64,000 nt of DNA, from contig JAFUGK010000002.1 in assembly GCA_017469445.1 (NCBI GenBank), forward strand, positions 1 through 64,000, read 5' to 3'. Origin of the DNA: Clostridia bacterium. GTDB lineage: Bacteria; Bacillota; Clostridia; TANB77; CAG-508. Below are positions 1 through 64,000 of the stretch, in pieces (position 1 is the stretch's first letter; each line of letters starts with the position of its first letter). The notes under the pieces were generated by a model, which saw only the letters and a list, made by a program, of their open reading frames with translations, did no database searches and was not told the origin of the DNA. The translations under genes and the position numbers were made by a program.

Positions 1-132
1 GATGATGTTGACGACGATGATGTTGTCGACGATGACGATGATGACGGCCCAGGAGGACCAGTAGAAAGTGATGATGATGATGACGATGATGACGACGATG
101 GCCCAGGAGGTCCAGGATATCCAGGAGGACCA
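1..132 (+). repeat. Asp-codon microsatellite (GAT/GAC) with GPGGP spacers
   Basis: Two runs of GAT/GAC codons, at about 1-45 and 70-102, each followed by a Gly-Pro-Gly-Gly-Pro spacer, code for an Asp-rich hinge inside B1. B2 has only a short DSDDDDEW at the same place before its B domain, so the tract has expanded or contracted between the paralogs. The hinge may bind cations or act as a spacer; that is inference. The repeat continues to the window edge, so its full length is unknown. Confidence 0.8.
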
Positions 133-3100
133 GAAGGAATAAGACTAACAATGAACTTCAGTGGAAGTATATGGAATGACCAAAGTGAAAATGTAAGCAA
201 TGGAATAAAAGAAACAGGAGAAGGAGGAATAAAAGGAGTAGAAGTATTCCTATATGATACACAGACATTAAAACAAGTAGCAAGAAGTGTAACAAATGCA
301 AAAGGAAAATATAAATTTAAGAAGATACCAGTAGGACTATACTATATAGCATATACATATGATGGACAAACATATATAACAGTAAAGAAATTTGTACAAG
401 GAGGAGTAGAGGACTATAAAACAAATGCAAATAGTAATGCATATGCAAATGTATCAGTAATGGGAGAAGTAGAAAGCACAAGAGATGCATTTAATAATAA
501 GTTTAATGAAATAACAAAGAATATAGAAAACCCAAGAATAGGAAGAGCAATATCAAAAGATAAAAGGACAGTAACAGAGCTAAGGTATAACGAAGATAGA
601 AATGGAAGTTATGTAATAACAAGAGATAGTAATACACAAATAGCATTAGGTGCATTCCAAATGAGATCAAGCAGTGAAGTAGACAAAATATTCTTCCCAA
701 ATACAAAACCATGGAAAGTAAATGGAATAGAATACTTAATAGTAGATGACATATATAGAATAAATATGGGATTAGCACAAAGGGAAAGAACAGATGAAAA
801 CTTAAGGTTAGATGTATATCAAACAACATTTAGTATAAAGGGACAAAGACAAAGCTATATACATAGCTTAAAAGACATAAGAAATATAAATAGTAATAAA
901 GTAGTAGCAGAATATGTGCAAAAAGTAAATCCGGATGACTATAGATGGAGATTAAGTGATTACGATAAATATAAAAATACACAACCAGAAGCATATAAAA
1001 CAATACATGAAATATATGGCTCAGCAGAAGAATGCGAATTAGAAACATATATAGAATATATGATAGTATTAAGAAATGCAGGATTAAATGATATAGCACA
1101 TATAACAGAACTTGCAGATTACTATGATACATCATTGGAGTATAGGGATAGCTATAGAGATTTTAAAAAATCATCATGGATAGTAATAAGAAAAGATGAT
1201 GATACAGAAGATTCATATAGTGGAGCAAATGAACAGAAACAAATAAAATGGAGTAAGACATCAAAATATGGAGATTTAAATAAATATGCAGACAACTTCA
1301 ATAAAATATATGCAGATTTAGATGAATATGGATTAGTAAGAGGAGAATATGCAGAAATACATTTAATATTTAGAGTACTAAAAGATGAACAAGGAAATGT
1401 ACGACTAGATAGTGGAGCAGGAAAACAAAATGTAGCAGAAATAAATGGATATAGGACAGAATATGGAAGTACAGGAAAAGTAGCAGGATTAATAGATATA
1501 GACTCAAAACCAGGAGATGTAAATCCATTAGAAGCAGTAGAAGAATATGAAGATGATGAAGATAGAGCACCAAGCTATAAACTAGAACTAGGATATACAA
1601 ATGCACCAAATGGAGGAAATGGAGGAGACGGAACAGGAACCCCAGGAGGAGCAGGAACAGGAAGTGGAACAGGAGCAGGAGGAATAGGAACATATAATGG
1701 AACAGGATATGGAAATACAATAGAAGGAAATGTATGGGAAGACATAAAAGATAAGACAAAAACGACATCAGATGGAAGATATATAAGCAATGGAATAAAA
1801 GAAGAAAATGAGCCAAAAATCGACGATGTAAAAGTAGAGTTAATAGAAATAATAAGAGGAAAAGGAAAAGTAGCAGAAGTACTATTAGAAGAAAAAACAG
1901 TAACAACAGGAAACCAAGCACTATTAACTAAAAAAGCAATAAGCAAAGGAGCATATAGGTTTAGCCATTTAACAGGAGGAGAATATAGAGTAAGATTCAC
2001 ATATGGATTAGAAGAACAATTAGAGAAAGATATAAAATATAATGGACAAGATTATCAAGCAAGAACAAGTAGCGAAATAATGGATAGAGACAAACTAGGA
2101 AATAGCTATAGCAATGCAGAAATAGTAATAGCAATAGATAATTCAAACAGTATGAATGGAACAAAAATGAACTTAGCAAAAACATCAGCAACAAAACTAA
2201 TAGAACAATTAAGAGCAAAATTACCAGGAATAAAAATAGCAGTAGTAAACTTCAATAATAGAGCATATACAATAGGAAATGTAGGAACAAGCATACAAAA
2301 CATAAACAATGGAATAGGAAATTTAAGAGCCGGAGGAGAAACAGCAATAGGATTAGGAATAGAAGAAGGAAAAGGAAAATTTACTGATGTAGATAAGAAA
2401 GTAATGGTAATAATAACAGATGGACAAGAGACAGTACAAACAGAAGAAGATGTAATAAGACAAATAGAAACATTAAGAACAAATAAAGTAGAACTAATAA
2501 GTATACTAACAGGAAAAAGTGAAAACATATTCGGAATTGAAGGAAGAGCAAGATATGGAGAAGTATATGAACTAGTAGACACAAATAGTATATATAATAA
2601 AGTAGTAGGAGAGATATACGAAAAGATAATAAAAGATACAGAAGTAGAAAAAGATAGAAGCTTAGGAAGAGACATAGAAGGAGATTTAACTAAAGAAGCA
2701 AGAGGAGAAATAAGTGAAGGAACAAGAGCATGGCAAATGAACTACTTTAGTGATATGAATTATACAAAAGGAGCAATGCTAGACATAGAAACAATAAATG
2801 GAATTGCAGACAAGAAAGAAAGAAAACAAAATATAAAAGAGATAGCAAATAAAACATGGATGAAAGCAGAAACCAAACATGTAATGTTTAGTGCAGGAAA
2901 CATAGGAGAAGACAAGATACATGAAGTAAACCAAGCATTAATAGAAAGACCAAGACAAAAATTAGAATTAACCCAAGAAATAACATCAATAAAAGTAACA
3001 TTAAGTGATGGAAAAGTAATAATAGACACAGAAAAAGGACTAAACAAAAATGTAATGGGACTAGGAGTAGCAGGAGCACCAGTATCAATATATATGGATG

Positions 3101-3843
3101 AAGAAGTAATGATGGGAGCAGAAGTAGAAGTAAGATATAAGCTATTCATAGAAAATGCAGGAGAAGTAGATATGTTAAGTAATTACTTTGCAGGAGGAAG
3201 TAATGAAACAATTACAACAAGTGCAAAAGTAATATACATGTATCTAGATCAAAACTTAGTATATAGGGCAGAATCACAAGGAACAGAAGATAAAGAAGGA
3301 ACCAAAGCAGTACAATGGGAAACATTAACAATAAAAGAAAAAGAAGATAAAGAAAAGCTGAAAGAAGAATTATCAGACAAGACAGTAGAAGATGTAGAAA
3401 AGCAAGGAACATTAACATTAAGAACAGAAGGATTAAAAGAAGTAAATCTATATCCAAAGGGAAGTGCTGAATTAAAATTAGGAAATGCAAGCTATAGGTC
3501 AGACATAGGAGCAGAGGTAGTATTAAGTAGATTAATATCACCAGAAGATGATGAAAGCACAAGTTTAACATATGATAGTTCAATGGAAATAACAGTAAGA
3601 GGAAATAGAGTAGGAAGAAGAGTAATAGGATCAGTACCAGGAAACCACAGAGAAATAGCAATAAGAGATGATACAGGAGCAAGAATAAGTGTAGAAGCAG
3701 ATGAAGCAGCAAGTAGGAAAGTATTGATAACAAAACCACTGGGAGAAAATAGAAATATAGAGTATATACTTTATATAGTGGCAGGTTTAAGTATAGTTGC
3801 AGTTACTGTAGGAACTTTAAAGTTAAGAAACAAAAGAAAATAA
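1..3843 (+). CDS. B1: giant vWA / SdrD-B-domain surface protein, 3' part (5' end outside window)
   Basis: The frame is open from base 1, so the gene starts left of the window; the internal ATG at 151 has no Shine-Dalgarno site and is not the start. Numbering from the first codon seen (1280 residues): Asp-rich linker with GPGGP spacers 1-43; SdrD/Cna-type B domain about 51-150; a DUF11-like stretch in the middle; Gly/Thr-rich linker 537-574; second B domain about 569-690; von Willebrand A domain with MIDAS residues D713 (DNSNS), T781 (GGETAIG) and D807 (ITDGQE); membrane helix about 1255-1275 and a basic tail. The helix follows ITKPLGENR, not LPXTG. It aligns along its whole length with the C-terminal half of B2 (9529-16872). 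A secreted, membrane-anchored adhesin is inferred. Codon use is odd: Gly is almost always GGA, Ile ATA, Ala GCA and Thr ACA, until about 3750 where mixed codons return. Confidence 0.85.
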   Translation, partial: DDVDDDDVVDDDDDDGPGGPVESDDDDDDDDDDGPGGPGYPGGPEGIRLTMNFSGSIWNDQSENVSNGIKETGEGGIKGVEVFLYDTQTLKQVARSVTNAKGKYKFKKIPVGLYYIAYTYDGQTYITVKKFVQGGVEDYKTNANSNAYANVSVMGEVESTRDAFNNKFNEITKNIENPRIGRAISKDKRTVTELRYNEDRNGSYVITRDSNTQIALGAFQMRSSSEVDKIFFPNTKPWKVNGIEYLIVDDIYRINMGLAQRERTDENLRLDVYQTTFSIKGQRQSYIHSLKDIRNINSNKVVAEYVQKVNPDDYRWRLSDYDKYKNTQPEAYKTIHEIYGSAEECELETYIEYMIVLRNAGLNDIAHITELADYYDTSLEYRDSYRDFKKSSWIVIRKDDDTEDSYSGANEQKQIKWSKTSKYGDLNKYADNFNKIYADLDEYGLVRGEYAEIHLIFRVLKDEQGNVRLDSGAGKQNVAEINGYRTEYGSTGKVAGLIDIDSKPGDVNPLEAVEEYEDDEDRAPSYKLELGYTNAPNGGNGGDGTGTPGGAGTGSGTGAGGIGTYNGTGYGNTIEGNVWEDIKDKTKTTSDGRYISNGIKEENEPKIDDVKVELIEIIRGKGKVAEVLLEEKTVTTGNQALLTKKAISKGAYRFSHLTGGEYRVRFTYGLEEQLEKDIKYNGQDYQARTSSEIMDRDKLGNSYSNAEIVIAIDNSNSMNGTKMNLAKTSATKLIEQLRAKLPGIKIAVVNFNNRAYTIGNVGTSIQNINNGIGNLRAGGETAIGLGIEEGKGKFTDVDKKVMVIITDGQETVQTEEDVIRQIETLRTNKVELISILTGKSENIFGIEGRARYGEVYELVDTNSIYNKVVGEIYEKIIKDTEVEKDRSLGRDIEGDLTKEARGEISEGTRAWQMNYFSDMNYTKGAMLDIETINGIADKKERKQNIKEIANKTWMKAETKHVMFSAGNIGEDKIHEVNQALIERPRQKLELTQEITSIKVTLSDGKVIIDTEKGLNKNVMGLGVAGAPVSIYMDEEVMMGAEVEVRYKLFIENAGEVDMLSNYFAGGSNETITTSAKVIYMYLDQNLVYRAESQGTEDKEGTKAVQWETLTIKEKEDKEKLKEELSDKTVEDVEKQGTLTLRTEGLKEVNLYPKGSAELKLGNASYRSDIGAEVVLSRLISPEDDESTSLTYDSSMEITVRGNRVGRRVIGSVPGNHREIAIRDDTGARISVEADEAASRKVLITKPLGENRNIEYILYIVAGLSIVAVTVGTLKLRNKRK

Positions 3844-3854
3844 CTAAATAAGAT

Positions 3855-3920
3855 AAGAACAAAGGGGACGTTCCTTTAGTTCAGTTTTAACTGAACTAAA
3901 GGAACGTCCCCTTTGTTCTT
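3855..3920. repeat. Perfect 30-bp palindrome with GGGGACGTTCC core, also a likely bidirectional terminator
   Basis: Arms 3855-3884 and 3891-3920 are perfect reverse complements around a 6-base loop (TTTTAA). It starts 12 bases after the B1 stop and overlaps the last codon of the converging DUF4364 remnant, so it probably ends transcription from both sides. The GGGGAC core is shared with the palindromes at 28136-28223 and 37771-37832 and with shorter hairpins elsewhere, which suggests a dispersed REP-like element rather than a simple terminator. Confidence 0.8.
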
Positions 3921-4462
3921 AATTATTTGAATTCTCTAACAATATTTCAAGCATTTTAGGATAAAGCTTTATAGCATTTTTCTTCCAGTTTTCCACAATT
4001 AATTTTGCTTGCTCTCTAGAACCAGCGAATACTTTAATGCTAAATATTATTTTATTTTTATCAACAATTTTACAATCTACAAAAAAGCCATTATTATCAT
4101 CTGGAGTAAAATCTGATACAATAGAAAGTTTTTCAGCTATTTTAGCTAAACATGGCTTTAAATTTGTATCTACTCTTAGTTTTATTATTCCAGGAATGAT
4201 TGATATAGTTAAATCTAATACACGTTTTCCATCAGGTGTAAGTTTATAAAAAATATTTTCATCTTTTTCATATTTTATTACATATTTAGAACCGAAGTAA
4301 ATCCAATAAAAATTGCTGTAAATAAAAATAATTTATATCCGTCACAGAAGTAACTATTTCTAAAAGAGTTGAATCTAAAACTGGTTCATTAATTTGATCT
4401 AATATATATAAAATTAAAACTTTATTTTCTGCCAGTATTTCATTACTTGAAGATAATTTCAC
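3919..4462 (-). pseudogene. DUF4364-family protein, frameshifted
   Basis: The minus strand encodes an approximately 180-residue DUF4364-like protein in two frames. The first part starts at GTG 4460-4462 (ILAENKVLILYILDQ then YFYLQQFLLDLL) and runs into a stop at 4286. The second part, in a different frame, reads on with KYVIKYEKDENIFYKLTPDG and ends in TAA at 3919-3921. The total span is 544 bases, one more than a multiple of three, consistent with a single indel near 4287-4297. GGGGTGATT lies 8 bases before GTG 4462, so that start is better than the in-frame GTG at 4471. DUF4364 proteins are small winged-helix-like proteins of Firmicutes without a firm function. The break could be a real mutation or an assembly error. 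Confidence 0.75.
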
Positions 4463-4738
4463 TTTAATCACCCCAAATTAAATATAAAATTATTATAGCA
4501 TATATTGGAAATAAAATAAACTCAAAACCGCTATTTCCTTAAGAATTTCTTAAAAAAAGCCGATAAATATTACAAAAATGTTATATAAATAAAATATTTT
4601 AGTCAGAGAATCTTTATTAGTAAAATCCGTAAGAATGTGTAAAATATAGCATTGTAATATAAAAAAAGTAGTATTGTATTATAAAAAATAAGAAGATAAT
4701 ATAATAATATATTATATATAAGTAGGAAAGGACATAGC

Positions 4739-7700
4739 ATGAAGGATATAAAGTATGATGTTATAACTGAAAAATCTGGAAAAAGCAAAGGCTTATTTGG
4801 CAAAAAGATATTGGCAATTCAAAGTAAGATAACAGCTTTAACTTTAGCAATTAGCTTAAGTATGCCACATTGCTTTGGTTTGATAGGAAGTTATATTGCA
4901 ATAGCAGAAAGTAATGAAACAGAGAATTTGCAAATAAATCAAAGCATAGAAAAATATATAACCTATTCAAACAGATGGGATATTGGAGAAGATGATGAAG
5001 AAAAAAGTGGAGTAATTTTACAGCAAAAAATTAAAATCGAAAATACTGTAGTAGATTACGAAAAAGAAGAAATTAAAGTTACAATACCACAGTATGCAAG
5101 TATTTTACCAGATAGATTTGAAATTATAATGCCAAATGAGATTTTAACCAATAATGAAAATGCTAAAACTTATTATCATGTTAATACTGAAAATACTGAA
5201 ATTACAATAACTGAGAAAAATAAGACAAATAAAGAATACTATATCACATACTTTTATCCACAGGAAGCATACGAAAAATATTTAGATTCCACACATGTAA
5301 AAGAATATACAGATGGAAAAATTTCTAAAATTGAAAAAGATGAAACAACAGGACAAACCTGGGTATTTATAGATTATGGATGGGATGAGGAAGAACATGA
5401 AGGTGAAGAACAACCAGAAAACAAGAAATTATTAGATATTATACCTGTAGAACTAAAAACAAAAGTTAGCATAATAAAAGAAGGCGAAGAAACTAAAGAA
5501 AAAGAGAATATAACAAATTTTAATTTAGATGTTAATATTGGAAATCTAATTGAACTGAAACAGTATTCAAACAAAAGCGAAATGTATAGAAACAAGATAG
5601 AAGCGAACAAAGAAATAAAATTAGAAATAGAAAACAAAATTAATATAACAAATTATGAAGAAACAAAAAAATTAAGTATTAAAACTCTAGAAGGAAGACT
5701 TGTAAAAGAAGATCAAAGCAAACAGTTATTAAGTGAAAAATATGAATATATAAAAATTCCAAAGACAAATTTTGATGATATTCTAGGAGAAAACGGAAGT
5801 ATAAAAGTACTTAATGAAGAAAATGAAGAACTTGGAGTAATAGATTTTCAAACTACAGCTGATAGTAACGGGCTTTTAATAATTCCATTTGATGAAACAT
5901 ATATACAGTTAGAAATGTCAAACATAAAAAGTAATGGATTTTTAAATATTACAACAGGAAAAAGTATATTAGCAGATCAGGAATATTCAAGCAAAGACTT
6001 AAAAGAATTTAAGCAATATGAAGCAATATCAGAATTTAAAATAGAATATAATGATGATGAGATATTTAGTGAAAATGTTGGAGTAACAATAGATTTAAAA
6101 GATACAATAACAAGGGCAACATTAGAAATGAGTACTACCAATTTATCTACAACAGAAAAAAATGAGGAGATAGAACTAAAGGTTGAATTGAATAATAATC
6201 TTGAAGATTCTGATTTGTGGGAAAATGGATATATAGTTATAGAATTGCCAGAAGAAGTAAGTAATATAGAGCTTAATGGAAGTGGTATATTATATGGCGG
6301 AGGAATTGAATTAGCAGATACTTCTGTTATAGAGCTTAATGGACATGCAGCATTAAGAGTAAATCTATTAGGAAGACAAAAAGATATTATATCAAGCTCT
6401 ATTTTAGGTGGTACTTCTATAGTAATATATTGTAATATAGAATTAGAAGAACTAACAGGAATTGCACAAAACAAAGAAGTTAAATTATATTATTTTAATG
6501 AGAATAAAACTAGTTATGAGGATTCTGTTAGATTAGAAGATGAAACCGAGCTAGGTGTTAATCAAATTTTTGTTAATTATATTGCACCAGTAGAGTTTAG
6601 AACTATACAAAAAATCAGTGAATTTGATGAAGTGGGAACTGAGATAAAATCTACGAATGCATTACAGAACGTAGGAAAAATAAACATATTATCACCTGCC
6701 ATAAAAGCAAAATATAATATTGATTTAATAAATAATACAGGGAATGTAGCAAGGCCAATAGCAGTAATAGGAAATATACCATTTGAGGGTAATAAAGATG
6801 TAGCTTCTGGTGAAGTGCTAGGTACAACAATTTCTGCAACATTAAGTGGGAATGTTGCATATGTTGGAGAAGCAGAAAAAGAGGTAAAAATTTATTATAG
6901 CGACAAGGAAATAGTAGATACAGATTTATCTAAAGTATCTAATAATTGGAAGGAAACTGTACAAAGCTTTGATGATATAAAATCATATATGATTGTTGTA
7001 AATGAAATGGGGGTTGGAGAAAAACTAGAATTTGAATATTATTTAAATATTCCAGAAAATCTACAGCATGGAGAAACCTTGTATTCAAGTGTAGCAACTT
7101 ATTATATTAATAATACAGAAATTGGACAAGTAGCACAAGTTTCAAGGGCAAATATGGTAGGACTTACAACAGGCGTAGGTGCAAAAATGAAACTAGATTT
7201 ATCTGCTGGAATTAATACAAATGAGAAGTTTTCAGAAGAGCAAAAAGTAACTTATAAAATAAAAGTTGAAAATATAGGTGGAATTGCTGCTGAAAATGTA
7301 GTAATACAAAATCAAATACCAGCAGGAACAAATTATATACAAGAACAGGTTATAGAAAATGAAATAGAGAAATATAATCAATATACATTTTATTCAGCAT
7401 CTAATGAATTAATGTGGGAACTAGGGGATGTAGAGCCAGGAAAGATTATAGAATTAGAATATTCTGTTTTAGTCGATAAAATACCTTCAGTAGTAGAATA
7501 TTATGGGGCAATAGATGGATTTACAAAAGACGAAGAGAATAATAAGTACTATATTGAAAAGATAGATGAAGTAACAGGAGAAGAAACAAGAGAAGAAATA
7601 ACAGCATTATCAGAAATTATAGTAACAAATCAAGCTAGATTAAAGGCAGATAATATAGAAAAAGAAGTGCAATCTAATGAATTACAAAACATTGTAAAAA

Positions 7701-9526
7701 GAACAAGCTTGACTATTGAAGAAGAATCATCAATACAGAAGGCAGTATATATAAATGAAAAACAAGAGTATTCTTATAGAATAGTAATAATTAATAAAGA
7801 AGAATTAGAAGTAAATAATATACAAGTAAGCAAACAAATACCGGAAGGTGTTACATATAAAGAGGCAAAAATAACATATGGAAATGGCGAGATAGAATTT
7901 GATTCTAATACTAACATGTTTTCAGCAAGAATAGAAAAAATTGCTGCAGATGATAGAGTTGATATTGAAATAACAGTTGTTGCAAACAAATTAGAAGAAA
8001 ATACTTATAAGAAAAAGATTGAAACAAATTCGCAATTGCAAATAGAAGGAAAAGAAACTCAAAATTCAAATTCTGTAGAAAATACAATAGCAAAACCAGA
8101 TTTAGTAGCAAATATAGAATGTGATGTAAAACAAAGATATATATATGAGGGAGATATATTAAACTATACAATAAATATAACAAATAGAAATGATGTTACA
8201 GCAGGAAATTTAAATATATTAGATATAATACCTGATTACACTGAATTTGCAACAGCTTCATTTATTCAACAAGGTGAAGAATATCAAATAATATCTGATG
8301 GAACAAAAAATATAATAGCAAATACCAATTTAACAAATGAAAGCATAACTATAAAAATAATGGTTCAAGTATCAAATATAAAAGAGAGTACAAAAGAGAT
8401 AGAAATTGAAAATAGAGCTTCATTAAAAGGAGTAAACGTAGAAGAAATAGACATTGGAACGATTAAGCATATAGTAATTAACAGAGATAGTAAGGGAAAG
8501 CCAGCAAACGGAGAAAAAACGGATAGGTTTAGTATTAAAGGAAACATATGGAATGATATAAACAAAGATGGGGAATATCAGGATAGTGAAAACACAATAT
8601 CAGGAATAACAGTAATGCTAGTTAATGAAAATGGAGAAATAGCATACGATTATGATACAAATGAAGAAAAAGTAACACAAACAAATTTAAACGGTGAGTA
8701 TGAATTTAACAATGTAGAGAAAGGCAGATACATGATAATATTTATGTATGACAATAATAAATATACTGTTACAGAGTATCAAAAAGCCGGAATTGTAAAT
8801 GATAGAAACTCAGATGCAATATTAAAAGAAGTATTGTTCAATGGAAATGCTTTTGAAGCAGGAGTATCAGATTTTATTCAAATAGAAGATAGAGATTTAT
8901 ATAGTATAGATATAGGATTAATAGAAAAGCCTAAATTTAATTTAAAATTAGAAGCGGGAATAAGTTCTATAACACTCCAAACTAAGAGTGGAACAAAAAA
9001 TGCAGACTATAATATGTCTAAACTTGCAAAAGTAGAAATTAATAATAAGGACATAAACGGAGCAACAGTTATAATAGAATATAATGTTAGAATTACAAAT
9101 GATAGTGAGATTTCAGGTTATGTTACACAATTAATGACTAATAAGCCAACAGGAGTAAAATTTAATTCTTCTGCTAATAACGAGTGGTATGAAGGAAATG
9201 ATAATAACATATATCTAACAGTATTTGCTAATAAAATAATTAATCCAGGAGAAAGTATAAATGCTAAATTAATATTAGTAAAACAAATAACAAGCAAAAG
9301 TTTAGGAAAAGTAGAAAATGAATTTAATATAATAAAAACATTTAATGAAAGTGGAAAACAAGAGGAAAATCTGCAAGATAACAATAGCAAAGTAGAAATA
9401 TTAATAGTTGCTGCAACTGGAAATAGAGGAATGTATATAATGCTGGCTACAATAGTACTTTGCATAATTAGTTTAGGAATATTGTTAATAAAAAGAAAGG
9501 TTACAAATGAAAAGAGGTGGAGCTAG
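4739..9526 (+). CDS. A1: giant DUF11-repeat / SdrD-B surface protein
   Basis: This 1595-residue protein has a basic N-terminus and a signal-peptide-like helix at about 30-56 (ALTLAISLSMPHCFGLIG). A long series of beta-rich, Asn/Glu/Lys-rich segments of DUF11 type follows (IKVENIGGIAAENVVIQNQI is typical). One SdrD B domain lies at about 1263-1360 with the calcium-loop pattern DINKDGEYQDSE. A last DUF11-like domain contains NEWYEGNDNN and NPGES. The protein ends with VAATGNRG, a helix at about 1565-1584 and a basic tail. It shares signatures with A2 and A3: GNIPFEGNKDVASGEVLGTT and TTG[VR]G. It lacks most of the N-terminal region that A2 and A3 share. ATG 4739 has AGGAAAGGA upstream. B2 follows after 2 bases, so the two are very probably co-translated. 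Role inferred: membrane-anchored adhesin or scaffold outside the cell. Confidence 0.85.
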   Translation: MKDIKYDVITEKSGKSKGLFGKKILAIQSKITALTLAISLSMPHCFGLIGSYIAIAESNETENLQINQSIEKYITYSNRWDIGEDDEEKSGVILQQKIKIENTVVDYEKEEIKVTIPQYASILPDRFEIIMPNEILTNNENAKTYYHVNTENTEITITEKNKTNKEYYITYFYPQEAYEKYLDSTHVKEYTDGKISKIEKDETTGQTWVFIDYGWDEEEHEGEEQPENKKLLDIIPVELKTKVSIIKEGEETKEKENITNFNLDVNIGNLIELKQYSNKSEMYRNKIEANKEIKLEIENKINITNYEETKKLSIKTLEGRLVKEDQSKQLLSEKYEYIKIPKTNFDDILGENGSIKVLNEENEELGVIDFQTTADSNGLLIIPFDETYIQLEMSNIKSNGFLNITTGKSILADQEYSSKDLKEFKQYEAISEFKIEYNDDEIFSENVGVTIDLKDTITRATLEMSTTNLSTTEKNEEIELKVELNNNLEDSDLWENGYIVIELPEEVSNIELNGSGILYGGGIELADTSVIELNGHAALRVNLLGRQKDIISSSILGGTSIVIYCNIELEELTGIAQNKEVKLYYFNENKTSYEDSVRLEDETELGVNQIFVNYIAPVEFRTIQKISEFDEVGTEIKSTNALQNVGKINILSPAIKAKYNIDLINNTGNVARPIAVIGNIPFEGNKDVASGEVLGTTISATLSGNVAYVGEAEKEVKIYYSDKEIVDTDLSKVSNNWKETVQSFDDIKSYMIVVNEMGVGEKLEFEYYLNIPENLQHGETLYSSVATYYINNTEIGQVAQVSRANMVGLTTGVGAKMKLDLSAGINTNEKFSEEQKVTYKIKVENIGGIAAENVVIQNQIPAGTNYIQEQVIENEIEKYNQYTFYSASNELMWELGDVEPGKIIELEYSVLVDKIPSVVEYYGAIDGFTKDEENNKYYIEKIDEVTGEETREEITALSEIIVTNQARLKADNIEKEVQSNELQNIVKRTSLTIEEESSIQKAVYINEKQEYSYRIVIINKEELEVNNIQVSKQIPEGVTYKEAKITYGNGEIEFDSNTNMFSARIEKIAADDRVDIEITVVANKLEENTYKKKIETNSQLQIEGKETQNSNSVENTIAKPDLVANIECDVKQRYIYEGDILNYTINITNRNDVTAGNLNILDIIPDYTEFATASFIQQGEEYQIISDGTKNIIANTNLTNESITIKIMVQVSNIKESTKEIEIENRASLKGVNVEEIDIGTIKHIVINRDSKGKPANGEKTDRFSIKGNIWNDINKDGEYQDSENTISGITVMLVNENGEIAYDYDTNEEKVTQTNLNGEYEFNNVEKGRYMIIFMYDNNKYTVTEYQKAGIVNDRNSDAILKEVLFNGNAFEAGVSDFIQIEDRDLYSIDIGLIEKPKFNLKLEAGISSITLQTKSGTKNADYNMSKLAKVEINNKDINGATVIIEYNVRITNDSEISGYVTQLMTNKPTGVKFNSSANNEWYEGNDNNIYLTVFANKIINPGESINAKLILVKQITSKSLGKVENEFNIIKTFNESGKQEENLQDNNSKVEILIVAATGNRGMYIMLATIVLCIISLGILLIKRKVTNEKRWS

Positions 9527-9528
9527 AA

Positions 9529-12500
9529 GTGACGAAAAAGCTATGCATAGTTTTTACAATATTAATGTTATTATTAAGTAGTATAGTGTATGCAGCAAAT
9601 GGTGATAATCCAGATTATGATATTGACTTAAAAGATGGATATATTTCTGGGAAAACAGAAATTCCACTAAATTGGACTGCAGTAGATAGTAGCATTAAAC
9701 TTACAGATGTTGTAAAAGTAGGAGATTATATAAATTACAATATACCATATGAAACTATTCAAAATAACTATCAGTATATTGATCCAATACTAAAGAGTAA
9801 AATAGCTGTAAGAAGTAATAATACATTATGGAGAGTTATTTATAGTGATGAAAAAACTGTAAAAATAGTTAGTGTGCAACCAGTTGGAACAGTTTCTATA
9901 GGAACAGATAAAAATTATGGATTTTCTTCTAGCTATTATGGCCAATATTCATTTGATAATGGTGGATTTGGACTAGAATATACAATGGATGCTTTGGCCA
10001 AATGCTATATAGATTATAAATTAGCAACAGATGCAAGAACTGTGGATTTTAAAGATATTCAACATACAGATGCAAATTTAGTATTAAAACAAGCTTTAGG
10101 AAACGAGATGGATGAAGTAGATTTAACAATAGATCCAAGTGCATATAGCGAAATATATGATACAGAAAGACATTTTAGTCTAAAAAGACTTTTTTATAGA
10201 AATTATGAATTTGATGTAGCAAAATTTAATGATACTACTAACTTGTATTATGGGGGAAAGTTTTTAATTAGTAACTACTTTAACGGAAATGGAGATATAA
10301 ATGCTGTTTATTATGCAAATGGAGCAAATATAAAACTAAGCAGGGTAAACCCTAAAGGACAAACAGTTCAAGCAGGAATAAAGGTTGTTGTAACTTTAAA
10401 AGAAGATTTATTTGAAATAGATGGAAATGGAACACAAACTAGTCCATGGGAAATAAGTAATATTCCCGGAGGAGCTACATATAAAATATATCAAAAAATA
10501 GGAGAAAATGGTACATATGCCCAAAAAGTAACTACCAAAGAAACTAATTTTACATTTAAATCTAAAGATGGAATTAGTGACCAAACAGTACCATATACTC
10601 CAAATATGGAAATGTATACTATTCCTGGTGATAAGAAAAACGTATATATAGAATTAACAGGAATAGACGAAGGAACAACATATTATCATAAAATAACATC
10701 TCAAGTAGGTAAAAAAGTATATACATCAAACGAAATAGAAACTACTGTAATACAAGGAATTAAAGGCTTTTATTATAAAATAGATACTACAAAAACTATG
10801 ACAAATGCTAATACTTTAAAAAGTAGTGGAAAATTTATAGCACCAGGTAACGATATAAAAGTATCTAGGGCAAATATTAATGCGAAAACAACTAAATATA
10901 TTCATATAGTGGCAGTAGATAACGGAGGTAAGTTAAGTGCAATTTTAAATAAGTCATTAACATATTCATATGGAGATTTAAGCTTGATTTCTACTTATCA
11001 AGATGCTAAAGATATAGATTCAAATGGAATTGCAAGAACAGCTGGATGGAACTATATAGACCTTAAATGGGAGCCACAAACATTTGAAGGAACAGTGGTA
11101 TACAAAAATACACCTAATATAGTATTTGTTTTAGATACATCTGGAAGTATGGAAGGAGATAGAATTAATAGCTTAAGAAAAGGAGCTAATCAACTAATTG
11201 ATCATTTATTTGACGAAGACTCTGATACCCAAATAGGTATAGTAGAATTTGCTAGTGGCGCTTATAATCGTACAGGAAATCTATGGGGCATTGATAAGAA
11301 GGAAGCCCTAAAAAATATAATTTGGAGCTTAAGTCCAGGAGGAATGACTGCTGCTGGAAGTGGAATAAGAACGGCAGATAGTATGTTAGATGGTAAAGAA
11401 AATGGAATTATAATAACTATTACAGATGGATATTCAAATAGAGGAACAAGTCCACCAGTAGCAATAAGGGAAGCAAAAGCTAAAGGATATCAAACTATCA
11501 GTGTAATGGTTAATATGTATAATGATTACCAATTTAGAGAAAGTAATAAGTTATTATATACAAGTGATGAAAATTTTTATAAAACAGTTGCAGAAGATTT
11601 AAGTAAAACTATAAAGGAAATAATAGAGTCTAAATATTCTTTATATAAAACTAGCCATGAGACAGCAAATGCTAAAAATTCGATAGTAGTTAAAGATACA
11701 ACTTCAAAAGAGAATACTGATGGAAGAGCAAATGATAAAGCAGCACCAACTAAGCCAATTGTTACAATATACGAGGAAATAGATCAAAAAACTAATAAGC
11801 GTACAGGGTATTTAAAATATAATATTTGGGCAGAAGATTTAGGAACAGTATATGAGTTTTATGTTACAGCTAATAACTCTAAGAGTACCCAAACATATAA
11901 TTCTAATGCAGTAACACAAGAGGTAAAAACAGGAATACAAGGTTATGCTTGGAGTATAACAGATAAAAAATCTGACGACCCAGGAAGAACGGTAAAACCA
12001 TTGCCAACAGTAAATGGAAAAGAAGGTAATACCATTGATAAGTCTTTTATAGGTAAATGGTTGCACATAAGGGCAATAGATTATGCTGGAAATGCAGGAG
12101 AAAAAATAGATATTAAACTTGAAACCAATAAATATATACCATGGGAAGAACTTAATAGAAATAGTATATTATTCTGTATTCAACATGGGCAAACAATACC
12201 TGCTCAAAGTGCAGATGGACATTTAAATGCGGTAGTTAGAGCAGGTACTGGGAAATATGCAATAAATGAGATTGTACTTGATCCAAAAGAGGGGGATAGA
12301 TTAGGTTCAAAATTTGTAGAGGGGACAACACGAAATATATATGGAACAAATCCTATATATAGCTATTCTTTTGGAAAATATGAAATATCTTCTGAAACTC
12401 CTAAAAGAGCAGCAGGAAAAGAAGGAAATGCTACAGACATAGAAGCATATATATTGAATTATTATGCTGAAAATAATAGCTTAAGCTCGGCAGTACAAAC

Positions 12501-15500
12501 AGCAATGTATCAGTCAGAAATAAGTAGGGGAAATATAAGCTGGGATTTTAAAACAACATTAGAAAGCTCAAGAATTATAGCAGAAGCTACTGCATATGCT
12601 AATACAAGGAAAAAAGGTTTTAACGCTGATAACATAAAACTTAACACAAAAATGTATATGGATGAAAAGTATCAAGATATAGTGTTAGGGCCATTAATGC
12701 TAAATTATGAACCAGAGGGAGTAAGCAATAAAGGCAAAGATACATATTTCTCTAGAATAATTGGGATGAAAGTTTATGACCAAAATAATAAAGTTATATC
12801 AGAATTAAATAGAGATGGAAATAATGTTGGGGATATACAAGTTGAATTTATTTATTCTGGAGCAGATAATATAAAGAGAAAGCAAACAGCATTTACAAAG
12901 GAAAAATATAAATTTCCTGTAGGATTTGAAGAGTTTTATATTAAATTTAAATATAAAGCATCTCTTGAAAATGTAACAAAGTTTAGCAAAATAGAGTTTA
13001 TACATGGAACAAGCGTATATGATGCACAATACAATGTACTTACAGGTACATATAACAAGGTTAGATGGATACCAAACTCTAAAAGTGTATATTGTGATGA
13101 TGTGAAGAATGGTTATACTGTTTGTAAACATGGAAAAAAGCAAAGACATTTGATTGGATCTTATTTCTATTTAACAGCACACATAGAACAAAAAGGATTA
13201 ACATCACAAAAATTATTAGAAGTTCAATGGACAAAAGTAAAAGAAGAAGTTCATGTGCAAAAAGTCATACCTGATTCTGGAATACTAGGAGGACCGGACA
13301 GTGATGATGACGATGAGTGGAAATTATTTATAAATATTTCTGGCAATATATGGGATGACGGAATGGAAGATAAGAACAATGGAATTAAAGAAGATATAGA
13401 AAATGGAATTGAAAAAGTCAAAGTAATAGCATATGGAATTGATTCAAATAAAAAAAGAAATGGAATTGAATATTCAACATATTCAAATGAAGTAGGAAAT
13501 TATTATATAAATAATATGAGAAGAGGATTATACGAGCTTGTATTTGTATATAATGGCCAAGATTATAAATCTACAAAACTTCTTGTAAATGGAAGTGCGG
13601 CAGATTATCAAAGTAAGCCATTACAAGCTAAATATAAAAATAATTCTGTTGCACAGGAGACAGCTAACGACAGGAGAATATATAATAAATCCTTTGAAGA
13701 GATTACCGGAGTGGATACAGCTTTAGGAGGAAGTAAAACAATACCTTTAGAGTACAAGGAAAACTATATTAATGGAGAGAAAGTTGCTAGAATACAAACT
13801 TATACAAGAGATGGATATACAAAAGGCGATTTTGAGATTAAATCAAGCAGTATTTCAAGCAATATTACATATCCACGTGGAAAAGTTATAAGATTAGATA
13901 ATGTAAGATATTTAGAATTAGTAGACAATTATAATGTAAATTTTGGATTAGCTGAAAGATATAAAACAGATGCAAATTTAAAAACTGATGTATATGAAAC
14001 AACATTTAGTATAAAAGGTAAAAAACAATCATACATATATTCTGAAAAAGACATAAGAAATATAAATTCAAATAAAACAGTATCTAACTATATACAAGAA
14101 ATAAATAAAGCAGATTATAATTGGAAATTAGAAGATATTCTAAATAAGGCACCTGATGAAGATACAAAACAAAGATTGAAAACTATTTTAGGAACTGCTG
14201 AGGATGCTGAGCTAAAAGCAGAAATAGATTATATTATTGTAATTAGAAATTCAGGGGAAAAGGACAGTGTACAAATAGCAGAACTTGCGGATTATTTTAC
14301 AAAAGATTTAGAATATGTTCGTTCATGGGCTGGTGTAAAATACGATGATTTAAGAGAAGATAGAAGTAGAGACATAAGTGAAGAAATTCCGATTGAGTGG
14401 AATTTTGAATCAAAATATAATACAGAAAATAAGTACTCAAGCGAATATAACAGAATGTATACAACAGGATTAGACAGAAAAGAATTAAGGTTCAAAAAAG
14501 GCGAATTTTTAGAAATACATATAGTATTTAGACCATCTAAAAAAGATGGAAAAATAGAATTGGATGATAGTAGTTCGCCAAAACAATTAATGGCAGAAAT
14601 AAATGGATATAAAACATATTATGTTTCAGATGGTAGCGTAGCAGGGCTAATAGATGTAGATTCTAAACCAGGGAATGCAAATCCATTGTTAACAAGAAAC
14701 GATGAAGAAGATGATGAAAATAAAGCTCCAGATTTAATATTTAAATTAGCGGAAGGAGATAATGGAGGTACTGGTAATCCAGGAGGACCAAATGGAACTA
14801 ATGGTGGCAATGAAGAAAATGGACCACAAGGGCCAGGCAACTATGGAAATGTACTAGAAGGAAATGTATGGGAAGATTTAAGAACAGGAAATAATATTAA
14901 TAAGCTTGTAAACAATAAGATAATAAGTGATGGATATAGGCAAGATGGAGAGCCAGAGGTTCAAAATGTTAATGTAGAATTAATAGAGTACTATGAATAT
15001 CCAAATGATGCAAGTAAAGATGTATATATTCCATTAACACAACAAAGGACAAGAACAGTATATTCATTAAGCAATGGTGAAACATTAGGAGGAGGATATA
15101 GTTTTACGAACTTATCTTCAGGAAACTATATGGTTAAATTTGTATATGGAGATGCATATCAATTACAAAATAATTTAAAATATAATGGACAGGATTATCA
15201 AGGATTGTCAACAAAAGACATCTATGGAAAAGATGGAGTAAAAGTATCATATGAAGATGTAGAAATACTTCTTACTGTAGATATATCAGGAAGTATGAAC
15301 AAAACAGTAGATTTAATAAGAAAAGTAGGAAGTACTATAACGGATACTCTTTCTAATCAATTACCTAATGTTAAAATAGGATTAACAACATTTAATAATA
15401 TTGCAGGACTTAAAGTAAAACAAGAATCTAATAATGATAGTAGATTAAAAGATGCTATAAAAAAATTAGGTGCTAACGGCAATACTGCAATTGGATATGG

Positions 15501-16872
15501 AATAGATACATCTAATAATAGCTATAGTCAAAATGCAAAACAAAAAATAATGATAATATTAACTGATGCAGAAGAAACAGTACAAAATGTTGAGCAAGTT
15601 ATTAAGAGCTTAGAAAAAGCAGTAGATGAAAACGATGTTTCTGTAGCAACAATTCTTACAAAAGAAAATAAAGAAATATTTGGAACAGCAGCAGAGCCTA
15701 GAAGAGGTGCAGTATATGAAATTAGTAGTGTACAATCAGATGCAGCAATCGAGAATATTATCAAAAAAATAGTGAGCGAAAATGTTGTAGAAAATAGAAG
15801 AAGTAATGCAAAAGATGTAGAGGGAAATCTAAATGATCCTAAACCGGGAACGAGAGCTTATAATATAAAACCATATCAAATTATGGATGCTAAAAACGCT
15901 CCAGAAATAGCTGTAGAAAATATAAAAACGGAAGAACAGATAAAGATATTAGCTGATAAAACATATATGACAGCCGAAAGTATAATTGTAAATTACAAAC
16001 CAAATAATGTAAAAGGAAATACTGTGCATGAGCTAAATTTAGCTTTAATGGAAAGACCAAAAACACAACTTAAAATTTTAGAAGATATTATAGCAATAAA
16101 GGTAATATTAAGTGATGGAACTGTGCTAATAGATACATCAAAAGGCTTAAATAAGAACATAAATGGATTGGAAAGAGAAGGTGTTCCAATAACTATATAT
16201 ATGGATGATGAGATAATGCATGGAGCAAATTTAATTGTTGATTATAGAATTACATTAAGAAACGAGGGCGAGATAGATACACTTTCAAGTTATATAACAG
16301 GTGAAAGTGACGAAACAGTACCAACTAGCGCAAATTTAATAGTAAATTATGCAAGTAAAAATATGCTATATTATGGAGGAAGCTTTGCGTGGGACATGGT
16401 AGAAATTACTGGATTAAAAGATAAGTTATCTACATATGTATATAATGATTTAAGAAGGAGAGAGAATAATAAGACATATCAAACTAAAGAATTGAACATT
16501 AAACTATATCCTGAAGGCAGCAAAGAAGTAATCGAAGGAAGAGGAAAATCTGAAGATATATTCTATGTAACATTGTCAAAATTAATAACACCAGAAGATG
16601 CTGAAATGGATTTAACATTTAATAGTTCTTTGGAAATATTAGAAAGGGAAAATAAAGTTGGACGTAGAGCTATTGGACAAGTACCAGGAGATTATATACC
16701 AGATTCAGAAGTTAATATTATGAACCCAGATCAGACGAAAGCAAGAAAGATTATAATTACTAAACCATGGGGACAAGATAGAAGGACTATATTTATAGAA
16801 ATAGGAATAGCAATATCAACAGTAATAGCTCTAGGAACATGGTACTTAAAAAGAAAAATGAAGAACCACTAA
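9529..16872 (+). CDS. B2: giant double-vWA surface protein with possible thioester domain
   Basis: GTG 9529 is chosen because AGAGGTGG lies 8-9 bases upstream; the GTG at 9517 would sit inside that site. The product has 2447 residues. Signal peptide 1-23; an N-terminal region containing LWRVIYSDEKTVKIVS; vWA-1 with MIDAS D536 (DTSGS), T607 and D633; a segment with C883 (FCIQHG) and Q990 (AVQTAMY) that resembles a Cys-Gln thioester adhesin domain; a four-Cys-free stretch, then two Cys in YCDDVKNGYTVCKHG; short Asp-rich hinge about 1255; B domain about 1266-1360; DUF11-like region; Gly/Asn-rich linker about 1743-1772; second B domain; vWA-2 with D1918 (DISGS), T1986 and D2013; membrane helix about 2422-2445 after ITKPWGQDR. 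The second half is paralogous to B1. vWA domains with MIDAS bind ligands through a metal ion; a role in attachment is inferred. Codon use is ordinary for the window, unlike B1. Confidence 0.85.
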   Translation: MTKKLCIVFTILMLLLSSIVYAANGDNPDYDIDLKDGYISGKTEIPLNWTAVDSSIKLTDVVKVGDYINYNIPYETIQNNYQYIDPILKSKIAVRSNNTLWRVIYSDEKTVKIVSVQPVGTVSIGTDKNYGFSSSYYGQYSFDNGGFGLEYTMDALAKCYIDYKLATDARTVDFKDIQHTDANLVLKQALGNEMDEVDLTIDPSAYSEIYDTERHFSLKRLFYRNYEFDVAKFNDTTNLYYGGKFLISNYFNGNGDINAVYYANGANIKLSRVNPKGQTVQAGIKVVVTLKEDLFEIDGNGTQTSPWEISNIPGGATYKIYQKIGENGTYAQKVTTKETNFTFKSKDGISDQTVPYTPNMEMYTIPGDKKNVYIELTGIDEGTTYYHKITSQVGKKVYTSNEIETTVIQGIKGFYYKIDTTKTMTNANTLKSSGKFIAPGNDIKVSRANINAKTTKYIHIVAVDNGGKLSAILNKSLTYSYGDLSLISTYQDAKDIDSNGIARTAGWNYIDLKWEPQTFEGTVVYKNTPNIVFVLDTSGSMEGDRINSLRKGANQLIDHLFDEDSDTQIGIVEFASGAYNRTGNLWGIDKKEALKNIIWSLSPGGMTAAGSGIRTADSMLDGKENGIIITITDGYSNRGTSPPVAIREAKAKGYQTISVMVNMYNDYQFRESNKLLYTSDENFYKTVAEDLSKTIKEIIESKYSLYKTSHETANAKNSIVVKDTTSKENTDGRANDKAAPTKPIVTIYEEIDQKTNKRTGYLKYNIWAEDLGTVYEFYVTANNSKSTQTYNSNAVTQEVKTGIQGYAWSITDKKSDDPGRTVKPLPTVNGKEGNTIDKSFIGKWLHIRAIDYAGNAGEKIDIKLETNKYIPWEELNRNSILFCIQHGQTIPAQSADGHLNAVVRAGTGKYAINEIVLDPKEGDRLGSKFVEGTTRNIYGTNPIYSYSFGKYEISSETPKRAAGKEGNATDIEAYILNYYAENNSLSSAVQTAMYQSEISRGNISWDFKTTLESSRIIAEATAYANTRKKGFNADNIKLNTKMYMDEKYQDIVLGPLMLNYEPEGVSNKGKDTYFSRIIGMKVYDQNNKVISELNRDGNNVGDIQVEFIYSGADNIKRKQTAFTKEKYKFPVGFEEFYIKFKYKASLENVTKFSKIEFIHGTSVYDAQYNVLTGTYNKVRWIPNSKSVYCDDVKNGYTVCKHGKKQRHLIGSYFYLTAHIEQKGLTSQKLLEVQWTKVKEEVHVQKVIPDSGILGGPDSDDDDEWKLFINISGNIWDDGMEDKNNGIKEDIENGIEKVKVIAYGIDSNKKRNGIEYSTYSNEVGNYYINNMRRGLYELVFVYNGQDYKSTKLLVNGSAADYQSKPLQAKYKNNSVAQETANDRRIYNKSFEEITGVDTALGGSKTIPLEYKENYINGEKVARIQTYTRDGYTKGDFEIKSSSISSNITYPRGKVIRLDNVRYLELVDNYNVNFGLAERYKTDANLKTDVYETTFSIKGKKQSYIYSEKDIRNINSNKTVSNYIQEINKADYNWKLEDILNKAPDEDTKQRLKTILGTAEDAELKAEIDYIIVIRNSGEKDSVQIAELADYFTKDLEYVRSWAGVKYDDLREDRSRDISEEIPIEWNFESKYNTENKYSSEYNRMYTTGLDRKELRFKKGEFLEIHIVFRPSKKDGKIELDDSSSPKQLMAEINGYKTYYVSDGSVAGLIDVDSKPGNANPLLTRNDEEDDENKAPDLIFKLAEGDNGGTGNPGGPNGTNGGNEENGPQGPGNYGNVLEGNVWEDLRTGNNINKLVNNKIISDGYRQDGEPEVQNVNVELIEYYEYPNDASKDVYIPLTQQRTRTVYSLSNGETLGGGYSFTNLSSGNYMVKFVYGDAYQLQNNLKYNGQDYQGLSTKDIYGKDGVKVSYEDVEILLTVDISGSMNKTVDLIRKVGSTITDTLSNQLPNVKIGLTTFNNIAGLKVKQESNNDSRLKDAIKKLGANGNTAIGYGIDTSNNSYSQNAKQKIMIILTDAEETVQNVEQVIKSLEKAVDENDVSVATILTKENKEIFGTAAEPRRGAVYEISSVQSDAAIENIIKKIVSENVVENRRSNAKDVEGNLNDPKPGTRAYNIKPYQIMDAKNAPEIAVENIKTEEQIKILADKTYMTAESIIVNYKPNNVKGNTVHELNLALMERPKTQLKILEDIIAIKVILSDGTVLIDTSKGLNKNINGLEREGVPITIYMDDEIMHGANLIVDYRITLRNEGEIDTLSSYITGESDETVPTSANLIVNYASKNMLYYGGSFAWDMVEITGLKDKLSTYVYNDLRRRENNKTYQTKELNIKLYPEGSKEVIEGRGKSEDIFYVTLSKLITPEDAEMDLTFNSSLEILERENKVGRRAIGQVPGDYIPDSEVNIMNPDQTKARKIIITKPWGQDRRTIFIEIGIAISTVIALGTWYLKRKMKNH

Positions 16873-16886
16873 AATAAGAATAATTA

Positions 16887-16934
16887 AAAACAAAATCTAT
16901 TTATAAAACATTTATAAGTAGATTTTGTTTTTTG
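16887..16934 (+). terminator. Rho-independent terminator after B2
   Basis: Arms 16887-16907 and 16911-16931 pair over 21 positions with one wobble, followed by a T run. It begins 15 bases after the B2 stop and closes the A1-B2 unit. Confidence 0.85.
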
Positions 16935-16946
16935 TCTCACAGTATG

Positions 16947-16975
16947 TTGACTGAATAAAAATGAAATGTTAAAAT
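16947..16975 (+). promoter_or_regulatory. Sigma-A promoter for the coiled-coil gene
   Basis: TTGACT (16947-16952), a 17-base spacer and TAAAAT (16970-16975), 32 bases before the next start codon. It lies right behind the B2 terminator, so the next gene is an independent unit. Confidence 0.6.
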
Positions 16976-17007
16976 AATATCAAATTTAAAAATAAGGAGG
17001 TGAAAAT

Positions 17008-17415
17008 ATGGATGAGATAAAAACGATGTTAGTAGACTTAACTGGTATGGTTCAAACAATGTACAAAGAATTCGGAGCTAAAATGGATAAATTAGAACAA
17101 AGAATGGATAAGCTAGAGCAACGACAAGATGAAATGTACAAAGAATTAAGTGAAAGAATGACCAAAATAGAAAAGAGACTAGATGAGCTAGAACAACGAC
17201 AAGATGAAATGTATAAAGAATTTAGAGAGAGTAACCAAAGATTAGCAGTGTTTGAAGATGAAATAATAAGAAAAATAAATGTTTTATTCGATGCCGATGA
17301 ATCTAAAAGAGAATTTTTAGAAGTACACGATATGGAAATACCAGAAATAAAGTCTGAACTTTTTGAGCATGACATAAGGATTAAAAATCTTGAAAAAAAG
17401 GTAATCGGTGCCTAA
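17008..17415 (+). CDS. Small coiled-coil protein with internal 25-residue duplication
   Basis: A 135-residue hydrophilic protein with no membrane segment. Heptad patterns run from about 15 to 85 (KMDKLEQRMDKLEQRQDEMY and on) and predict a long coiled coil, followed by a mixed C-terminal part (EIPEIKSELFEHDIRIKNLE). The segment around LEQRQDEMYKE occurs twice, with a DNA repeat of about 35 bases starting at 17111 and again at 17186, i.e. a 75-base (25-residue) duplication. Start is fixed by AAGGAGGTG 7 bases before ATG. Function is not known. It stands alone between two terminators. Confidence 0.8.
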   Translation: MDEIKTMLVDLTGMVQTMYKEFGAKMDKLEQRMDKLEQRQDEMYKELSERMTKIEKRLDELEQRQDEMYKEFRESNQRLAVFEDEIIRKINVLFDADESKREFLEVHDMEIPEIKSELFEHDIRIKNLEKKVIGA

Positions 17416-17424
17416 TTAAAAAAA

Positions 17425-17484
17425 AGAAATAGCGAATATCTAAGCGTATAATAAGTAATGTACTTTTAGATATTCGCTATTTCT
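17425..17484. terminator. Bidirectional terminator between converging genes
   Basis: A perfect 19-bp stem, arms 17425-17443 and 17466-17484, with an A run on the left and T-rich sequence on the right. It separates the coiled-coil gene from the glycosyltransferase gene on the other strand. Confidence 0.85.
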
Positions 17485-17486
17485 AA

Positions 17487-18611
17487 TTAATCGAGCATAG
17501 TTTTACATATATCTCTTGTGGAATTTTTCTTTGCAAGTAATCTTGCTCTTATTTTCATATCTTTTAAAGCATAAGGATCAAAAAATAAATTATTTAATAC
17601 TTCTTTTATATCTTCATCTTTTTTTAGCCATATACCAACTTTTTGTTCTTCTAAAAATTTAGCATTTTCTTCTTCTTGACCGGGTATAGGGTTTATTACT
17701 ATGATAGGAAGTCCAGAGGCTAAACTTTCTGTTGTAGTTAATCCACCAGGTTTAGTTATAACTAAATCTGAAACACTCATAAGTTCTGGAACTTTATCTG
17801 TAAAGCTAAGGACTTTAATGTTTTTGCCAGTATCAGATACTTCTACTAGTTTGTCGAAATGTTTTTTTAGTTTAGGATTACGGCCTGTAATAGTTAAAAG
17901 CTGTATATTGTGGAAAGAATCTATAAAAGATTCAAATATCTCATAGATGTTTTTACTAGCAAAATGTGAACTTCCACCTGCAAAAAATAGGATTGTAGTT
18001 TTCCCCTTTTCTAATCCAAAATAGTTCAATGTTTCTTCTTTATTATAGTGAGCTAAAAATCTGTTTGAAAGAGGAATGCCTGTGGCAAATACTTTATCAG
18101 CAGGGATTCCAAGATTTTCGAGTTCTATTTTCATTCCATAATGAGCAACAAAATAGTAATCTATGTATTCTGAATGAATTAGCCATTGATTATGTGGGGC
18201 ATAATCTGTGAGAACAGTTGCTATTTTACAATTTAGCTTTCCTTTCATTTTTAAGTATCCACACATTTGAGAAGAAAATGGGTGTGTTGATATTATTAAA
18301 TCTGGATTAAATTCTTTTATTAATTTATTTAATTTTATTGCCATAATTGTATTTGTGCGATTGCTAACTTTACTAAGAGAGCCAGTTTGAGAACTATTAT
18401 ATACTTTTTCCCATGCCCAGGGCATTTTTTTAGAAAGTTCATCATAGGTCTTGGTAGTTATTTTGTTTAATAATTTATTTATATATTCAATACAGTCTAC
18501 AATTTGTATTTCAGTATCTTTATAGTTATTTTCGATATATTCTTTTATAGAGCGTGCTGCAGAAAAATGGCCAGCACCATATGAACCATAAAATATAAGG
18601 ATTTTTTTCAT
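17487..18611 (-). CDS. Diacylglycerol glycosyltransferase-like protein (MGDG synthase / UgtP family)
   Basis: The 374-residue product belongs to the GT28 family related to MurG. The N-terminal acceptor domain starts with FYGSYGAGHFSAARSIKEYI, the Gly-rich GxGH segment of monogalactosyldiacylglycerol synthases and YpfP/UgtP. The C-terminal donor-binding domain has ITKPGGLTTTESLASGLP followed by PIPGQEEENAKFL, the nucleotide-sugar binding part. These enzymes add hexose from UDP-sugar to diacylglycerol at the inner face of the membrane, giving glycolipids or the lipoteichoic acid anchor. Exact sugar and number of additions cannot be read from sequence. ATG 18609-18611 has AAGGAGGA upstream. It is transcribed alone, away from sleB. 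Confidence 0.85.
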   Translation of the reverse strand: MKKILIFYGSYGAGHFSAARSIKEYIENNYKDTEIQIVDCIEYINKLLNKITTKTYDELSKKMPWAWEKVYNSSQTGSLSKVSNRTNTIMAIKLNKLIKEFNPDLIISTHPFSSQMCGYLKMKGKLNCKIATVLTDYAPHNQWLIHSEYIDYYFVAHYGMKIELENLGIPADKVFATGIPLSNRFLAHYNKEETLNYFGLEKGKTTILFFAGGSSHFASKNIYEIFESFIDSFHNIQLLTITGRNPKLKKHFDKLVEVSDTGKNIKVLSFTDKVPELMSVSDLVITKPGGLTTTESLASGLPIIVINPIPGQEEENAKFLEEQKVGIWLKKDEDIKEVLNNLFFDPYALKDMKIRARLLAKKNSTRDICKTMLD

Positions 18612-18637
18612 AAATTCCTCCTTTTACTTAGCACTAT

Positions 18638-18719
18638 AGTCCGCCCAATCTTAGCCGGTCTTGGATATTTTCTTTCTCCAAGTATTCGAAAGAAAAATAC
18701 AAGACCTACGTTGGCTACT
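18638..18719 (+). repeat. Covarying hairpin element, copy 1
   Basis: Starts AGTCCGCCCAATCTTAGCC and ends CTACGTTGGCTACT. The inner stem GGTCTTG (18657-18663) pairs with CAAGACC (18700-18706); TTTCTTTC pairs with GAAAGAAA around the tip. It lies in the divergent region between the glycosyltransferase gene and sleB, 100 bases before copy 2. It contains no open frame. Confidence 0.85.
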
Positions 18720-18817
18720 TCCATGCAAAAATAATTATAACATAACTTATGTAAAAAAAGTATATTTTTTCTAAAAAAGAAAATAATAAGATTATATTTA
18801 TATAGTTTGTACTATAA

Positions 18818-18898
18818 AGTTCGCCCAATCTTAGCCGGTCTTGGATATTTTCTTTCTCCAAGTGTTCGAAAAAAATGCAAGACCTACGTTGGGCTACT
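18818..18898 (+). repeat. Covarying hairpin element, copy 2
   Basis: Nearly identical to copy 1, same orientation, with the outer stem GCCCAA/TTGGGC complete but a 4-base deletion in the tip (GAAAAAAATG instead of GAAAGAAAAATA). It ends 3 bases before the AGGAG of sleB, so it would be part of the sleB leader if transcription starts upstream; the rest of 18612-18911 is AT-rich and shows nothing else. Confidence 0.85.
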
Positions 18899-18911
18899 CT
18901 AGGAGAAAAAT

Positions 18912-19361
18912 ATGAAAAAAAGAATAGTTTTTATTATAGTAATAGTATTTTTTATATTACTAGTATATTTAAATATAAACTTTGCCGGAACGAATACTGA
19001 TAGAAGCTCAGATGTGCAACTTTTGGCAAGAGCTATTAACGGAGAAGCAAGGGGAGAAAGCTATGAAGGACAAGTTGCGGTTGGAGCTGTTATATTAAAT
19101 AGAGTGCATAGCTCAAGTTTTCCAAATACTATAGCTGGTGTAATTTATCAAAAGGGTGCTTTCACAGCAGTTAGCGATGGCCAAATAGATATACCGATTT
19201 CAGAAAATTCAACTGTATATAAAGCGGCACAAGATGCACTAAATGGCTGGGATCCGACAAACGGTTGTATATACTATTATAATCCGAGTACAGCAACTAG
19301 CTCATGGATTTGGTCTAGACCTATTGTAAAGAAAATAGGAAAGCACAATTTTTGCAAATAG
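18912..19361 (+). CDS. sleB: SleB-type spore cortex-lytic enzyme (short form)
   Basis: 149 residues: an N-terminal helix at about 4-22 (signal peptide or anchor), then the SleB/CwlJ Hydrolase_2 catalytic domain with LLARAINGEARGESYEGQVA; E45 is the likely catalytic Glu. SleB is a lytic transglycosylase that degrades the muramic-lactam cortex during germination. The peptidoglycan-binding N-terminal domain of Bacillus SleB is missing, which is common for short clostridial forms. It is followed 13 bases later by ypeB, its usual partner, so the pair is an operon. AGGAG lies 7 bases before ATG. Confidence 0.92.
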   Translation: MKKRIVFIIVIVFFILLVYLNINFAGTNTDRSSDVQLLARAINGEARGESYEGQVAVGAVILNRVHSSSFPNTIAGVIYQKGAFTAVSDGQIDIPISENSTVYKAAQDALNGWDPTNGCIYYYNPSTATSSWIWSRPIVKKIGKHNFCK

Positions 19362-19374
19362 TTAGGAGATAAAA

Positions 19375-20763
19375 ATGAATATTAGAGAAAAATTATATGA
19401 TTTTAGAAATAGGTTAAGAGATAGACATATGTTTAGTATAATAATTGTTTTGCTTGCAATATGTATTTTGTTAGGCATTGCATTATATAAAAAGCAAACA
19501 GAGTATAGACAAGCCAGTGAAAATGCATATAATATGGCGTTTTTTGAACTTGTAAATTATGTACAAAATGTGGAAAATTATTTAGCAAAATCTCTAATTT
19601 CCACTTCGCCAGAGCATGGGGCAGAAACTTTAACTAATGTATGGAGGGAAGCAAATCTGGCAAGTAGTTATTTAGCACAAATTCCGATTGCAATAAATGA
19701 ACTTGAAAATACATCTAAATTTTTAAATCAAGTAAGTGATTATAGCTATTCATTATCTAGAAAGAATATTTATAATGAAGCGCTTTCACAAGATGATTTT
19801 AATAATTTAAAACAATTGCATAATTATAGTGTTGAGCTAGAAAATACATTAAATCAATTAGCTTTAGACATGAATGAAGGTAGAATTTCTTGGGGAGAAC
19901 TAACTAAAAAAGGAAATGTGGCTTTTGCCACACAGGTAAGTAACTTATCTAAAGATAGTTTTGGAAATATAACTAAAAATTTTGATCAATATGCAGGATT
20001 AATATATGATGGAGCCTATTCGGATCATCTAAATGAAGGAGCTAAAAAAGCACTAACAGGAGAAGAAATAACAGAAGAACAAGCAAAAGAAAGAATAAAA
20101 CAATATTTAGGGCAAGATAAGGTTGGAGAAATAACATCAAATGGGTTAATAGAAAATGGACAAATTCCAGCATATGATTTTTCTGTGAAATTAAATAATG
20201 AAGATAATGTAACAGCATATATTTCAATAACAAAGCAAAATGGATATCCTCTGTTAATTAATTATAATAGAGATATTAATGCAGAAGTATTAACAGATGA
20301 GCAGGCAAATGAAATAGGGAAACAATATTTAATAAGCATAGGATTTCCAAACATGAAGGAAACTTATTTTCTAAAGCAGGATGGAATTATAACTATAAAT
20401 TATGCCTATACTCAAAATGATGTTGTAATTTATCCAGATTTAATAAAAGTTAGAATAGCTTTAGATAATGGAGAAGTAATGGGACTTGAAACTTCAGGGT
20501 ATTTAAATTCTCATACAGAAAGGAAAATCGAAACACCTAAAGTATCTAAAGAAACAGCAAAATCTAAATTAAATAAAGACTTAGAAATAGCTAGTGAAGG
20601 ACTAGCAATTATTCCTACAGAGTGGAAGACAGAAATTCTTTGCTGGGAGTTTAAAGGAAAAGTAGAGGAAAAAGAATTTTTAGTGTATGTAAATGCTGAA
20701 AATGGAAGAGAAGAAAACATATTAGTTATAGTAAATACACCAAATGGGACACTTACAATGTAA
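19375..20763 (+). CDS. ypeB: Germination protein YpeB
   Basis: 462 residues. A short basic N-terminus and one membrane helix (about 19-38, FSIIIVLLAICILLGIALY) are followed by the helical YpeB N-terminal domain (ASENAYNMAFFELVNYVQNV is typical) and by PepSY-like repeats in the second half (EEQAKERIKQYLG..., DEQANEIGKQYL..., KETAKSKLNKDL). YpeB sits at the inner spore membrane and is needed for SleB localisation and stability, matching its place right behind sleB. TTAGGAG precedes ATG. Transcription in the forespore is expected from the family; no clear sigma-G promoter was identified. Confidence 0.93.
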   Translation: MNIREKLYDFRNRLRDRHMFSIIIVLLAICILLGIALYKKQTEYRQASENAYNMAFFELVNYVQNVENYLAKSLISTSPEHGAETLTNVWREANLASSYLAQIPIAINELENTSKFLNQVSDYSYSLSRKNIYNEALSQDDFNNLKQLHNYSVELENTLNQLALDMNEGRISWGELTKKGNVAFATQVSNLSKDSFGNITKNFDQYAGLIYDGAYSDHLNEGAKKALTGEEITEEQAKERIKQYLGQDKVGEITSNGLIENGQIPAYDFSVKLNNEDNVTAYISITKQNGYPLLINYNRDINAEVLTDEQANEIGKQYLISIGFPNMKETYFLKQDGIITINYAYTQNDVVIYPDLIKVRIALDNGEVMGLETSGYLNSHTERKIETPKVSKETAKSKLNKDLEIASEGLAIIPTEWKTEILCWEFKGKVEEKEFLVYVNAENGREENILVIVNTPNGTLTM

Positions 20764-20765
20764 AT

Positions 20766-20790
20766 ACAATGCCTACGTTGGGCTATTTTG
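20766..20790 (+). repeat. Half copy of the covarying hairpin element (3' half only)
   Basis: CAATGCCTACGTTGGGCTA matches the 3' half of the element at 18638-18719 and starts 3 bases after the ypeB stop. No left half is present. The variable stem bases here (CAATGC) correspond to the GCATTG version seen in the copy at 53554-53687. Confidence 0.7.
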
Positions 20791-20843
20791 AACTTTAATT
20801 GACTTTTTTCGTAATTCTGCATATAATTGTAACGGAGGGAATT

Positions 20844-22226
20844 ATGGAAAAATTAAATATTAAAGATATATTGAAAGCATGTGATGGAGAATTATTTTGC
20901 GGTAATGAAAATATAAGAGTAAATGGATTTTCTAAAGATACTAGAACAATAAATTTAGGAGATATTTATGTTGGAATAAAAGGTGAAAATTTAGATGGTA
21001 ATAGTTATTATAAAGAAGCAATAGAGAAAGGTGCTGCTGCATGCATCATAGAGGAGGATTTTAAAAATAAATTAGAGCTAGAAAGTATAAAAGAAAGCAC
21101 AATAATTATTGTAAAAAATTCTGTTAAGGCTTTGCAAGATATTGCAAGATATACAAGATTAAATTGCAATATACCGGTTGTCGCAGTAACTGGAAGCGTT
21201 GGGAAAACAAGTACAAAGGATATTATAGCAAGTGGACTTTCTAAAAAGTATGATGTGCTAAAAACAGAAGGAAATAATAATAACCACATTGGTCTACCAC
21301 TTACAATTTTGAAACTAAAAAATCAAAATGCTATGGTACTGGAAATGGGAATGAATCATTTTGGTGAAATAAGTACATTAACAAATATTGCAAAACCAAG
21401 TATTTGTGTAATTACAAATATTGGTACATCACATATTGGAAATTTGGGCTCAAGAGAAAATATTTTAAAGGCAAAGTTAGAAATACTAGAAGGTATGCAA
21501 GAAAGTGGAACGATAGTTATAAATAATGATAATGATTTACTTAATAAATGGGCAAGTGAAAACAAAGGAAAGTATAATATTGTAACTTTTGGAATTGAAA
21601 ATGCAAGCGATTATATGGCGTATGATATAAAAGAGAATGAAGATAATGTTGAATACAAAATTAATATTTTAGGGAAGGAATATGACGTAAAAGTTCCTGT
21701 TCCTGGAAAAAATTTTGTGTATAATAGCTTATCTGCAATAGCAGTTGGAATTCTAAACAAAGTAGAACCTGAAAAAATAATTGAAGGAATAAAAGAGTTT
21801 AAACTTACCAAAAAGAGAATGGAAATAATAAAACAAAATGGCATAACAATAATAAATGATTCATATAATGCAAGCTATGATTCTGTAAAATCTGCATTAG
21901 AGTATTTAAAAACAGTTACTGGAAAAAGAAAAATTGCTGTATTAGGAGATATGCTAGAATTAGGAGATTTTTCTAAAGAATTACATGAAAAAGTTGGAGA
22001 AGAAGTTGTAAAAAATAATATAGATATTTTAGTTACAGTAGGAAAACTTGCAAAACACATAGCTAATATAGCAAAGGAGAATGGGATAAGAGAAGTTGAA
22101 AGCTTTGAGAAGAATGAAGAAGCGGTAGAATATTTGAATAAACAAATACAAGAAGATGATGTGATTTTATTAAAAGCATCAAATTCTATGAGGTTTGGGG
22201 AAATATTAGATAAAATCACAAAATAA
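20844..22226 (+). CDS. murF: UDP-N-acetylmuramoyl-tripeptide--D-alanyl-D-alanine ligase
   Basis: 460 residues from ATG 20844, placed by GGAGGG 5 bases upstream; an earlier in-frame start at 20799 lacks such a site. Mur ligase layout: N-terminal UDP-binding domain (about 1-105), central ATPase with TGSVGKTS at 116-123 and NNNNHIGLP, C-terminal domain with NDSYNAS and LGDMLELG. MurF adds D-Ala-D-Ala to the UDP-MurNAc-tripeptide in the cytoplasm. The next gene encodes the ligase that makes its D-Ala-D-Ala substrate, 39 bases downstream, so the two steps are coupled in one unit. Confidence 0.95.
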   Translation: MEKLNIKDILKACDGELFCGNENIRVNGFSKDTRTINLGDIYVGIKGENLDGNSYYKEAIEKGAAACIIEEDFKNKLELESIKESTIIIVKNSVKALQDIARYTRLNCNIPVVAVTGSVGKTSTKDIIASGLSKKYDVLKTEGNNNNHIGLPLTILKLKNQNAMVLEMGMNHFGEISTLTNIAKPSICVITNIGTSHIGNLGSRENILKAKLEILEGMQESGTIVINNDNDLLNKWASENKGKYNIVTFGIENASDYMAYDIKENEDNVEYKINILGKEYDVKVPVPGKNFVYNSLSAIAVGILNKVEPEKIIEGIKEFKLTKKRMEIIKQNGITIINDSYNASYDSVKSALEYLKTVTGKRKIAVLGDMLELGDFSKELHEKVGEEVVKNNIDILVTVGKLAKHIANIAKENGIREVESFEKNEEAVEYLNKQIQEDDVILLKASNSMRFGEILDKITK

Positions 22227-22265
22227 TAATAAATGAATATAATTCCTATAATGGGGTGATATACT

Positions 22266-23324
22266 ATGCCTAAAATAAATTTAGGAATTATATTTGGCGG
22301 GATAAGTACAGAGCATGATGTGTCTGTTGCATCAGGGCAAGCAGTAGTAGAACATATAAATAGGGAAAAATATAATGTTTTTCCAACATACATAGATAAA
22401 GATGGAAAATGGTATGAATACAAGAACTTAGAAACTGAAAGTGAAAATGAAGTTTGTATTGAAGTTTATGAAAAATATGAAATTAAAAATATAGTAAAGT
22501 ATTTAAGAAAATTAGATATGGTATTCCCGGTTTTACATGGAAAATATGGTGAAGATGGAAGTATTCAAGGAATGCTAGAAATGTTTAATATACCATATGT
22601 GGGCAATAAGGTGTTAGCATCAAGCATTGCGATGGATAAAGTATATACTAAGTTTATAATTGAAAAAGCAGGAATAAAACAAGCTAAATATATTTATATT
22701 AAATATGAAAATGGAAAATATAAATATGTAGAAAATGATTTTGAAGAACAAGAAATAGAATTAAATAAATTTTCTAAGAATGTAAAAAAAGAATTAAGAT
22801 TTCCTATGTTTGTAAAACCTGCCAATTATGGCTCATCTGTTGGAATAACTAAAGCTAAAAATATGAAACAATTAATTGAAGCTATTAAATTAGCAGGAAA
22901 ATTAGATAAAAAAATACTAATAGAAGAAAACATAGTAGGAAAAGAAATAGAGTGCGCAGTGATTGGAACAAAAGAAATAAAAGCATCATGTGCAGGACAA
23001 ATTATACCAGCTGACGATTTTTATACATATGATGCTAAATATAAAAATAATAAATCAAAATTAGTAATACCAGCTAATATAGATTGTGAAGAAGAAGTGA
23101 AAGAAATAGCAATTAAGGCATTTAATGCTATAGATGGGCATGGTTTAGCAAGGGTAGATTTTTTTGTTACGGCTAATAATGAGATTTATTTAAATGAAAT
23201 TAATACTATGCCAGGTTTTACTACTTCTAGTATGTTTCCTAAATTATGGGAGGCTTCTGGGATTAGTTTTACTGAAATTTTAGATATTATAATTGAAGAT
23301 TCTATTAATATCTATACACAATAA
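22266..23324 (+). CDS. ddl: D-alanine--D-alanine ligase
   Basis: 352 residues of the ATP-grasp family. The N-terminal IIFGGISTEHDVSVASG is the Ddl signature; the substrate region shows HGKYGEDGSIQGMLE, and the C-terminus has DFFVTANNEIYLNEINTMPG followed by MFPKLWEASG. It joins two D-Ala for murein synthesis. The usual H-G-x-x-G-E-D-G motif is intact. Whether it accepts D-lactate or D-Ser cannot be decided here; no van-type neighbours are present. GGGGTGAT precedes ATG 22266. Confidence 0.95.
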   Translation: MPKINLGIIFGGISTEHDVSVASGQAVVEHINREKYNVFPTYIDKDGKWYEYKNLETESENEVCIEVYEKYEIKNIVKYLRKLDMVFPVLHGKYGEDGSIQGMLEMFNIPYVGNKVLASSIAMDKVYTKFIIEKAGIKQAKYIYIKYENGKYKYVENDFEEQEIELNKFSKNVKKELRFPMFVKPANYGSSVGITKAKNMKQLIEAIKLAGKLDKKILIEENIVGKEIECAVIGTKEIKASCAGQIIPADDFYTYDAKYKNNKSKLVIPANIDCEEEVKEIAIKAFNAIDGHGLARVDFFVTANNEIYLNEINTMPGFTTSSMFPKLWEASGISFTEILDIIIEDSINIYTQ

Positions 23325-23335
23325 TAATATTTTTT

Positions 23336-23655
23336 CACTCCTTACTGGTCGGACGAGGCATATAATCAAATAAAAATTTTTTCGAAATTAGAAAAGTTAA
23401 TCTAGCTATTTATATGAATTAGTGTCCTCCCAAACTGCGCGTCGTTACAAAAATATTATGATTGTGCATATTGAAAATTTTATGCTTAATATATTATATA
23501 ATTAATTTTTCTTTAAAAGCACTCCATAGCAGGGTAATAGCTGACCAGACGGGGACCCTTCCGAAGAAGAATGATCAAAGTCTGTCAGCGCTTCACGGGT
23601 CTTCGGGAACTGTCGGCATTTTAAATCAAAATTAATTATATAATATATTAAGCAT
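23336..23655. ncRNA. Candidate structured noncoding RNA region between ddl and yqeK
   Basis: Two G+C-richer islands (about 23336-23460 and 23519-23618) stand in an AT-rich gap with no open frame. The second island is closed by a perfect 28-bp inverted repeat, 23482-23509 with 23628-23655, extended by TTTAAAA/TTTTAAA. Inside, GCTGACCAGAC (23540-23550) pairs with GTCTGTCAGC (23580-23589) with one bulged C. CCGAAGA in its loop can pair with TCTTCGG at 23600-23606, a possible pseudoknot. In the first island GAGGCA (23355-23360) can pair with TGTCCTC (23423-23429), and CTGGTC (23345-23350) with GACCAG (23543-23548). One RNA of about 280-320 nt, or two, is possible. The raiA motif RNA of Clostridia is a candidate identity that I cannot confirm. 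The 3' arm ends 9 bases before the yqeK ribosome site. Confidence 0.5.
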
Positions 23656-23675
23656 GAAAATAACAAGGAGGAAAA

Positions 23676-24245
23676 ATGGAATTAAGAGAAATTGAAGAAA
23701 TAGTAAAATCAAAATTGTCAGAAAAAAGGTACAAGCATTCTTTAGCAGTAATGCAAAGATGTGTTGAACTTGCAAAAATATATGATGTAGATGAACCAAA
23801 AGCTGCTATGGTAGGATTAGCACATGATGTGGCAAAAGAAATGGATAAAGAAACTTGCACACAAATTCTAAAAGAAAATAATGTAGAGCTAGATAAAATA
23901 GAATTAGAAAATTTTGCATTATGGCATGCGAAGGTGGGAGCAATTATCTGCAAAAATGTATTTGGATTTTCACAAGATATGGTACAAGCTGTGGAAAACC
24001 ATACTCTCGGAAAAAGAAAAATGGATTTACTTTCTAAAATTTTATTTGTAGCAGATGCAACAGGGTTAGATAGAAATTGGGATGATCTAGAATATGCAAG
24101 AAAACTATCTGAAGTTAGTTTGGATGATACAATTATATACATAATTGATATAAATATTAAAGATAATATTGCTAAAAAAAGGCAAATTCATCCTGAAAGT
24201 ATTATGCTAAGAAATGAATTATTAAGTGAAAAGAATTTATTGTAA
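23676..24245 (+). CDS. yqeK: HD-domain Ap4A hydrolase, YqeK family
   Basis: 189 residues with HD phosphohydrolase metal ligands: H21 in RYKHSLAV, H50-D51 in GLAHDVAKEM, then LWHAKVGA and ENHTLGKRKMDLLSKILFVAD. This matches YqeK, a symmetrical bis(5'-nucleosyl)-tetraphosphatase that splits Ap4A into two ADP. The usual ADYIEPxR segment is changed to ADATGLDR here. In many Firmicutes yqeK follows nadD and precedes rsfS, but neither is in this window, so the gene is in an unusual place. AAGGAGGA precedes ATG 23676. Confidence 0.85.
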   Translation: MELREIEEIVKSKLSEKRYKHSLAVMQRCVELAKIYDVDEPKAAMVGLAHDVAKEMDKETCTQILKENNVELDKIELENFALWHAKVGAIICKNVFGFSQDMVQAVENHTLGKRKMDLLSKILFVADATGLDRNWDDLEYARKLSEVSLDDTIIYIIDINIKDNIAKKRQIHPESIMLRNELLSEKNLL

Positions 24246-24249
24246 ACTA

Positions 24250-24278
24250 TTCACAAAATTATATAAAAGTGATATAAT
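24250..24278 (+). promoter_or_regulatory. Sigma-A promoter for the DnaJ-like gene
   Basis: TTCACA (24250-24255), 17-base spacer, TATAAT (24273-24278), 28 bases before the start codon. It begins 5 bases after the yqeK stop. Confidence 0.65.
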
Positions 24279-24306
24279 TCTAAACAACAATCTCGGTAGG
24301 AGGGTT

Positions 24307-25209
24307 ATGATGATTTTTAAAGATTATTATCGTATACTGGAACTACAGACAAATCGAGTGACCATGGAAGAGATTAAGAACTCATACAGGGAGCTTGCTA
24401 AAAAATACCACCCAGATGTAAATATGGAAAATAAAGCTGCAGAGGAAAGATTTAAGGATATAAATGAAGCTTATAGAGTTTTATCTGATGGAGCTGCAAA
24501 GCGTAAATATGATAGAATGTGGAATAATTACATTGGAAATAAGAAAAGAAAAGAATTTGAAGAAAGTAAAAGAAGTTCAGATTCTGGATTTAGCGATTTC
24601 TTTAATATGTTCTTTGGAAACGTTAAAGAAAATATAGAAGAACGAAAAACAAAAAATAAAAAGCCACAAATAAAAGGAGACAATATAGAAACCGAAATAA
24701 AGGTTAGTATAGAAGATGCATATTATGGCTTAAGCAAAAAAATTTCACTTCGAACTGTAAATGGAAAAATGAAAACATTTTCAGTAAAAGTCCCATCTGG
24801 AATTAGAAATAATGAAAAAATAAGACTTATAGGACAGGGGAAAGAGGGACAAAACGGAGGTAAAAACGGAGACTTATTTATAAGAATAAATATAGAAAGT
24901 AGCGATAAATTTAAACTTGATGGATGTGATTTACGAACAAATTTATTCTTAACACCTTGGGAAGCTGCATTGGGAACAAAAACTCAAATTGATTCAATTG
25001 ATGAAAAAGTTGCATTATATATACCTGCTGGTACACAAAGTGGAGAAAAGCTTACTATTCCACAAAAAGGTTATAAAGATGGAAAAGGAACAAGAGGAAA
25101 TTTAATAGCAGAAGTAAAAATAATGGTACCAACAGAATTGAAAAAAGAAGAAAAAGAGTTATTTGAAAAAATGTCAGAGATTTCTGCATTTAATCCAAGA
25201 AAGATGTAA
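24307..25209 (+). CDS. DnaJ-like co-chaperone without zinc finger (CbpA type)
   Basis: 300 residues from ATG 24307, placed by TAGGAGGG; an upstream in-frame start at 24226 would overlap yqeK and the promoter. J domain at about 5-75 with HPD at 35-37 (AKKYHPDVN). A charged linker follows instead of a full Gly/Phe region (about 80-120), then two DnaJ C-terminal beta domains (IKVSIEDAYYGLSKKIS; GDLFIRINIESSDKF; FLTPWEAALGTKTQIDSID). There is no CxxCxGxG zinc domain, so this is a type II/CbpA-like protein that would present substrates to DnaK. No stress operator (CIRCE) is seen nearby. Confidence 0.88.
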   Translation: MMIFKDYYRILELQTNRVTMEEIKNSYRELAKKYHPDVNMENKAAEERFKDINEAYRVLSDGAAKRKYDRMWNNYIGNKKRKEFEESKRSSDSGFSDFFNMFFGNVKENIEERKTKNKKPQIKGDNIETEIKVSIEDAYYGLSKKISLRTVNGKMKTFSVKVPSGIRNNEKIRLIGQGKEGQNGGKNGDLFIRINIESSDKFKLDGCDLRTNLFLTPWEAALGTKTQIDSIDEKVALYIPAGTQSGEKLTIPQKGYKDGKGTRGNLIAEVKIMVPTELKKEEKELFEKMSEISAFNPRKM

Positions 25210-25234
25210 TAATTTACATAAAATCGGTAACAAG

Positions 25235-25263
25235 TTGACAATAATGTTAAAATAGTGTATAAT
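25235..25263 (+). promoter_or_regulatory. Perfect consensus sigma-A promoter
   Basis: TTGACA (25235-25240), 17-base spacer, TATAAT (25258-25263): both boxes and the spacing match the consensus. It drives the unit of two unknown genes and the VirD4-like gene, implying strong constitutive expression. Confidence 0.85.
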
Positions 25264-25311
25264 TATTATTGTGATTTGTTACAGAAGATAAAGTTAGAGA
25301 GGTGTCAATAT

Positions 25312-25842
25312 ATGGAAAAAAATAATATTGAAGGAAGACATTTCAGTATTACAGATCAGAATGGAGTAAATACAGTAATATATCAAGTAAATAAAACAGC
25401 AAAAGAATATTTAAAAGATTCACCAAAGTACACGGTGGAAAGATTAAATTATACAGAGGAACTTGTTGGAGAGAATAAAAGGAAAACTTTTTTTGTAGAT
25501 GATGTTTCTTCAGAAAATAATCAATTAGTAATTCTTTCATTTGGAAAAGATAAAGTAGTTGTAAACATGGGAATTCTTGAAGAAGATAGAGTTAGAATTT
25601 CTAAAAAACCAATGCCAATGAAATTTAAAGAATTATATAGTGAAGAAGCCATGGAATACAGGGATTTCCCTTATACACCAAATTTGAAAAGACCTATTTC
25701 AATAATAGATCCAACAACAGCTGAGGAAATAAAGCCAACATTATATTATGATGAGGAAAGCAATCAAGTTAAAGGTAAATGTAAACTTAAACCATATAAA
25801 AGCTATTTCGCATTTGAAGTCCGAGATAGCAAGGAAGAATAA
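25312..25842 (+). CDS. Hypothetical protein, first gene of the VirD4 unit
   Basis: 176 residues from ATG 25312, preceded by AGAGAGGTG at about 9 bases; the in-frame start at 25255 would lie inside the promoter. The protein is soluble, rich in Lys, Glu and beta-formers (NTVIYQVNKTAKEYLKDSPK near the N-terminus; PISIIDPTTAEEIKPTLYYD near the C-terminus), without membrane segments, Cys clusters or known motifs. I do not recognise it. It is followed after 17 bases by a 61-residue protein and then by the VirD4-like ATPase. Confidence 0.75.
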   Translation: MEKNNIEGRHFSITDQNGVNTVIYQVNKTAKEYLKDSPKYTVERLNYTEELVGENKRKTFFVDDVSSENNQLVILSFGKDKVVVNMGILEEDRVRISKKPMPMKFKELYSEEAMEYRDFPYTPNLKRPISIIDPTTAEEIKPTLYYDEESNQVKGKCKLKPYKSYFAFEVRDSKEE

Positions 25843-25859
25843 AAAGGAGGACAATATAA

Positions 25860-26045
25860 ATGAGAATATGTGGAATGTTTGGACATAAAGTTAGAGGAAG
25901 AGATGGGAAAACATATCTAAATGTGGATTCTGCTAAAGAGTTCGATTTTAAAAATCCAGAAAAATATTTAGCGGAAAATGGAGAAATGAGTATTAAATTA
26001 GAAGGAAGAAAGAGAACAGTTGGACATGATGATGTAACAAAATAA
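25860..26045 (+). CDS. Small hypothetical protein in the VirD4 unit
   Basis: 61 residues, basic and hydrophilic, with CGMFGHKVRGRDG near the N-terminus and VDSAKEFDFKNPEKYL in the middle. AAGGAGGA sits 8 bases before ATG. There is no membrane helix and no known motif. Its place between the 176-residue unknown and the VirD4-like gene, with short gaps on both sides (17 and 28 bases), supports a real gene in the same transcript. Confidence 0.7.
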   Translation: MRICGMFGHKVRGRDGKTYLNVDSAKEFDFKNPEKYLAENGEMSIKLEGRKRTVGHDDVTK

Positions 26046-26073
26046 ATAAACATATGAAAAGGGTGAAAATTTT

Positions 26074-28119
26074 ATGGGAGAAAAATTAAAAAGAGCCATA
26101 AAAAAAGCAAGAATACATTTTATAGTAGTAATAATACTATGGTTAGTTTTAGCCATAGTATTTGTTGCGCCTATGTCAATTGCTTTAGCAGATGCAAAAG
26201 TTAATGGTGTGCTTCATTTTAAAACTTTTTTTGAAAAATTGTTTGAAAATATGCAAAACCTAGGAACTTCTATATTTTCTGCTTTTGGAGCAAATTACAT
26301 AGGCAATTATTTTGGCGTTTTATTCAAATTTACAATAGTTTATATAATTGCTGCAATAATTGGTATTGCTAAGATGTGGCCAAAATCAGAGTATGATACT
26401 ATAGAACATGGTTCAAGTGATTGGAGCGAACACGGTGAACAATATAAGGTGCTAGATCCTAAAAAAGGAATATTACTTGCAGAAAAGAATTACTTGCCAG
26501 TAGATAAAAGAGGAAACACAAACGTACTAGTAATAGGTGGATCTGGTGCTGGTAAATCTGCATCTTTCGTTATACCTAATGCATACCAACAACTAGGGTC
26601 ATATGTATTTACTGATCCTAAAGGCGAATTATATGATAAAACAGCAGGTTATCTAAGAGCAAATGGATATGAAATAAAGATATTTAATTTGATAAATCCT
26701 AAAAATAGTGATGGGTATAACCCTTTATTCCACATAAAAAGTGAACTAGATGTAGACGTAATTGCAAACACAATTGTAAAAGGACAAGTGGGGGCTGAAA
26801 ATAAAAGTGACCCATACTGGGATGATATGTCAGAAGCTTTATTAAAAGCATTAATATATTATCTAAAGGCAACAAGACCAGAAGAAGAACAAAATTTAGC
26901 AAGTTGTGCAGAACTTGTAAGAGCTGCAAATAATAATGGTGGAGATAACTTGCTTACAAATCTAATGAGCCAATTACCATATGATCATCCAGCAAGAAGA
27001 TATTATAAAAACATTGAAATTGCACCAGATAAAACATATAGTTCTATACTAAGTTCTTTGCAATCTAAACTAGGTAAATTTGATTCTAAAGATATAGCAG
27101 AACTTACATCAACAAATACAATAGAATTTGAAGATATAGGAAGAAAGAAAACAGCTGTATATGTTATATCATCAGATACACATGCAGCATATGATTTCTT
27201 ATTAACAATATTCTTCTCTCAGATGATTCAGCAATTATATGATTTTGCGGATTTAAATGGTGGAGCGTTAAGTATTCCAACATATTTTATACTTGATGAG
27301 TTTGCAAACATCGGTAAAATACCAGATTTTGATAAAAAGATATCAACAAGTAGAAGTAGAAAAATATCATTTAGTGTTATTTTACAGAATTTAGACCAAT
27401 TAGAAGCTGTATATAAGGAAGCCCATGAAACAATAATGGGTAACTGCGATACTCACCTTTTCCTTGGAAGTAACTCACAAAAAACTGTAGAGTATTTTTC
27501 TAAAGCATTAGGAGAAAAAACTATTACACGTGATAATGTTTCAAGGAATACAGACAGAGAAAGTCGTACAACAGGACATGGATATTCAGACCAAATAATG
27601 GCAAGAGCACTTTTAACACCAGATGAATTAAGAAGATTAGATAATGATTTATGTATTATTTATGAAAAAGGTATAAAACCAATAAAAGCAAATAAATATT
27701 ACTACTTTAAGTATCCAACAGCAAAGTATGCAGCAATGTATCCAGCTAGCCACAATGATATAGAACCAATAGATAGAGGAGTGTGGAGAACATATAATCC
27801 ATACAATCCATACGAAGAAGAAAATGAAATAAAAGAAAATACAAAAATAGAATCATTAGATGATTTGTTCGAAGAGCCTAGTGATGATAAAGCAGAAAAT
27901 TTAGAAGAACTAAAAGTGGAAGAACCAAAGCAAGAAAAAGTAGTTCAAAAAGTAGCAACAAATGTAGAGCCTAAAATAGAAGAAAATGATGAACTAGATG
28001 ATTTAATGTCACCAACATTGCCAGATGCCGAAGAAGGAGAAAATTTAGCTGTAGATATTCAAAAAGAATTAGAAGATAAATTTGATGAATTATTTGGTGC
28101 ATTTGACGATGAAGAATAA
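26074..28119 (+). CDS. VirD4/TraG-like coupling ATPase (clostridial CD1115-type)
   Basis: 681 residues. Two membrane helices (about 13-33 and 80-100) are followed by the FtsK/HerA-like ATPase: Walker A GGSGAGKS at 155-162, SYVFTDPKGELYDKTAGYLR, Walker B ending ILDEFANIGKIPDF, and the arginine/sensor stretch STSRSRKISFSVILQNLDQL. A long acidic, low-complexity tail (from about 585) follows the ATPase. VirD4 proteins bring relaxase-DNA complexes or protein substrates to a type IV secretion channel. No relaxase, VirB4, VirB6 or integrase gene is in the window, so this may be a domesticated ATPase or a partner encoded elsewhere. SD is a weak AAAAGGGTG before ATG 26074. Confidence 0.9.
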   Translation: MGEKLKRAIKKARIHFIVVIILWLVLAIVFVAPMSIALADAKVNGVLHFKTFFEKLFENMQNLGTSIFSAFGANYIGNYFGVLFKFTIVYIIAAIIGIAKMWPKSEYDTIEHGSSDWSEHGEQYKVLDPKKGILLAEKNYLPVDKRGNTNVLVIGGSGAGKSASFVIPNAYQQLGSYVFTDPKGELYDKTAGYLRANGYEIKIFNLINPKNSDGYNPLFHIKSELDVDVIANTIVKGQVGAENKSDPYWDDMSEALLKALIYYLKATRPEEEQNLASCAELVRAANNNGGDNLLTNLMSQLPYDHPARRYYKNIEIAPDKTYSSILSSLQSKLGKFDSKDIAELTSTNTIEFEDIGRKKTAVYVISSDTHAAYDFLLTIFFSQMIQQLYDFADLNGGALSIPTYFILDEFANIGKIPDFDKKISTSRSRKISFSVILQNLDQLEAVYKEAHETIMGNCDTHLFLGSNSQKTVEYFSKALGEKTITRDNVSRNTDRESRTTGHGYSDQIMARALLTPDELRRLDNDLCIIYEKGIKPIKANKYYYFKYPTAKYAAMYPASHNDIEPIDRGVWRTYNPYNPYEEENEIKENTKIESLDDLFEEPSDDKAENLEELKVEEPKQEKVVQKVATNVEPKIEENDELDDLMSPTLPDAEEGENLAVDIQKELEDKFDELFGAFDDEE

Positions 28120-28135
28120 GAGGAGAAAATTTTTT

Positions 28136-28223
28136 GGGGCACCTGTTTTCGGGGACACCTACCAAAAGCAGCTTGAAGAAATTCAAGCTGCTTTTGGTAG
28201 GTGTCCCCGAAAACAGGTGCCCC
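28136..28223. repeat. Perfect 42-bp palindrome with GGGGACAC core
   Basis: Arms 28136-28177 and 28182-28223 are exact reverse complements around GAAA, the longest perfect hairpin in the window. It starts 16 bases after the virD4 stop and ends 21 bases before the stop of the converging activase gene, so it can act as a terminator for both. The arm contains two GGGG modules (GGGGCACC at the foot, GGGGACACC inside), linking it to the other GGGGAC elements. Confidence 0.85.
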
Positions 28224-28244
28224 ACTCACATCAACATTTTTCAT

Positions 28245-31200
28245 TTACACTTTTATTTCATCTTCATTAGCTTCATTTTCGATTTTAAGCGCATTTTTTT
28301 CTTTTGCGACTAATTTCATGTTGTCTTTTGCAACTGTCATTAAAAGTTTAATTCTGTTCGTTTGGTTAGCTTCACTTGCACCAGGGTCATAATCTACTGG
28401 AGCAATATTTGCTTCTGGGAACATAGATCTTATTGTTTTTATAACACCTTTACCAACAACATGGTTTGGTAAACATGCAAATGGCTGAACACAAATTATA
28501 TTTGGTATACCATTTTCGATATATTCAATCATTTCAGCTGTTAAAAACCAACCTTCACCAGTCTGATTCCCTATTGAAAGAACATCTTGAACTTTTTCTT
28601 CTAAATGCCATATATCACAAGGTTGCAAGTAATCTTTTTTAGAATTTTTAAGTGCTATTTTAACATCTTTTTCAAACATATCTATTAAACTTATTGCTAT
28701 TTCGAATATTTTAGCTTTTGTTGCATTTGTTTTTAGAAGTTCGTTAAATGTAATCTTGTGTGTTGCCATAAACTTAACAAATCCCATGAAGTCTGGAAGT
28801 ATTACTTCTGCACCTTCTTGCTCTAATTTTTCTGCAACAAAGTTGTTTCCATATGGATGATATTTTATTAAAACTTCTCCAACTATACCAACTTTAGGCT
28901 TTTTAATAGATGTATCTAATTCTATTTTTTCAAAATCTTCAACTATATCATATATACTCTTTTTAAATTCTTTGCTATTAGAGTGTTGAACCAACTCTTT
29001 TGCTCTTTCCATCCATTTATCAAAAACTTCTTTTGACTGGTCTTTAGTAATTTCATAGGCTCTATTCTTGTATAGCATTTTTTGTAGTAAATCTCCATAT
29101 ATAACACATTTTAATAGTTTCTCAATTAGTGATGGTGTTATTTTAAATCCTGGATTTTTCTCCATACCAACCACATTGAATGATATAACAGGTACATTTG
29201 GATATCCAGCATCTTTTAGAGCTTTACGTATAAAGCCTATGTAATTTGTTGCCCTGCAGCCACCACCTGTTTGAGACATAATAATTGCTGTTTTATTTAC
29301 ATCATATTCACCAGATTCTAAAGCTTCAATAAATTGTCCTGTAGTTATAATAGAAGGATAGCAAGCGTCATTATTAACGTATTTTAATCCTGTTTCAATA
29401 GTTTTTTCTGTACAATCTCTTAAAAGTTTAATTTTATATCCTTCAGATTTAACAGCAGATTCCAAAAGCTCAAAATGAATTGGAGCCATTTGTGGCATTA
29501 ATATTGTATATTCTTCTCTCATTTCTTTAGTAAAAGGAACTTTATTTTGAGCATAACATCCAGTACAATTATCACAAGGGTTTGCAACCTTTTCACGTTT
29601 TCGCATACTTGCAAGAAGTGAACGTAAACGAATTCTTACAGCTCCTAAGTTATTTATTTCATCTATTTTTATTAAAGTATACATTTTACCAAAGCTTGAT
29701 AATATTTCTTCAACTTGGTCTGTTGTAACAGCATCTACGCCACATCCAAAAGAATTTAATTGTACAAGTTCTAGATTCTTGTGTTTACCAACATAATCTG
29801 CTGCTGCATATAAACGTGCATGGAACATCCATTGGTCAACAACTCTTAAAGGCCTTTCTGCCTGGCTTAAGTGTGCAATGCTATCTTCAGAAAGAACACA
29901 TAGACCTAAACTTGTAATTAAAGTATCTATTCCATGGTTTACTTCTGGATCAACATGATATGGTCTACCAGAAAGAACAATACCTTTAAGATTGTTTTCT
30001 TCCATATACTTTAAGGTTTCTTCACCTTTTTTATGAACGTCATCTCTAAATTTTTTATGCTCTGCTTCAGCCTTTTCAGCAGCAATTTGTAATTCTTTTT
30101 TGCTAAATCCAAACCTTTTAAATTCGTCTAATTCCATAATACGTTTAACTAAGTTTTTTGGCTCTAATGGAAGGAATGGGTTTATGTATTCAATGTCTTT
30201 TAATTGTTCAACATTATTCTTTATAACTTCTGAATACGAAATTACAATAGGACAGTTATAATGATTATCTGCATCTTTATATTCTTTTCTAGAATAAGGA
30301 ATACAAGGATAAAATATAGTTTTTATGCCTTGATCTATTAAGCTAATAATGTGACCATGAGCTAATTTGGCAGGATAGCATACAGATTCAGAAGGCATAG
30401 ATTCAATACCTTTTTCGTATGTTTTCCTTGTGCTTTTTTCTGAAAGAATTACTCTAAATCCTAGATTTGTGAAGAATGTAAACCAGAAAGGATAATCCTC
30501 ATACATATTTAAAACTCTAGGAATTCCAATAGTTCCCCTTGTAGCTTCGTCTTCAGAAAGAGGTGTATAATCAAAAAGTCTATTAAATTTATATTTATAT
30601 AAATTAGGTAAATCAGAGTGAGCAGTCATTTCTCCAGAACCACGTTCACATCTATTACCAGAGATAAATTTCTTACCATTTCCAAATTTATTTATTGTTA
30701 ATAAACAGTTATTTTCGCATTTGCCACATCTAGCATGAAGGATGTCTATTTTTAAATTATCTATTTCATCAGTTTTTAAAATAGTAGATGTGTAATTTTT
30801 ATTTCCATTCTCAAGATATGCATCTTGAGCAAGAAGAGCCACACCATATGCTCCCATAAGACCTGCAATATCTGGCCTTATTACTTCTTTACCAACTATT
30901 AATTCAAAGCTTCTTAATACAGCATCATTATAAAAAGTTCCACCTTGAACTACAATGTGGTCTCCAAGGGTTTTTGTGTCTCTTACTTTCATAACTTTTT
31001 GAATTGCATTTTTTACAACAGAATAAGATAAACCAGCTGATATATCTGCTGCTGTATAGCCTTCTTTTTGAGCTTGCTTTATTTTTGAGTTCATAAAAAC
31101 TGTACATCTAGAGCCTAGGTCTACAGGATTTTGAGCACCTAATGCGGCATTTACAAATTCTTCTATTGTCATATTTAAGCTTTTAGCAAAAGTTTCAATA

Positions 31201-32540
31201 AATGAACCACATCCTGAAGAACAAGCTTCGTTTAGCATTATATTATCAATTGCACCATTTTTTATTTTTATGTATTTCATATCTTGCCCACCAATGTCGA
31301 CGATACTTGTAACATTAGGCATAAATTCTTTTGCAGCAGTATAGTGCGCAATTGTTTCTATTTCCCCTAAATCTACATTTAAAGCTGCTTGTATTAGTTT
31401 TTCACCATATCCAGTAACACCGCAATATCTTATAACTGCACTATTAGGCATAACAGAATATAATTCTTTTAACATATCCATTACACTTTTTAATGGATTC
31501 CCTTGGTTTCCTCGGTATAAAGAATATAGTAAAGAACCATCTCCATCTATTACAGCAAGTTTAGTTGTAGTAGAACCTGCATCTATTCCAACAAAACAAT
31601 CTCCAGAAAATCCTTCTAATGAACCCTTTTTAATTTTGGCTTTGTCATGTCTTTCTTTAAATGCTTCATAGTCAGCATTTGCAAAAAATAGTGGTTGTAG
31701 AGGTTTAGAAGTTGAATCTTTAGAATTTTTAAACATTTCTATTTTACTTTTTAATTTTTCACATGAAACAGTAGAATGATTTGCAGAATTTATTGCAGCG
31801 CCTTTTGCTACAAATAAATGAGCTTCATTTGGGACAATTATTTCATCATCTTTTAATCTTAATGTTTCAATAAATCTTTGCCTTAATTCAGATAAATAGT
31901 TTAGTGGCCCGCCCAAAAATGCAACTTTTCCTCTAATTGGTCTACCACATGCTAATCCACTTATAGTTTGATTAACAACAGCTTGGAAAATTGATGCAGC
32001 AATATCTTCCTTTCTTGCACCTTCATTTAGTAATGGCTGAACATCTGTCTTAGCAAAAACACCACAACGAGAAGCAATAGGATAAATAGTTTCATATCCT
32101 TTTGCTAAATCATTTAATCCTGAAGTATCAGTAGCAAGAAGTGATGCCATTTGATCTAAGAATGCACCTGTACCTCCAGCGCAAGTACCATTCATTCTTT
32201 GCTCCATAAATTTATCAAAATATATTATTTTTGCATCTTCTCCACCAAGCTCAATAACTACATCGGTTTGTGGAATTATATTTTCCACAGCTCTTTTACA
32301 AGATATAACTTCTTGAATAAAAGGCAAGTCTAAAAATCTAGCAGCAGACATAGCTCCAGAACCGGTTAGGTTAATAGTGAATAAATTATTTGGAAAATCT
32401 TCAGCAAGCTTTTCTAAAACTTCACAAACAGTTTTTTTAGTATCTGAAAAATGTCTTGTATAGCTAGAGTATATTGTTTCAAAATTTTCATCCATTATAA
32501 CTATTTTTACAGTAGTAGAACCAACGTCTAAACCGTACAT
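28245..32540 (-). CDS. Fused 2-hydroxyacyl-CoA dehydratase activase-related protein
   Basis: 1431 residues. Two BcrAD/BadF (ASKHA) ATPase domains, the first from [15 protein letters not shown] at residue 3 and the second from [15 protein letters not shown] at about 315, are followed by a DUF2229 region ([39 protein letters not shown]) and a HgdB-like C-terminal part. ACSSGCGSF carries the Cys that hold the [4Fe-4S] cluster between subunits; further Cys occur in CDNCTGC and [10 protein letters not shown]. Activases (HgdC type) use ATP to pass a low-potential electron to 2-hydroxyacyl-CoA dehydratases. The long fused form occurs in many Clostridia without an assigned substrate, and no dehydratase lies nearby. 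ATG 32538-32540 lacks a clear ribosome site, but an in-frame stop lies six codons upstream. Confidence 0.88.
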
Positions 32541-32722
32541 GTAATATATCTGACATTAATAATCTCCATCCTTTAATTTTTAAATTAATTCAAACTATAT
32601 TTTATTATGAAAACTTGAATTTGTCAATTGTAACAAAAATTTAATATAAATGTAAAAAAAGATATATTGATTATTGCTCTAAACATTGGAAAATCAATAT
32701 AAAATAAGAGCTAAAAATAATA

Positions 32723-32750
32723 TTGACATATTTTTTTAAAATAGTAAAAT
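32723..32750 (+). promoter_or_regulatory. Sigma-A promoter for A2
   Basis: TTGACA (32723-32728), 16-base spacer, TAAAAT (32745-32750), 37 bases before the start codon. It lies in the 246-base divergent gap with the activase gene; the rest of that gap is plain AT-rich sequence. Confidence 0.6.
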
Positions 32751-32786
32751 ATAAATAAGTATAATTTAATGGAGGATTGTACATAT

Positions 32787-35700
32787 ATGGAGAATAAAAA
32801 ACTATTAAAAATTTTTATAGTAGTTGCAATTCTAATTGTATTAACATTTAGTAACTGGTGTGTTTTAGGGAATTGGACCATAACGATGGCAACAACAGCT
32901 ATAAATAATATACAGGCAACTAATAATAAAAATGTGAAATTTGATATAGGAATAAAGGAAAACAGTCAATTTCTTCATGAAAAAGAAGTTAACATTAATG
33001 ATAAATTGATACTTACATCATATTTGGCTGTTGAAAATGATGGCTATTTAAAAGATATAAGCATTATATTTGAAGGAGAAAATAAGAATTATGTTATAAC
33101 AAATATAAAACAAGAAGATGAAATTGTAAGAAGTTCTTCACAAGAAAAAATCAACTTAAACCAAATTGTAAAAGGGAAAACAGTAAACTTAGATTATGAA
33201 ATAGAATGGGCTAATAATTATGTTGATGAAAGTAGTATAGATAAAAAAAATATAGTTAAATTAATAGCTGTATATGTTGATGCAAATGGGAAAGAGAATA
33301 AAATAGAAAAAAGTGTTGAATTAAAAATAAATTGGATTTGTGAAAATGAAATAAAACTAGAATCAGAAATTACAAAGTATACCAATTATGAGTTAAAAAA
33401 TGAAAAAGGAATTTTTATAGAGCAAGCAGTAAAAATATTTCAGGATGCAGATAAAAAGCTACCTTTTGAAAAAGCACAACTAAGCATAGATTTAATAAAA
33501 CTTGATGATAAAAAAGCAGATTTAGTAATTGTGAAAAGGGAAAATACAAAAGTTTCATATGAAATTAAAGAAAATGCTCTTGAAATAAATGAAGAATTAA
33601 AAGATAGTAGAGAGGATTTAGAATACATAGTAAGATATGTATTTAAAGATACAGAATTAGAGGAAGACTTAGAATTAGGGGTTAAAGTAAAAGCAATAGC
33701 TCAAATAGTTTCTGCAAAAGAAACAAAAAGTGCAGAAATACAAAAAGATACAGAAAAGATACAGAAAATTGGAAATATAATTCAAATAGAAGAAATAAGA
33801 AAAAATGAAATTTCAAAGGGAAGATTATACGCAAATTATAATGCACAAGAACCTACATATGATACAAAATTTAGTACGGAATATGGTATAGATATTTCAT
33901 ATAAAATGGATATAGAAAAAATAAAAATAACAGATGAAGAAGTATATTATAGTGATAACGAAGGTGAAGAATATAAAATAAATAGTGAAAATGTTTTATA
34001 TAATTCTACTAAAATTAATAAAACTCAATTTGACTATATATTTGGCGAAGAAGGATTTATAGAAATATTTAATTTAAACGATAAGCAAATAGCTAAAATT
34101 GATAAGAATAGCAAAATTGATGAAAACGGAAATTATTATGTGGTATATGAGGAAAAGCCAAATGAAATATATTTATTAACAAGTCTAATACAAAATGAAG
34201 GTAAATTATATTTAGGACATGACAAAACAATTAGACCAAACAAAGAATATCAAAAGGAAGAAATAAAAAAATTTAAGACATTAAATGATAAATTATTATT
34301 AGAGTTATTTGAAAAAAACGAAGAAAATGCTATAAAAATTGGAGATAATAACATCCAAAATTATTTGGTAGAAACAAAAACAGAAGCACAAATTAGCCTA
34401 AATACAAATAAATTAACATCAATACTAAAAAATGAAAATGTAGAAATAAAAATAGAATTAAAGAATAATAATGAAACTAGAGACTTATATATAAATCCAA
34501 AATTTGAAATAGAATTTCCAAAAGGCATTAAAGATATAACAGTAAAAGAGAATAATATTTTATTTGATGATGAGCTTCAGATAGAATCTATAGATAAAAT
34601 AATAAGAGACGAAAAATTAGTACTTGTAATAACTTTAAAAGGTGAACAATCTAAGTTTTTATTAGATGAATATATAAATGGAACAACTTTAGTTTTAAAT
34701 ACAGATATTGATATAGATATAAGAACAGTTTCAAAAACAGATAGTATTCTAATGAAATACTATAATGAAAATGCAGTTTCATATAACAAAGAAGATCATG
34801 GAGAATATGAATACAAAATAGAATTTATATCTCCAAAGCAAATGATAGTTGGACAAGAAATATCTGGATATAATAAAGAAGAAAAAGGTGTAATTAGCAT
34901 TTTACAGGGAGAAAAGAGTGCTAAGTTAGAAATATATACAGATGCAAAATTAGCACAAAATAATATATTTGTTATGAACAATAATGGGTATGATTGCGAT
35001 GGAATAACAATTTTAGGAAGAATCCCAGCTAAAAATAATAAAGATGTGTTAACAGGAGAAAACTTGGGAACAACAATAAATACTAAGTTAGTAGGAATGA
35101 TACAGGTAGAAGGACTTCAAAATGCACAAATATATTACTCTACAAACGAAGGGGCAACGGCCAACTTACAACTGGCGGAAAATAGTTGGGCTACAGATGT
35201 AGAAAACTTACAAAATGCAAAATCATTTATGATAGTAGCGGATTCAAAAATAAAACAAGGAGATATTTTTAATATAAAATATAATTTTGAAATCCCTGCT
35301 AATTTAGAGCATAATGAATATTTATATGGAGATGTAGGAGTATATTATAGAGATTTAAACAATGTAGAATATATTGCAAAAGCTGATAAGATAGAATTTA
35401 CAACTGGAAGGGGCCCACAGATGGAAATAAAGCAACAAGCATCTGTGAAAAAGGGAAAAGATGTATATGAAGGACAAAAAATAAAATACACTATTACAGT
35501 AAAAAATACAGGTATAGATCCAATATATAATTTGGAAATAAAAGAATTATTACCAGAAAATGCAATATATTCAGTGTATACAAGAAATAATTTATCACTT
35601 GGGTATGATGAAAAAAATCCTAATGCACAAATGCTTGTATGGAACGTGCCAGAAGTACATTTAGGTGAAGAAATAAAAGTAGAATTTAATGTTGAAGTAA

Positions 35701-37757
35701 ATAAATTGCCATCAATAGAGGAGTACTATAATAATCAAGAAAATTTTGTAGAAGAAGGAGAAAAATATTTCTTATTAGATGGTGAAAATAAAGTAGAAAT
35801 TACATCTATACCAGAAGTTATAATGAAAAACAGGGTCGCAGTAAATGCTAAAGATTTAGGAAAAGAACTTTATGCTGAAGATTATGAAAATATTGTTAAA
35901 GCCTCAGAAATTTCTGCAACAGAAAGTTCATCTGTCGCAGAAGAGGTACTTCTAACAGAAGATGATGATTTAACATACAGTATAAGAATACAAAATAATA
36001 AAGATGAAGACATAGATGGAATTAAATTTGAAAAAATACTACCAGAAGGTTTGGAATACATAGATATATATACAATAGCGTATAATAGCGAGTATGAAGA
36101 ATGGGAAAGAGAATTAGAAGGTAGCTATAACGAATCAGAAAGAAAAGTTACAATTAATTTAGGAACAATAGAAAAAGGTGAAGATATTCACATTAAACTA
36201 GAATTAAAAACTTCAAAATTACGAGACGATGAATATAAAAGAGAAATTGAAACATTTAGTAAAATTACAGGAGACAATATTAAAGAATATGTGGTTACAC
36301 CAGTTAAAAATACTATAGCAAAACCAAAAATACAAACAGAATATATGTGTGATAATAATAGTAAATATCTTACTAATGGAGAAGTTTTGCAATATACAAT
36401 TAAAGCTACAAATATATCTGATATAATTGCAAATAATGTAAAAATAGAAGATGTTTTACCAGATGAGCTAGAATTAATAAAAGCAACATATTCAGTTGGC
36501 GAGTTTGAAGTAACAACAGGTATAGATTCAAATAATAAAGTTGAAACAGTAGTAAATTTACAACCAAATGAAACTATGACTTTAAATATAAAGGCAAAGA
36601 CAGTATCAAAAGCACAAAATGTAACAATTGAAAACACACCAACAGTATCTGTTTTAGATCAGGGGAAAAGTAATATTGGAACAATTTCACATATACTTGA
36701 AAGGATAGAGGAAGGAAACTCAATAGTTGAAGAAGAAATAGATAGGTCATATAATATATCTGGAACTGTATGGTACGATAAAGATAGGAATGGAATAAAT
36801 GGCGAGACAGATAATAATTTGGCTGATGTACAATTAAAAATAATAGATGAAAGTAATGGAAATATTGTTAAAGAATTATCAAGTAATTCAGATGGAAATT
36901 ATACAGTAGAAGGATTAGAAGAGGGAAATTATTTTGTAATGTTCGAATACGATAACGAAAAGTATGATGTTACAGAATATAGAAAAAGCGGTGCATCAGA
37001 GCAGCAAAATTCAAGTGTAATACAGGTTAATGGGCAAGATAATAATTTAGTAGCAATATCAGATACTATTAGAATAAGCAATAACGATTTTTCTAATGTA
37101 AATATAGGCCTTACAGATAAGCAAAAATTTGATTTGAAAATTGATACATCAGTAACATCTATAACAGAACAAAATGAAAAAGATGCTAAAACACATAAAT
37201 ATGATAATACAAAATTTGCCAAAATAGAGATAAATCCAGATGTATTAGGAAACACAACAGTATATGTAGAATATAAAATAACAGTAACCAATGAAGGAAA
37301 TGTAGCGGGATTTGCAAAAAATATTATAGATTATATACCAGAAGGAATGACATTTAATTCTGAATTAAATACAAACTGGTATATAGGAAACGATGGAAAT
37401 TTATATACAAATGCATTAGCAAACGAAATATTAAGGCCAGGGGAGAGCAAAGAATTAAAGTTAATATTGGCAAAGAAAATGACAGAAGAAAATACAGGAA
37501 TGAATTTAAATATTGTTGAAATAATTGAAACATACAATGAATTAGGATTAGAAGATATTGATTCTAAAGAAAATAATAAAGTTGAAACAGAAGATGATTA
37601 TTCGCAAGCAGTTGCATTATTGACATTACAATTAGGTGGAAATGTAGGAAATATGTTGGCTGTAATAATTCCACTAGTTGTTCTAGTAGCGGTAGTATAT
37701 ATTATTAGAACACAAAAAATAAAAATACCTGGTAAAAAACAGAAAAAATATAAATAA
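32787..37757 (+). CDS. A2: giant DUF11-repeat / SdrD-B surface protein
   Basis: 1656 residues from ATG 32787, set by GGAGGA at 32771-32776. Signal-peptide-like helix about 6-26 (KIFIVVAILIVLTFSNWCVL). The N-terminal domain resembles that of A3 (NVKFDIGIKE; ENDGYLKDISIIFEGENKN). Middle DUF11-like domains include KYTITVKNTGIDPIYNLEIK and the family signature GRIPAKNNKDVLTGENLGTT with FTTGRGPQMEI. One SdrD B domain at about 1321-1420 has the calcium-type loop DKDRNGINGETD. The last domain has TNWYIGNDGN and RPGESKELKL. The membrane helix is at about 1622-1640, followed by a strongly basic tail (KIKIPGKKQKKYK). Unlike A1 and A3 it has no partner gene behind it and lacks Thr-Gly before the helix (LTLQLGGN). 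Confidence 0.85.
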   Translation: MENKKLLKIFIVVAILIVLTFSNWCVLGNWTITMATTAINNIQATNNKNVKFDIGIKENSQFLHEKEVNINDKLILTSYLAVENDGYLKDISIIFEGENKNYVITNIKQEDEIVRSSSQEKINLNQIVKGKTVNLDYEIEWANNYVDESSIDKKNIVKLIAVYVDANGKENKIEKSVELKINWICENEIKLESEITKYTNYELKNEKGIFIEQAVKIFQDADKKLPFEKAQLSIDLIKLDDKKADLVIVKRENTKVSYEIKENALEINEELKDSREDLEYIVRYVFKDTELEEDLELGVKVKAIAQIVSAKETKSAEIQKDTEKIQKIGNIIQIEEIRKNEISKGRLYANYNAQEPTYDTKFSTEYGIDISYKMDIEKIKITDEEVYYSDNEGEEYKINSENVLYNSTKINKTQFDYIFGEEGFIEIFNLNDKQIAKIDKNSKIDENGNYYVVYEEKPNEIYLLTSLIQNEGKLYLGHDKTIRPNKEYQKEEIKKFKTLNDKLLLELFEKNEENAIKIGDNNIQNYLVETKTEAQISLNTNKLTSILKNENVEIKIELKNNNETRDLYINPKFEIEFPKGIKDITVKENNILFDDELQIESIDKIIRDEKLVLVITLKGEQSKFLLDEYINGTTLVLNTDIDIDIRTVSKTDSILMKYYNENAVSYNKEDHGEYEYKIEFISPKQMIVGQEISGYNKEEKGVISILQGEKSAKLEIYTDAKLAQNNIFVMNNNGYDCDGITILGRIPAKNNKDVLTGENLGTTINTKLVGMIQVEGLQNAQIYYSTNEGATANLQLAENSWATDVENLQNAKSFMIVADSKIKQGDIFNIKYNFEIPANLEHNEYLYGDVGVYYRDLNNVEYIAKADKIEFTTGRGPQMEIKQQASVKKGKDVYEGQKIKYTITVKNTGIDPIYNLEIKELLPENAIYSVYTRNNLSLGYDEKNPNAQMLVWNVPEVHLGEEIKVEFNVEVNKLPSIEEYYNNQENFVEEGEKYFLLDGENKVEITSIPEVIMKNRVAVNAKDLGKELYAEDYENIVKASEISATESSSVAEEVLLTEDDDLTYSIRIQNNKDEDIDGIKFEKILPEGLEYIDIYTIAYNSEYEEWERELEGSYNESERKVTINLGTIEKGEDIHIKLELKTSKLRDDEYKREIETFSKITGDNIKEYVVTPVKNTIAKPKIQTEYMCDNNSKYLTNGEVLQYTIKATNISDIIANNVKIEDVLPDELELIKATYSVGEFEVTTGIDSNNKVETVVNLQPNETMTLNIKAKTVSKAQNVTIENTPTVSVLDQGKSNIGTISHILERIEEGNSIVEEEIDRSYNISGTVWYDKDRNGINGETDNNLADVQLKIIDESNGNIVKELSSNSDGNYTVEGLEEGNYFVMFEYDNEKYDVTEYRKSGASEQQNSSVIQVNGQDNNLVAISDTIRISNNDFSNVNIGLTDKQKFDLKIDTSVTSITEQNEKDAKTHKYDNTKFAKIEINPDVLGNTTVYVEYKITVTNEGNVAGFAKNIIDYIPEGMTFNSELNTNWYIGNDGNLYTNALANEILRPGESKELKLILAKKMTEENTGMNLNIVEIIETYNELGLEDIDSKENNKVETEDDYSQAVALLTLQLGGNVGNMLAVIIPLVVLVAVVYIIRTQKIKIPGKKQKKYK

Positions 37758-37770
37758 AACTTAAGAAAAG

Positions 37771-37832
37771 GAAAAAATGGGGACGTGTCTAAAAATTACA
37801 TTCGTAATTTTTAGACACGTCCCCATTTTTTC
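37771..37832. repeat. Perfect 29-bp palindrome with GGGGACGTGTC core
   Basis: Arms 37771-37799 and 37804-37832 are exact reverse complements around ATTC, starting 14 bases after the A2 stop. A-rich foot on the left and T run on the right make it a good terminator. The GGGGACG core links it to 3855-3920, but the outer and loop-side stem sequences differ. Confidence 0.85.
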
Positions 37833-37957
37833 TTCCAGTCCTATTGTAATTTTCTACAAAATATAATAAAATAATAAACATAATTTAGTTACAAAAACAC
37901 AAAAAGATAAAAATATATCAAAAGCTGTAAAAAACTTTTTATATTAAATATACCAAT

Positions 37958-37966
37958 TACGACAAA
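37958..37966 (-). promoter_or_regulatory. Possible Spo0A box upstream of spoIIE
   Basis: The minus strand reads TTTGTCGTA, eight of nine bases of the Spo0A box TTTGTCGAA, 53 bases before the spoIIE start. In Bacillus spoIIE is activated by Spo0A~P, so position and target fit. No strong -35 box is seen downstream of it, as expected for an activated promoter. Confidence 0.45.
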
Positions 37967-38018
37967 TATTTTAAAAAATACAGGTTAAAATTAAGGCATA
38001 AAGCAGGGGTGAAAAGGT

Positions 38019-40433
38019 ATGTTTCAAAATATTTCGGGACAAGAAGTAAAAGAGGAAGCAAGTAAGGAAGATTATAAAAAAACAATACAAATAAAACCAA
38101 TTCTAAAAAATATGTTTAGTCTTACAAATATATTTATTTATATAATTGCATTTATGGCTTCTATGGTATCAATTTTAGATGGAATGAATTTGTTCGGAAT
38201 AGCAATATTTGTAGCTGCGTGCAGTAGCGGAATTGTTGCAGGACCAGTATATGTTGCAACACTAATTGGTACATTTGTAGGACATGGAAAAGATGCATTT
38301 TTAAGCTACTTACTAGCATCATTATTTTTTATGTTTCTTATGGTATTTGTAAAACCAAGACTACAAGAAGATACTAAAAATGAAAAAATGCTATTAGGTA
38401 AACATTTAATTTTTTCTATTATATGTGTACAAGCACTTAAGCTATTTTCAGGGAACTATTTAATTGCAGATTTATTAATAACAATTTTGCAATCAATTTT
38501 AGCATATATATTTTACAAAATATTTGTAAATTCGCTTCCAGTAATAAGAGATATAATAACTAAAAAAGCTTTTACATTAGAAGAAGTTGTAGGGGCAAGT
38601 TTGCTTGTTTCAATAGCCATTTCATCAATACATAGTATTTCTATTTATGGGGTAAGCATATCAAATGTTTTAAGTATATTGTTAGTATTATTAATTGGAT
38701 GGAATAATGGTGCATTGGTTGGAGCAACTACAGGTCTTACTATTGGAGTAGTGCTTGCAATTATAGGTATTGGTCAAAACGATTTAATAGTAACATATGC
38801 ATTATCAGGATTGTTATCAGGAATTTTAAATAGATTTGGGAAATTTGGAGTATTAATAGGCTTAGCTATTTTTGGAGGAACATTAATATACATTAATAAT
38901 TCAAATGCACAAATAGGAATATATGTAAAAGAAATAATTGTAGCATGGGTAGGATTATTACTTGTGCCTAAATCTGTACAGATCAATATAAAAGATATAA
39001 TTACAGGCAAAAAATTATTACCAGTTACAATGGGAAATATTTTAGCAGCAGGTAAAGAAACTATTAATAAATTAAACAGTGTTTCAGATGCTATATCTGA
39101 AATAGCAAAAGGATATGAAGAAGTTTCTGCAACAACTATAGATGAAGAAACAGAAAATATGAAGAATAATAAAAAAATATTTATAGATGAAATGCAAACA
39201 AGTTTAGAAACTATAAGTGATAATATCCTATATGAAGATTTGGTAAATGAAGAAAATGGAATTTTAGATGAAATATTTGATGTGCTTTTAAGAAAAGGTG
39301 AAATAGAAGAAGAAGATTTGATAAAAATATTTGAAAATCATAATTCTTATATAATAGTCACAGGTGATGATAGCAGTAGCAAGCAAATGAAAAACAGTGT
39401 TTTTCAAATATTAAAAAATATAAATTATACATATAAAATTAGTAAAATAAATTTTGTATGGACACAAAAAGCAAAAGCAGATAGAAAAAATATGTCTCAA
39501 AAATTAAATGTGGTTTCGAAAGTTATATCAAATATTGCAGATGAAATAAAAACAGAAGAAGATCAAAAACAAAAAGAAGTAGAAGAAATTAGACTTTTAG
39601 CGAAACAAAAAGAAATAGAATTGAAAGATGTAATAATAAATAAGCAAAAAAATGGAAAATATATAATAAAATTAGCAATATACAGAAGTAATAATAGTAG
39701 AATAGCAAAACTAGAGAATATATTGTCAAAAGTTTTTAATTACAAAATAAATTATGCATGTAAAGAAGATGGATTATACAAATTTGAGTCAGAAGATAAA
39801 TTTAAGTTAGAAATAGGTATTTCTAGTACAACTAAAAATAATAGCGATATTTCTGGTGATAGTAGTATTCAAACAAAATTAAGAGATGGAAAGTATTTGC
39901 TTGCAATAAGTGATGGAATGGGCTCTGGGAAAATTGCTAGAAACAGTAGCAACAGAGTTATAACAATGCTAGAAAACTTGTTAAGTGCAGGATTTGAAAA
40001 AGAAACGTCATTAGAACTTATAAATACTGCAATGACAACATCTGTAGATAATGACATGTATGCAACAGTTGATGCCGCAATTTTAGACTTGTATACAGGA
40101 AATGTAGAATTTATGAAGAATGGAGCATGTAATACATATATAAAAACCAAAGAAGGAGTTCAGGTAATAAATGATTCTTCAGTGCCTGTTGGAATGAGTA
40201 CAAAGGTTAGAGCAGTTACATATGATAAAGATTTAGAAGAGGGAGACATCATTATAATGTACTCAGATGGAGTACAAGATTCTGGAGAAGATAATTGGAT
40301 AAAAAGTATATTAGAAAAAATGCAAACAGAAAATGTGCAGAAAATGGCGGATATTATAATTAGAGAAGCAATAGATAATAATTATGGAATTGCAAAAGAT
40401 GATATGACAATAATAATAGCTAGGGTTATATAG
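38019..40433 (+). CDS. spoIIE: Stage II sporulation protein E, PP2C-type phosphatase
   Basis: 804 residues. The N-terminal third (about 30-310) holds some ten membrane helices, starting at NIFIYIIAFMASMVSIL. A cytoplasmic linker (about 320-590) is followed by the PP2C phosphatase domain with SDGMGSGKIARNSSNRV and IIMYSDGVQDSGEDNW, whose Asp residues bind the metal ions. SpoIIE dephosphorylates SpoIIAA at the polar septum and so releases sigma-F in the forespore. Length and layout match the family. AGGGGTGA precedes ATG 38019. The gene is single, with a Spo0A-like box upstream, and proves that the organism has a sporulation programme. Confidence 0.96.
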   Translation: MFQNISGQEVKEEASKEDYKKTIQIKPILKNMFSLTNIFIYIIAFMASMVSILDGMNLFGIAIFVAACSSGIVAGPVYVATLIGTFVGHGKDAFLSYLLASLFFMFLMVFVKPRLQEDTKNEKMLLGKHLIFSIICVQALKLFSGNYLIADLLITILQSILAYIFYKIFVNSLPVIRDIITKKAFTLEEVVGASLLVSIAISSIHSISIYGVSISNVLSILLVLLIGWNNGALVGATTGLTIGVVLAIIGIGQNDLIVTYALSGLLSGILNRFGKFGVLIGLAIFGGTLIYINNSNAQIGIYVKEIIVAWVGLLLVPKSVQINIKDIITGKKLLPVTMGNILAAGKETINKLNSVSDAISEIAKGYEEVSATTIDEETENMKNNKKIFIDEMQTSLETISDNILYEDLVNEENGILDEIFDVLLRKGEIEEEDLIKIFENHNSYIIVTGDDSSSKQMKNSVFQILKNINYTYKISKINFVWTQKAKADRKNMSQKLNVVSKVISNIADEIKTEEDQKQKEVEEIRLLAKQKEIELKDVIINKQKNGKYIIKLAIYRSNNSRIAKLENILSKVFNYKINYACKEDGLYKFESEDKFKLEIGISSTTKNNSDISGDSSIQTKLRDGKYLLAISDGMGSGKIARNSSNRVITMLENLLSAGFEKETSLELINTAMTTSVDNDMYATVDAAILDLYTGNVEFMKNGACNTYIKTKEGVQVINDSSVPVGMSTKVRAVTYDKDLEEGDIIIMYSDGVQDSGEDNWIKSILEKMQTENVQKMADIIIREAIDNNYGIAKDDMTIIIARVI

Positions 40434-40441
40434 CCCTAGCT
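40418..40441. terminator. Short bidirectional hairpin overlapping two gene ends
   Basis: AGCTAGGG (40418-40425) pairs with CCCTAGCT (40434-40441), with T-rich sequence behind. It overlaps the last codons of spoIIE and of the converging thioesterase gene, which end only 2 bases apart. Confidence 0.6.
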
Positions 40442-41167
40442 TAATTTTATTATGCAATTCAATTTACCATCTACGGAATTTTTTATAACAATGGTATGAT
40501 TATCTTCCAATTTGTAGTAAGAAGCTTTTAATGTATCACCTAATAATGCTTGATGCTTATACATAATTTCTATATTTTTAAAATCCATATTTTCATAAAT
40601 TTCTTCTGGTAAAACTTCTTCGCCAATATCAAGATAATTTGTATTATGTACATGCTTGTTTGTATCTATATCTCTTCTCATTATTTTATATAAATATTCA
40701 TTTGAAGCCTCTTTTTCTGGTTCAACAAGTTTTAAATTATTATTATCAAAAACTCGTTCATCCCTTGTATGGTATGCATCTGTTATTTCTTTAGTAACTC
40801 TTGCAAGAGAACCTTTTACCAAATCGAACAATGCCCATTTAGAAGTAGCAAGAGCAATAAGATTATTTTTATTATCATACATTTTATAATCACGGTAAGA
40901 GCAGACTTTTTCAGCACCAGAAGACCAAGTAACTAAATGTATTTTTTCATCTGTTTTAGGCCTTCTATAAATTTCTATTTTCCAATTTAAAACTAACCAA
41001 ACCAAGTGAGTCTTTTCAAAATCATTTAATCCATACCCAGCCTCGTTAGAGTGTTTACTACCTGCATCACACAAATATTTTAAAAATCCTTTATTAGTTA
41101 ATTTATTGTTTTTATCTACAAAATCATAATCAACTATAAAATCATAATTACAATTATAAGTTTCCAC
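40436..41167 (-). CDS. Acyl-ACP thioesterase (FatA/FatB family)
   Basis: 243 residues made of two hot-dog folds, typical of bacterial acyl-ACP thioesterases. The first half contains HLVWLVLNWKIEIYRRPK and ATSKWALFDLVKG; the second carries RRDIDTNKHVHNTNYLDIGE, where Asn and His of NTNYL/HVHN mark the usual catalytic region. The enzyme releases free fatty acids from acyl-ACP in the cytoplasm; chain length cannot be predicted. The start is set by AAGGTTTG-like sequence of moderate strength before ATG 41165-41167. It converges on spoIIE and looks monocistronic. Confidence 0.88.
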   Translation of the reverse strand: METYNCNYDFIVDYDFVDKNNKLTNKGFLKYLCDAGSKHSNEAGYGLNDFEKTHLVWLVLNWKIEIYRRPKTDEKIHLVTWSSGAEKVCSYRDYKMYDNKNNLIALATSKWALFDLVKGSLARVTKEITDAYHTRDERVFDNNNLKLVEPEKEASNEYLYKIMRRDIDTNKHVHNTNYLDIGEEVLPEEIYENMDFKNIEIMYKHQALLGDTLKASYYKLEDNHTIVIKNSVDGKLNCIIKLS

Positions 41168-41216
41168 TAATCATCAAACCTTTCTTAAAAATATAAATAT
41201 TATTATAGCATTAATC

Positions 41217-41245
41217 TTGTATTTATGCAAAAAAAATGATATATT
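41217..41245 (+). promoter_or_regulatory. Sigma-A promoter for the WG-repeat gene
   Basis: TTGTAT (41217-41222), 17-base spacer, TATATT (41240-41245), 37 bases before ATG 41283, which has CCGGAGGA upstream. Confidence 0.5.
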
Positions 41246-41282
41246 ATATATGTAAAAAATTTATGTATCCGGAGGAACTGCT

Positions 41283-42806
41283 ATGGGTGGGAAAAGATAT
41301 GATGAAGAGCCTAAGCTAAACAAGAAGAAAGTTTTTAGCGTTATTTTAGGAATAATTGTTATAATAATGTTTATTTTAACATTGCATAAATTATTACAAG
41401 ACGGTATAACAATAACAAGTAAAAGCAATGAAGAAACAGAAAAATATTTTGCAGTTTATACAGATTATAAATGGGGAGTAGTAAACCAAAAAGGAGACTA
41501 TATAATAAATCCGTCATATGATGAAATGATAGTTGTGCCTGAAGAAACGACACCATTATTTGCATGTATATATGACATGGATTATCAAAATGAAACATAT
41601 AAAAGTAAAATAATAAATAAAGAAAACCAAGCACAGTTTACAGATTATGATGATGCTGAGTTCATAGTAAATTATGATAAAGCAAATGTAACATGGTACG
41701 AGCCAAATGTTATAAGAGTAAAAAAAGATGATAAATATGGATTAATAAATTTTGAAGGAAGAGAACTTATAAAATGTGAATATGACAGCATAGAAGCTCT
41801 ACAAGGAGTAAAAAATATATTTACACTTAACAAAGATGGAAAAGTGGGAATAAGCGATAATTTTGGAAACATAATAGTAGAAGTAAAGTATAAACAAGTA
41901 AAACCACTTGTAGAGAATGATAAAAAAGAATTCATAATAATAAATGATGAAAATAAGTATGGAATTGCATTATCTAATAACACTGTAAGTGTAGAATGTA
42001 AATATGAAGATATAAAACAAGTATCTGCATCTAACATATATGTAGTAAAAGAAGATGGAAAATGGCAAATAATAAATGAGGATAAAAGTATAAATATAAT
42101 AGATGGATTTAATGATGTAGAACAAATTATTGGAGAAAATATTGTTATAAAAAAAGATAATTTATATGGACTTATTAATTCAAAAGAAGAAGAACTAATT
42201 CATCCAGAGTATGCTTTATTAGCATATGCATTTGGAGATAATTATATAGCCAAAAAAGATAACAAATATGGTGTTGTAAATACAAAAGGAGAAGTTAAAT
42301 TAGATTTTGTGTATGATAATATTGAGGCAAGAGCTGATGCAGACTTGTTTATAGCATCACAAGGAGAGGAAGAACCACAAATTATAGATAGAGAATATAG
42401 TGTAAAGCTAACAGGAATTGTATCAAAAGTAGATGTACAAAGAGGATATATAAAAATATACACAAATGGAGAGTATAAGTATTATAATTTTAAATGTGAA
42501 GAAAAGCAGAACACAGAAATATTTCCTAATAACACATTATTCTTAAGCAAGAAAGATGGTAAATATGGATATATAAATAAACAAGGAGATGTAGTAGTAG
42601 ATTATATATATAATGATGCAAAAGAGCAAAATGAATATGGATATGCTAGTGTAAATAAAGATGGTAAATGGGGTTGCATAGATAAAGAAGGAAATGAAGT
42701 AGCAACACCACAATATGAATTAAAGAATAATGTATTAGTAGAATTTATTGGAAAATGGCATATTGCAGAAGATCTTAATGCAAATTATTATACAAATGCA
42801 AATTAA
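41283..42806 (+). CDS. Membrane-anchored WG-repeat protein
   Basis: 507 residues: short basic cytoplasmic part, one membrane helix at about 19-37 (VFSVILGIIVIIMFILTL), then an extracytoplasmic domain built of WG repeats of 35-50 residues, e.g. KWGVVNQKGDYIINPSYDEM, KYGLINFEGRELIKCEYDSI, KYGVVNTKGEVKLDFVYDNI, KYGYINKQGDVVVDYIYNDA and KWGCIDKEGNEVATPQYELK; about nine can be counted, some degenerate. WG repeats probably form a propeller-like or beta-rich surface scaffold; no enzymatic role is known. A repeat element lies right behind the stop. Confidence 0.88.
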   Translation: MGGKRYDEEPKLNKKKVFSVILGIIVIIMFILTLHKLLQDGITITSKSNEETEKYFAVYTDYKWGVVNQKGDYIINPSYDEMIVVPEETTPLFACIYDMDYQNETYKSKIINKENQAQFTDYDDAEFIVNYDKANVTWYEPNVIRVKKDDKYGLINFEGRELIKCEYDSIEALQGVKNIFTLNKDGKVGISDNFGNIIVEVKYKQVKPLVENDKKEFIIINDENKYGIALSNNTVSVECKYEDIKQVSASNIYVVKEDGKWQIINEDKSINIIDGFNDVEQIIGENIVIKKDNLYGLINSKEEELIHPEYALLAYAFGDNYIAKKDNKYGVVNTKGEVKLDFVYDNIEARADADLFIASQGEEEPQIIDREYSVKLTGIVSKVDVQRGYIKIYTNGEYKYYNFKCEEKQNTEIFPNNTLFLSKKDGKYGYINKQGDVVVDYIYNDAKEQNEYGYASVNKDGKWGCIDKEGNEVATPQYELKNNVLVEFIGKWHIAEDLNANYYTNAN

Positions 42807-42811
42807 ATGAG

Positions 42812-42899
42812 TAACTTTGAGAACTGACATCACTAGAGCATAAGGGTAGGGGACATTTCTTAACAGCAGAGATTAGCAAAAGGGAAAGAAGTGTCCCCT
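42812..42899 (+). repeat. Two-copy GGGGACATTTCTT element, copy 1
   Basis: Begins TAACTTTGAGAACTGACAT, then an imperfect hairpin with arms 42848-42861 (AGGGGACATTTCTT) and 42886-42899 (AAGAAGTGTCCCCT). The same layout recurs at 50975-51060. It ends 7 bases before the ribosome site of the next gene. Confidence 0.75.
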
Positions 42900-42919
42900 G
42901 TCTTTAGAAAGGAGTAAAT

Positions 42920-44083
42920 ATGAACAATGAAATAAAATATCAATACACATATTTTATTCAGCCGTTTGTTATTGAAGAAAAATCATATAAGAATTACATT
43001 GAAGGACTCCTAAAGAATCCTAAAGTAAGCTTTAGAAAATTTAATGCCCAAAAAGATGCAGAGATAGATACATATTTTAATACAAATATAAAAGAAGTAA
43101 TGTTTAGTAATCTTAACGGAAATAAAATAGCAGAAAAGGGAAATATGCCTTCAATCTGTTTTGAATACAATTTGGAGCAAAATACTCAGGCAAAAATGGG
43201 AGAAGAGGATGGGATATTTTTTAGAATAGACAAAATAGAAATATTTTGTTTTAAACAAGGAATATGCTTTTTGTCTATAAAAACGTTTTTGGATGAGAAA
43301 GCAAGTTTTAGAGACATTTTAAATTTTAATTATAGATTTAAAGGAATAAATACGAATGAAGATAAAGTAAAATCATATGAAAAAATAAATTTGCAATCAG
43401 ATGAATTTAAGGAAAAAAAAGAACTCATAGATTTAATTAAGGAATTAACACAAAATCATATTGAACATGAAGAATTTTATACATATTCTTATGTGTGCAT
43501 AGATGGGGAATATTGGAATCAAAATCATAATTTTTCAAGTTATGAAGAATTATTTAACAAACTTGTTTGTGTAATACCTGCAAACAAGAATGTAGAAAAT
43601 AAGGTAGATATAATAGAAAAAAATGAGTATGTAAAATTAGGAATAACCAAAAACAGCACTGCATTAATTAGTAACAGCTTAGAAACATATAATTATACTA
43701 GACTTCCACTTGAATATGAAAATGAATATAGATATTCTTTAATTTATGCTTTGTATCAAAAAATTGCATTAAAAGAATTTGGAAATAAACTGAAAAAAAC
43801 GAAAAATTATCAGATTACCAAAAAAGAATTAACAAATTTTATAAATAATGTATGGGCAAAGGAGATAACTAATAATACTCTAGGCAGTGATTTGTATAAA
43901 GCGTGGAGAGATAAAATTGAATTAGAAAATATTTATTTGGAAACAGTAAATAAGTATGAAATGGTATATAAAGATGAAAGATTAAAGAAGAATAAGCTAA
44001 GTAATATTATTATTTGGGGTATTCTTGCAATCTGCGTTGTTACCAATATTGTGAATGTCATTATTTTGCTTAATTTGAAATAA
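42920..44083 (+). CDS. Hypothetical tail-anchored protein
   Basis: 387 residues without signal peptide. The bulk is a hydrophilic, mixed alpha/beta domain (KYQYTYFIQPFVIEEKSYKN at the start; an acidic helical part around 165-190; YTRLPLEYENEYRYSLIYAL at about 255-275). A long helical segment leads to a single C-terminal membrane helix (about 361-384, NIIIWGILAICVVTNIVNVI) with only a few residues behind it, so most of the protein should face the cytoplasm. The layout of a large N-terminal domain, long helix and C-terminal membrane span recalls CorA-like proteins, but no GMN motif is present. Function unknown. AAAGGAG precedes ATG 42920. Confidence 0.75.
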   Translation: MNNEIKYQYTYFIQPFVIEEKSYKNYIEGLLKNPKVSFRKFNAQKDAEIDTYFNTNIKEVMFSNLNGNKIAEKGNMPSICFEYNLEQNTQAKMGEEDGIFFRIDKIEIFCFKQGICFLSIKTFLDEKASFRDILNFNYRFKGINTNEDKVKSYEKINLQSDEFKEKKELIDLIKELTQNHIEHEEFYTYSYVCIDGEYWNQNHNFSSYEELFNKLVCVIPANKNVENKVDIIEKNEYVKLGITKNSTALISNSLETYNYTRLPLEYENEYRYSLIYALYQKIALKEFGNKLKKTKNYQITKKELTNFINNVWAKEITNNTLGSDLYKAWRDKIELENIYLETVNKYEMVYKDERLKKNKLSNIIIWGILAICVVTNIVNVIILLNLK

Positions 44084-44161
44084 TATTAATGGTTTTCGTT
44101 AAAGGATTAGGATATATTTTTTAGGCAACTCTAATAATTGCCAAATGAAAGGAATAAGAAT

Positions 44162-44533
44162 ATGCAAGTTTCGTGTGGTGTAGATATTATAGAAATTGAT
44201 AGAGTAAAAAAGTCTATTGAAAATACAGATAGATTTGTAAAAGATATTTTCACTGAAAAAGAAATTGAATATTGTGAATCTAAAAGAATTGCAAAATATC
44301 AACATTATGCTGCACGCTTTGCAGCAAAAGAAGCGACTTTTAAAGCTATCAGTAGATTTTTGAAAAATAAATCGGATATATCTTGGAAAAATATACAAGT
44401 TGTAAATGATGAAAACGGAAAACCAAATGTTGAATTCGTAGATGTGGATTTTCCGCAAATTACTAGCATAGATATTAGTATTTCGCATTCTAAAGACAAT
44501 GCAGTTGCATTTGTAACTGTATTATATAAATAA
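44162..44533 (+). CDS. acpS: Holo-[acyl-carrier-protein] synthase
   Basis: 123 residues from ATG 44162, set by AAAGGA 9 bases upstream; the in-frame ATG at 44138 lacks such a site. Family residues are in place: D8 in GVDIIEIDRV and E57 in RFAAKEATFKAI, the two Mg2+ ligands. AcpS transfers phosphopantetheine from CoA to apo-ACP for fatty acid synthesis in the cytoplasm. Length is normal (about 120-125). The C-terminal ISISHSKDNAVAFV matches the family. Confidence 0.95.
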   Translation: MQVSCGVDIIEIDRVKKSIENTDRFVKDIFTEKEIEYCESKRIAKYQHYAARFAAKEATFKAISRFLKNKSDISWKNIQVVNDENGKPNVEFVDVDFPQITSIDISISHSKDNAVAFVTVLYK

Positions 44534-44554
44534 AAAAGATAAGGTATGCACATA

Positions 44555-44637
44555 AATCCGCCCAATCTTAGCCGGCGATGGATATTTTCTTTCTCCAAGT
44601 ATTCGAAAGAAAAATGCATCGCCTACGTTGGGCTACT
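44555..44637 (+). repeat. Covarying hairpin element, copy 3
   Basis: Same frame as copies 1 and 2, but the inner stem is GGCGATG (44574-44580) with CATCGCC (44617-44623): both sides differ from GGTCTTG/CAAGACC and still pair fully. Outer stem GCCCAA/TTGGGC is intact. It lies 22 bases after acpS and may end its transcript. The remainder of 44638-44719 is AT-rich, without further signals. Confidence 0.88.
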
Positions 44638-44719
44638 TTTTCGCCTTTATTATATATTAATTGCGTATATTCCGTAAATTTTAATATATTAAATTACTAG
44701 TTAACAAGGGAGGAAGAAT

Positions 44720-45478
44720 ATGAATTTATTTGATTCACATTGTCATTATAATGACGAAAAATTTGATATAGATAGAAAAGAAATAATAATGCAAAATTTT
44801 GAAAAAGGAGTTAAAAAAGCAGTAGTTGCAGGCTATAGTCTCAAATCTTCTGAATTTGCCATAGAAATTGCAAATAAATATGAACATTTATATGCAACAG
44901 CAGGAATATCTCCAAATGATTTAGAAGAAATTGATTTGGAAAAAATAGAAAAATTAGCACAAAATAAAAAAGTAGTAGCAATAGGTGAAATAGGACTAGA
45001 TTATCACTATACAACAGAAAATAAAGAACTTCAAAAACAACTATTTATAAAGCAAATAGAGATTGCAAACAAATTAAATTTACCAATTGTAATTCACACA
45101 CGAGAGGCGGTTATGGATACATTACAAATTTTAAAAGAATACCCAGTAAATAAAAAAGGAGTGTTTCATTGCTGTCCACTAAATATAGAACTTATAAAAG
45201 AAGGACTGAAATTAGGATTTTATATATCTTTTTCAGGAAATGTAACATTTAAAAACGCAAAAAATGCAGGAATTTGTATAGAAGCAGTTCCGTTAGATAA
45301 AATATTAATAGAAACAGATAGTCCATATATGACACCAGAACCACATAGGGGAGAAAGAAATACTCCTGCAAATGTAAAATATGTAGCTGAGAAAATTGCA
45401 GAAATAAAAGACATTACAGCAGAAGAAGTTGCTAAGCAAACTTTTCAAAATGCAGAGAGAATATTTGGAATTGAATAA
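44720..45478 (+). CDS. tatD: TatD-family metal-dependent deoxyribonuclease
   Basis: 252 residues, TIM-barrel hydrolase. Metal ligands are visible in order: DSHCHYND near the start, GEIGLDYHY at about 91-99, IVIHTREA, FHCCPLN and ETDSPYMTPEPHRGERNTP near residue 200-215. TatD proteins are 3'-5' exonucleases acting on DNA or RNA in the cytoplasm. Length matches (about 255). AGGGAGGA precedes ATG 44720. It converges on htpX with a terminator between. Confidence 0.93.
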   Translation: MNLFDSHCHYNDEKFDIDRKEIIMQNFEKGVKKAVVAGYSLKSSEFAIEIANKYEHLYATAGISPNDLEEIDLEKIEKLAQNKKVVAIGEIGLDYHYTTENKELQKQLFIKQIEIANKLNLPIVIHTREAVMDTLQILKEYPVNKKGVFHCCPLNIELIKEGLKLGFYISFSGNVTFKNAKNAGICIEAVPLDKILIETDSPYMTPEPHRGERNTPANVKYVAEKIAEIKDITAEEVAKQTFQNAERIFGIE

Positions 45479-45484
45479 ATATTA

Positions 45485-45515
45485 AAAAAATTTGGGGATA
45501 CTCCCCAAATTTTTT
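45485..45515. terminator. Bidirectional terminator between tatD and htpX
   Basis: Arms 45485-45498 and 45502-45515 pair over 14 bases around TAC, with A run on the left and T run on the right. It is directly adjacent to the htpX stop. Confidence 0.9.
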
Positions 45516-46412
45516 CTATTTAATATTTCTTAATGCTTCTATTCTAGCTTCTATTGGAGGATGTGTTGAAAACCAATCATTTCTTGATTTCTTTCCATTT
45601 GCATTTTTCTTAAATGGATTTGAAATATACATATGAGCAGTTGAAGTATTTGCTGTTTCTAATTTATGAGTATCTGCATCTAATTTCTGCAAAGCAGATA
45701 TTAATCCATCTGGATTTCTTGTAAATTCAACAGCTGTTGCATCTGCTAAGAATTCTCTTCTTCTTGAAATAGCTAATTGCATAAGTTTAGAAAATATAGG
45801 AGATATAATAAGTAATACAGCTCCAATTAAGAAAATAATTGCATTTCCCTCACTTTTACTATTCCTGCGCCTATCGCCATAAAATATTGCACGTGAACAA
45901 ATATCTGCAAGCATAACTATTAATCCAACCATTACAGTTACAACAGCAGAAAGTCGTATATCATAATTTTTAATATGAGACATTTCATGTGCAATTACAC
46001 CTTCTAGTTCATAATAGTTAAGTTTATCCAAAAGTGCAGTTGTAACACAAATAACAGCATGCTGTGGATCTCTACCAGTTGCAAAAGCATTAGGCTGTTC
46101 AGAGTCTACAACATAAAGCTTTGGTTTTGCAGGTAATCCAGAAGATGCCATTAAAGAATCCAAAATATTTACAAGTTTTTGGTCTTCTTCGTGTGTTGCA
46201 GGTCTTGCTTTATTTAAAGACAAAACAATTTTATCTGAATTATAATATGAAGCCCATGCTGATATTATTGAAAATCCTAATGCAAATACTATGGCATATT
46301 GGCCCATTTCAAAGTATTGGCATACAAAATATAATATAAGTGTTATAACAACTATAAAAGTTGATACAATAAATCCAGTTTTTATTTTATTTCTTTTTAT
46401 ATCTTGAAACAT
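45516..46412 (-). CDS. htpX: Membrane zinc metalloprotease HtpX
   Basis: 298 residues from ATG 46410-46412 (CGAGGTC upstream); an earlier in-frame start at 46484 has no ribosome site and overlaps a hairpin. Two N-terminal membrane helices (about 14-31 and 38-55), then the M48 peptidase domain with HEMSH at 142-146 and the third ligand in EFLADATAVEF, and two more helices between them. HtpX degrades misfolded membrane proteins, with the active site in the cytoplasm. It follows lemA, its frequent partner. Confidence 0.93.
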   Translation of the reverse strand: MFQDIKRNKIKTGFIVSTFIVVITLILYFVCQYFEMGQYAIVFALGFSIISAWASYYNSDKIVLSLNKARPATHEEDQKLVNILDSLMASSGLPAKPKLYVVDSEQPNAFATGRDPQHAVICVTTALLDKLNYYELEGVIAHEMSHIKNYDIRLSAVVTVMVGLIVMLADICSRAIFYGDRRRNSKSEGNAIIFLIGAVLLIISPIFSKLMQLAISRRREFLADATAVEFTRNPDGLISALQKLDADTHKLETANTSTAHMYISNPFKKNANGKKSRNDWFSTHPPIEARIEALRNIK

Positions 46413-46449
46413 AAATGACCTCGTTTCGTTTTTACTTAATACAATAAAT

Positions 46450-46492
46450 AAGAGACAATGTAGAATAGCATTACAACTACGCATTGTCTCTT
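46450..46492 (-). terminator. Hairpin between lemA and htpX
   Basis: AAGAGACAATG (46450-46460) pairs with CATTGTCTCTT (46482-46492). On the minus strand it follows the lemA stop by 10 bases and precedes htpX by 38. The T run behind it is weak, so it may be a partial terminator or a processing site that sets different levels of the two genes. Confidence 0.5.
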
Positions 46493-46502
46493 TAATAAAA
46501 AA

Positions 46503-47063
46503 TTATTTATCTTCTTTGCTAAAATCTACTTTTACATTTTTTCTAGCTTCTTCGCTTTCTGCTTTAAATAATTCTTCTGGTGTAAAGTGGAATAAAGAAG
46601 CTATAATATTTGTAGGAATAACTTCTAGTTTTGTATTATATCTTGTTACACTGTCATTATAAAATTGACGAGAGAATGATATTTTATTCTCTGTAGCTCT
46701 TAATTCTTCTTGTAACTCAGAAAAATTTTGATTTGCTTTTAAATCTGGATAATTCTCAGAAACTGCCATAATTGTTTTTAAAGCACCAGATAATTCATTA
46801 TCTAATTTGGCTTTTTCTCCAACAGTAGAAGCATTTGCCCAAGAAGTTCTAAGTTCAGTAACTTTTTCTAAAACTCCTTGCTCATGAGCCATATATCCTT
46901 TAACAGACTCTACTAAGTTTGGAATTAAATCAAATCTTCTTTGTAGTTGAACATCAATTTGACTCCAAGCATTTTTTACTTTTTGTCTTGCAACTACTAA
47001 TCCATTATATAGTGCAATGATGGCTACCACTAACACTACAATAATTACTAATGCTATTAACAT
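46503..47063 (-). CDS. lemA: LemA family protein
   Basis: 186 residues: N-terminal membrane helix (about 2-22, [20 protein letters not shown]) followed by the LemA helical bundle with [20 protein letters not shown] and [20 protein letters not shown], both family signatures, and [19 protein letters not shown]. LemA proteins are membrane-anchored helical proteins of unclear biochemical role; the pairing with htpX is frequent in bacteria and suggests shared envelope quality control. AAAGGATTG precedes ATG 47061-47063. Confidence 0.93.
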
Positions 47064-47174
47064 ATTTTATCAATCCTTTCTTATTAGGCATAAATAAATA
47101 CCTATTAATGAAATATATCATATCATATTTTATTTAAATATACAATAATTATGTGTCTTTTTTGAGAAATATAT

Positions 47175-47182
47175 GTTATAAT
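47175..47182 (+). promoter_or_regulatory. Extended -10 promoter
   Basis: TGTTATAAT-type extended -10 box (TG at 47174-47175, TATAAT at 47177-47182), 22 bases before ATG 47205. No good -35 box is found at the standard distance. Confidence 0.45.
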
Positions 47183-47204
47183 TTATTTATAAGGAGTGTC
47201 AAAT

Positions 47205-48077
47205 ATGGATATAAAAATGGATAAAAGACTAATAATATATGCAGTAATAATTATTATATGTATAATATCAATTGGTATAGGAGTTTATACACAATTTTTT
47301 TATAAAGATGTGGAAACCAATCCTTTTATGATAGGAAATGTAGAACCAGTAGATAATACTGCAGTAGAAAATAAAGAAAAGGAAGAAACAGCAAAGAATT
47401 CTTTTGATTCATTATTTATAAATGCTGTAACATATACATCATCTAATTTTAATAACTCTGTTATTAGGAAGGAAGCAGCAAAAGATTTAGTTTATACAAG
47501 TAATGAACTTTCAAAAAATATGACTAATAAGTATAGTATGAATATACATGTACCAGCATTAAATATAGAAAGTACAGTAGCAAATGAAATAAATAAAAAT
47601 ATTGAGGATACATTTGTAAAAAAAGCAACAAATATTTTAGCAAATGCAGATTCTATAACAAATTATACAATATATAACATAGATTATGCTTCATGTGTCA
47701 GCGGAAATATTTTATCATTATTAATTAGAGCAACATTAAAAGAAGGATCAAATCCACAAAGAATAATGTATTTAGGATATAACTATAATTTGCAGACAGG
47801 AACAAAAATAACACTAAAAGATTATATGGAATATAAAAATATAACAGAAGCGACTCTTCAAAATAAAATAGATAAAGAGATAGAAGAAATGGCACAAAAA
47901 ACACAGAATTTAAGTAGTATATTAGGTACATCTTTATATAGAAGAGATACCAAAAACAAGATGTACAAAGTAGAAAATACAAATAATTATTTTTACGGGC
48001 CAGATAATTATGTATATATAATATATGCATATGGAAATGCAAATTACACAAGTGAAACAGATATAATAGTATTTTAA
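47205..48077 (+). CDS. Membrane-anchored protein with DUF4163/DUF3298 (RsiV-like) C-terminal domain
   Basis: 290 residues from ATG 47205, set by AAGGAGTG. One membrane helix at about 9-30 (LIIYAVIIIICIISIGIGVY), a charged low-complexity linker, then an extracytoplasmic domain. The C-terminal part (YSMNIHVPALNIESTVANEI; YLGYNYNLQTGTKITLKDYM) has the pattern of the DUF4163/DUF3298 module found in RsiV anti-sigma factors and PdaC deacetylases. No sigma factor gene is next to it and there is no deacetylase domain, so its role is open; sensing or binding at the cell wall is only an inference. Confidence 0.75.
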   Translation: MDIKMDKRLIIYAVIIIICIISIGIGVYTQFFYKDVETNPFMIGNVEPVDNTAVENKEKEETAKNSFDSLFINAVTYTSSNFNNSVIRKEAAKDLVYTSNELSKNMTNKYSMNIHVPALNIESTVANEINKNIEDTFVKKATNILANADSITNYTIYNIDYASCVSGNILSLLIRATLKEGSNPQRIMYLGYNYNLQTGTKITLKDYMEYKNITEATLQNKIDKEIEEMAQKTQNLSSILGTSLYRRDTKNKMYKVENTNNYFYGPDNYVYIIYAYGNANYTSETDIIVF

Positions 48078-48086
48078 GGAAAAACA

Positions 48087-48117
48087 AAGGAGTGGTTATA
48101 ATATATAACCACTCCTT
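48087..48117 (+). terminator. Rho-independent terminator
   Basis: Arms 48087-48100 and 48104-48117 pair over 14 bases (AAGGAGTGGTTATA) around ATA, 9 bases after the preceding stop. Sequence 48118-48234 is AT-rich and shows no further feature. Confidence 0.8.
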
Positions 48118-48234
48118 CTAAAATAAAAAGGGGATGTTTTCATTTTAGATAAATCAACAAGCCTCTGTTGATCTATATATAATATATAATTAAATTATGT
48201 CTTAATTGTGAATTAAATGTGACAAGTTAGAAAA

Positions 48235-49461
48235 TTAAGGCTGCTCTGCTAAAACTATTGAAATTTCCTTTTCTTCACCATTTCTAAGGAATTTTAACTT
48301 AATTGTATCCCCTATAGAATGTTTATATTTAATGTCATTTAATTCGTCTAAAGTTTTTATAGGTGTATTATCAACAGATGTTATTACATCACCAATTTGT
48401 AAACCAGCTTTTTGAGCAGGTGAAAAGTCTGCAACATATTTTACATATAGACCTATAGGTAAATTGTAATATTTAGAGATAGATTCATCTATATCAATAC
48501 CTTCAATACCAATGTATGGGCGCTTTACCTTTTTGAATTCAATTAATTGTGTGTAAATCTCTTTTGCAGAATTAATAGGTATAGCAAATCCAATTCCTTC
48601 TACACCACTTGCAGAAGCTTTTAAGGTATTTACTCCAATTAATTGTCCATAAGAATTTACTAAAGCACCGCCACTATTACCAGAGTTTATTGCAGCATCT
48701 GTTTGAATAAGCACAAATTTTCTTCCATCTTCATCAGTAATTTCCCTGTTAACAGCACTAACAGTTCCCATGGTTACACTATTATCTAATCCAAGAGGAC
48801 TTCCTACAGCCATGGTGAAAGAACCTACTGAAACAGTGCTTGAATCACCTATTTCTATTGGAGTAAGACCATTTTTTTCAATTTTAAGTACAGCTAAATC
48901 GGTAAGTGTATCTGAACCAATAATAGTTGCATCATATGCAGTTGAATCATCAAACAAATATACTTTTATAGAATTTGCCTCTGAAATCTGATAAAAAGAT
49001 GAACCAGATTTTGAATTAATTACATGATTGTTAGTTAAAATATAACCATCTTCACTTATTATAATTCCAGAACCACTTGCAGTTACAGTACCAGATTGAC
49101 TAAAGAAAGAGCGAACTGTATATTCCACTTTTATTCCTACAACAGAAGGTTGAACTTTTTTTGCAATAGCTGCAGTTGCATCTGAATAAGAGGAAAGAGA
49201 CAATACTGCTGAATTATTTTCAAGATTTGAATTTGTCTCAGGAGTAATATTTAAATTGCTTTGTTCCTTACTAGAAGAAACAGATGCTAATTCACTTTCT
49301 GAAGAAATTAATTTTTCTTTAATTTGAGGAACTCCAAAACATACACCAACAACAAGTGATGCCCCTAGAATACCAGAAATAAAAGGGAAAACTACACTTT
49401 TTCCAAAACCTATTTTTGACTTTTCGTTATAAATTTTATAACTTTTTTCAAAATCATCCAT
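48235..49461 (-). CDS. htrA: HtrA/DegP-type membrane serine protease with PDZ domain
   Basis: 408 residues. Cytoplasmic N-terminus, membrane helix about 24-43 (VFPFISGILGASLVVGVCFG), Ser/Asn-rich linker to about 95, then the trypsin-like domain with catalytic triad H146 (ILTNNHVI), D188 (LTDLAVLKI) and S263 (NSGNSGGALV), and one PDZ domain (about 310-405; FSPAQKAGLQIGDVITSVD). HtrA proteases handle misfolded exported proteins at the outer face of the membrane, which is relevant next to loci that export proteins of 1600-2450 residues. GAAAGGAATG precedes ATG 49459-49461. Confidence 0.94.
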   Translation of the reverse strand: MDDFEKSYKIYNEKSKIGFGKSVVFPFISGILGASLVVGVCFGVPQIKEKLISSESELASVSSSKEQSNLNITPETNSNLENNSAVLSLSSYSDATAAIAKKVQPSVVGIKVEYTVRSFFSQSGTVTASGSGIIISEDGYILTNNHVINSKSGSSFYQISEANSIKVYLFDDSTAYDATIIGSDTLTDLAVLKIEKNGLTPIEIGDSSTVSVGSFTMAVGSPLGLDNSVTMGTVSAVNREITDEDGRKFVLIQTDAAINSGNSGGALVNSYGQLIGVNTLKASASGVEGIGFAIPINSAKEIYTQLIEFKKVKRPYIGIEGIDIDESISKYYNLPIGLYVKYVADFSPAQKAGLQIGDVITSVDNTPIKTLDELNDIKYKHSIGDTIKLKFLRNGEEKEISIVLAEQP

Positions 49462-49588
49462 GATTACATATCATTCCTTTCTAAATTTTCAATTCATTTG
49501 TAATATATACCTTTAATAAAGAATATAATACTGCTAAATTGTGAATTATTTGTGAAAAAGCAAAAAAATTTTTTTGATATCAAAATAT

Positions 49589-49617
49589 TTACAAATTTCT
49601 AATTTCTATATTATAAT
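49589..49617 (+). promoter_or_regulatory. Sigma-A promoter for the prepilin-like gene and rnhB
   Basis: TTACAA (49589-49594), 17-base spacer, TATAAT (49612-49617), 79 bases before ATG 49697, giving a leader of about 70 bases. Confidence 0.6.
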
Positions 49618-49696
49618 ATAAACAGTATTGATATAAAAAATATAATGTCCAAAAAAATTTAATAAATTATTTTTTGAACAAGAAAGAAGAAAAATT

Positions 49697-50182
49697 ATGA
49701 GAGTAAATAACCAAAAAGGAGTATCATTAATAGTTTTAGTAATAACAGTAATTGTTCTTGCTATTCTTGCAACAATTACAGCTCAAGAACTTGGAGGAAT
49801 AATTAATCAAATAGATAAAGAAAATATTAGTACAGATTTATTATTAATTCAAGCAAAAGCGAAAGTACTAAAAGAAAAAGCTAGTTTTAATAGCGATGAT
49901 ACAATACTTAAGGGCGAAAAAATAAGCGAAATCGTTAATAATGCAAAAATTGAAGAATTAAAAGAAAAAGGGGTAATAAATACAGCAGAAGAAAACTATG
50001 ATAAATATTACTTATTAAATAAAGAAACAATTGATGAATTAGAGATTGGCATAGAAAAAATGGGTGAAGAAGATTTTTATATAGTAAATTATGCAACAGA
50101 AGAGGTAATTTTTCCAGAAGGATATAAGCATACTGATGGAAATACTTATTATAAATTAAGTGAAATTAGTAATTTGGAATAA
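49697..50182 (+). CDS. Prepilin-like protein with N-methylation-type N-terminus
   Basis: 161 residues. The N-terminus NNQKGVSLIVLVITVIVLAI is a class III (type IV pilin) signal: basic leader, Gly8 before the cleavage site, then a hydrophobic helix. The usual Glu at mature position 5 is replaced by a hydrophobic residue. The remainder (about 33-161) is an acidic, Lys/Glu-rich globular domain without Cys. No prepilin peptidase, assembly ATPase or other pilin gene is nearby, so it may be a minor pseudopilin-like protein or a secreted protein that only resembles one. It shares a transcript with rnhB (10-base gap). Confidence 0.75.
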   Translation: MRVNNQKGVSLIVLVITVIVLAILATITAQELGGIINQIDKENISTDLLLIQAKAKVLKEKASFNSDDTILKGEKISEIVNNAKIEELKEKGVINTAEENYDKYYLLNKETIDELEIGIEKMGEEDFYIVNYATEEVIFPEGYKHTDGNTYYKLSEISNLE

Positions 50183-50192
50183 GAGGTTTAAA

Positions 50193-50819
50193 TTGAAAGA
50201 AAAAGAAGAAGCAAGATTAAATGAATTAAAAGAATATGAAAATAAATTACATAAAAATGGAATAAAATATGTGTGTGGAATAGATGAAGCGGGAAGAGGG
50301 CCACTTGCAGGCCCAGTTGTAGTTGCAGCAGTGATAATGCCAGAAGACTCTTTTATAGAAGGAGTAAATGATTCAAAAAAAGTTTCAGAGAAAAAAAGAG
50401 AAAAACTATATGAAGAGATAACTAGAACAGCGATTAGTTGGTCTGTTGCAATAATAGATGAAAAGAAAATAGATGAAATAAATATATTAAATGCAACTAA
50501 AAGAGGAGTAACAGAGTGCATAGCAAGTTTATCTATAGAACCAAATGTTATTGTAATAGATGCGCTTGAAAATATAAATACACTTGGAATTCCATATGAG
50601 CCAATTATAAAAGGAGATGCAAAAGTGTATTCTATATCAGCTGCATCAATTATAGCAAAAGTTACAAGGGATAGAATAATGAGAGAATATGATGAAAAGT
50701 ATCCACAATATGGATTTTTACAAAATAAAGGATATGGGACAGCAAAACATATACAAGCCATAAAGAAATATGGAATTTGCAGTATACATAGAAGGAGCTT
50801 TGTTAAGAATTTTATATAG
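50193..50819 (+). CDS. rnhB: Ribonuclease HII
   Basis: 208 residues with a TTG start at 50193, chosen because AAGAGGT lies 6 bases upstream; the in-frame GTG at 50160 would overlap the previous gene. Active-site residues: D31 and E32 in GIDEAGRGPLAGP, Asp in VIVIDALENI, and Asp in SIIAKVTRDRIM. RNase HII removes RNA from RNA-DNA hybrids, including single ribonucleotides in DNA. Ends YGTAKHIQAIKKYGICSIHRRSF are typical. The hairpin element begins directly after the stop codon. Confidence 0.94.
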   Translation: MKEKEEARLNELKEYENKLHKNGIKYVCGIDEAGRGPLAGPVVVAAVIMPEDSFIEGVNDSKKVSEKKREKLYEEITRTAISWSVAIIDEKKIDEINILNATKRGVTECIASLSIEPNVIVIDALENINTLGIPYEPIIKGDAKVYSISAASIIAKVTRDRIMREYDEKYPQYGFLQNKGYGTAKHIQAIKKYGICSIHRRSFVKNFI

Positions 50820-50954
50820 AGTCCGCCAAATCTTAGCTGGTCTTGGATATTTTCTAATTCACTGGGGACACTTTTTAACATAAAAGAAATGTCTAGGAGT
50901 TAAGAAGTGTCCCCAGTAAGTGAAAGAAAAATGCAAGACCTACGTTTGTCTACT
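50820..50954 (+). repeat. Covarying hairpin element, copy 4, with nested GGGGACAC hairpin
   Basis: The outer element matches copies 1-3 (GTCCGCCAAATCTTAGC at the left; stem GGTCTTG 50939-side pairing: 50839-50845 with 50934-50940; CTACGTTTGTCTACT at the right), but its tip is replaced by a second hairpin with arms 50861-50878 and 50900-50917 (ACTGGGGACAC...). The same nested structure occurs inverted at 53554-53687. It starts on the base after the rnhB stop codon. Confidence 0.88.
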
Positions 50955-50974
50955 TTGTAGCTAAGTTAAATAAA

Positions 50975-51060
50975 TAACTTTGAAATATGACATAATTAGC
51001 TCATAATTAGGGGACATTTCTTAGCAAAAGGGAATGCCAATGGGGAAAGAAGTGTCCCCT
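50975..51060 (+). repeat. Two-copy GGGGACATTTCTT element, copy 2
   Basis: Begins TAACTTTGAAATATGACAT and contains the imperfect hairpin AGGGGACATTTCTT / AAGAAGTGTCCCCT, with GCAAAAGGGAA in the loop as in copy 1 (42812-42899). Like copy 1 it ends a few bases before a ribosome site, here that of the phosphorylase gene. Confidence 0.75.
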
Positions 51061-51084
51061 TACAAGAAAAGGAGAAAAATAAAT

Positions 51085-52389
51085 ATGGATATTAAAAGTA
51101 TAATAGGAAAGAAAAGAGAGAATAAAGAAATTTCTAAAGAGGAAATTGAATATTTTGTAAAAGCCTATACAGAAGGAGAGATTCCAGACTATCAGGCTGC
51201 AGCATTAATAATGGCAATTTGCATAAATGGAATGACAGAACAAGAAATACTTGATTTGACAGTAGCAATGGCAAATTCGGGGAATAAAGTGGATTTAAGT
51301 GAAATAGATGATATCGTTGTGGATAAACATAGCACAGGAGGAGTAGGAGATAAGGTAACAATTGTACTAATGCCAATAATTGCGTCACTTGGAATACCTG
51401 TTGCAAAAATGTCTGGAAGGGGATTGGGCTTCACAGGAGGTACTGTGGATAAACTAGAAGCAATACCAGGATATAGAACCAATGTATCTGTAGAAGAATT
51501 TGTGGAAAATGTGAAGAATGTTGGAATAAGCCTAATTGGTCAAACAGAAAATATAGCTCCAGCAGATAAAAAAATATATGCACTAAGAGATGCTATTAAC
51601 TGTACAAAAAGCATACCACTTATAGCATCAAGTATTATGAGTAAAAAAATTGCACTAGGAGCAAATAAACTTGTTTTAGATATAACAGTTGGAAATGGTG
51701 CTTTTATGAAAACAAAGCAAGAAGCTGAAAGACTTGCAAAATGTATGAAACTAATAGGACAAAAAGCAGGAATTGAAACTGTATGTGTTTTAACAAATAT
51801 GGAAGAACCTTTAGGTATTAATGTTGGTAATACCTTAGAAATAAAAGAAGCAATTGAAGCATTAAAAAATAATATGCAAGAAGATTTAAGAGAAGTTGTT
51901 TATGCCTTAGGTGCACAAATGATAAAACTTGCAGGAAGAGGAGAAGATGTAAATCAAAATATAGCAATGATGGAAGAAACACTACAATCAGGAAAAGCAT
52001 ATCAAAAATTTTTAGAATTGATAACAAATCAGGATGGTGATATTTCATTTTTGCATGATACACAAAAATTGGGTGAAGCAAAGTATGTTATCCCAGTGCT
52101 TTCAGAGAAAGATGGAGTTGTAGAGCAAATAGATGCCGAGTTAGTTGGAAGTATATCTGTATATGTAGGTGCAGGTCGAGTAAAAAAAGAAGACGAAATA
52201 GATATGTTAGCAGGTATAGTATTAAATAAAAAAAGAGGACAAGAAGTAAAAACAGGAGAGCCACTTGCATATGTACATACAAATGATGAAAGTAAAGTAA
52301 AAGGTGCAGTTGAAAACTTGAAACAGGCATTTAAAATTACAGACAAAAAAGTAAAGAAAGCTTCAACAGTACTTGGAATAATAAAGTAA
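51085..52389 (+). CDS. pdp: Pyrimidine-nucleoside phosphorylase
   Basis: 434 residues from ATG 51085, set by AAAGGAG; an earlier in-frame start at 51034 lies inside the repeat. Helical N-terminal domain, phosphate-binding DKHSTGGVGDK at about 80-90, and the thymidine/pyrimidine-nucleoside phosphorylase signature SGRGLGFTGGTVDKLEAIPG at about 109-128; C-terminal domain with GSISVYVGAGRVKKEDEID. It splits uridine and thymidine with phosphate to base and (deoxy)ribose-1-phosphate. Length matches family (433). It is the only metabolic gene between the inverted nested repeats. Confidence 0.94.
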   Translation: MDIKSIIGKKRENKEISKEEIEYFVKAYTEGEIPDYQAAALIMAICINGMTEQEILDLTVAMANSGNKVDLSEIDDIVVDKHSTGGVGDKVTIVLMPIIASLGIPVAKMSGRGLGFTGGTVDKLEAIPGYRTNVSVEEFVENVKNVGISLIGQTENIAPADKKIYALRDAINCTKSIPLIASSIMSKKIALGANKLVLDITVGNGAFMKTKQEAERLAKCMKLIGQKAGIETVCVLTNMEEPLGINVGNTLEIKEAIEALKNNMQEDLREVVYALGAQMIKLAGRGEDVNQNIAMMEETLQSGKAYQKFLELITNQDGDISFLHDTQKLGEAKYVIPVLSEKDGVVEQIDAELVGSISVYVGAGRVKKEDEIDMLAGIVLNKKRGQEVKTGEPLAYVHTNDESKVKGAVENLKQAFKITDKKVKKASTVLGIIK

Positions 52390-52391
52390 GT

Positions 52392-52679
52392 TTACCCGAT
52401 TAGCAATAGTATTAATATTATGTACAAAATATCATCTTCTACACCTTCGCTATATAAGAAAAATAATAGAAATAAAATAAGAATATCATCAGATTGCAGA
52501 TTTATCCCCAAAAAATCAAAAAAATGTGGATTTAAATCTGCATTTTTTTCTTTTATTGAAGAACTTTCTATGAATTCATTTGAAGTATTAATTTTTGTAT
52601 CAATATTTTTTATTTCTGTAGAAGGTAATCTTTGATAATAATGCCTAAAAAAAGGTGGAAAAGTAGGAAAAAGTGGCAT
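52392..52679 (-). CDS. Small hypothetical protein with hydrophobic C-terminus
   Basis: 95 residues from ATG 52677-52679, overlapping the stop of the gene before it (TTGATG), with GGTGGTGAT as ribosome site. The N-terminus is Pro/Phe-rich (MPLFPTFPPFFRHYYQRLP), the middle charged, and the C-terminal 35 residues hydrophobic with acidic breaks (FFDFLGINLQSDDILILFLL, then EGVEDDILYIILILLL), giving one or two membrane segments. Function unknown. It is translationally coupled to the 136-residue protein, and ends 2 bases from the converging pdp stop. Confidence 0.7.
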   Translation of the reverse strand: MPLFPTFPPFFRHYYQRLPSTEIKNIDTKINTSNEFIESSSIKEKNADLNPHFFDFLGINLQSDDILILFLLFFLYSEGVEDDILYIILILLLIG

Positions 52680-53089
52680 CAATTCTTATCACCACCAATA
52701 GCAGAATTTCCGAAAACATCAATTACTTTACTAAGATTTAGAAATTGTATGTATTTATCTACTTTATTTTTTCTACTATCTTTTAAATATGGCTTTAATG
52801 CAAGTAAAAGTCTGCTTCTCTCATCATCTTTAGAATTTATTTTATCAAACATAGTTTTAAATTTTAATATTGTTTCTATATCTATATTATTAGAAGAAGT
52901 AGTACTATCAGAAGATTCTGAATTTTGGCTATTTTCAGAGCCACTGCTACTTTGCAACATTTGTATCATTTGAGAAATTGTTTCAGGAGAAATAGAAGAA
53001 GAGTTATTTCCTTCTTTACTTGAACTAGAAGAATTATTCATCATAGAGGATATTTTATTTATAATTTCAGACATATCATTATTTTCCAT
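52679..53089 (-). CDS. Hypothetical Ser/Asn-rich protein
   Basis: 136 residues. A Ser/Asn-rich low-complexity N-terminal half (about 14-70) is followed by a helical C-terminal domain with ETILKFKTMFDKINSKDDER and LLLALKPYLKDSRKNKVDKY. No signal peptide or membrane helix. ATG 53087-53089 has AAGGAGAG upstream. The C-terminal part looks like a conserved small domain in clostridial proteins, but I cannot name it. Gene order with the two small neighbours suggests one small operon. Confidence 0.7.
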   Translation of the reverse strand: MENNDMSEIINKISSMMNNSSSSSKEGNNSSSISPETISQMIQMLQSSSGSENSQNSESSDSTTSSNNIDIETILKFKTMFDKINSKDDERSRLLLALKPYLKDSRKNKVDKYIQFLNLSKVIDVFGNSAIGGDKN

Positions 53090-53110
53090 TTTAAAATCTC
53101 TCCTTATAAT
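53083..53110 (+). promoter_or_regulatory. Possible promoter for the candidate RNA at 53124
   Basis: TTTCCA (53083-53088), 16-base spacer and a perfect TATAAT (53105-53110) on the + strand. Transcription would start at about 53117, just before the outer stem of the candidate RNA. It overlaps the ribosome site of the divergent 136-residue gene. Confidence 0.4.
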
Positions 53111-53123
53111 TTTTCTAGCAAAG

Positions 53124-53294
53124 CAATTAATATGTAAAATTTATGAGATGACGAATGTGCCGTGGAATGTTTGTGCAAATTCTTAAGATATGGCAAGGGA
53201 GGAAGCAGAAGTGAGAGGCTCGCTTGCTGTATCGTTAGAATTTGCAAAACATGTAGCAAGCCGAGGAAATCGAATAAATTTTATATATTAATTG
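53124..53294 (+). ncRNA. Candidate structured RNA, 6S-like layout
   Basis: The + strand folds into one long rod. Closing stem: 53124-53144 with 53274-53294, 21 pairs including one G-U. Central open region of about 22 and 21 bases. Apical stem: 53174-53201 with 53219-53246, starting with ten perfect pairs (TGCAAATTCT / AGAATTTGCA) and continuing with only three mismatches and two G-U pairs; loop 53202-53218. All three G-U pairs would be A-C mismatches on the minus strand, so the + strand is favoured. Closing stem, central bubble and bulged terminal stem in about 170 nt recall 6S RNA, but I see no diagnostic sequence. No open frame is present. No clear U-run terminator follows. Confidence 0.45.
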
Positions 53295-53343
53295 TTAGCG
53301 TTGAAGACTTTCCGAGTATAGTTTAATAATCGAAAAACTAAAT

Positions 53344-53493
53344 TTATTTTTGGAATTTTTTAAGTGCATTTATAATTGCATCTTTATCTTTAGAATTTAA
53401 AACTGCACTTGCCTTCTGAAGCCCAGCTTCTAAGTCCTTTTTATCCATTCCTTTAAGCATATTCATTAAATTTTGCAAATCATCATTATTCAT
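53344..53493 (-). CDS. 49-residue hypothetical protein
   Basis: An ORF of 50 codons on the minus strand, with GAAAGGATTG 9 bases before ATG 53491-53493. The product is all-helical by pattern (NLMNMLKGMDKKDLEAGLQK, then DKDAIINALKKF) with an amphipathic Leu/Met spacing and no membrane segment. It lies upstream of, and in the same direction as, the 136- and 95-residue genes, but separated from them by the candidate RNA. Function unknown. Confidence 0.65.
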   Translation of the reverse strand: MNNDDLQNLMNMLKGMDKKDLEAGLQKASAVLNSKDKDAIINALKKFQK

Positions 53494-53553
53494 TATTAAT
53501 CAATCCTTTCAGCTTACTAAAATATTTAATATTAAGTATGAGTTTGACTCTAA

Positions 53554-53687
53554 AGTAGCCAAACGTAGTCATTGCATTTTTCTTTCACTTACTGGGGACA
53601 ATTCTTAACTCCTAGACATTTCTTTTATGTTAAAAAGTGTCCCCAGTGAATTAGAAAATATCCAATGCGGCTAAGATTTGGCGTACT
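53554..53687 (-). repeat. Covarying hairpin element, copy 5, nested and inverted
   Basis: Reverse complement of the nested element at 50820-50954, nearly identical in the inner GGGGAC hairpin (arms 53591-53608 and 53630-53647) and in flanks, but with different stem bases: CAATGC (53663-53668) and GTCATTG (53568-53574) replace the GGTCTTG/CAAGACC pair, while outer stem GCCAAA/TTTGGC is complete. It occupies the first part of the 561-base gap before A3. Confidence 0.88.
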
Positions 53688-53841
53688 TTGAGTACTTTTA
53701 TAATGAAAAAGTTTTAACTAATATAATTTATTCAAAAAGTAAAATCATATTACAAAAGTTATCCACAACAAATTCCTAATTTAATATATTAAACATATGT
53801 AAAAATTGTTACATACAATCAAATCTTACTTACAGGCAAAC

Positions 53842-53850
53842 TTCGACAAA
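53842..53850 (-). promoter_or_regulatory. Perfect Spo0A box upstream of A3
   Basis: The minus strand reads TTTGTCGAA, an exact Spo0A box, 205 bases before the A3 start and about 130 bases upstream of its likely -35 box. The flanking sequence has several AAAATGTAA direct repeats (53870-53912). This suggests that A3-C1 expression is tied to the sporulation or stationary-phase switch; a single box in AT-rich DNA can also be chance. Confidence 0.4.
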
Positions 53851-53981
53851 AATTACAATAAACAGGAAAAAATGTAACATAAAAAACTCTAAAATGTAAT
53901 GAAAATGTAAAGAAAAGTCTATTTATTGAAAATCCGTAAATTCATATAGTAAATTATTATATTACTTGGAAAAAAGTTATA

Positions 53982-54010
53982 TTGACTATAATATTTAAAA
54001 ATGCAAAAAT
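53982..54010 (+). promoter_or_regulatory. Likely promoter for A3
   Basis: TTGACT (53982-53987), 17-base spacer, AAAAAT (54005-54010), 45 bases before the start codon. The -10 box is weak. Upstream, AAAATCCGTAA (53929-53939) is also found before A1 (4622-4632). Confidence 0.45.
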
Positions 54011-54054
54011 AAGTATATATATAATATATTATAAAACGCGAAAGGGGCAAAACA

Positions 54055-57000
54055 GTGAATAGACCATTTAAAAATCAAGTAAAAAATGTATTAACAAAGT
54101 TTGTTGCAAGTTCATTAGTGGTAACATTAGGGTGTAGTAATTTCTTGCTTTGCGGAAATTATTTAGTAACTTATGCCGCAGAAAATAGAGCAGAACTTGA
54201 TAAGCAAACAGATGCAACACTTAACAAAAATGTTAAATTTGATGCATATTTCATAGAAGGTGGGAATAAAACGCATTACAAAATTGCAGATTTAAATACA
54301 GATATTCCTGAACTTGTTATGGCGACAAATGTTGAAAAAGAGGGATATTTGAAAAATGCAACAATAGACCTAAAAAATGAAGAAAATCAAAATGAATTGA
54401 ATTACACTGTAATAGACATCGAAGATAATAATGCAATAGTGCAAAGCGCCTCTGAAAATCAGCTCGTTTTAAGACAAATAAATGCAGGAAATAAACTAGA
54501 ATTTACAGCAAAGTTAGCAGCTGGACTTAAAAAAATAGATAACATAGAAAAATTAGATAGTATAAGTAAAATAACTCTAAAAGGCTTGTATGTAAATGGA
54601 CAAGGTGAAGAAACACCAATTGAAAAAGAAGTAAAAATAAATATGACCTGGAATGCACATTACGAAGCTATGATAAAGCAAACATTTACAAAATACATAC
54701 CAATGGAAAATGCAGAAGAAGGCAAGAATAAAACTTTAATATCAATGCAAGTAGAAACAGGATTACAAGAACAAAAATTCATGTTGCCAATTAAAGAAAC
54801 AAATGTAGAAATAAATGTCCCTATTATAAATAATGAAAAGCCAAAATCAGTAACAGTAAATGCAATATCACTTGAAGCAACAAATGGTCAAACATCAGAT
54901 AGCTTAAAATTTACAGAAGAGAATTGGAAATATGATGAGACTGAAGGAAAAATAAATATAAATGTAAAGAACGAAGATTTAAAATTTGGAAAAAACCTAG
55001 ATTCATATATTGTAAATTATGTATATTCAAATGAAGTATATAAATACCTATTAAATAATAAGGTAATAATTCAATCTAAATCAAATGTAAAAATAAAAAC
55101 ATTTACAGATGAAGAAATAGAAAAAGAAATTGCAGATGAAATTACATTAGAAGAAGCATTTGGAAAATTGATATCTTTGCAAGGCGAAAGTATTACACAA
55201 ACAATTTCAAAAGGAAAATTATATGCAAATATAAATAATCCACAATCTAATGATAATGTACAATATGAATATAAGTGGAACATAAATGTAGGATTTACAG
55301 ATGGACTAAATGGAATAGCTTTAAAAGAAACAAATGAAGTAATGGCAACATCAAATAATATGATAGGAACACTAACTGGTAAGACACAATACAGGCAAAT
55401 AACATTTAATTCTGCATCATTTGATGAATTGCTAGGAGAAGAAGGAACAGTATCTATATATGATAATAATGGAAACTTATTAGCATTAGTTGGAAAAGAT
55501 TCTAGAACAGATAGTAATGGAAACTATTTAGTAGATTTTCCAGATGGAATTGAAGAAATAGAAATAACAACAAGTAAACCTGTAAAAACAGGAAACTTAT
55601 CTATTAATATAAAGAAAGAAATAAAAAGTGATTTAGGATTTGCAAAATCACAAATAGATAATTTTGAAAAAATAATAGTAGTATCACAAGTAATACAAAT
55701 AGACGAAACTACAGGAGTTTCAACAGCAGTAGAAGAAAAAAATGTTGAGATAGCATTAGAAGCAACTGTAACAAAATCTAAAATAAGTATTAACAAGGAT
55801 AAATTATCAACACTTGTAAAAAATGAAAACATAGAAATGACAATAGAACTGGGAAATGATGATGAAACATCAGATTTTTATGTGGATCCTATATTTGAAA
55901 TAGAGTTACCAAAGGTAGTAGAAAATGTAGAAATAATAGATGCAAGAATATTATTTGATGATGTTTTAATATTAGATAAAGCAGAATTTGTTAAAGAAAA
56001 TGGAACACCAATTTTAAGAGTAGCATTAAAAGGTGTTCAAACAAAGTATAATATGGGATTAGCAACAAATGGAACAAATATATTATTAAGAACAAATATA
56101 TTTGTAAATAATTTAGCACCAAGCAGTGTAGATGAAATAAAAATGTATTATTATAACTCAAATACTAGAAATTATTTTAATGGAGTTCAAACATCAAGAG
56201 GAATAGGTGGACTAGCAACAACTAATATAGAATTTGTTGCACCAGTAGGTATGATAACAGTGAATGCAATGGAAAACTATGATGGAAATGGAAATTCTGC
56301 ATTAACTCTTCATCAAGGAAATGTAATAAACCTTGTAGAAACATATAAACCAGCAAGAATAATGAAAATGAATTTAATTACAATTAATAATACAGGAAAT
56401 ACATGTACAGATGTTGTAACAATAGGAAGAATTCCATTTGCAGGTAATAAAGATTTAGCAACAGGAGAAGAATTAGGCACAACAATAGATACATATTTAA
56501 GAAGCTATATAACATCAAGTGATTTACAAGGAGATGGAATAAAAGTATATTATAGTGAAAATGGTTTTGCAACAACAGCAGTAGCAGACGAGGCAAATGG
56601 ATGGACATTAGCACCAACTGATTTAAGCAAGGTAAAATCATTTATGATAGTACTTCAAGGATATGAAATGAAACAAGGAGATATGTTTACATTTTCATAT
56701 GAAATAGAATACCCAAGCAATGTTGGCTATAACAATTCAATAGCTTCAAATTATGGCGTTTACTACATAAACAATACACAAGTAGCATCTGTAAGTTCAT
56801 TTGCAAAATCAGATATAATTGGAATTACAACAGGAAGAGGGCCAGAACTTGAGGTAAACCAAAGGATAGAAGGAGTAAATGAAGAAGGAACAATAGAAGC
56901 ATTTCATATACTTAAATATATAATAGAAGTAAAAAATACAGGAACAGAATCTGCAACAAATGTAAAAATAGAGAATAAAATACCAAAATGGACTAGTTTG

Positions 57001-59490
57001 GTAAGAGCAACATCAGAAGGAACTATGCAATATTCAAATATGGAAGTATATGATTATACTAAAGATAATATGAATGAATGGAATGTTATTAAAAATCCTG
57101 ATCCTGAAGATTTAACAGATACACCAACAGTAGGATGGACAATACCAACAATACTTCCAGGGGAAACAATCGTAAGGGAAGTTTTAGTAGCAACAAGTAT
57201 GCCACCAGATGCGTATATGTATTATTATAACTATCCAGGATTTGTAGCAAGTGATGATGGAAAGTATTATATAACAACACAAAAGTATAATGCTGAAACA
57301 GATACAACATATCAAGAATATAACGAAATAACAGAAGTACCAGATATAGCTGTTCAAAATATTACATTAGTTAGTGCTGATAATATAAATGTAATATTAA
57401 AATCTTCTTCAGAAGAAGTAGAAGTAGAAAATAATGGTATAACAATTCAGGAATATGAGCAAATGGCTAATAAAAATGCAGTATTAGAAGAGGATAGATT
57501 AACATTTACTGTTGCATTAGCAAATACAACAGAAGAGGAAGTTAAAAACATAAAATTAAGCAAATATATACCAGAAGGATTAATTTTTATAAATGCAAAT
57601 AAGTATATCTATCCAGAAACAGAAGTTAATACAGATTATGGTTCAACAGAAGATTTTTTGGAGACGCTTACAGGGAATGAAGCAATAGACCGAGAAACAT
57701 TAGATAAATATAATGAATCAGTTACAGCCTCTTTAACTCAAAATAATAGTGATGCTTCAAATGTTGATTATTCGTCAATGTTTCCAACAACAGAGGCTAT
57801 AGGAGAATATAATGATAGTACAAGACAATATGAAGTAAAAATAGATAGTCTACCTTCTGGAAAGTCTATTACTATTGCTATAGTATTAAAAGTTGATTAT
57901 TTTGAGACAGGAATATACGAAAGATATATAAAAACGAATTCAAAATACGAATTAGAAGATGGAACAACAGGAGAAACAACACCGATTGAATTTACAGTAA
58001 TAAAACCACATTATACAGTAAAACAAGAAGTATCTAATAACAATTCAATATTAAGTGCGGGAGATAAAGTTACAATTACATATACTGTAGAAAATGTAGG
58101 AAAGACAACAATTGGAGGGCTAAGATTAAAATTAAATATCCCAGATGAATTTCACTTCTATAATGCAAAATATACTGTAACAATGGAATCTTCTGAAGGT
58201 AATATGGAAACAGAAAATAGTGTAGACTATTTAGTAGATGGAGAGCTAACTGTAACTCTTATAATACCCGAAGGATTAACAAGTGTAATAAAAGTAGAAA
58301 TAGAAGCACAAGAGGTTACTGAGGATACAGCAGTTTTTATATCAGGGGAGTTTACTGGAGAAAAGTATGAAACAACATTTTTGGATTTAATAACATATAC
58401 AATTGAAAAATCTCCAAATGCCTCTACTAATAGCGGAACAACACCAAAACCAAGTGATGGTAATACAAATACAGGTGAAGTAAGTAAGTATTATAAAATT
58501 GGTGGAATGGTTTGGGTAGATGAAAATGAAGATGGAAAGAAAGACGATAACGAAAAACTACTTCCAAATATACAAGTTGGTGTATATAACGAAAGAAATG
58601 AAGAAGTAATAAATACAGTAACAGATGAAATGGGAAGGTATTTATTAACTAATTTATCTGAAGGAAAATATTTTGTAATATTTAAATATGATGAAAAAAT
58701 ATATGGAACAACAATTTATGAAACACCAAATACACCAGAGTTGTATAATTCAAATGCTATTGAAAAAGAAATAATAGAAAATGGACAAACATTTAAAGCA
58801 GCTGTAACAGATACTATAGATTTAAACCAAACACTATCAGATGTGAACTTAGGATTGATAGAAAAATCTAAATTTGATTTAAAATTAGAAAAATATATAA
58901 CAAAAATTACTGTTCAAAATGGACAGGGAGTGAAAGAATATAATTTTGATAATTCTAAACTTGCAAAAGTAGAAGTACCTGCTAGTCAAATAGCTAAAAC
59001 TACAGCTGTTATAGAATATACAATAAAAGTAACAAACGAAGGCAATATACCAGGTTATGCAAAAAACATTGTAGATTATAAATTGGCAGAATTAAACTTT
59101 AATTCTGGATTAAATAACGAATGGTATGCAGGAAATGATGGAAATGTTTATACAACAACATTACAAAACACATTAATAAATCCAGGTGAAAGCAAAGAGG
59201 TAAAACTTGTATTAACAAAAAGCATGAATTCAAATAATGTAGGCTTTACAAACAATGTTGCAGAAATATATGAAGCATATAACGAATATGGACTAGACGA
59301 TAAAAACTCAACACCAGCAAATAATGCACAAGGTGAAAACGATAGAAGCTCTGCAGATAGTGCAATAATAGTAAAAACTGGTGAGCAAGCTATATATATA
59401 GTACTTGCAATAATAGTGCTTTTAATAATAATTACAGGTGTAGCAACAATTAAAAAAATTACAGGGGGGAGGGAAAAAATAATTAAATGA
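54055..59490 (+). CDS. A3: giant DUF11-repeat / SdrD-B surface protein
   Basis: 1811 residues, GTG start at 54055 with AAAGGGG 8 bases upstream. Signal-peptide-like helix about 14-38 (KFVASSLVVTLGCSNFLLCG). The N-terminal domains match A2 (NVKFDAYFIEGG; EKEGYLKNATIDLKNEENQN). The family signature GRIPFAGNKDLATGEELGTT and ITTGRGPELEV lie in the middle; several DUF11-like repeats follow. An SdrD B domain at about 1479-1580 has the classic calcium loop DENEDGKKDDNE. The last domain has NEWYAGNDGN and NPGESKEVKL. The protein ends with SADSAIIVKTGEQ, a helix at about 1779-1799 and a basic tail. Its TGA stop overlaps the ATG of C1, so the two are translated together. Role inferred as in A1 and A2. 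Confidence 0.87.
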   Translation: MNRPFKNQVKNVLTKFVASSLVVTLGCSNFLLCGNYLVTYAAENRAELDKQTDATLNKNVKFDAYFIEGGNKTHYKIADLNTDIPELVMATNVEKEGYLKNATIDLKNEENQNELNYTVIDIEDNNAIVQSASENQLVLRQINAGNKLEFTAKLAAGLKKIDNIEKLDSISKITLKGLYVNGQGEETPIEKEVKINMTWNAHYEAMIKQTFTKYIPMENAEEGKNKTLISMQVETGLQEQKFMLPIKETNVEINVPIINNEKPKSVTVNAISLEATNGQTSDSLKFTEENWKYDETEGKININVKNEDLKFGKNLDSYIVNYVYSNEVYKYLLNNKVIIQSKSNVKIKTFTDEEIEKEIADEITLEEAFGKLISLQGESITQTISKGKLYANINNPQSNDNVQYEYKWNINVGFTDGLNGIALKETNEVMATSNNMIGTLTGKTQYRQITFNSASFDELLGEEGTVSIYDNNGNLLALVGKDSRTDSNGNYLVDFPDGIEEIEITTSKPVKTGNLSINIKKEIKSDLGFAKSQIDNFEKIIVVSQVIQIDETTGVSTAVEEKNVEIALEATVTKSKISINKDKLSTLVKNENIEMTIELGNDDETSDFYVDPIFEIELPKVVENVEIIDARILFDDVLILDKAEFVKENGTPILRVALKGVQTKYNMGLATNGTNILLRTNIFVNNLAPSSVDEIKMYYYNSNTRNYFNGVQTSRGIGGLATTNIEFVAPVGMITVNAMENYDGNGNSALTLHQGNVINLVETYKPARIMKMNLITINNTGNTCTDVVTIGRIPFAGNKDLATGEELGTTIDTYLRSYITSSDLQGDGIKVYYSENGFATTAVADEANGWTLAPTDLSKVKSFMIVLQGYEMKQGDMFTFSYEIEYPSNVGYNNSIASNYGVYYINNTQVASVSSFAKSDIIGITTGRGPELEVNQRIEGVNEEGTIEAFHILKYIIEVKNTGTESATNVKIENKIPKWTSLVRATSEGTMQYSNMEVYDYTKDNMNEWNVIKNPDPEDLTDTPTVGWTIPTILPGETIVREVLVATSMPPDAYMYYYNYPGFVASDDGKYYITTQKYNAETDTTYQEYNEITEVPDIAVQNITLVSADNINVILKSSSEEVEVENNGITIQEYEQMANKNAVLEEDRLTFTVALANTTEEEVKNIKLSKYIPEGLIFINANKYIYPETEVNTDYGSTEDFLETLTGNEAIDRETLDKYNESVTASLTQNNSDASNVDYSSMFPTTEAIGEYNDSTRQYEVKIDSLPSGKSITIAIVLKVDYFETGIYERYIKTNSKYELEDGTTGETTPIEFTVIKPHYTVKQEVSNNNSILSAGDKVTITYTVENVGKTTIGGLRLKLNIPDEFHFYNAKYTVTMESSEGNMETENSVDYLVDGELTVTLIIPEGLTSVIKVEIEAQEVTEDTAVFISGEFTGEKYETTFLDLITYTIEKSPNASTNSGTTPKPSDGNTNTGEVSKYYKIGGMVWVDENEDGKKDDNEKLLPNIQVGVYNERNEEVINTVTDEMGRYLLTNLSEGKYFVIFKYDEKIYGTTIYETPNTPELYNSNAIEKEIIENGQTFKAAVTDTIDLNQTLSDVNLGLIEKSKFDLKLEKYITKITVQNGQGVKEYNFDNSKLAKVEVPASQIAKTTAVIEYTIKVTNEGNIPGYAKNIVDYKLAELNFNSGLNNEWYAGNDGNVYTTTLQNTLINPGESKEVKLVLTKSMNSNNVGFTNNVAEIYEAYNEYGLDDKNSTPANNAQGENDRSSADSAIIVKTGEQAIYIVLAIIVLLIIITGVATIKKITGGREKIIK

Positions 59491-62400
59491 TAAAAAACAA
59501 AGTAATTTCTATTTTTCAAAAAATGTTAATATCTTTATTAATAATAGTTTTACTTATGCCATCAGTGTATTCTTTGGCTGTAACACCAGTTACATCATCA
59601 GTTAAAACCACAGGGACGAGTTCAGGAGATACTTTAGTAAATGATGATACTAAAAAAGACAATAAATTTGCAGACAAGAATGAGCAAGAACTAAGTGATA
59701 AAATCAGAATAAGATGGGATGACAAATGCCAAATATTTGTAAATGGTGCAAGTTACATATATTCATATGACTGGAAAAAAGGTGCAGATGGCTTTAAAGC
59801 ATCTTTTATAAGAATATGGACAGAAACCATGGGAGAAAAGCCAAGCGATGAGATTGTAAACCAGCAATTACAAATATGGGAACAAAATGTAAAAAATTCT
59901 TGTAAGAGCGCTGCACAAAGGGCATTAGAAGGAATGGTTGGAGAAAAAGATGCAGATATACTAGTAGCAAAGTGTAAGGAATTTGTAAAAGCAAGTGGAA
60001 AAAAGGCAGAAAACGCTATAGATGAATTTTGCGATAAAATAATGGATAATATAACAAGCCCTATTTTTACAGCTATTAGCAACCACATAGACGATTCTAT
60101 ACCAATTGTTGGAAGTTTGATAGGAGATATTGGTAAAAAATATATTACAAAACAAACAGGCTGGCAAAAAAAGATGTCAGATGAAATAAAAAGAACAGTA
60201 GGTATAAAAGTTGAAGAAGATGCAGAAAAGAAAATACCAGAAAAAATAGATTGGGGATATGAAGTGCTAGATTCAGCATTTAATGCTATGGGATCATATA
60301 CAACCAAATTAACAAATGACATTATAGATCAGGCTTTTGAGAAATTATTTGAAAAATTTGGAGTAAAAGGAAACAAGATAGCAGGAACATTAGCTGATAT
60401 AGCAACAGATTTTTTAAAGCCACGTATAACAGGTGCTTTTGATGAGCTAAAAACAAGTATTATAGATAAAAACTATGGACTTCCTGAATTTAAGAGAATA
60501 ATAAACAAAGCAACAGACGGAAAAATGTCAACAGCAGATGTCAGAAAAATGGTCGAAGATAATACAAAAATTAGTCAAGAGTATAAAGACCAAGTATTAG
60601 ATATGCTAGATAAAACAAATAAAAAAGAGTTTACAAGTGCGGAATTTGAAAAAGATGTACAATATAAATTTAATGAAACAGAAGTAGCTAAAGAACTTGA
60701 AAAGCAACAACAAAAAGCGCTAGAAAAAAGTAGAAAAGATTGTGAAAACGCTGAAAAAGAAATAAAGAATGAGGCAAAGAAGGCTGTTGATAAGAAAATA
60801 TCAGGGAATAGTGATATCCTTAAGCAAAAATTAGCTGATGCAGTAGGGAGTTTAGCAGGAGCTATTGCAAGCGAATTATATGGGAAATTAACAAATAAGT
60901 TAATGCAGACAGCTCAAAATTGGGGTGGAATTGGAGGTAGACTAGCAAGCTCTATCATTAATATAGGAGGACAAATAACAAGCCAATTTGTTAGTAAGCT
61001 TGTATCTGGTACAATTATGGGTAAAGATGGACTTAAAGAAGGATTGAGTGGAATAGGTGGCAAAGATTTTTGGCAGAATATTGGAGTACAAATTGCTGCA
61101 AATGTACTATTTGGAGATGCTTTATCTAAAATATCAGAATTCTATTTGTCAACAGTAGGTGGGCTTCCTTTTGCAACATTAACATATGAAGATTATTCAG
61201 AATTAAGATATGTTTTTATGGTAAAAGGAGGAAAGAAACTTGCAAATGCGACTTGGACATCAGCTGTTAGACAAAGTTGGATAGGAGCGGCAAGATCTCT
61301 TGCTATGAAAGATGTAGGCACTTTTGGAATGGCAGAAGTTGGAAGAGGCTATGCGATAGATCAATTTGTACCTACAGCAGATATAGTTACAGAATCAACA
61401 TTAGGAGCTATTAAAGAAGGATTAAAGAATATTCCATTTTTAAGATATATTACAATTGGAGTTCCAGTTATAATGGAATTAGCTACTACATTACAAAATT
61501 TAGTAATGCCTACATCAGCAGTGGTTTTCCTTCCTGGAAGTGGGGCTAATGCAGATGCAAGCTATATCTTAAACGAAATGGGAGCAAATGGGGGAAATGG
61601 AGATAGTTATGTGCAAAGAGCATTTTCTGCAAGCTCATGGGCATTAGGAAAAGGGATGCTTTTTACTCCTTCATTTCAATCAGCAGCATTAACTGTGGAA
61701 GCATATAAATTTATGGATTTTACTATGGATTCAGAAGCAGCAGGAGGATTTAAGAATGCAATAAAAGATTTAACAACAGTTGCAAGAGCAAGATATGATA
61801 ATATGCAAGGCATGTTTACATTAGGACCATTTAAAGTAGACTATATTCGTGCATATGGATATACAAATGGAGTACGTCCTAAGGCAGAATTTGGATATAT
61901 TACAGGTATAGAAATATTTGATCAAGATGGAAACATAATTCCAAGAAATTCATGGATGTTATCATATACAGAAGATGGTAATTATAATCATGCTACAAGA
62001 AAAGGTGATGAAGATTATTATTATCCATACCCAAAAGAAGAATTTTATATTATACTAAGTCAGGGTATGAATGAAGAAGTAACAAGTGTAAGTAGAATAG
62101 AAATAAGTTATAAAGAATTACAGTCTACAACTGTAGCAACATCATTAGATGATTTGTATACAGGAGTAAATGTACTTCAATTTATAAAAGCCTTTAAGAA
62201 ATTTAAAATACTAATGTTTATTTCATCATTTATTAGAATTCCAATACCATTTATGGGATCTGGAGATATGCTAACAGTATTATTAACAAAAAGATTTTTT
62301 GTAAATCATTTACAAACAATAAATTTACATAAGAAGAACGCTGGCGTGCCAGGATACGAAACAGCAGAATATACTACAACAAGTAGTGTAAAAACAACAG

Positions 62401-64000
62401 GAATACAAAATGTACAAGTATTAACAGGTGACAAGTTAAATGTAGCTTTGCAAGTATCGTTTGAAAATATGCAAAATATGCTAAATGCAGATAAAGAAGA
62501 AAGAATAAAAGCTTTAGAAGAACAGAAGAAAGTTGTAGGAGAGGAACTTGCAGCTTCAGTTACTTCAAAATTAGAAGCAGCAGGTGTCAAAGATCCAAAT
62601 TTGATTAAGCAGACAATTGCCGAAAGCCAAGCTAAATATTTTGCAGAAATAGATAGCAAAATAACAGTAATCCAAAATAGTAAATTCCAAACCTTATCTG
62701 AAAAAGCTAAACATATGTCTATGGAAACATTAATTGCAGCACAAAAATCTATAGGAAATACTAGTGCATATTTACAAGGAGCAGGATTTATAGCAACAGC
62801 AATAGGAAATGATAGTATTGCTAAAGGTTTAAATATTGCAGCTCAACTTGCTGATACAAGAAAAAGTTTTGTGGGAAAAGCAGCAGGGATATATACAATA
62901 GTATCTAAAGATCCAAATGCTAAAAAATGGGGAGAATTTATAAGTAATGTAGATTTAATAATTAGAGATGATAAATTAAGAGACAACCAAAAAGTAGTTC
63001 AAATACTAAATGAATCTACTACTATGATAAACAACAAAACATTTAAAAAAGTAGTAAATGAAGCAAGTACATTATTAAGATATGCAGAATATGGTGAACA
63101 AGTATATAGGTTGTTCATGGCAAATAAAGATAAAGAAATGACAGCAGAAGAAAAAATAGCATGGCTACAAGCAGAATATAAAGATGCTAAATTTATGAAT
63201 GATGGCAGTGCTAACAGAGACGAAATATTTAAGCAAATGAAAGAAAAATATCCTAAACTTTCAGATGAGGAGTTAAACCAAAAAGTAAATGAGCAAATAT
63301 CTAAAAATCAAAATAATATTACAGGAATAATAGCTGATATTATAAGTACAGAAAATAGGCTAGAAAGTTTAAGTAAAAATTCTGGAAGAAATGGAACAAT
63401 TGTAGAAGATTTCCTAGGTCAAGCTGTAAAGATGGTGGATACTGTTGATAAAGGGGAAAAAATATATGATATTGCTACAAATAAGAAAATGAGTGAAAGA
63501 GAAAAATTAAAGGCAGTAGCTAATATTGTAAAAAATAGTTCAGAAAAAGGATCAACAGAATATATAGTATCTAGAGCGTTAGAGGATGCAGCAGATTTAA
63601 CTAAAGATTTCCCAGAAGTGGTTGCATTACTTTATGAGAACTGTGGAAAAGAAATGACTAAAGAAGAACAAGAAGCATTTTTAAAGAAAAAATATCCTAA
63701 CAAGAGTAATGCTGAAATAAATGCCATAATATCATCAGCTAATAATTTAAAAGAGCATAATGGATTTAAAAATGGAAGTTTAACACAACAAGCACTTGGA
63801 AATATAATGGATATGTATAACTTAGTAGATAAAACAGAAAAAACAGCTGAAAAACTAGAAAATGTAATAGACAATAGAAAAGAAGTAGCATTTTTATTAG
63901 CAAAAGACTTAAAAACTGATAAAGAAAAAGAGACAGCACTAAAGGAAAAATATAAAAATCTTACTGATGCACAAATAAAATCTATAATTCAGTCAGAAAA
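59487..64000 (+). CDS. C1: giant secreted protein of unknown family, 5' part (runs off window)
   Basis: ATG 59487 overlaps the A3 stop (ATGA). The frame is open for 1504 codons to the window end. A signal peptide is clear (about 1-31, LISLLIIVLLMPSVYSLA). Then: WDDKCQIFVNGASYIYSYDW near residue 77-97; a long helical part (about 100-460) with coiled-coil-like KQQQKALEKSRKDCENAEKE; a Gly/Ala-rich, partly hydrophobic region (about 480-760, e.g. GGIGGRLASSIINIGGQITS) that could insert in or lie on a membrane; a beta-rich domain about 785-890 (FTLGPFKVDYIRAYGYTNGV); then helical repeats. KEKYPKLSDEELNQKV (about 1251), KKKYPNKSNAEINAII (about 1400) and KEKYKNLTDAQIKSII (about 1486) are copies of one module. 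I do not recognise a known family. A secreted partner of A3 is inferred. Confidence 0.85.
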   Translation, partial: MIKNKVISIFQKMLISLLIIVLLMPSVYSLAVTPVTSSVKTTGTSSGDTLVNDDTKKDNKFADKNEQELSDKIRIRWDDKCQIFVNGASYIYSYDWKKGADGFKASFIRIWTETMGEKPSDEIVNQQLQIWEQNVKNSCKSAAQRALEGMVGEKDADILVAKCKEFVKASGKKAENAIDEFCDKIMDNITSPIFTAISNHIDDSIPIVGSLIGDIGKKYITKQTGWQKKMSDEIKRTVGIKVEEDAEKKIPEKIDWGYEVLDSAFNAMGSYTTKLTNDIIDQAFEKLFEKFGVKGNKIAGTLADIATDFLKPRITGAFDELKTSIIDKNYGLPEFKRIINKATDGKMSTADVRKMVEDNTKISQEYKDQVLDMLDKTNKKEFTSAEFEKDVQYKFNETEVAKELEKQQQKALEKSRKDCENAEKEIKNEAKKAVDKKISGNSDILKQKLADAVGSLAGAIASELYGKLTNKLMQTAQNWGGIGGRLASSIINIGGQITSQFVSKLVSGTIMGKDGLKEGLSGIGGKDFWQNIGVQIAANVLFGDALSKISEFYLSTVGGLPFATLTYEDYSELRYVFMVKGGKKLANATWTSAVRQSWIGAARSLAMKDVGTFGMAEVGRGYAIDQFVPTADIVTESTLGAIKEGLKNIPFLRYITIGVPVIMELATTLQNLVMPTSAVVFLPGSGANADASYILNEMGANGGNGDSYVQRAFSASSWALGKGMLFTPSFQSAALTVEAYKFMDFTMDSEAAGGFKNAIKDLTTVARARYDNMQGMFTLGPFKVDYIRAYGYTNGVRPKAEFGYITGIEIFDQDGNIIPRNSWMLSYTEDGNYNHATRKGDEDYYYPYPKEEFYIILSQGMNEEVTSVSRIEISYKELQSTTVATSLDDLYTGVNVLQFIKAFKKFKILMFISSFIRIPIPFMGSGDMLTVLLTKRFFVNHLQTINLHKKNAGVPGYETAEYTTTSSVKTTGIQNVQVLTGDKLNVALQVSFENMQNMLNADKEERIKALEEQKKVVGEELAASVTSKLEAAGVKDPNLIKQTIAESQAKYFAEIDSKITVIQNSKFQTLSEKAKHMSMETLIAAQKSIGNTSAYLQGAGFIATAIGNDSIAKGLNIAAQLADTRKSFVGKAAGIYTIVSKDPNAKKWGEFISNVDLIIRDDKLRDNQKVVQILNESTTMINNKTFKKVVNEASTLLRYAEYGEQVYRLFMANKDKEMTAEEKIAWLQAEYKDAKFMNDGSANRDEIFKQMKEKYPKLSDEELNQKVNEQISKNQNNITGIIADIISTENRLESLSKNSGRNGTIVEDFLGQAVKMVDTVDKGEKIYDIATNKKMSEREKLKAVANIVKNSSEKGSTEYIVSRALEDAADLTKDFPEVVALLYENCGKEMTKEEQEAFLKKKYPNKSNAEINAIISSANNLKEHNGFKNGSLTQQALGNIMDMYNLVDKTEKTAEKLENVIDNRKEVAFLLAKDLKTDKEKETALKEKYKNLTDAQIKSIIQSE

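Follow-up and report, generated by a model that had tools for sequence, protein, structure and literature searches.

The window analysed here, a 64,000-nucleotide stretch of contig JAFUGK010000002.1 from a Clostridia bacterium (GCA_017469445.1), contains an open reading frame, B2, whose predicted product is organized, from the N-terminus, as a signal peptide, a first vWA domain (vWA1), an Ig-like domain, a predicted thioester domain (TED), SdrD_B-like domains, a second vWA domain (vWA2) and a C-terminal membrane anchor. The features discussed below are as follows:

9517..16872, + strand: B2, 2451 aa, secreted surface protein (from the open reading frame and Pfam).
11116..11589, + strand: N-terminal vWA domain, residues 534-691 (Pfam VWA, complete MIDAS).
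12127..13297 (end approximate), + strand: predicted class II-type TED, about residues 871-1260.
12175..12177, + strand: C887, predicted thioester Cys, in FCIQ ([YFL]C-Phi-zeta motif).
12496..12498, + strand: Q994, helix-motif Gln, in VQTAMY (equivalent to TQxx-Phi-W); probably not the bond partner.
12688..13158, + strand: class II-type beta-sandwich insert, residues about 1058-1214, GPL...EEFYIK...
13093..13149, + strand: C1193, C1203, H1205 and H1211, a loop within the insert with a C-x(n)-C-x-H...H pattern.
13207..13209, + strand: Q1231, predicted bond-forming Gln, in TSQKLLEV (PhiQ-zeta-Phi-Phi-like).
15262..15615, + strand: C-terminal vWA domain, core about residues 1916-2033 (Pfam; MIDAS D1922-S-S).
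16762..16872, + strand: C-terminal anchor, ITKPWGQDR followed by a hydrophobic stretch and KRK (from comparison of C-termini).

Pfam recognized two vWA domains as well as weak SdrD_B-like domains in B2. The VWA match (E 1.7e-25 for the whole protein, best stretch residues 534-691) includes all MIDAS motifs of vWA1, i.e., DTSGS at 540 (D540-S542-S544), GGMT from 608 (contributing the Thr), and ITDGY from 635 (contributing the Asp), which confirms the vWA-MIDAS domain that the original prediction had placed upstream of a thioester domain. The order vWA, TED, SdrD_B, vWA is also found in two orthologues from other MAGs (L120 and L122). Pilus-tip-type surface adhesins are likewise large, anchored proteins that combine a MIDAS vWA domain with Ig-like domains in the stalk; to our knowledge, and unlike in B2, their vWA domain is not followed directly by a thioester domain. 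With regard to anchoring, no LPXTG sorting signal was found at the B2 C-terminus, so that the reported lack of a sortase signal holds for this canonical motif. However, because relatives of B2 end in ITPPTG or FTPPTG and the source genome encodes several sortases, the ITKPWGQDR-hydrophobic-KRK terminus of B2 is possibly a non-canonical sorting signal.

A search of 55 related genomes with the region identified an orthologue from the same genus (61%) as well as remote relatives, and the source genome itself contains three further copies besides B2. An 8-sequence profile matched 124 of 385 genomes of the Clostridial order; among 398 genomes sampled across the phylum, only the source genome was matched, and the family thus appears to be lineage-restricted. 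Viral contigs, phages, and plasmids that were searched yielded no match. About 100 members were gathered, and conservation was assessed in a profile-guided alignment of 101 relatives (median pairwise identity about 21%). The TED boundaries given above were derived from the family alignments A1 and A5, from hhalign comparison to Pfam-TED relatives, and from an AF2 model.

The thioester had initially been proposed to join the Cys of FCIQHG (12172-12189) to the Gln of AVQTAMY (12490-12510). Both residues are present and are separated by the 107 residues reported; their numbering was four too low, and the residues termed C883 and Q990 are C887 and Q994, respectively. Cys is indeed very rare in B2, as had been noted, with five in 2451 aa (positions 10, 163, 887, 1193, and 1203). 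C887, Q994, and A996 were invariant in an alignment of eight sequences with 22-61% identity to B2. Among the 101 aligned relatives, the C887 column contained Cys in 75/82 (background Cys 1.1%), Gln was present at the Q994 position in 93/99 (background Gln 3.4%), and Gly occupied the G891 column in 72 of 82. Compared to TQxx-Phi-W, the B2 motif VQTAMY has Val for Thr and Tyr for Trp; the latter column contains Trp in 76 and Tyr in 15 of 99 family members.

Searches of Pfam, NCBIfam, and PDB sequences with B2 or its alignments did not return a TED match, and the Pfam TED model (PF08341) gave no match at E<=1 in either B2 or 36 family members. Proteins that score above the curated cut-off of this model were identified in 42 of the 55 genomes, i.e., the source genome and 41 relatives. 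When the Pfam-TED profile was compared with the B2 family by hhalign, the two aligned with an E of 1.2e-6, Cys on Cys and Gln on Gln, and with a score of 35.4, compared to at most 17.2 for 21 controls obtained by shuffling or reversal. Among the Pfam-TED proteins of the order, the larger ones show the pattern [FY]C ... VQQLAIW ... GPF ... QPVV, with 260-320 residues from the Cys to the late Gln, and Y-C, QxAxW, GP, and the late QP are all invariant in the class II-type relatives of the order. Local hhalign against these class II-type TEDs gave a score of 61.3 (maximum of 19.3 among 40 shuffled or reversed controls), and global hhalign against the same set gave a probability of 95% and an E of 6e-9, with five landmarks co-aligned (the Cys, VQxA, GPF, FYI, and the late Gln); a repeat with the separately built alignments A5 and A4 gave a probability of 92.8%. 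The profile of these class II-type relatives in turn matches 5dcq, a fibronectin-binding protein structure, via the helix motif (E 0.001), and direct single-sequence hhalign of TIEpLS20, a TED adhesin discussed below, to either profile gave no significant score. Family-wide conservation and profile homology to Pfam-recognized TEDs thus uphold the predicted thioester domain and its Cys, and we conclude that residues about 871-1260 of B2 are very probably a TED homologue. The domain runs to about 13297, well past the end at 12560 that had been assigned to it.

AF2 with 7 sequences gave a pLDDT of 68.4, with values <50 for model residues 1-79, which hold C887; a second, longer run scored below the first (pLDDT 60.6). 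The modelled elements follow each other as three helices, a beta-sandwich, and a long terminal hairpin, whose strands (1211-1229 and 1233-1250) are joined by a turn that contains Q1231. In both models, Q994 falls within the first part of the middle one of the three helices (991-1002). Profile homology and this order of elements both place the beta-sandwich between helix 3 and the late hairpin, as in class II TEDs, and the insert contains columns that are invariant or nearly so (G1058 98/98, P1059 97/98, P1134 98/98, and F1140 98/98). The best Foldseek match of the model among 350,542 PDB chains was 6fwv (BaTIE); this match, at E 0.011 and prob 0.38 and with a low TM, is weak, and that the model should find the very TED class predicted from sequence is suggestive rather than proof.

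In characterized TEDs, the bond is formed by a Cys in a [YFL]C-Phi-zeta motif with a Gln whose own motif, PhiQ-zeta-Phi-Phi, is weak, whereas helix 2 carries the Gln and Trp of TQxx-Phi-W, two residues that mainly make hydrogen bonds with the backbone of the Cys and are dispensable for the thioester (Walden et al. PMC4450167; Miller et al. PMC6194298). Class II TEDs have a beta-sandwich inserted after helix 3 and carry the bond Gln on strand Q of a hairpin, with Cys71-Gln266 forming the bond in BaTIE (PMC6194298). Q1231, 344 residues after C887, fits this bond position in B2. Its column contains Gln in 65/78 of the aligned relatives, is invariant in the 36-member alignment A5, and co-aligns with QPVV of the Pfam-TED relatives in global hhalign. 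In B2 the context is S-Q-KLL, with Ser where PhiQ-zeta-Phi-Phi has its first hydrophobic residue; the late motif of some relatives reads YQKMLSA or FQRLLST and resembles SSYQRLMSS around Gln256 of TIEpLS20 (Bacillus subtilis plasmid pLS20), a residue for which a bond to Cys68 was proposed on the basis of a model and of conservation (PMC8092201). YQDIV, just N-terminal of GPL, was also considered as a PhiQ-zeta-Phi-Phi motif and was rejected as its Gln is not conserved among relatives.

Family members that lack the Cys tend to lack the late Gln as well. With a one-residue tolerance, 59 members had both, 1 had the Cys only, 2 had the Gln only, and 4 had neither (Fisher p 1e-4), and strict scoring gave 54, 6, 2, and 4, respectively (p 0.0037); these p-values ignore shared ancestry, and the register is uncertain in the Cys-less members. 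Of the two 'Gln only' rows, L042 represents an incomplete local alignment, and this member does carry the Cys motif. In a few relatives the Cys is present but no late Gln aligns, and the HTQTITLHK segment of Cys-less paralogues of the 59487 type retains a Gln in uncertain register. An apparently clear loss of the late Gln in the Cys-less paralogue at 61545-62162 was dropped, as its register is ambiguous.

The Cys-less paralogues, one of which (61545-62162) is located within the window, together with the failure of AF2 to place the Cys, could also be accounted for if the B2 family had inherited the TED fold as a scaffold for non-covalent binding, without its chemistry. We regard this as improbable for B2, which has the Cys, the helix Gln, and the late Gln, given that Cys and late Gln tend to vanish together elsewhere. 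The predicted C887-Q1231 thioester is likely to form in B2.

The bond initially proposed, between C887 and Q994 in a compact class I-like domain that ends near 12560, has a superficially plausible spacing of 107 residues, and conservation is higher at Q994 (93/99) than at Q1231 (65/78). However, the Gln of the QxA[I/L]W-type motif in characterized TEDs belongs to the central helix and takes no part in the bond, and Q994 is therefore probably not the bond partner; it is helical in both models, and Gln is retained at this position in 6/7 aligned Cys-less members. In addition, class II-type homology extends across the beta-sandwich and includes the late Gln, which argues against a compact domain. 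On the basis of the published TED structures and the retention in Cys-less members, Q994 was rejected as the thioester partner and a C887-Q994 bond appears highly improbable; the bond partner of C887 is, with good confidence, Q1231. Finally, C887 could in principle engage in a disulfide or bind a metal (together with C163 or with C1193/C1203 of the C..C.H..H pattern), with the Gln motifs being structural, yet the Cys is also present in short relatives such as L018, in which the TED directly follows the signal peptide and C163 has no equivalent, and conservation is much lower in the CCHH columns than at C887, which leaves this reading with hardly any likelihood.

The preferred assignment, a class II-type TED with a C887-Q1231 bond, places B2 close to BaTIE, SaTIE, and EfmTIE86 (PMC6194298), with which it shares the [YFL]C motif, a QxxPhi-W-like helix motif, the beta-sandwich after the third helix, and the late Gln on the terminal hairpin. 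It differs from these TEDs in its Cys-Gln spacing (344 versus 195 in BaTIE, 171 in SaTIE, and 204 in EfmTIE86), in a larger insert with a possible CCHH site, in its internal position and lack of LPXTG, and in belonging to a family that is missed by the Pfam TED model. The stretch between the Ig-like domain and C887 is also short (about 17 residues, modelled with very low confidence), as compared to 36-49 residues before the Cys in the three crystallized class II constructs; class II TEDs have strands A-B and a specificity loop ahead of the Cys strand. The Pfam-TED proteins of the same order (A4; e.g., L016) show the same five landmarks in the same order as B2; they differ in their Cys-to-late-Gln spacing (260-320), have an N-terminal TED, and represent a different kind of protein, with their kinship to B2 seen by profiles only. 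Like B2, TIEpLS20 is an adhesin with a class II TED and no canonical sortase signal, but it is a protein of 778 aa with an N-terminal TED and a CnaB stalk, and a role in conjugation has been shown for it (PMC8092201), whereas B2 is not known to have such a role. We conclude that the B2 TED is very probably a lineage-restricted variant of the class II thioester adhesins, located internally and behind a vWA-MIDAS domain.

The C-x(n)-C-x-H...H pattern is present in many, but not all, family members, and C1193, C1203, H1205, and H1211 possibly form a metal-binding loop. It is conceivable, albeit doubtful, that B2 represents a third structural type of TED, with a class II-like core, an enlarged, metal-binding insert, no pair of strands ahead of the Cys, and a position directly behind a MIDAS vWA domain; if so, metal-dependent docking and covalent capture would be combined within one head.

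In the mechanism that we propose, B2 would be exposed on the cell surface and anchored C-terminally, and first contact with a partner surface may be made by the MIDAS vWA domain just upstream of the TED. Within the TED, Q994 on the central helix would help to frame the Cys, and the final hairpin would return after the beta-sandwich to bring Q1231 back to C887, allowing these two residues to form the internal thioester; attack by a nucleophile such as a lysine would then leave the partner covalently bound to Q1231. In this scheme we infer the bond itself, the anchoring, the partner, and the cooperation between vWA and TED, whereas the homology of the domain, the conservation of C887, Q994, and Q1231, and the architecture are observed. 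The assignment would add to the covalent thioester adhesins a family that goes undetected in sequence searches of Pfam and PDB. It also corrects the Gln to be mutated, as a test of Q994 only would have misled.

The covalent adhesin tip with stalk that had been envisaged for B2 is plausible, but the TED starts at residue 871 of 2451 and is thus not N-terminal or distal as in the TIE proteins. The TED is N-terminal, directly after the signal peptide, in shorter relatives (L018 and L022), and B2 therefore resembles this shorter form with an added N-terminal vWA/Ig cassette. Paralogues on contig C20 and in a sister species have a different domain where B2 has this cassette, suggesting that a TED can sit behind exchangeable N-terminal cassettes (vWA in B2, other domains in the paralogues) and not just at the tip.

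Three features concern the family of the very probable thioester domain (TED) of the surface protein B2:

window 13093-13149: C-x(n)-C-x-H-G-x(n)-H loop of the sandwich insert (the beta-sandwich between the third helix and terminal hairpin of the B2 TED), with equivalents in many family members
window 61545-62162: Cys-less copy of the B2-type TED, within the ORF that runs from 59487 past the end of the window
ORF from 10328 on contig C5, directly beyond the window: L012, a further TED-family member with NEAQIAIW and GPL signatures

The loop in the sandwich insert is possibly a zinc site. The Cys-less copy, which is held in a 2983-aa open frame, retains the helix motif YVQRAF and the GPF sandwich, and similar Cys-less copies are also found in other genomes; in L012, the only Cys equivalent (NMCDEEH) is doubtful. 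In the paralogues L013 (contig C20) and L015/L123 (sister species), the vWA-Ig cassette is replaced by another domain (VLNVYP...DVIMFGTWD...GRGVLYGHD), which resembles folds of the class I amidotransferase/ThuA type; a Gly-rich domain is present as well in L123.

C-terminal tails of one kind are common to window ORFs 1-3843, 4739-9526, 9517-16872 (B2), and 54055-59490, with ITKP[WL]G[EQ][ND]R, VAATGNR or VKTGEQ followed by a hydrophobic stretch and then Lys/Arg; these tails probably represent non-canonical sortase signals. At the contig edge, the beginning of ORF 1-3843 falls inside a stretch rich in Asp, and the TED-bearing ORF of L013 runs out in another such stretch at the edge of C20; these ORFs may be two halves of one assembly-split gene.

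As the TED adhesin of pLS20 aids conjugation (PMC8092201), a conjugation link for B2-type TED genes is worth considering. A VirD4/TraG-type coupling protein is encoded at window 26074-28119, and another adjoins, downstream, the TED gene of the relative L018 (genome G027).
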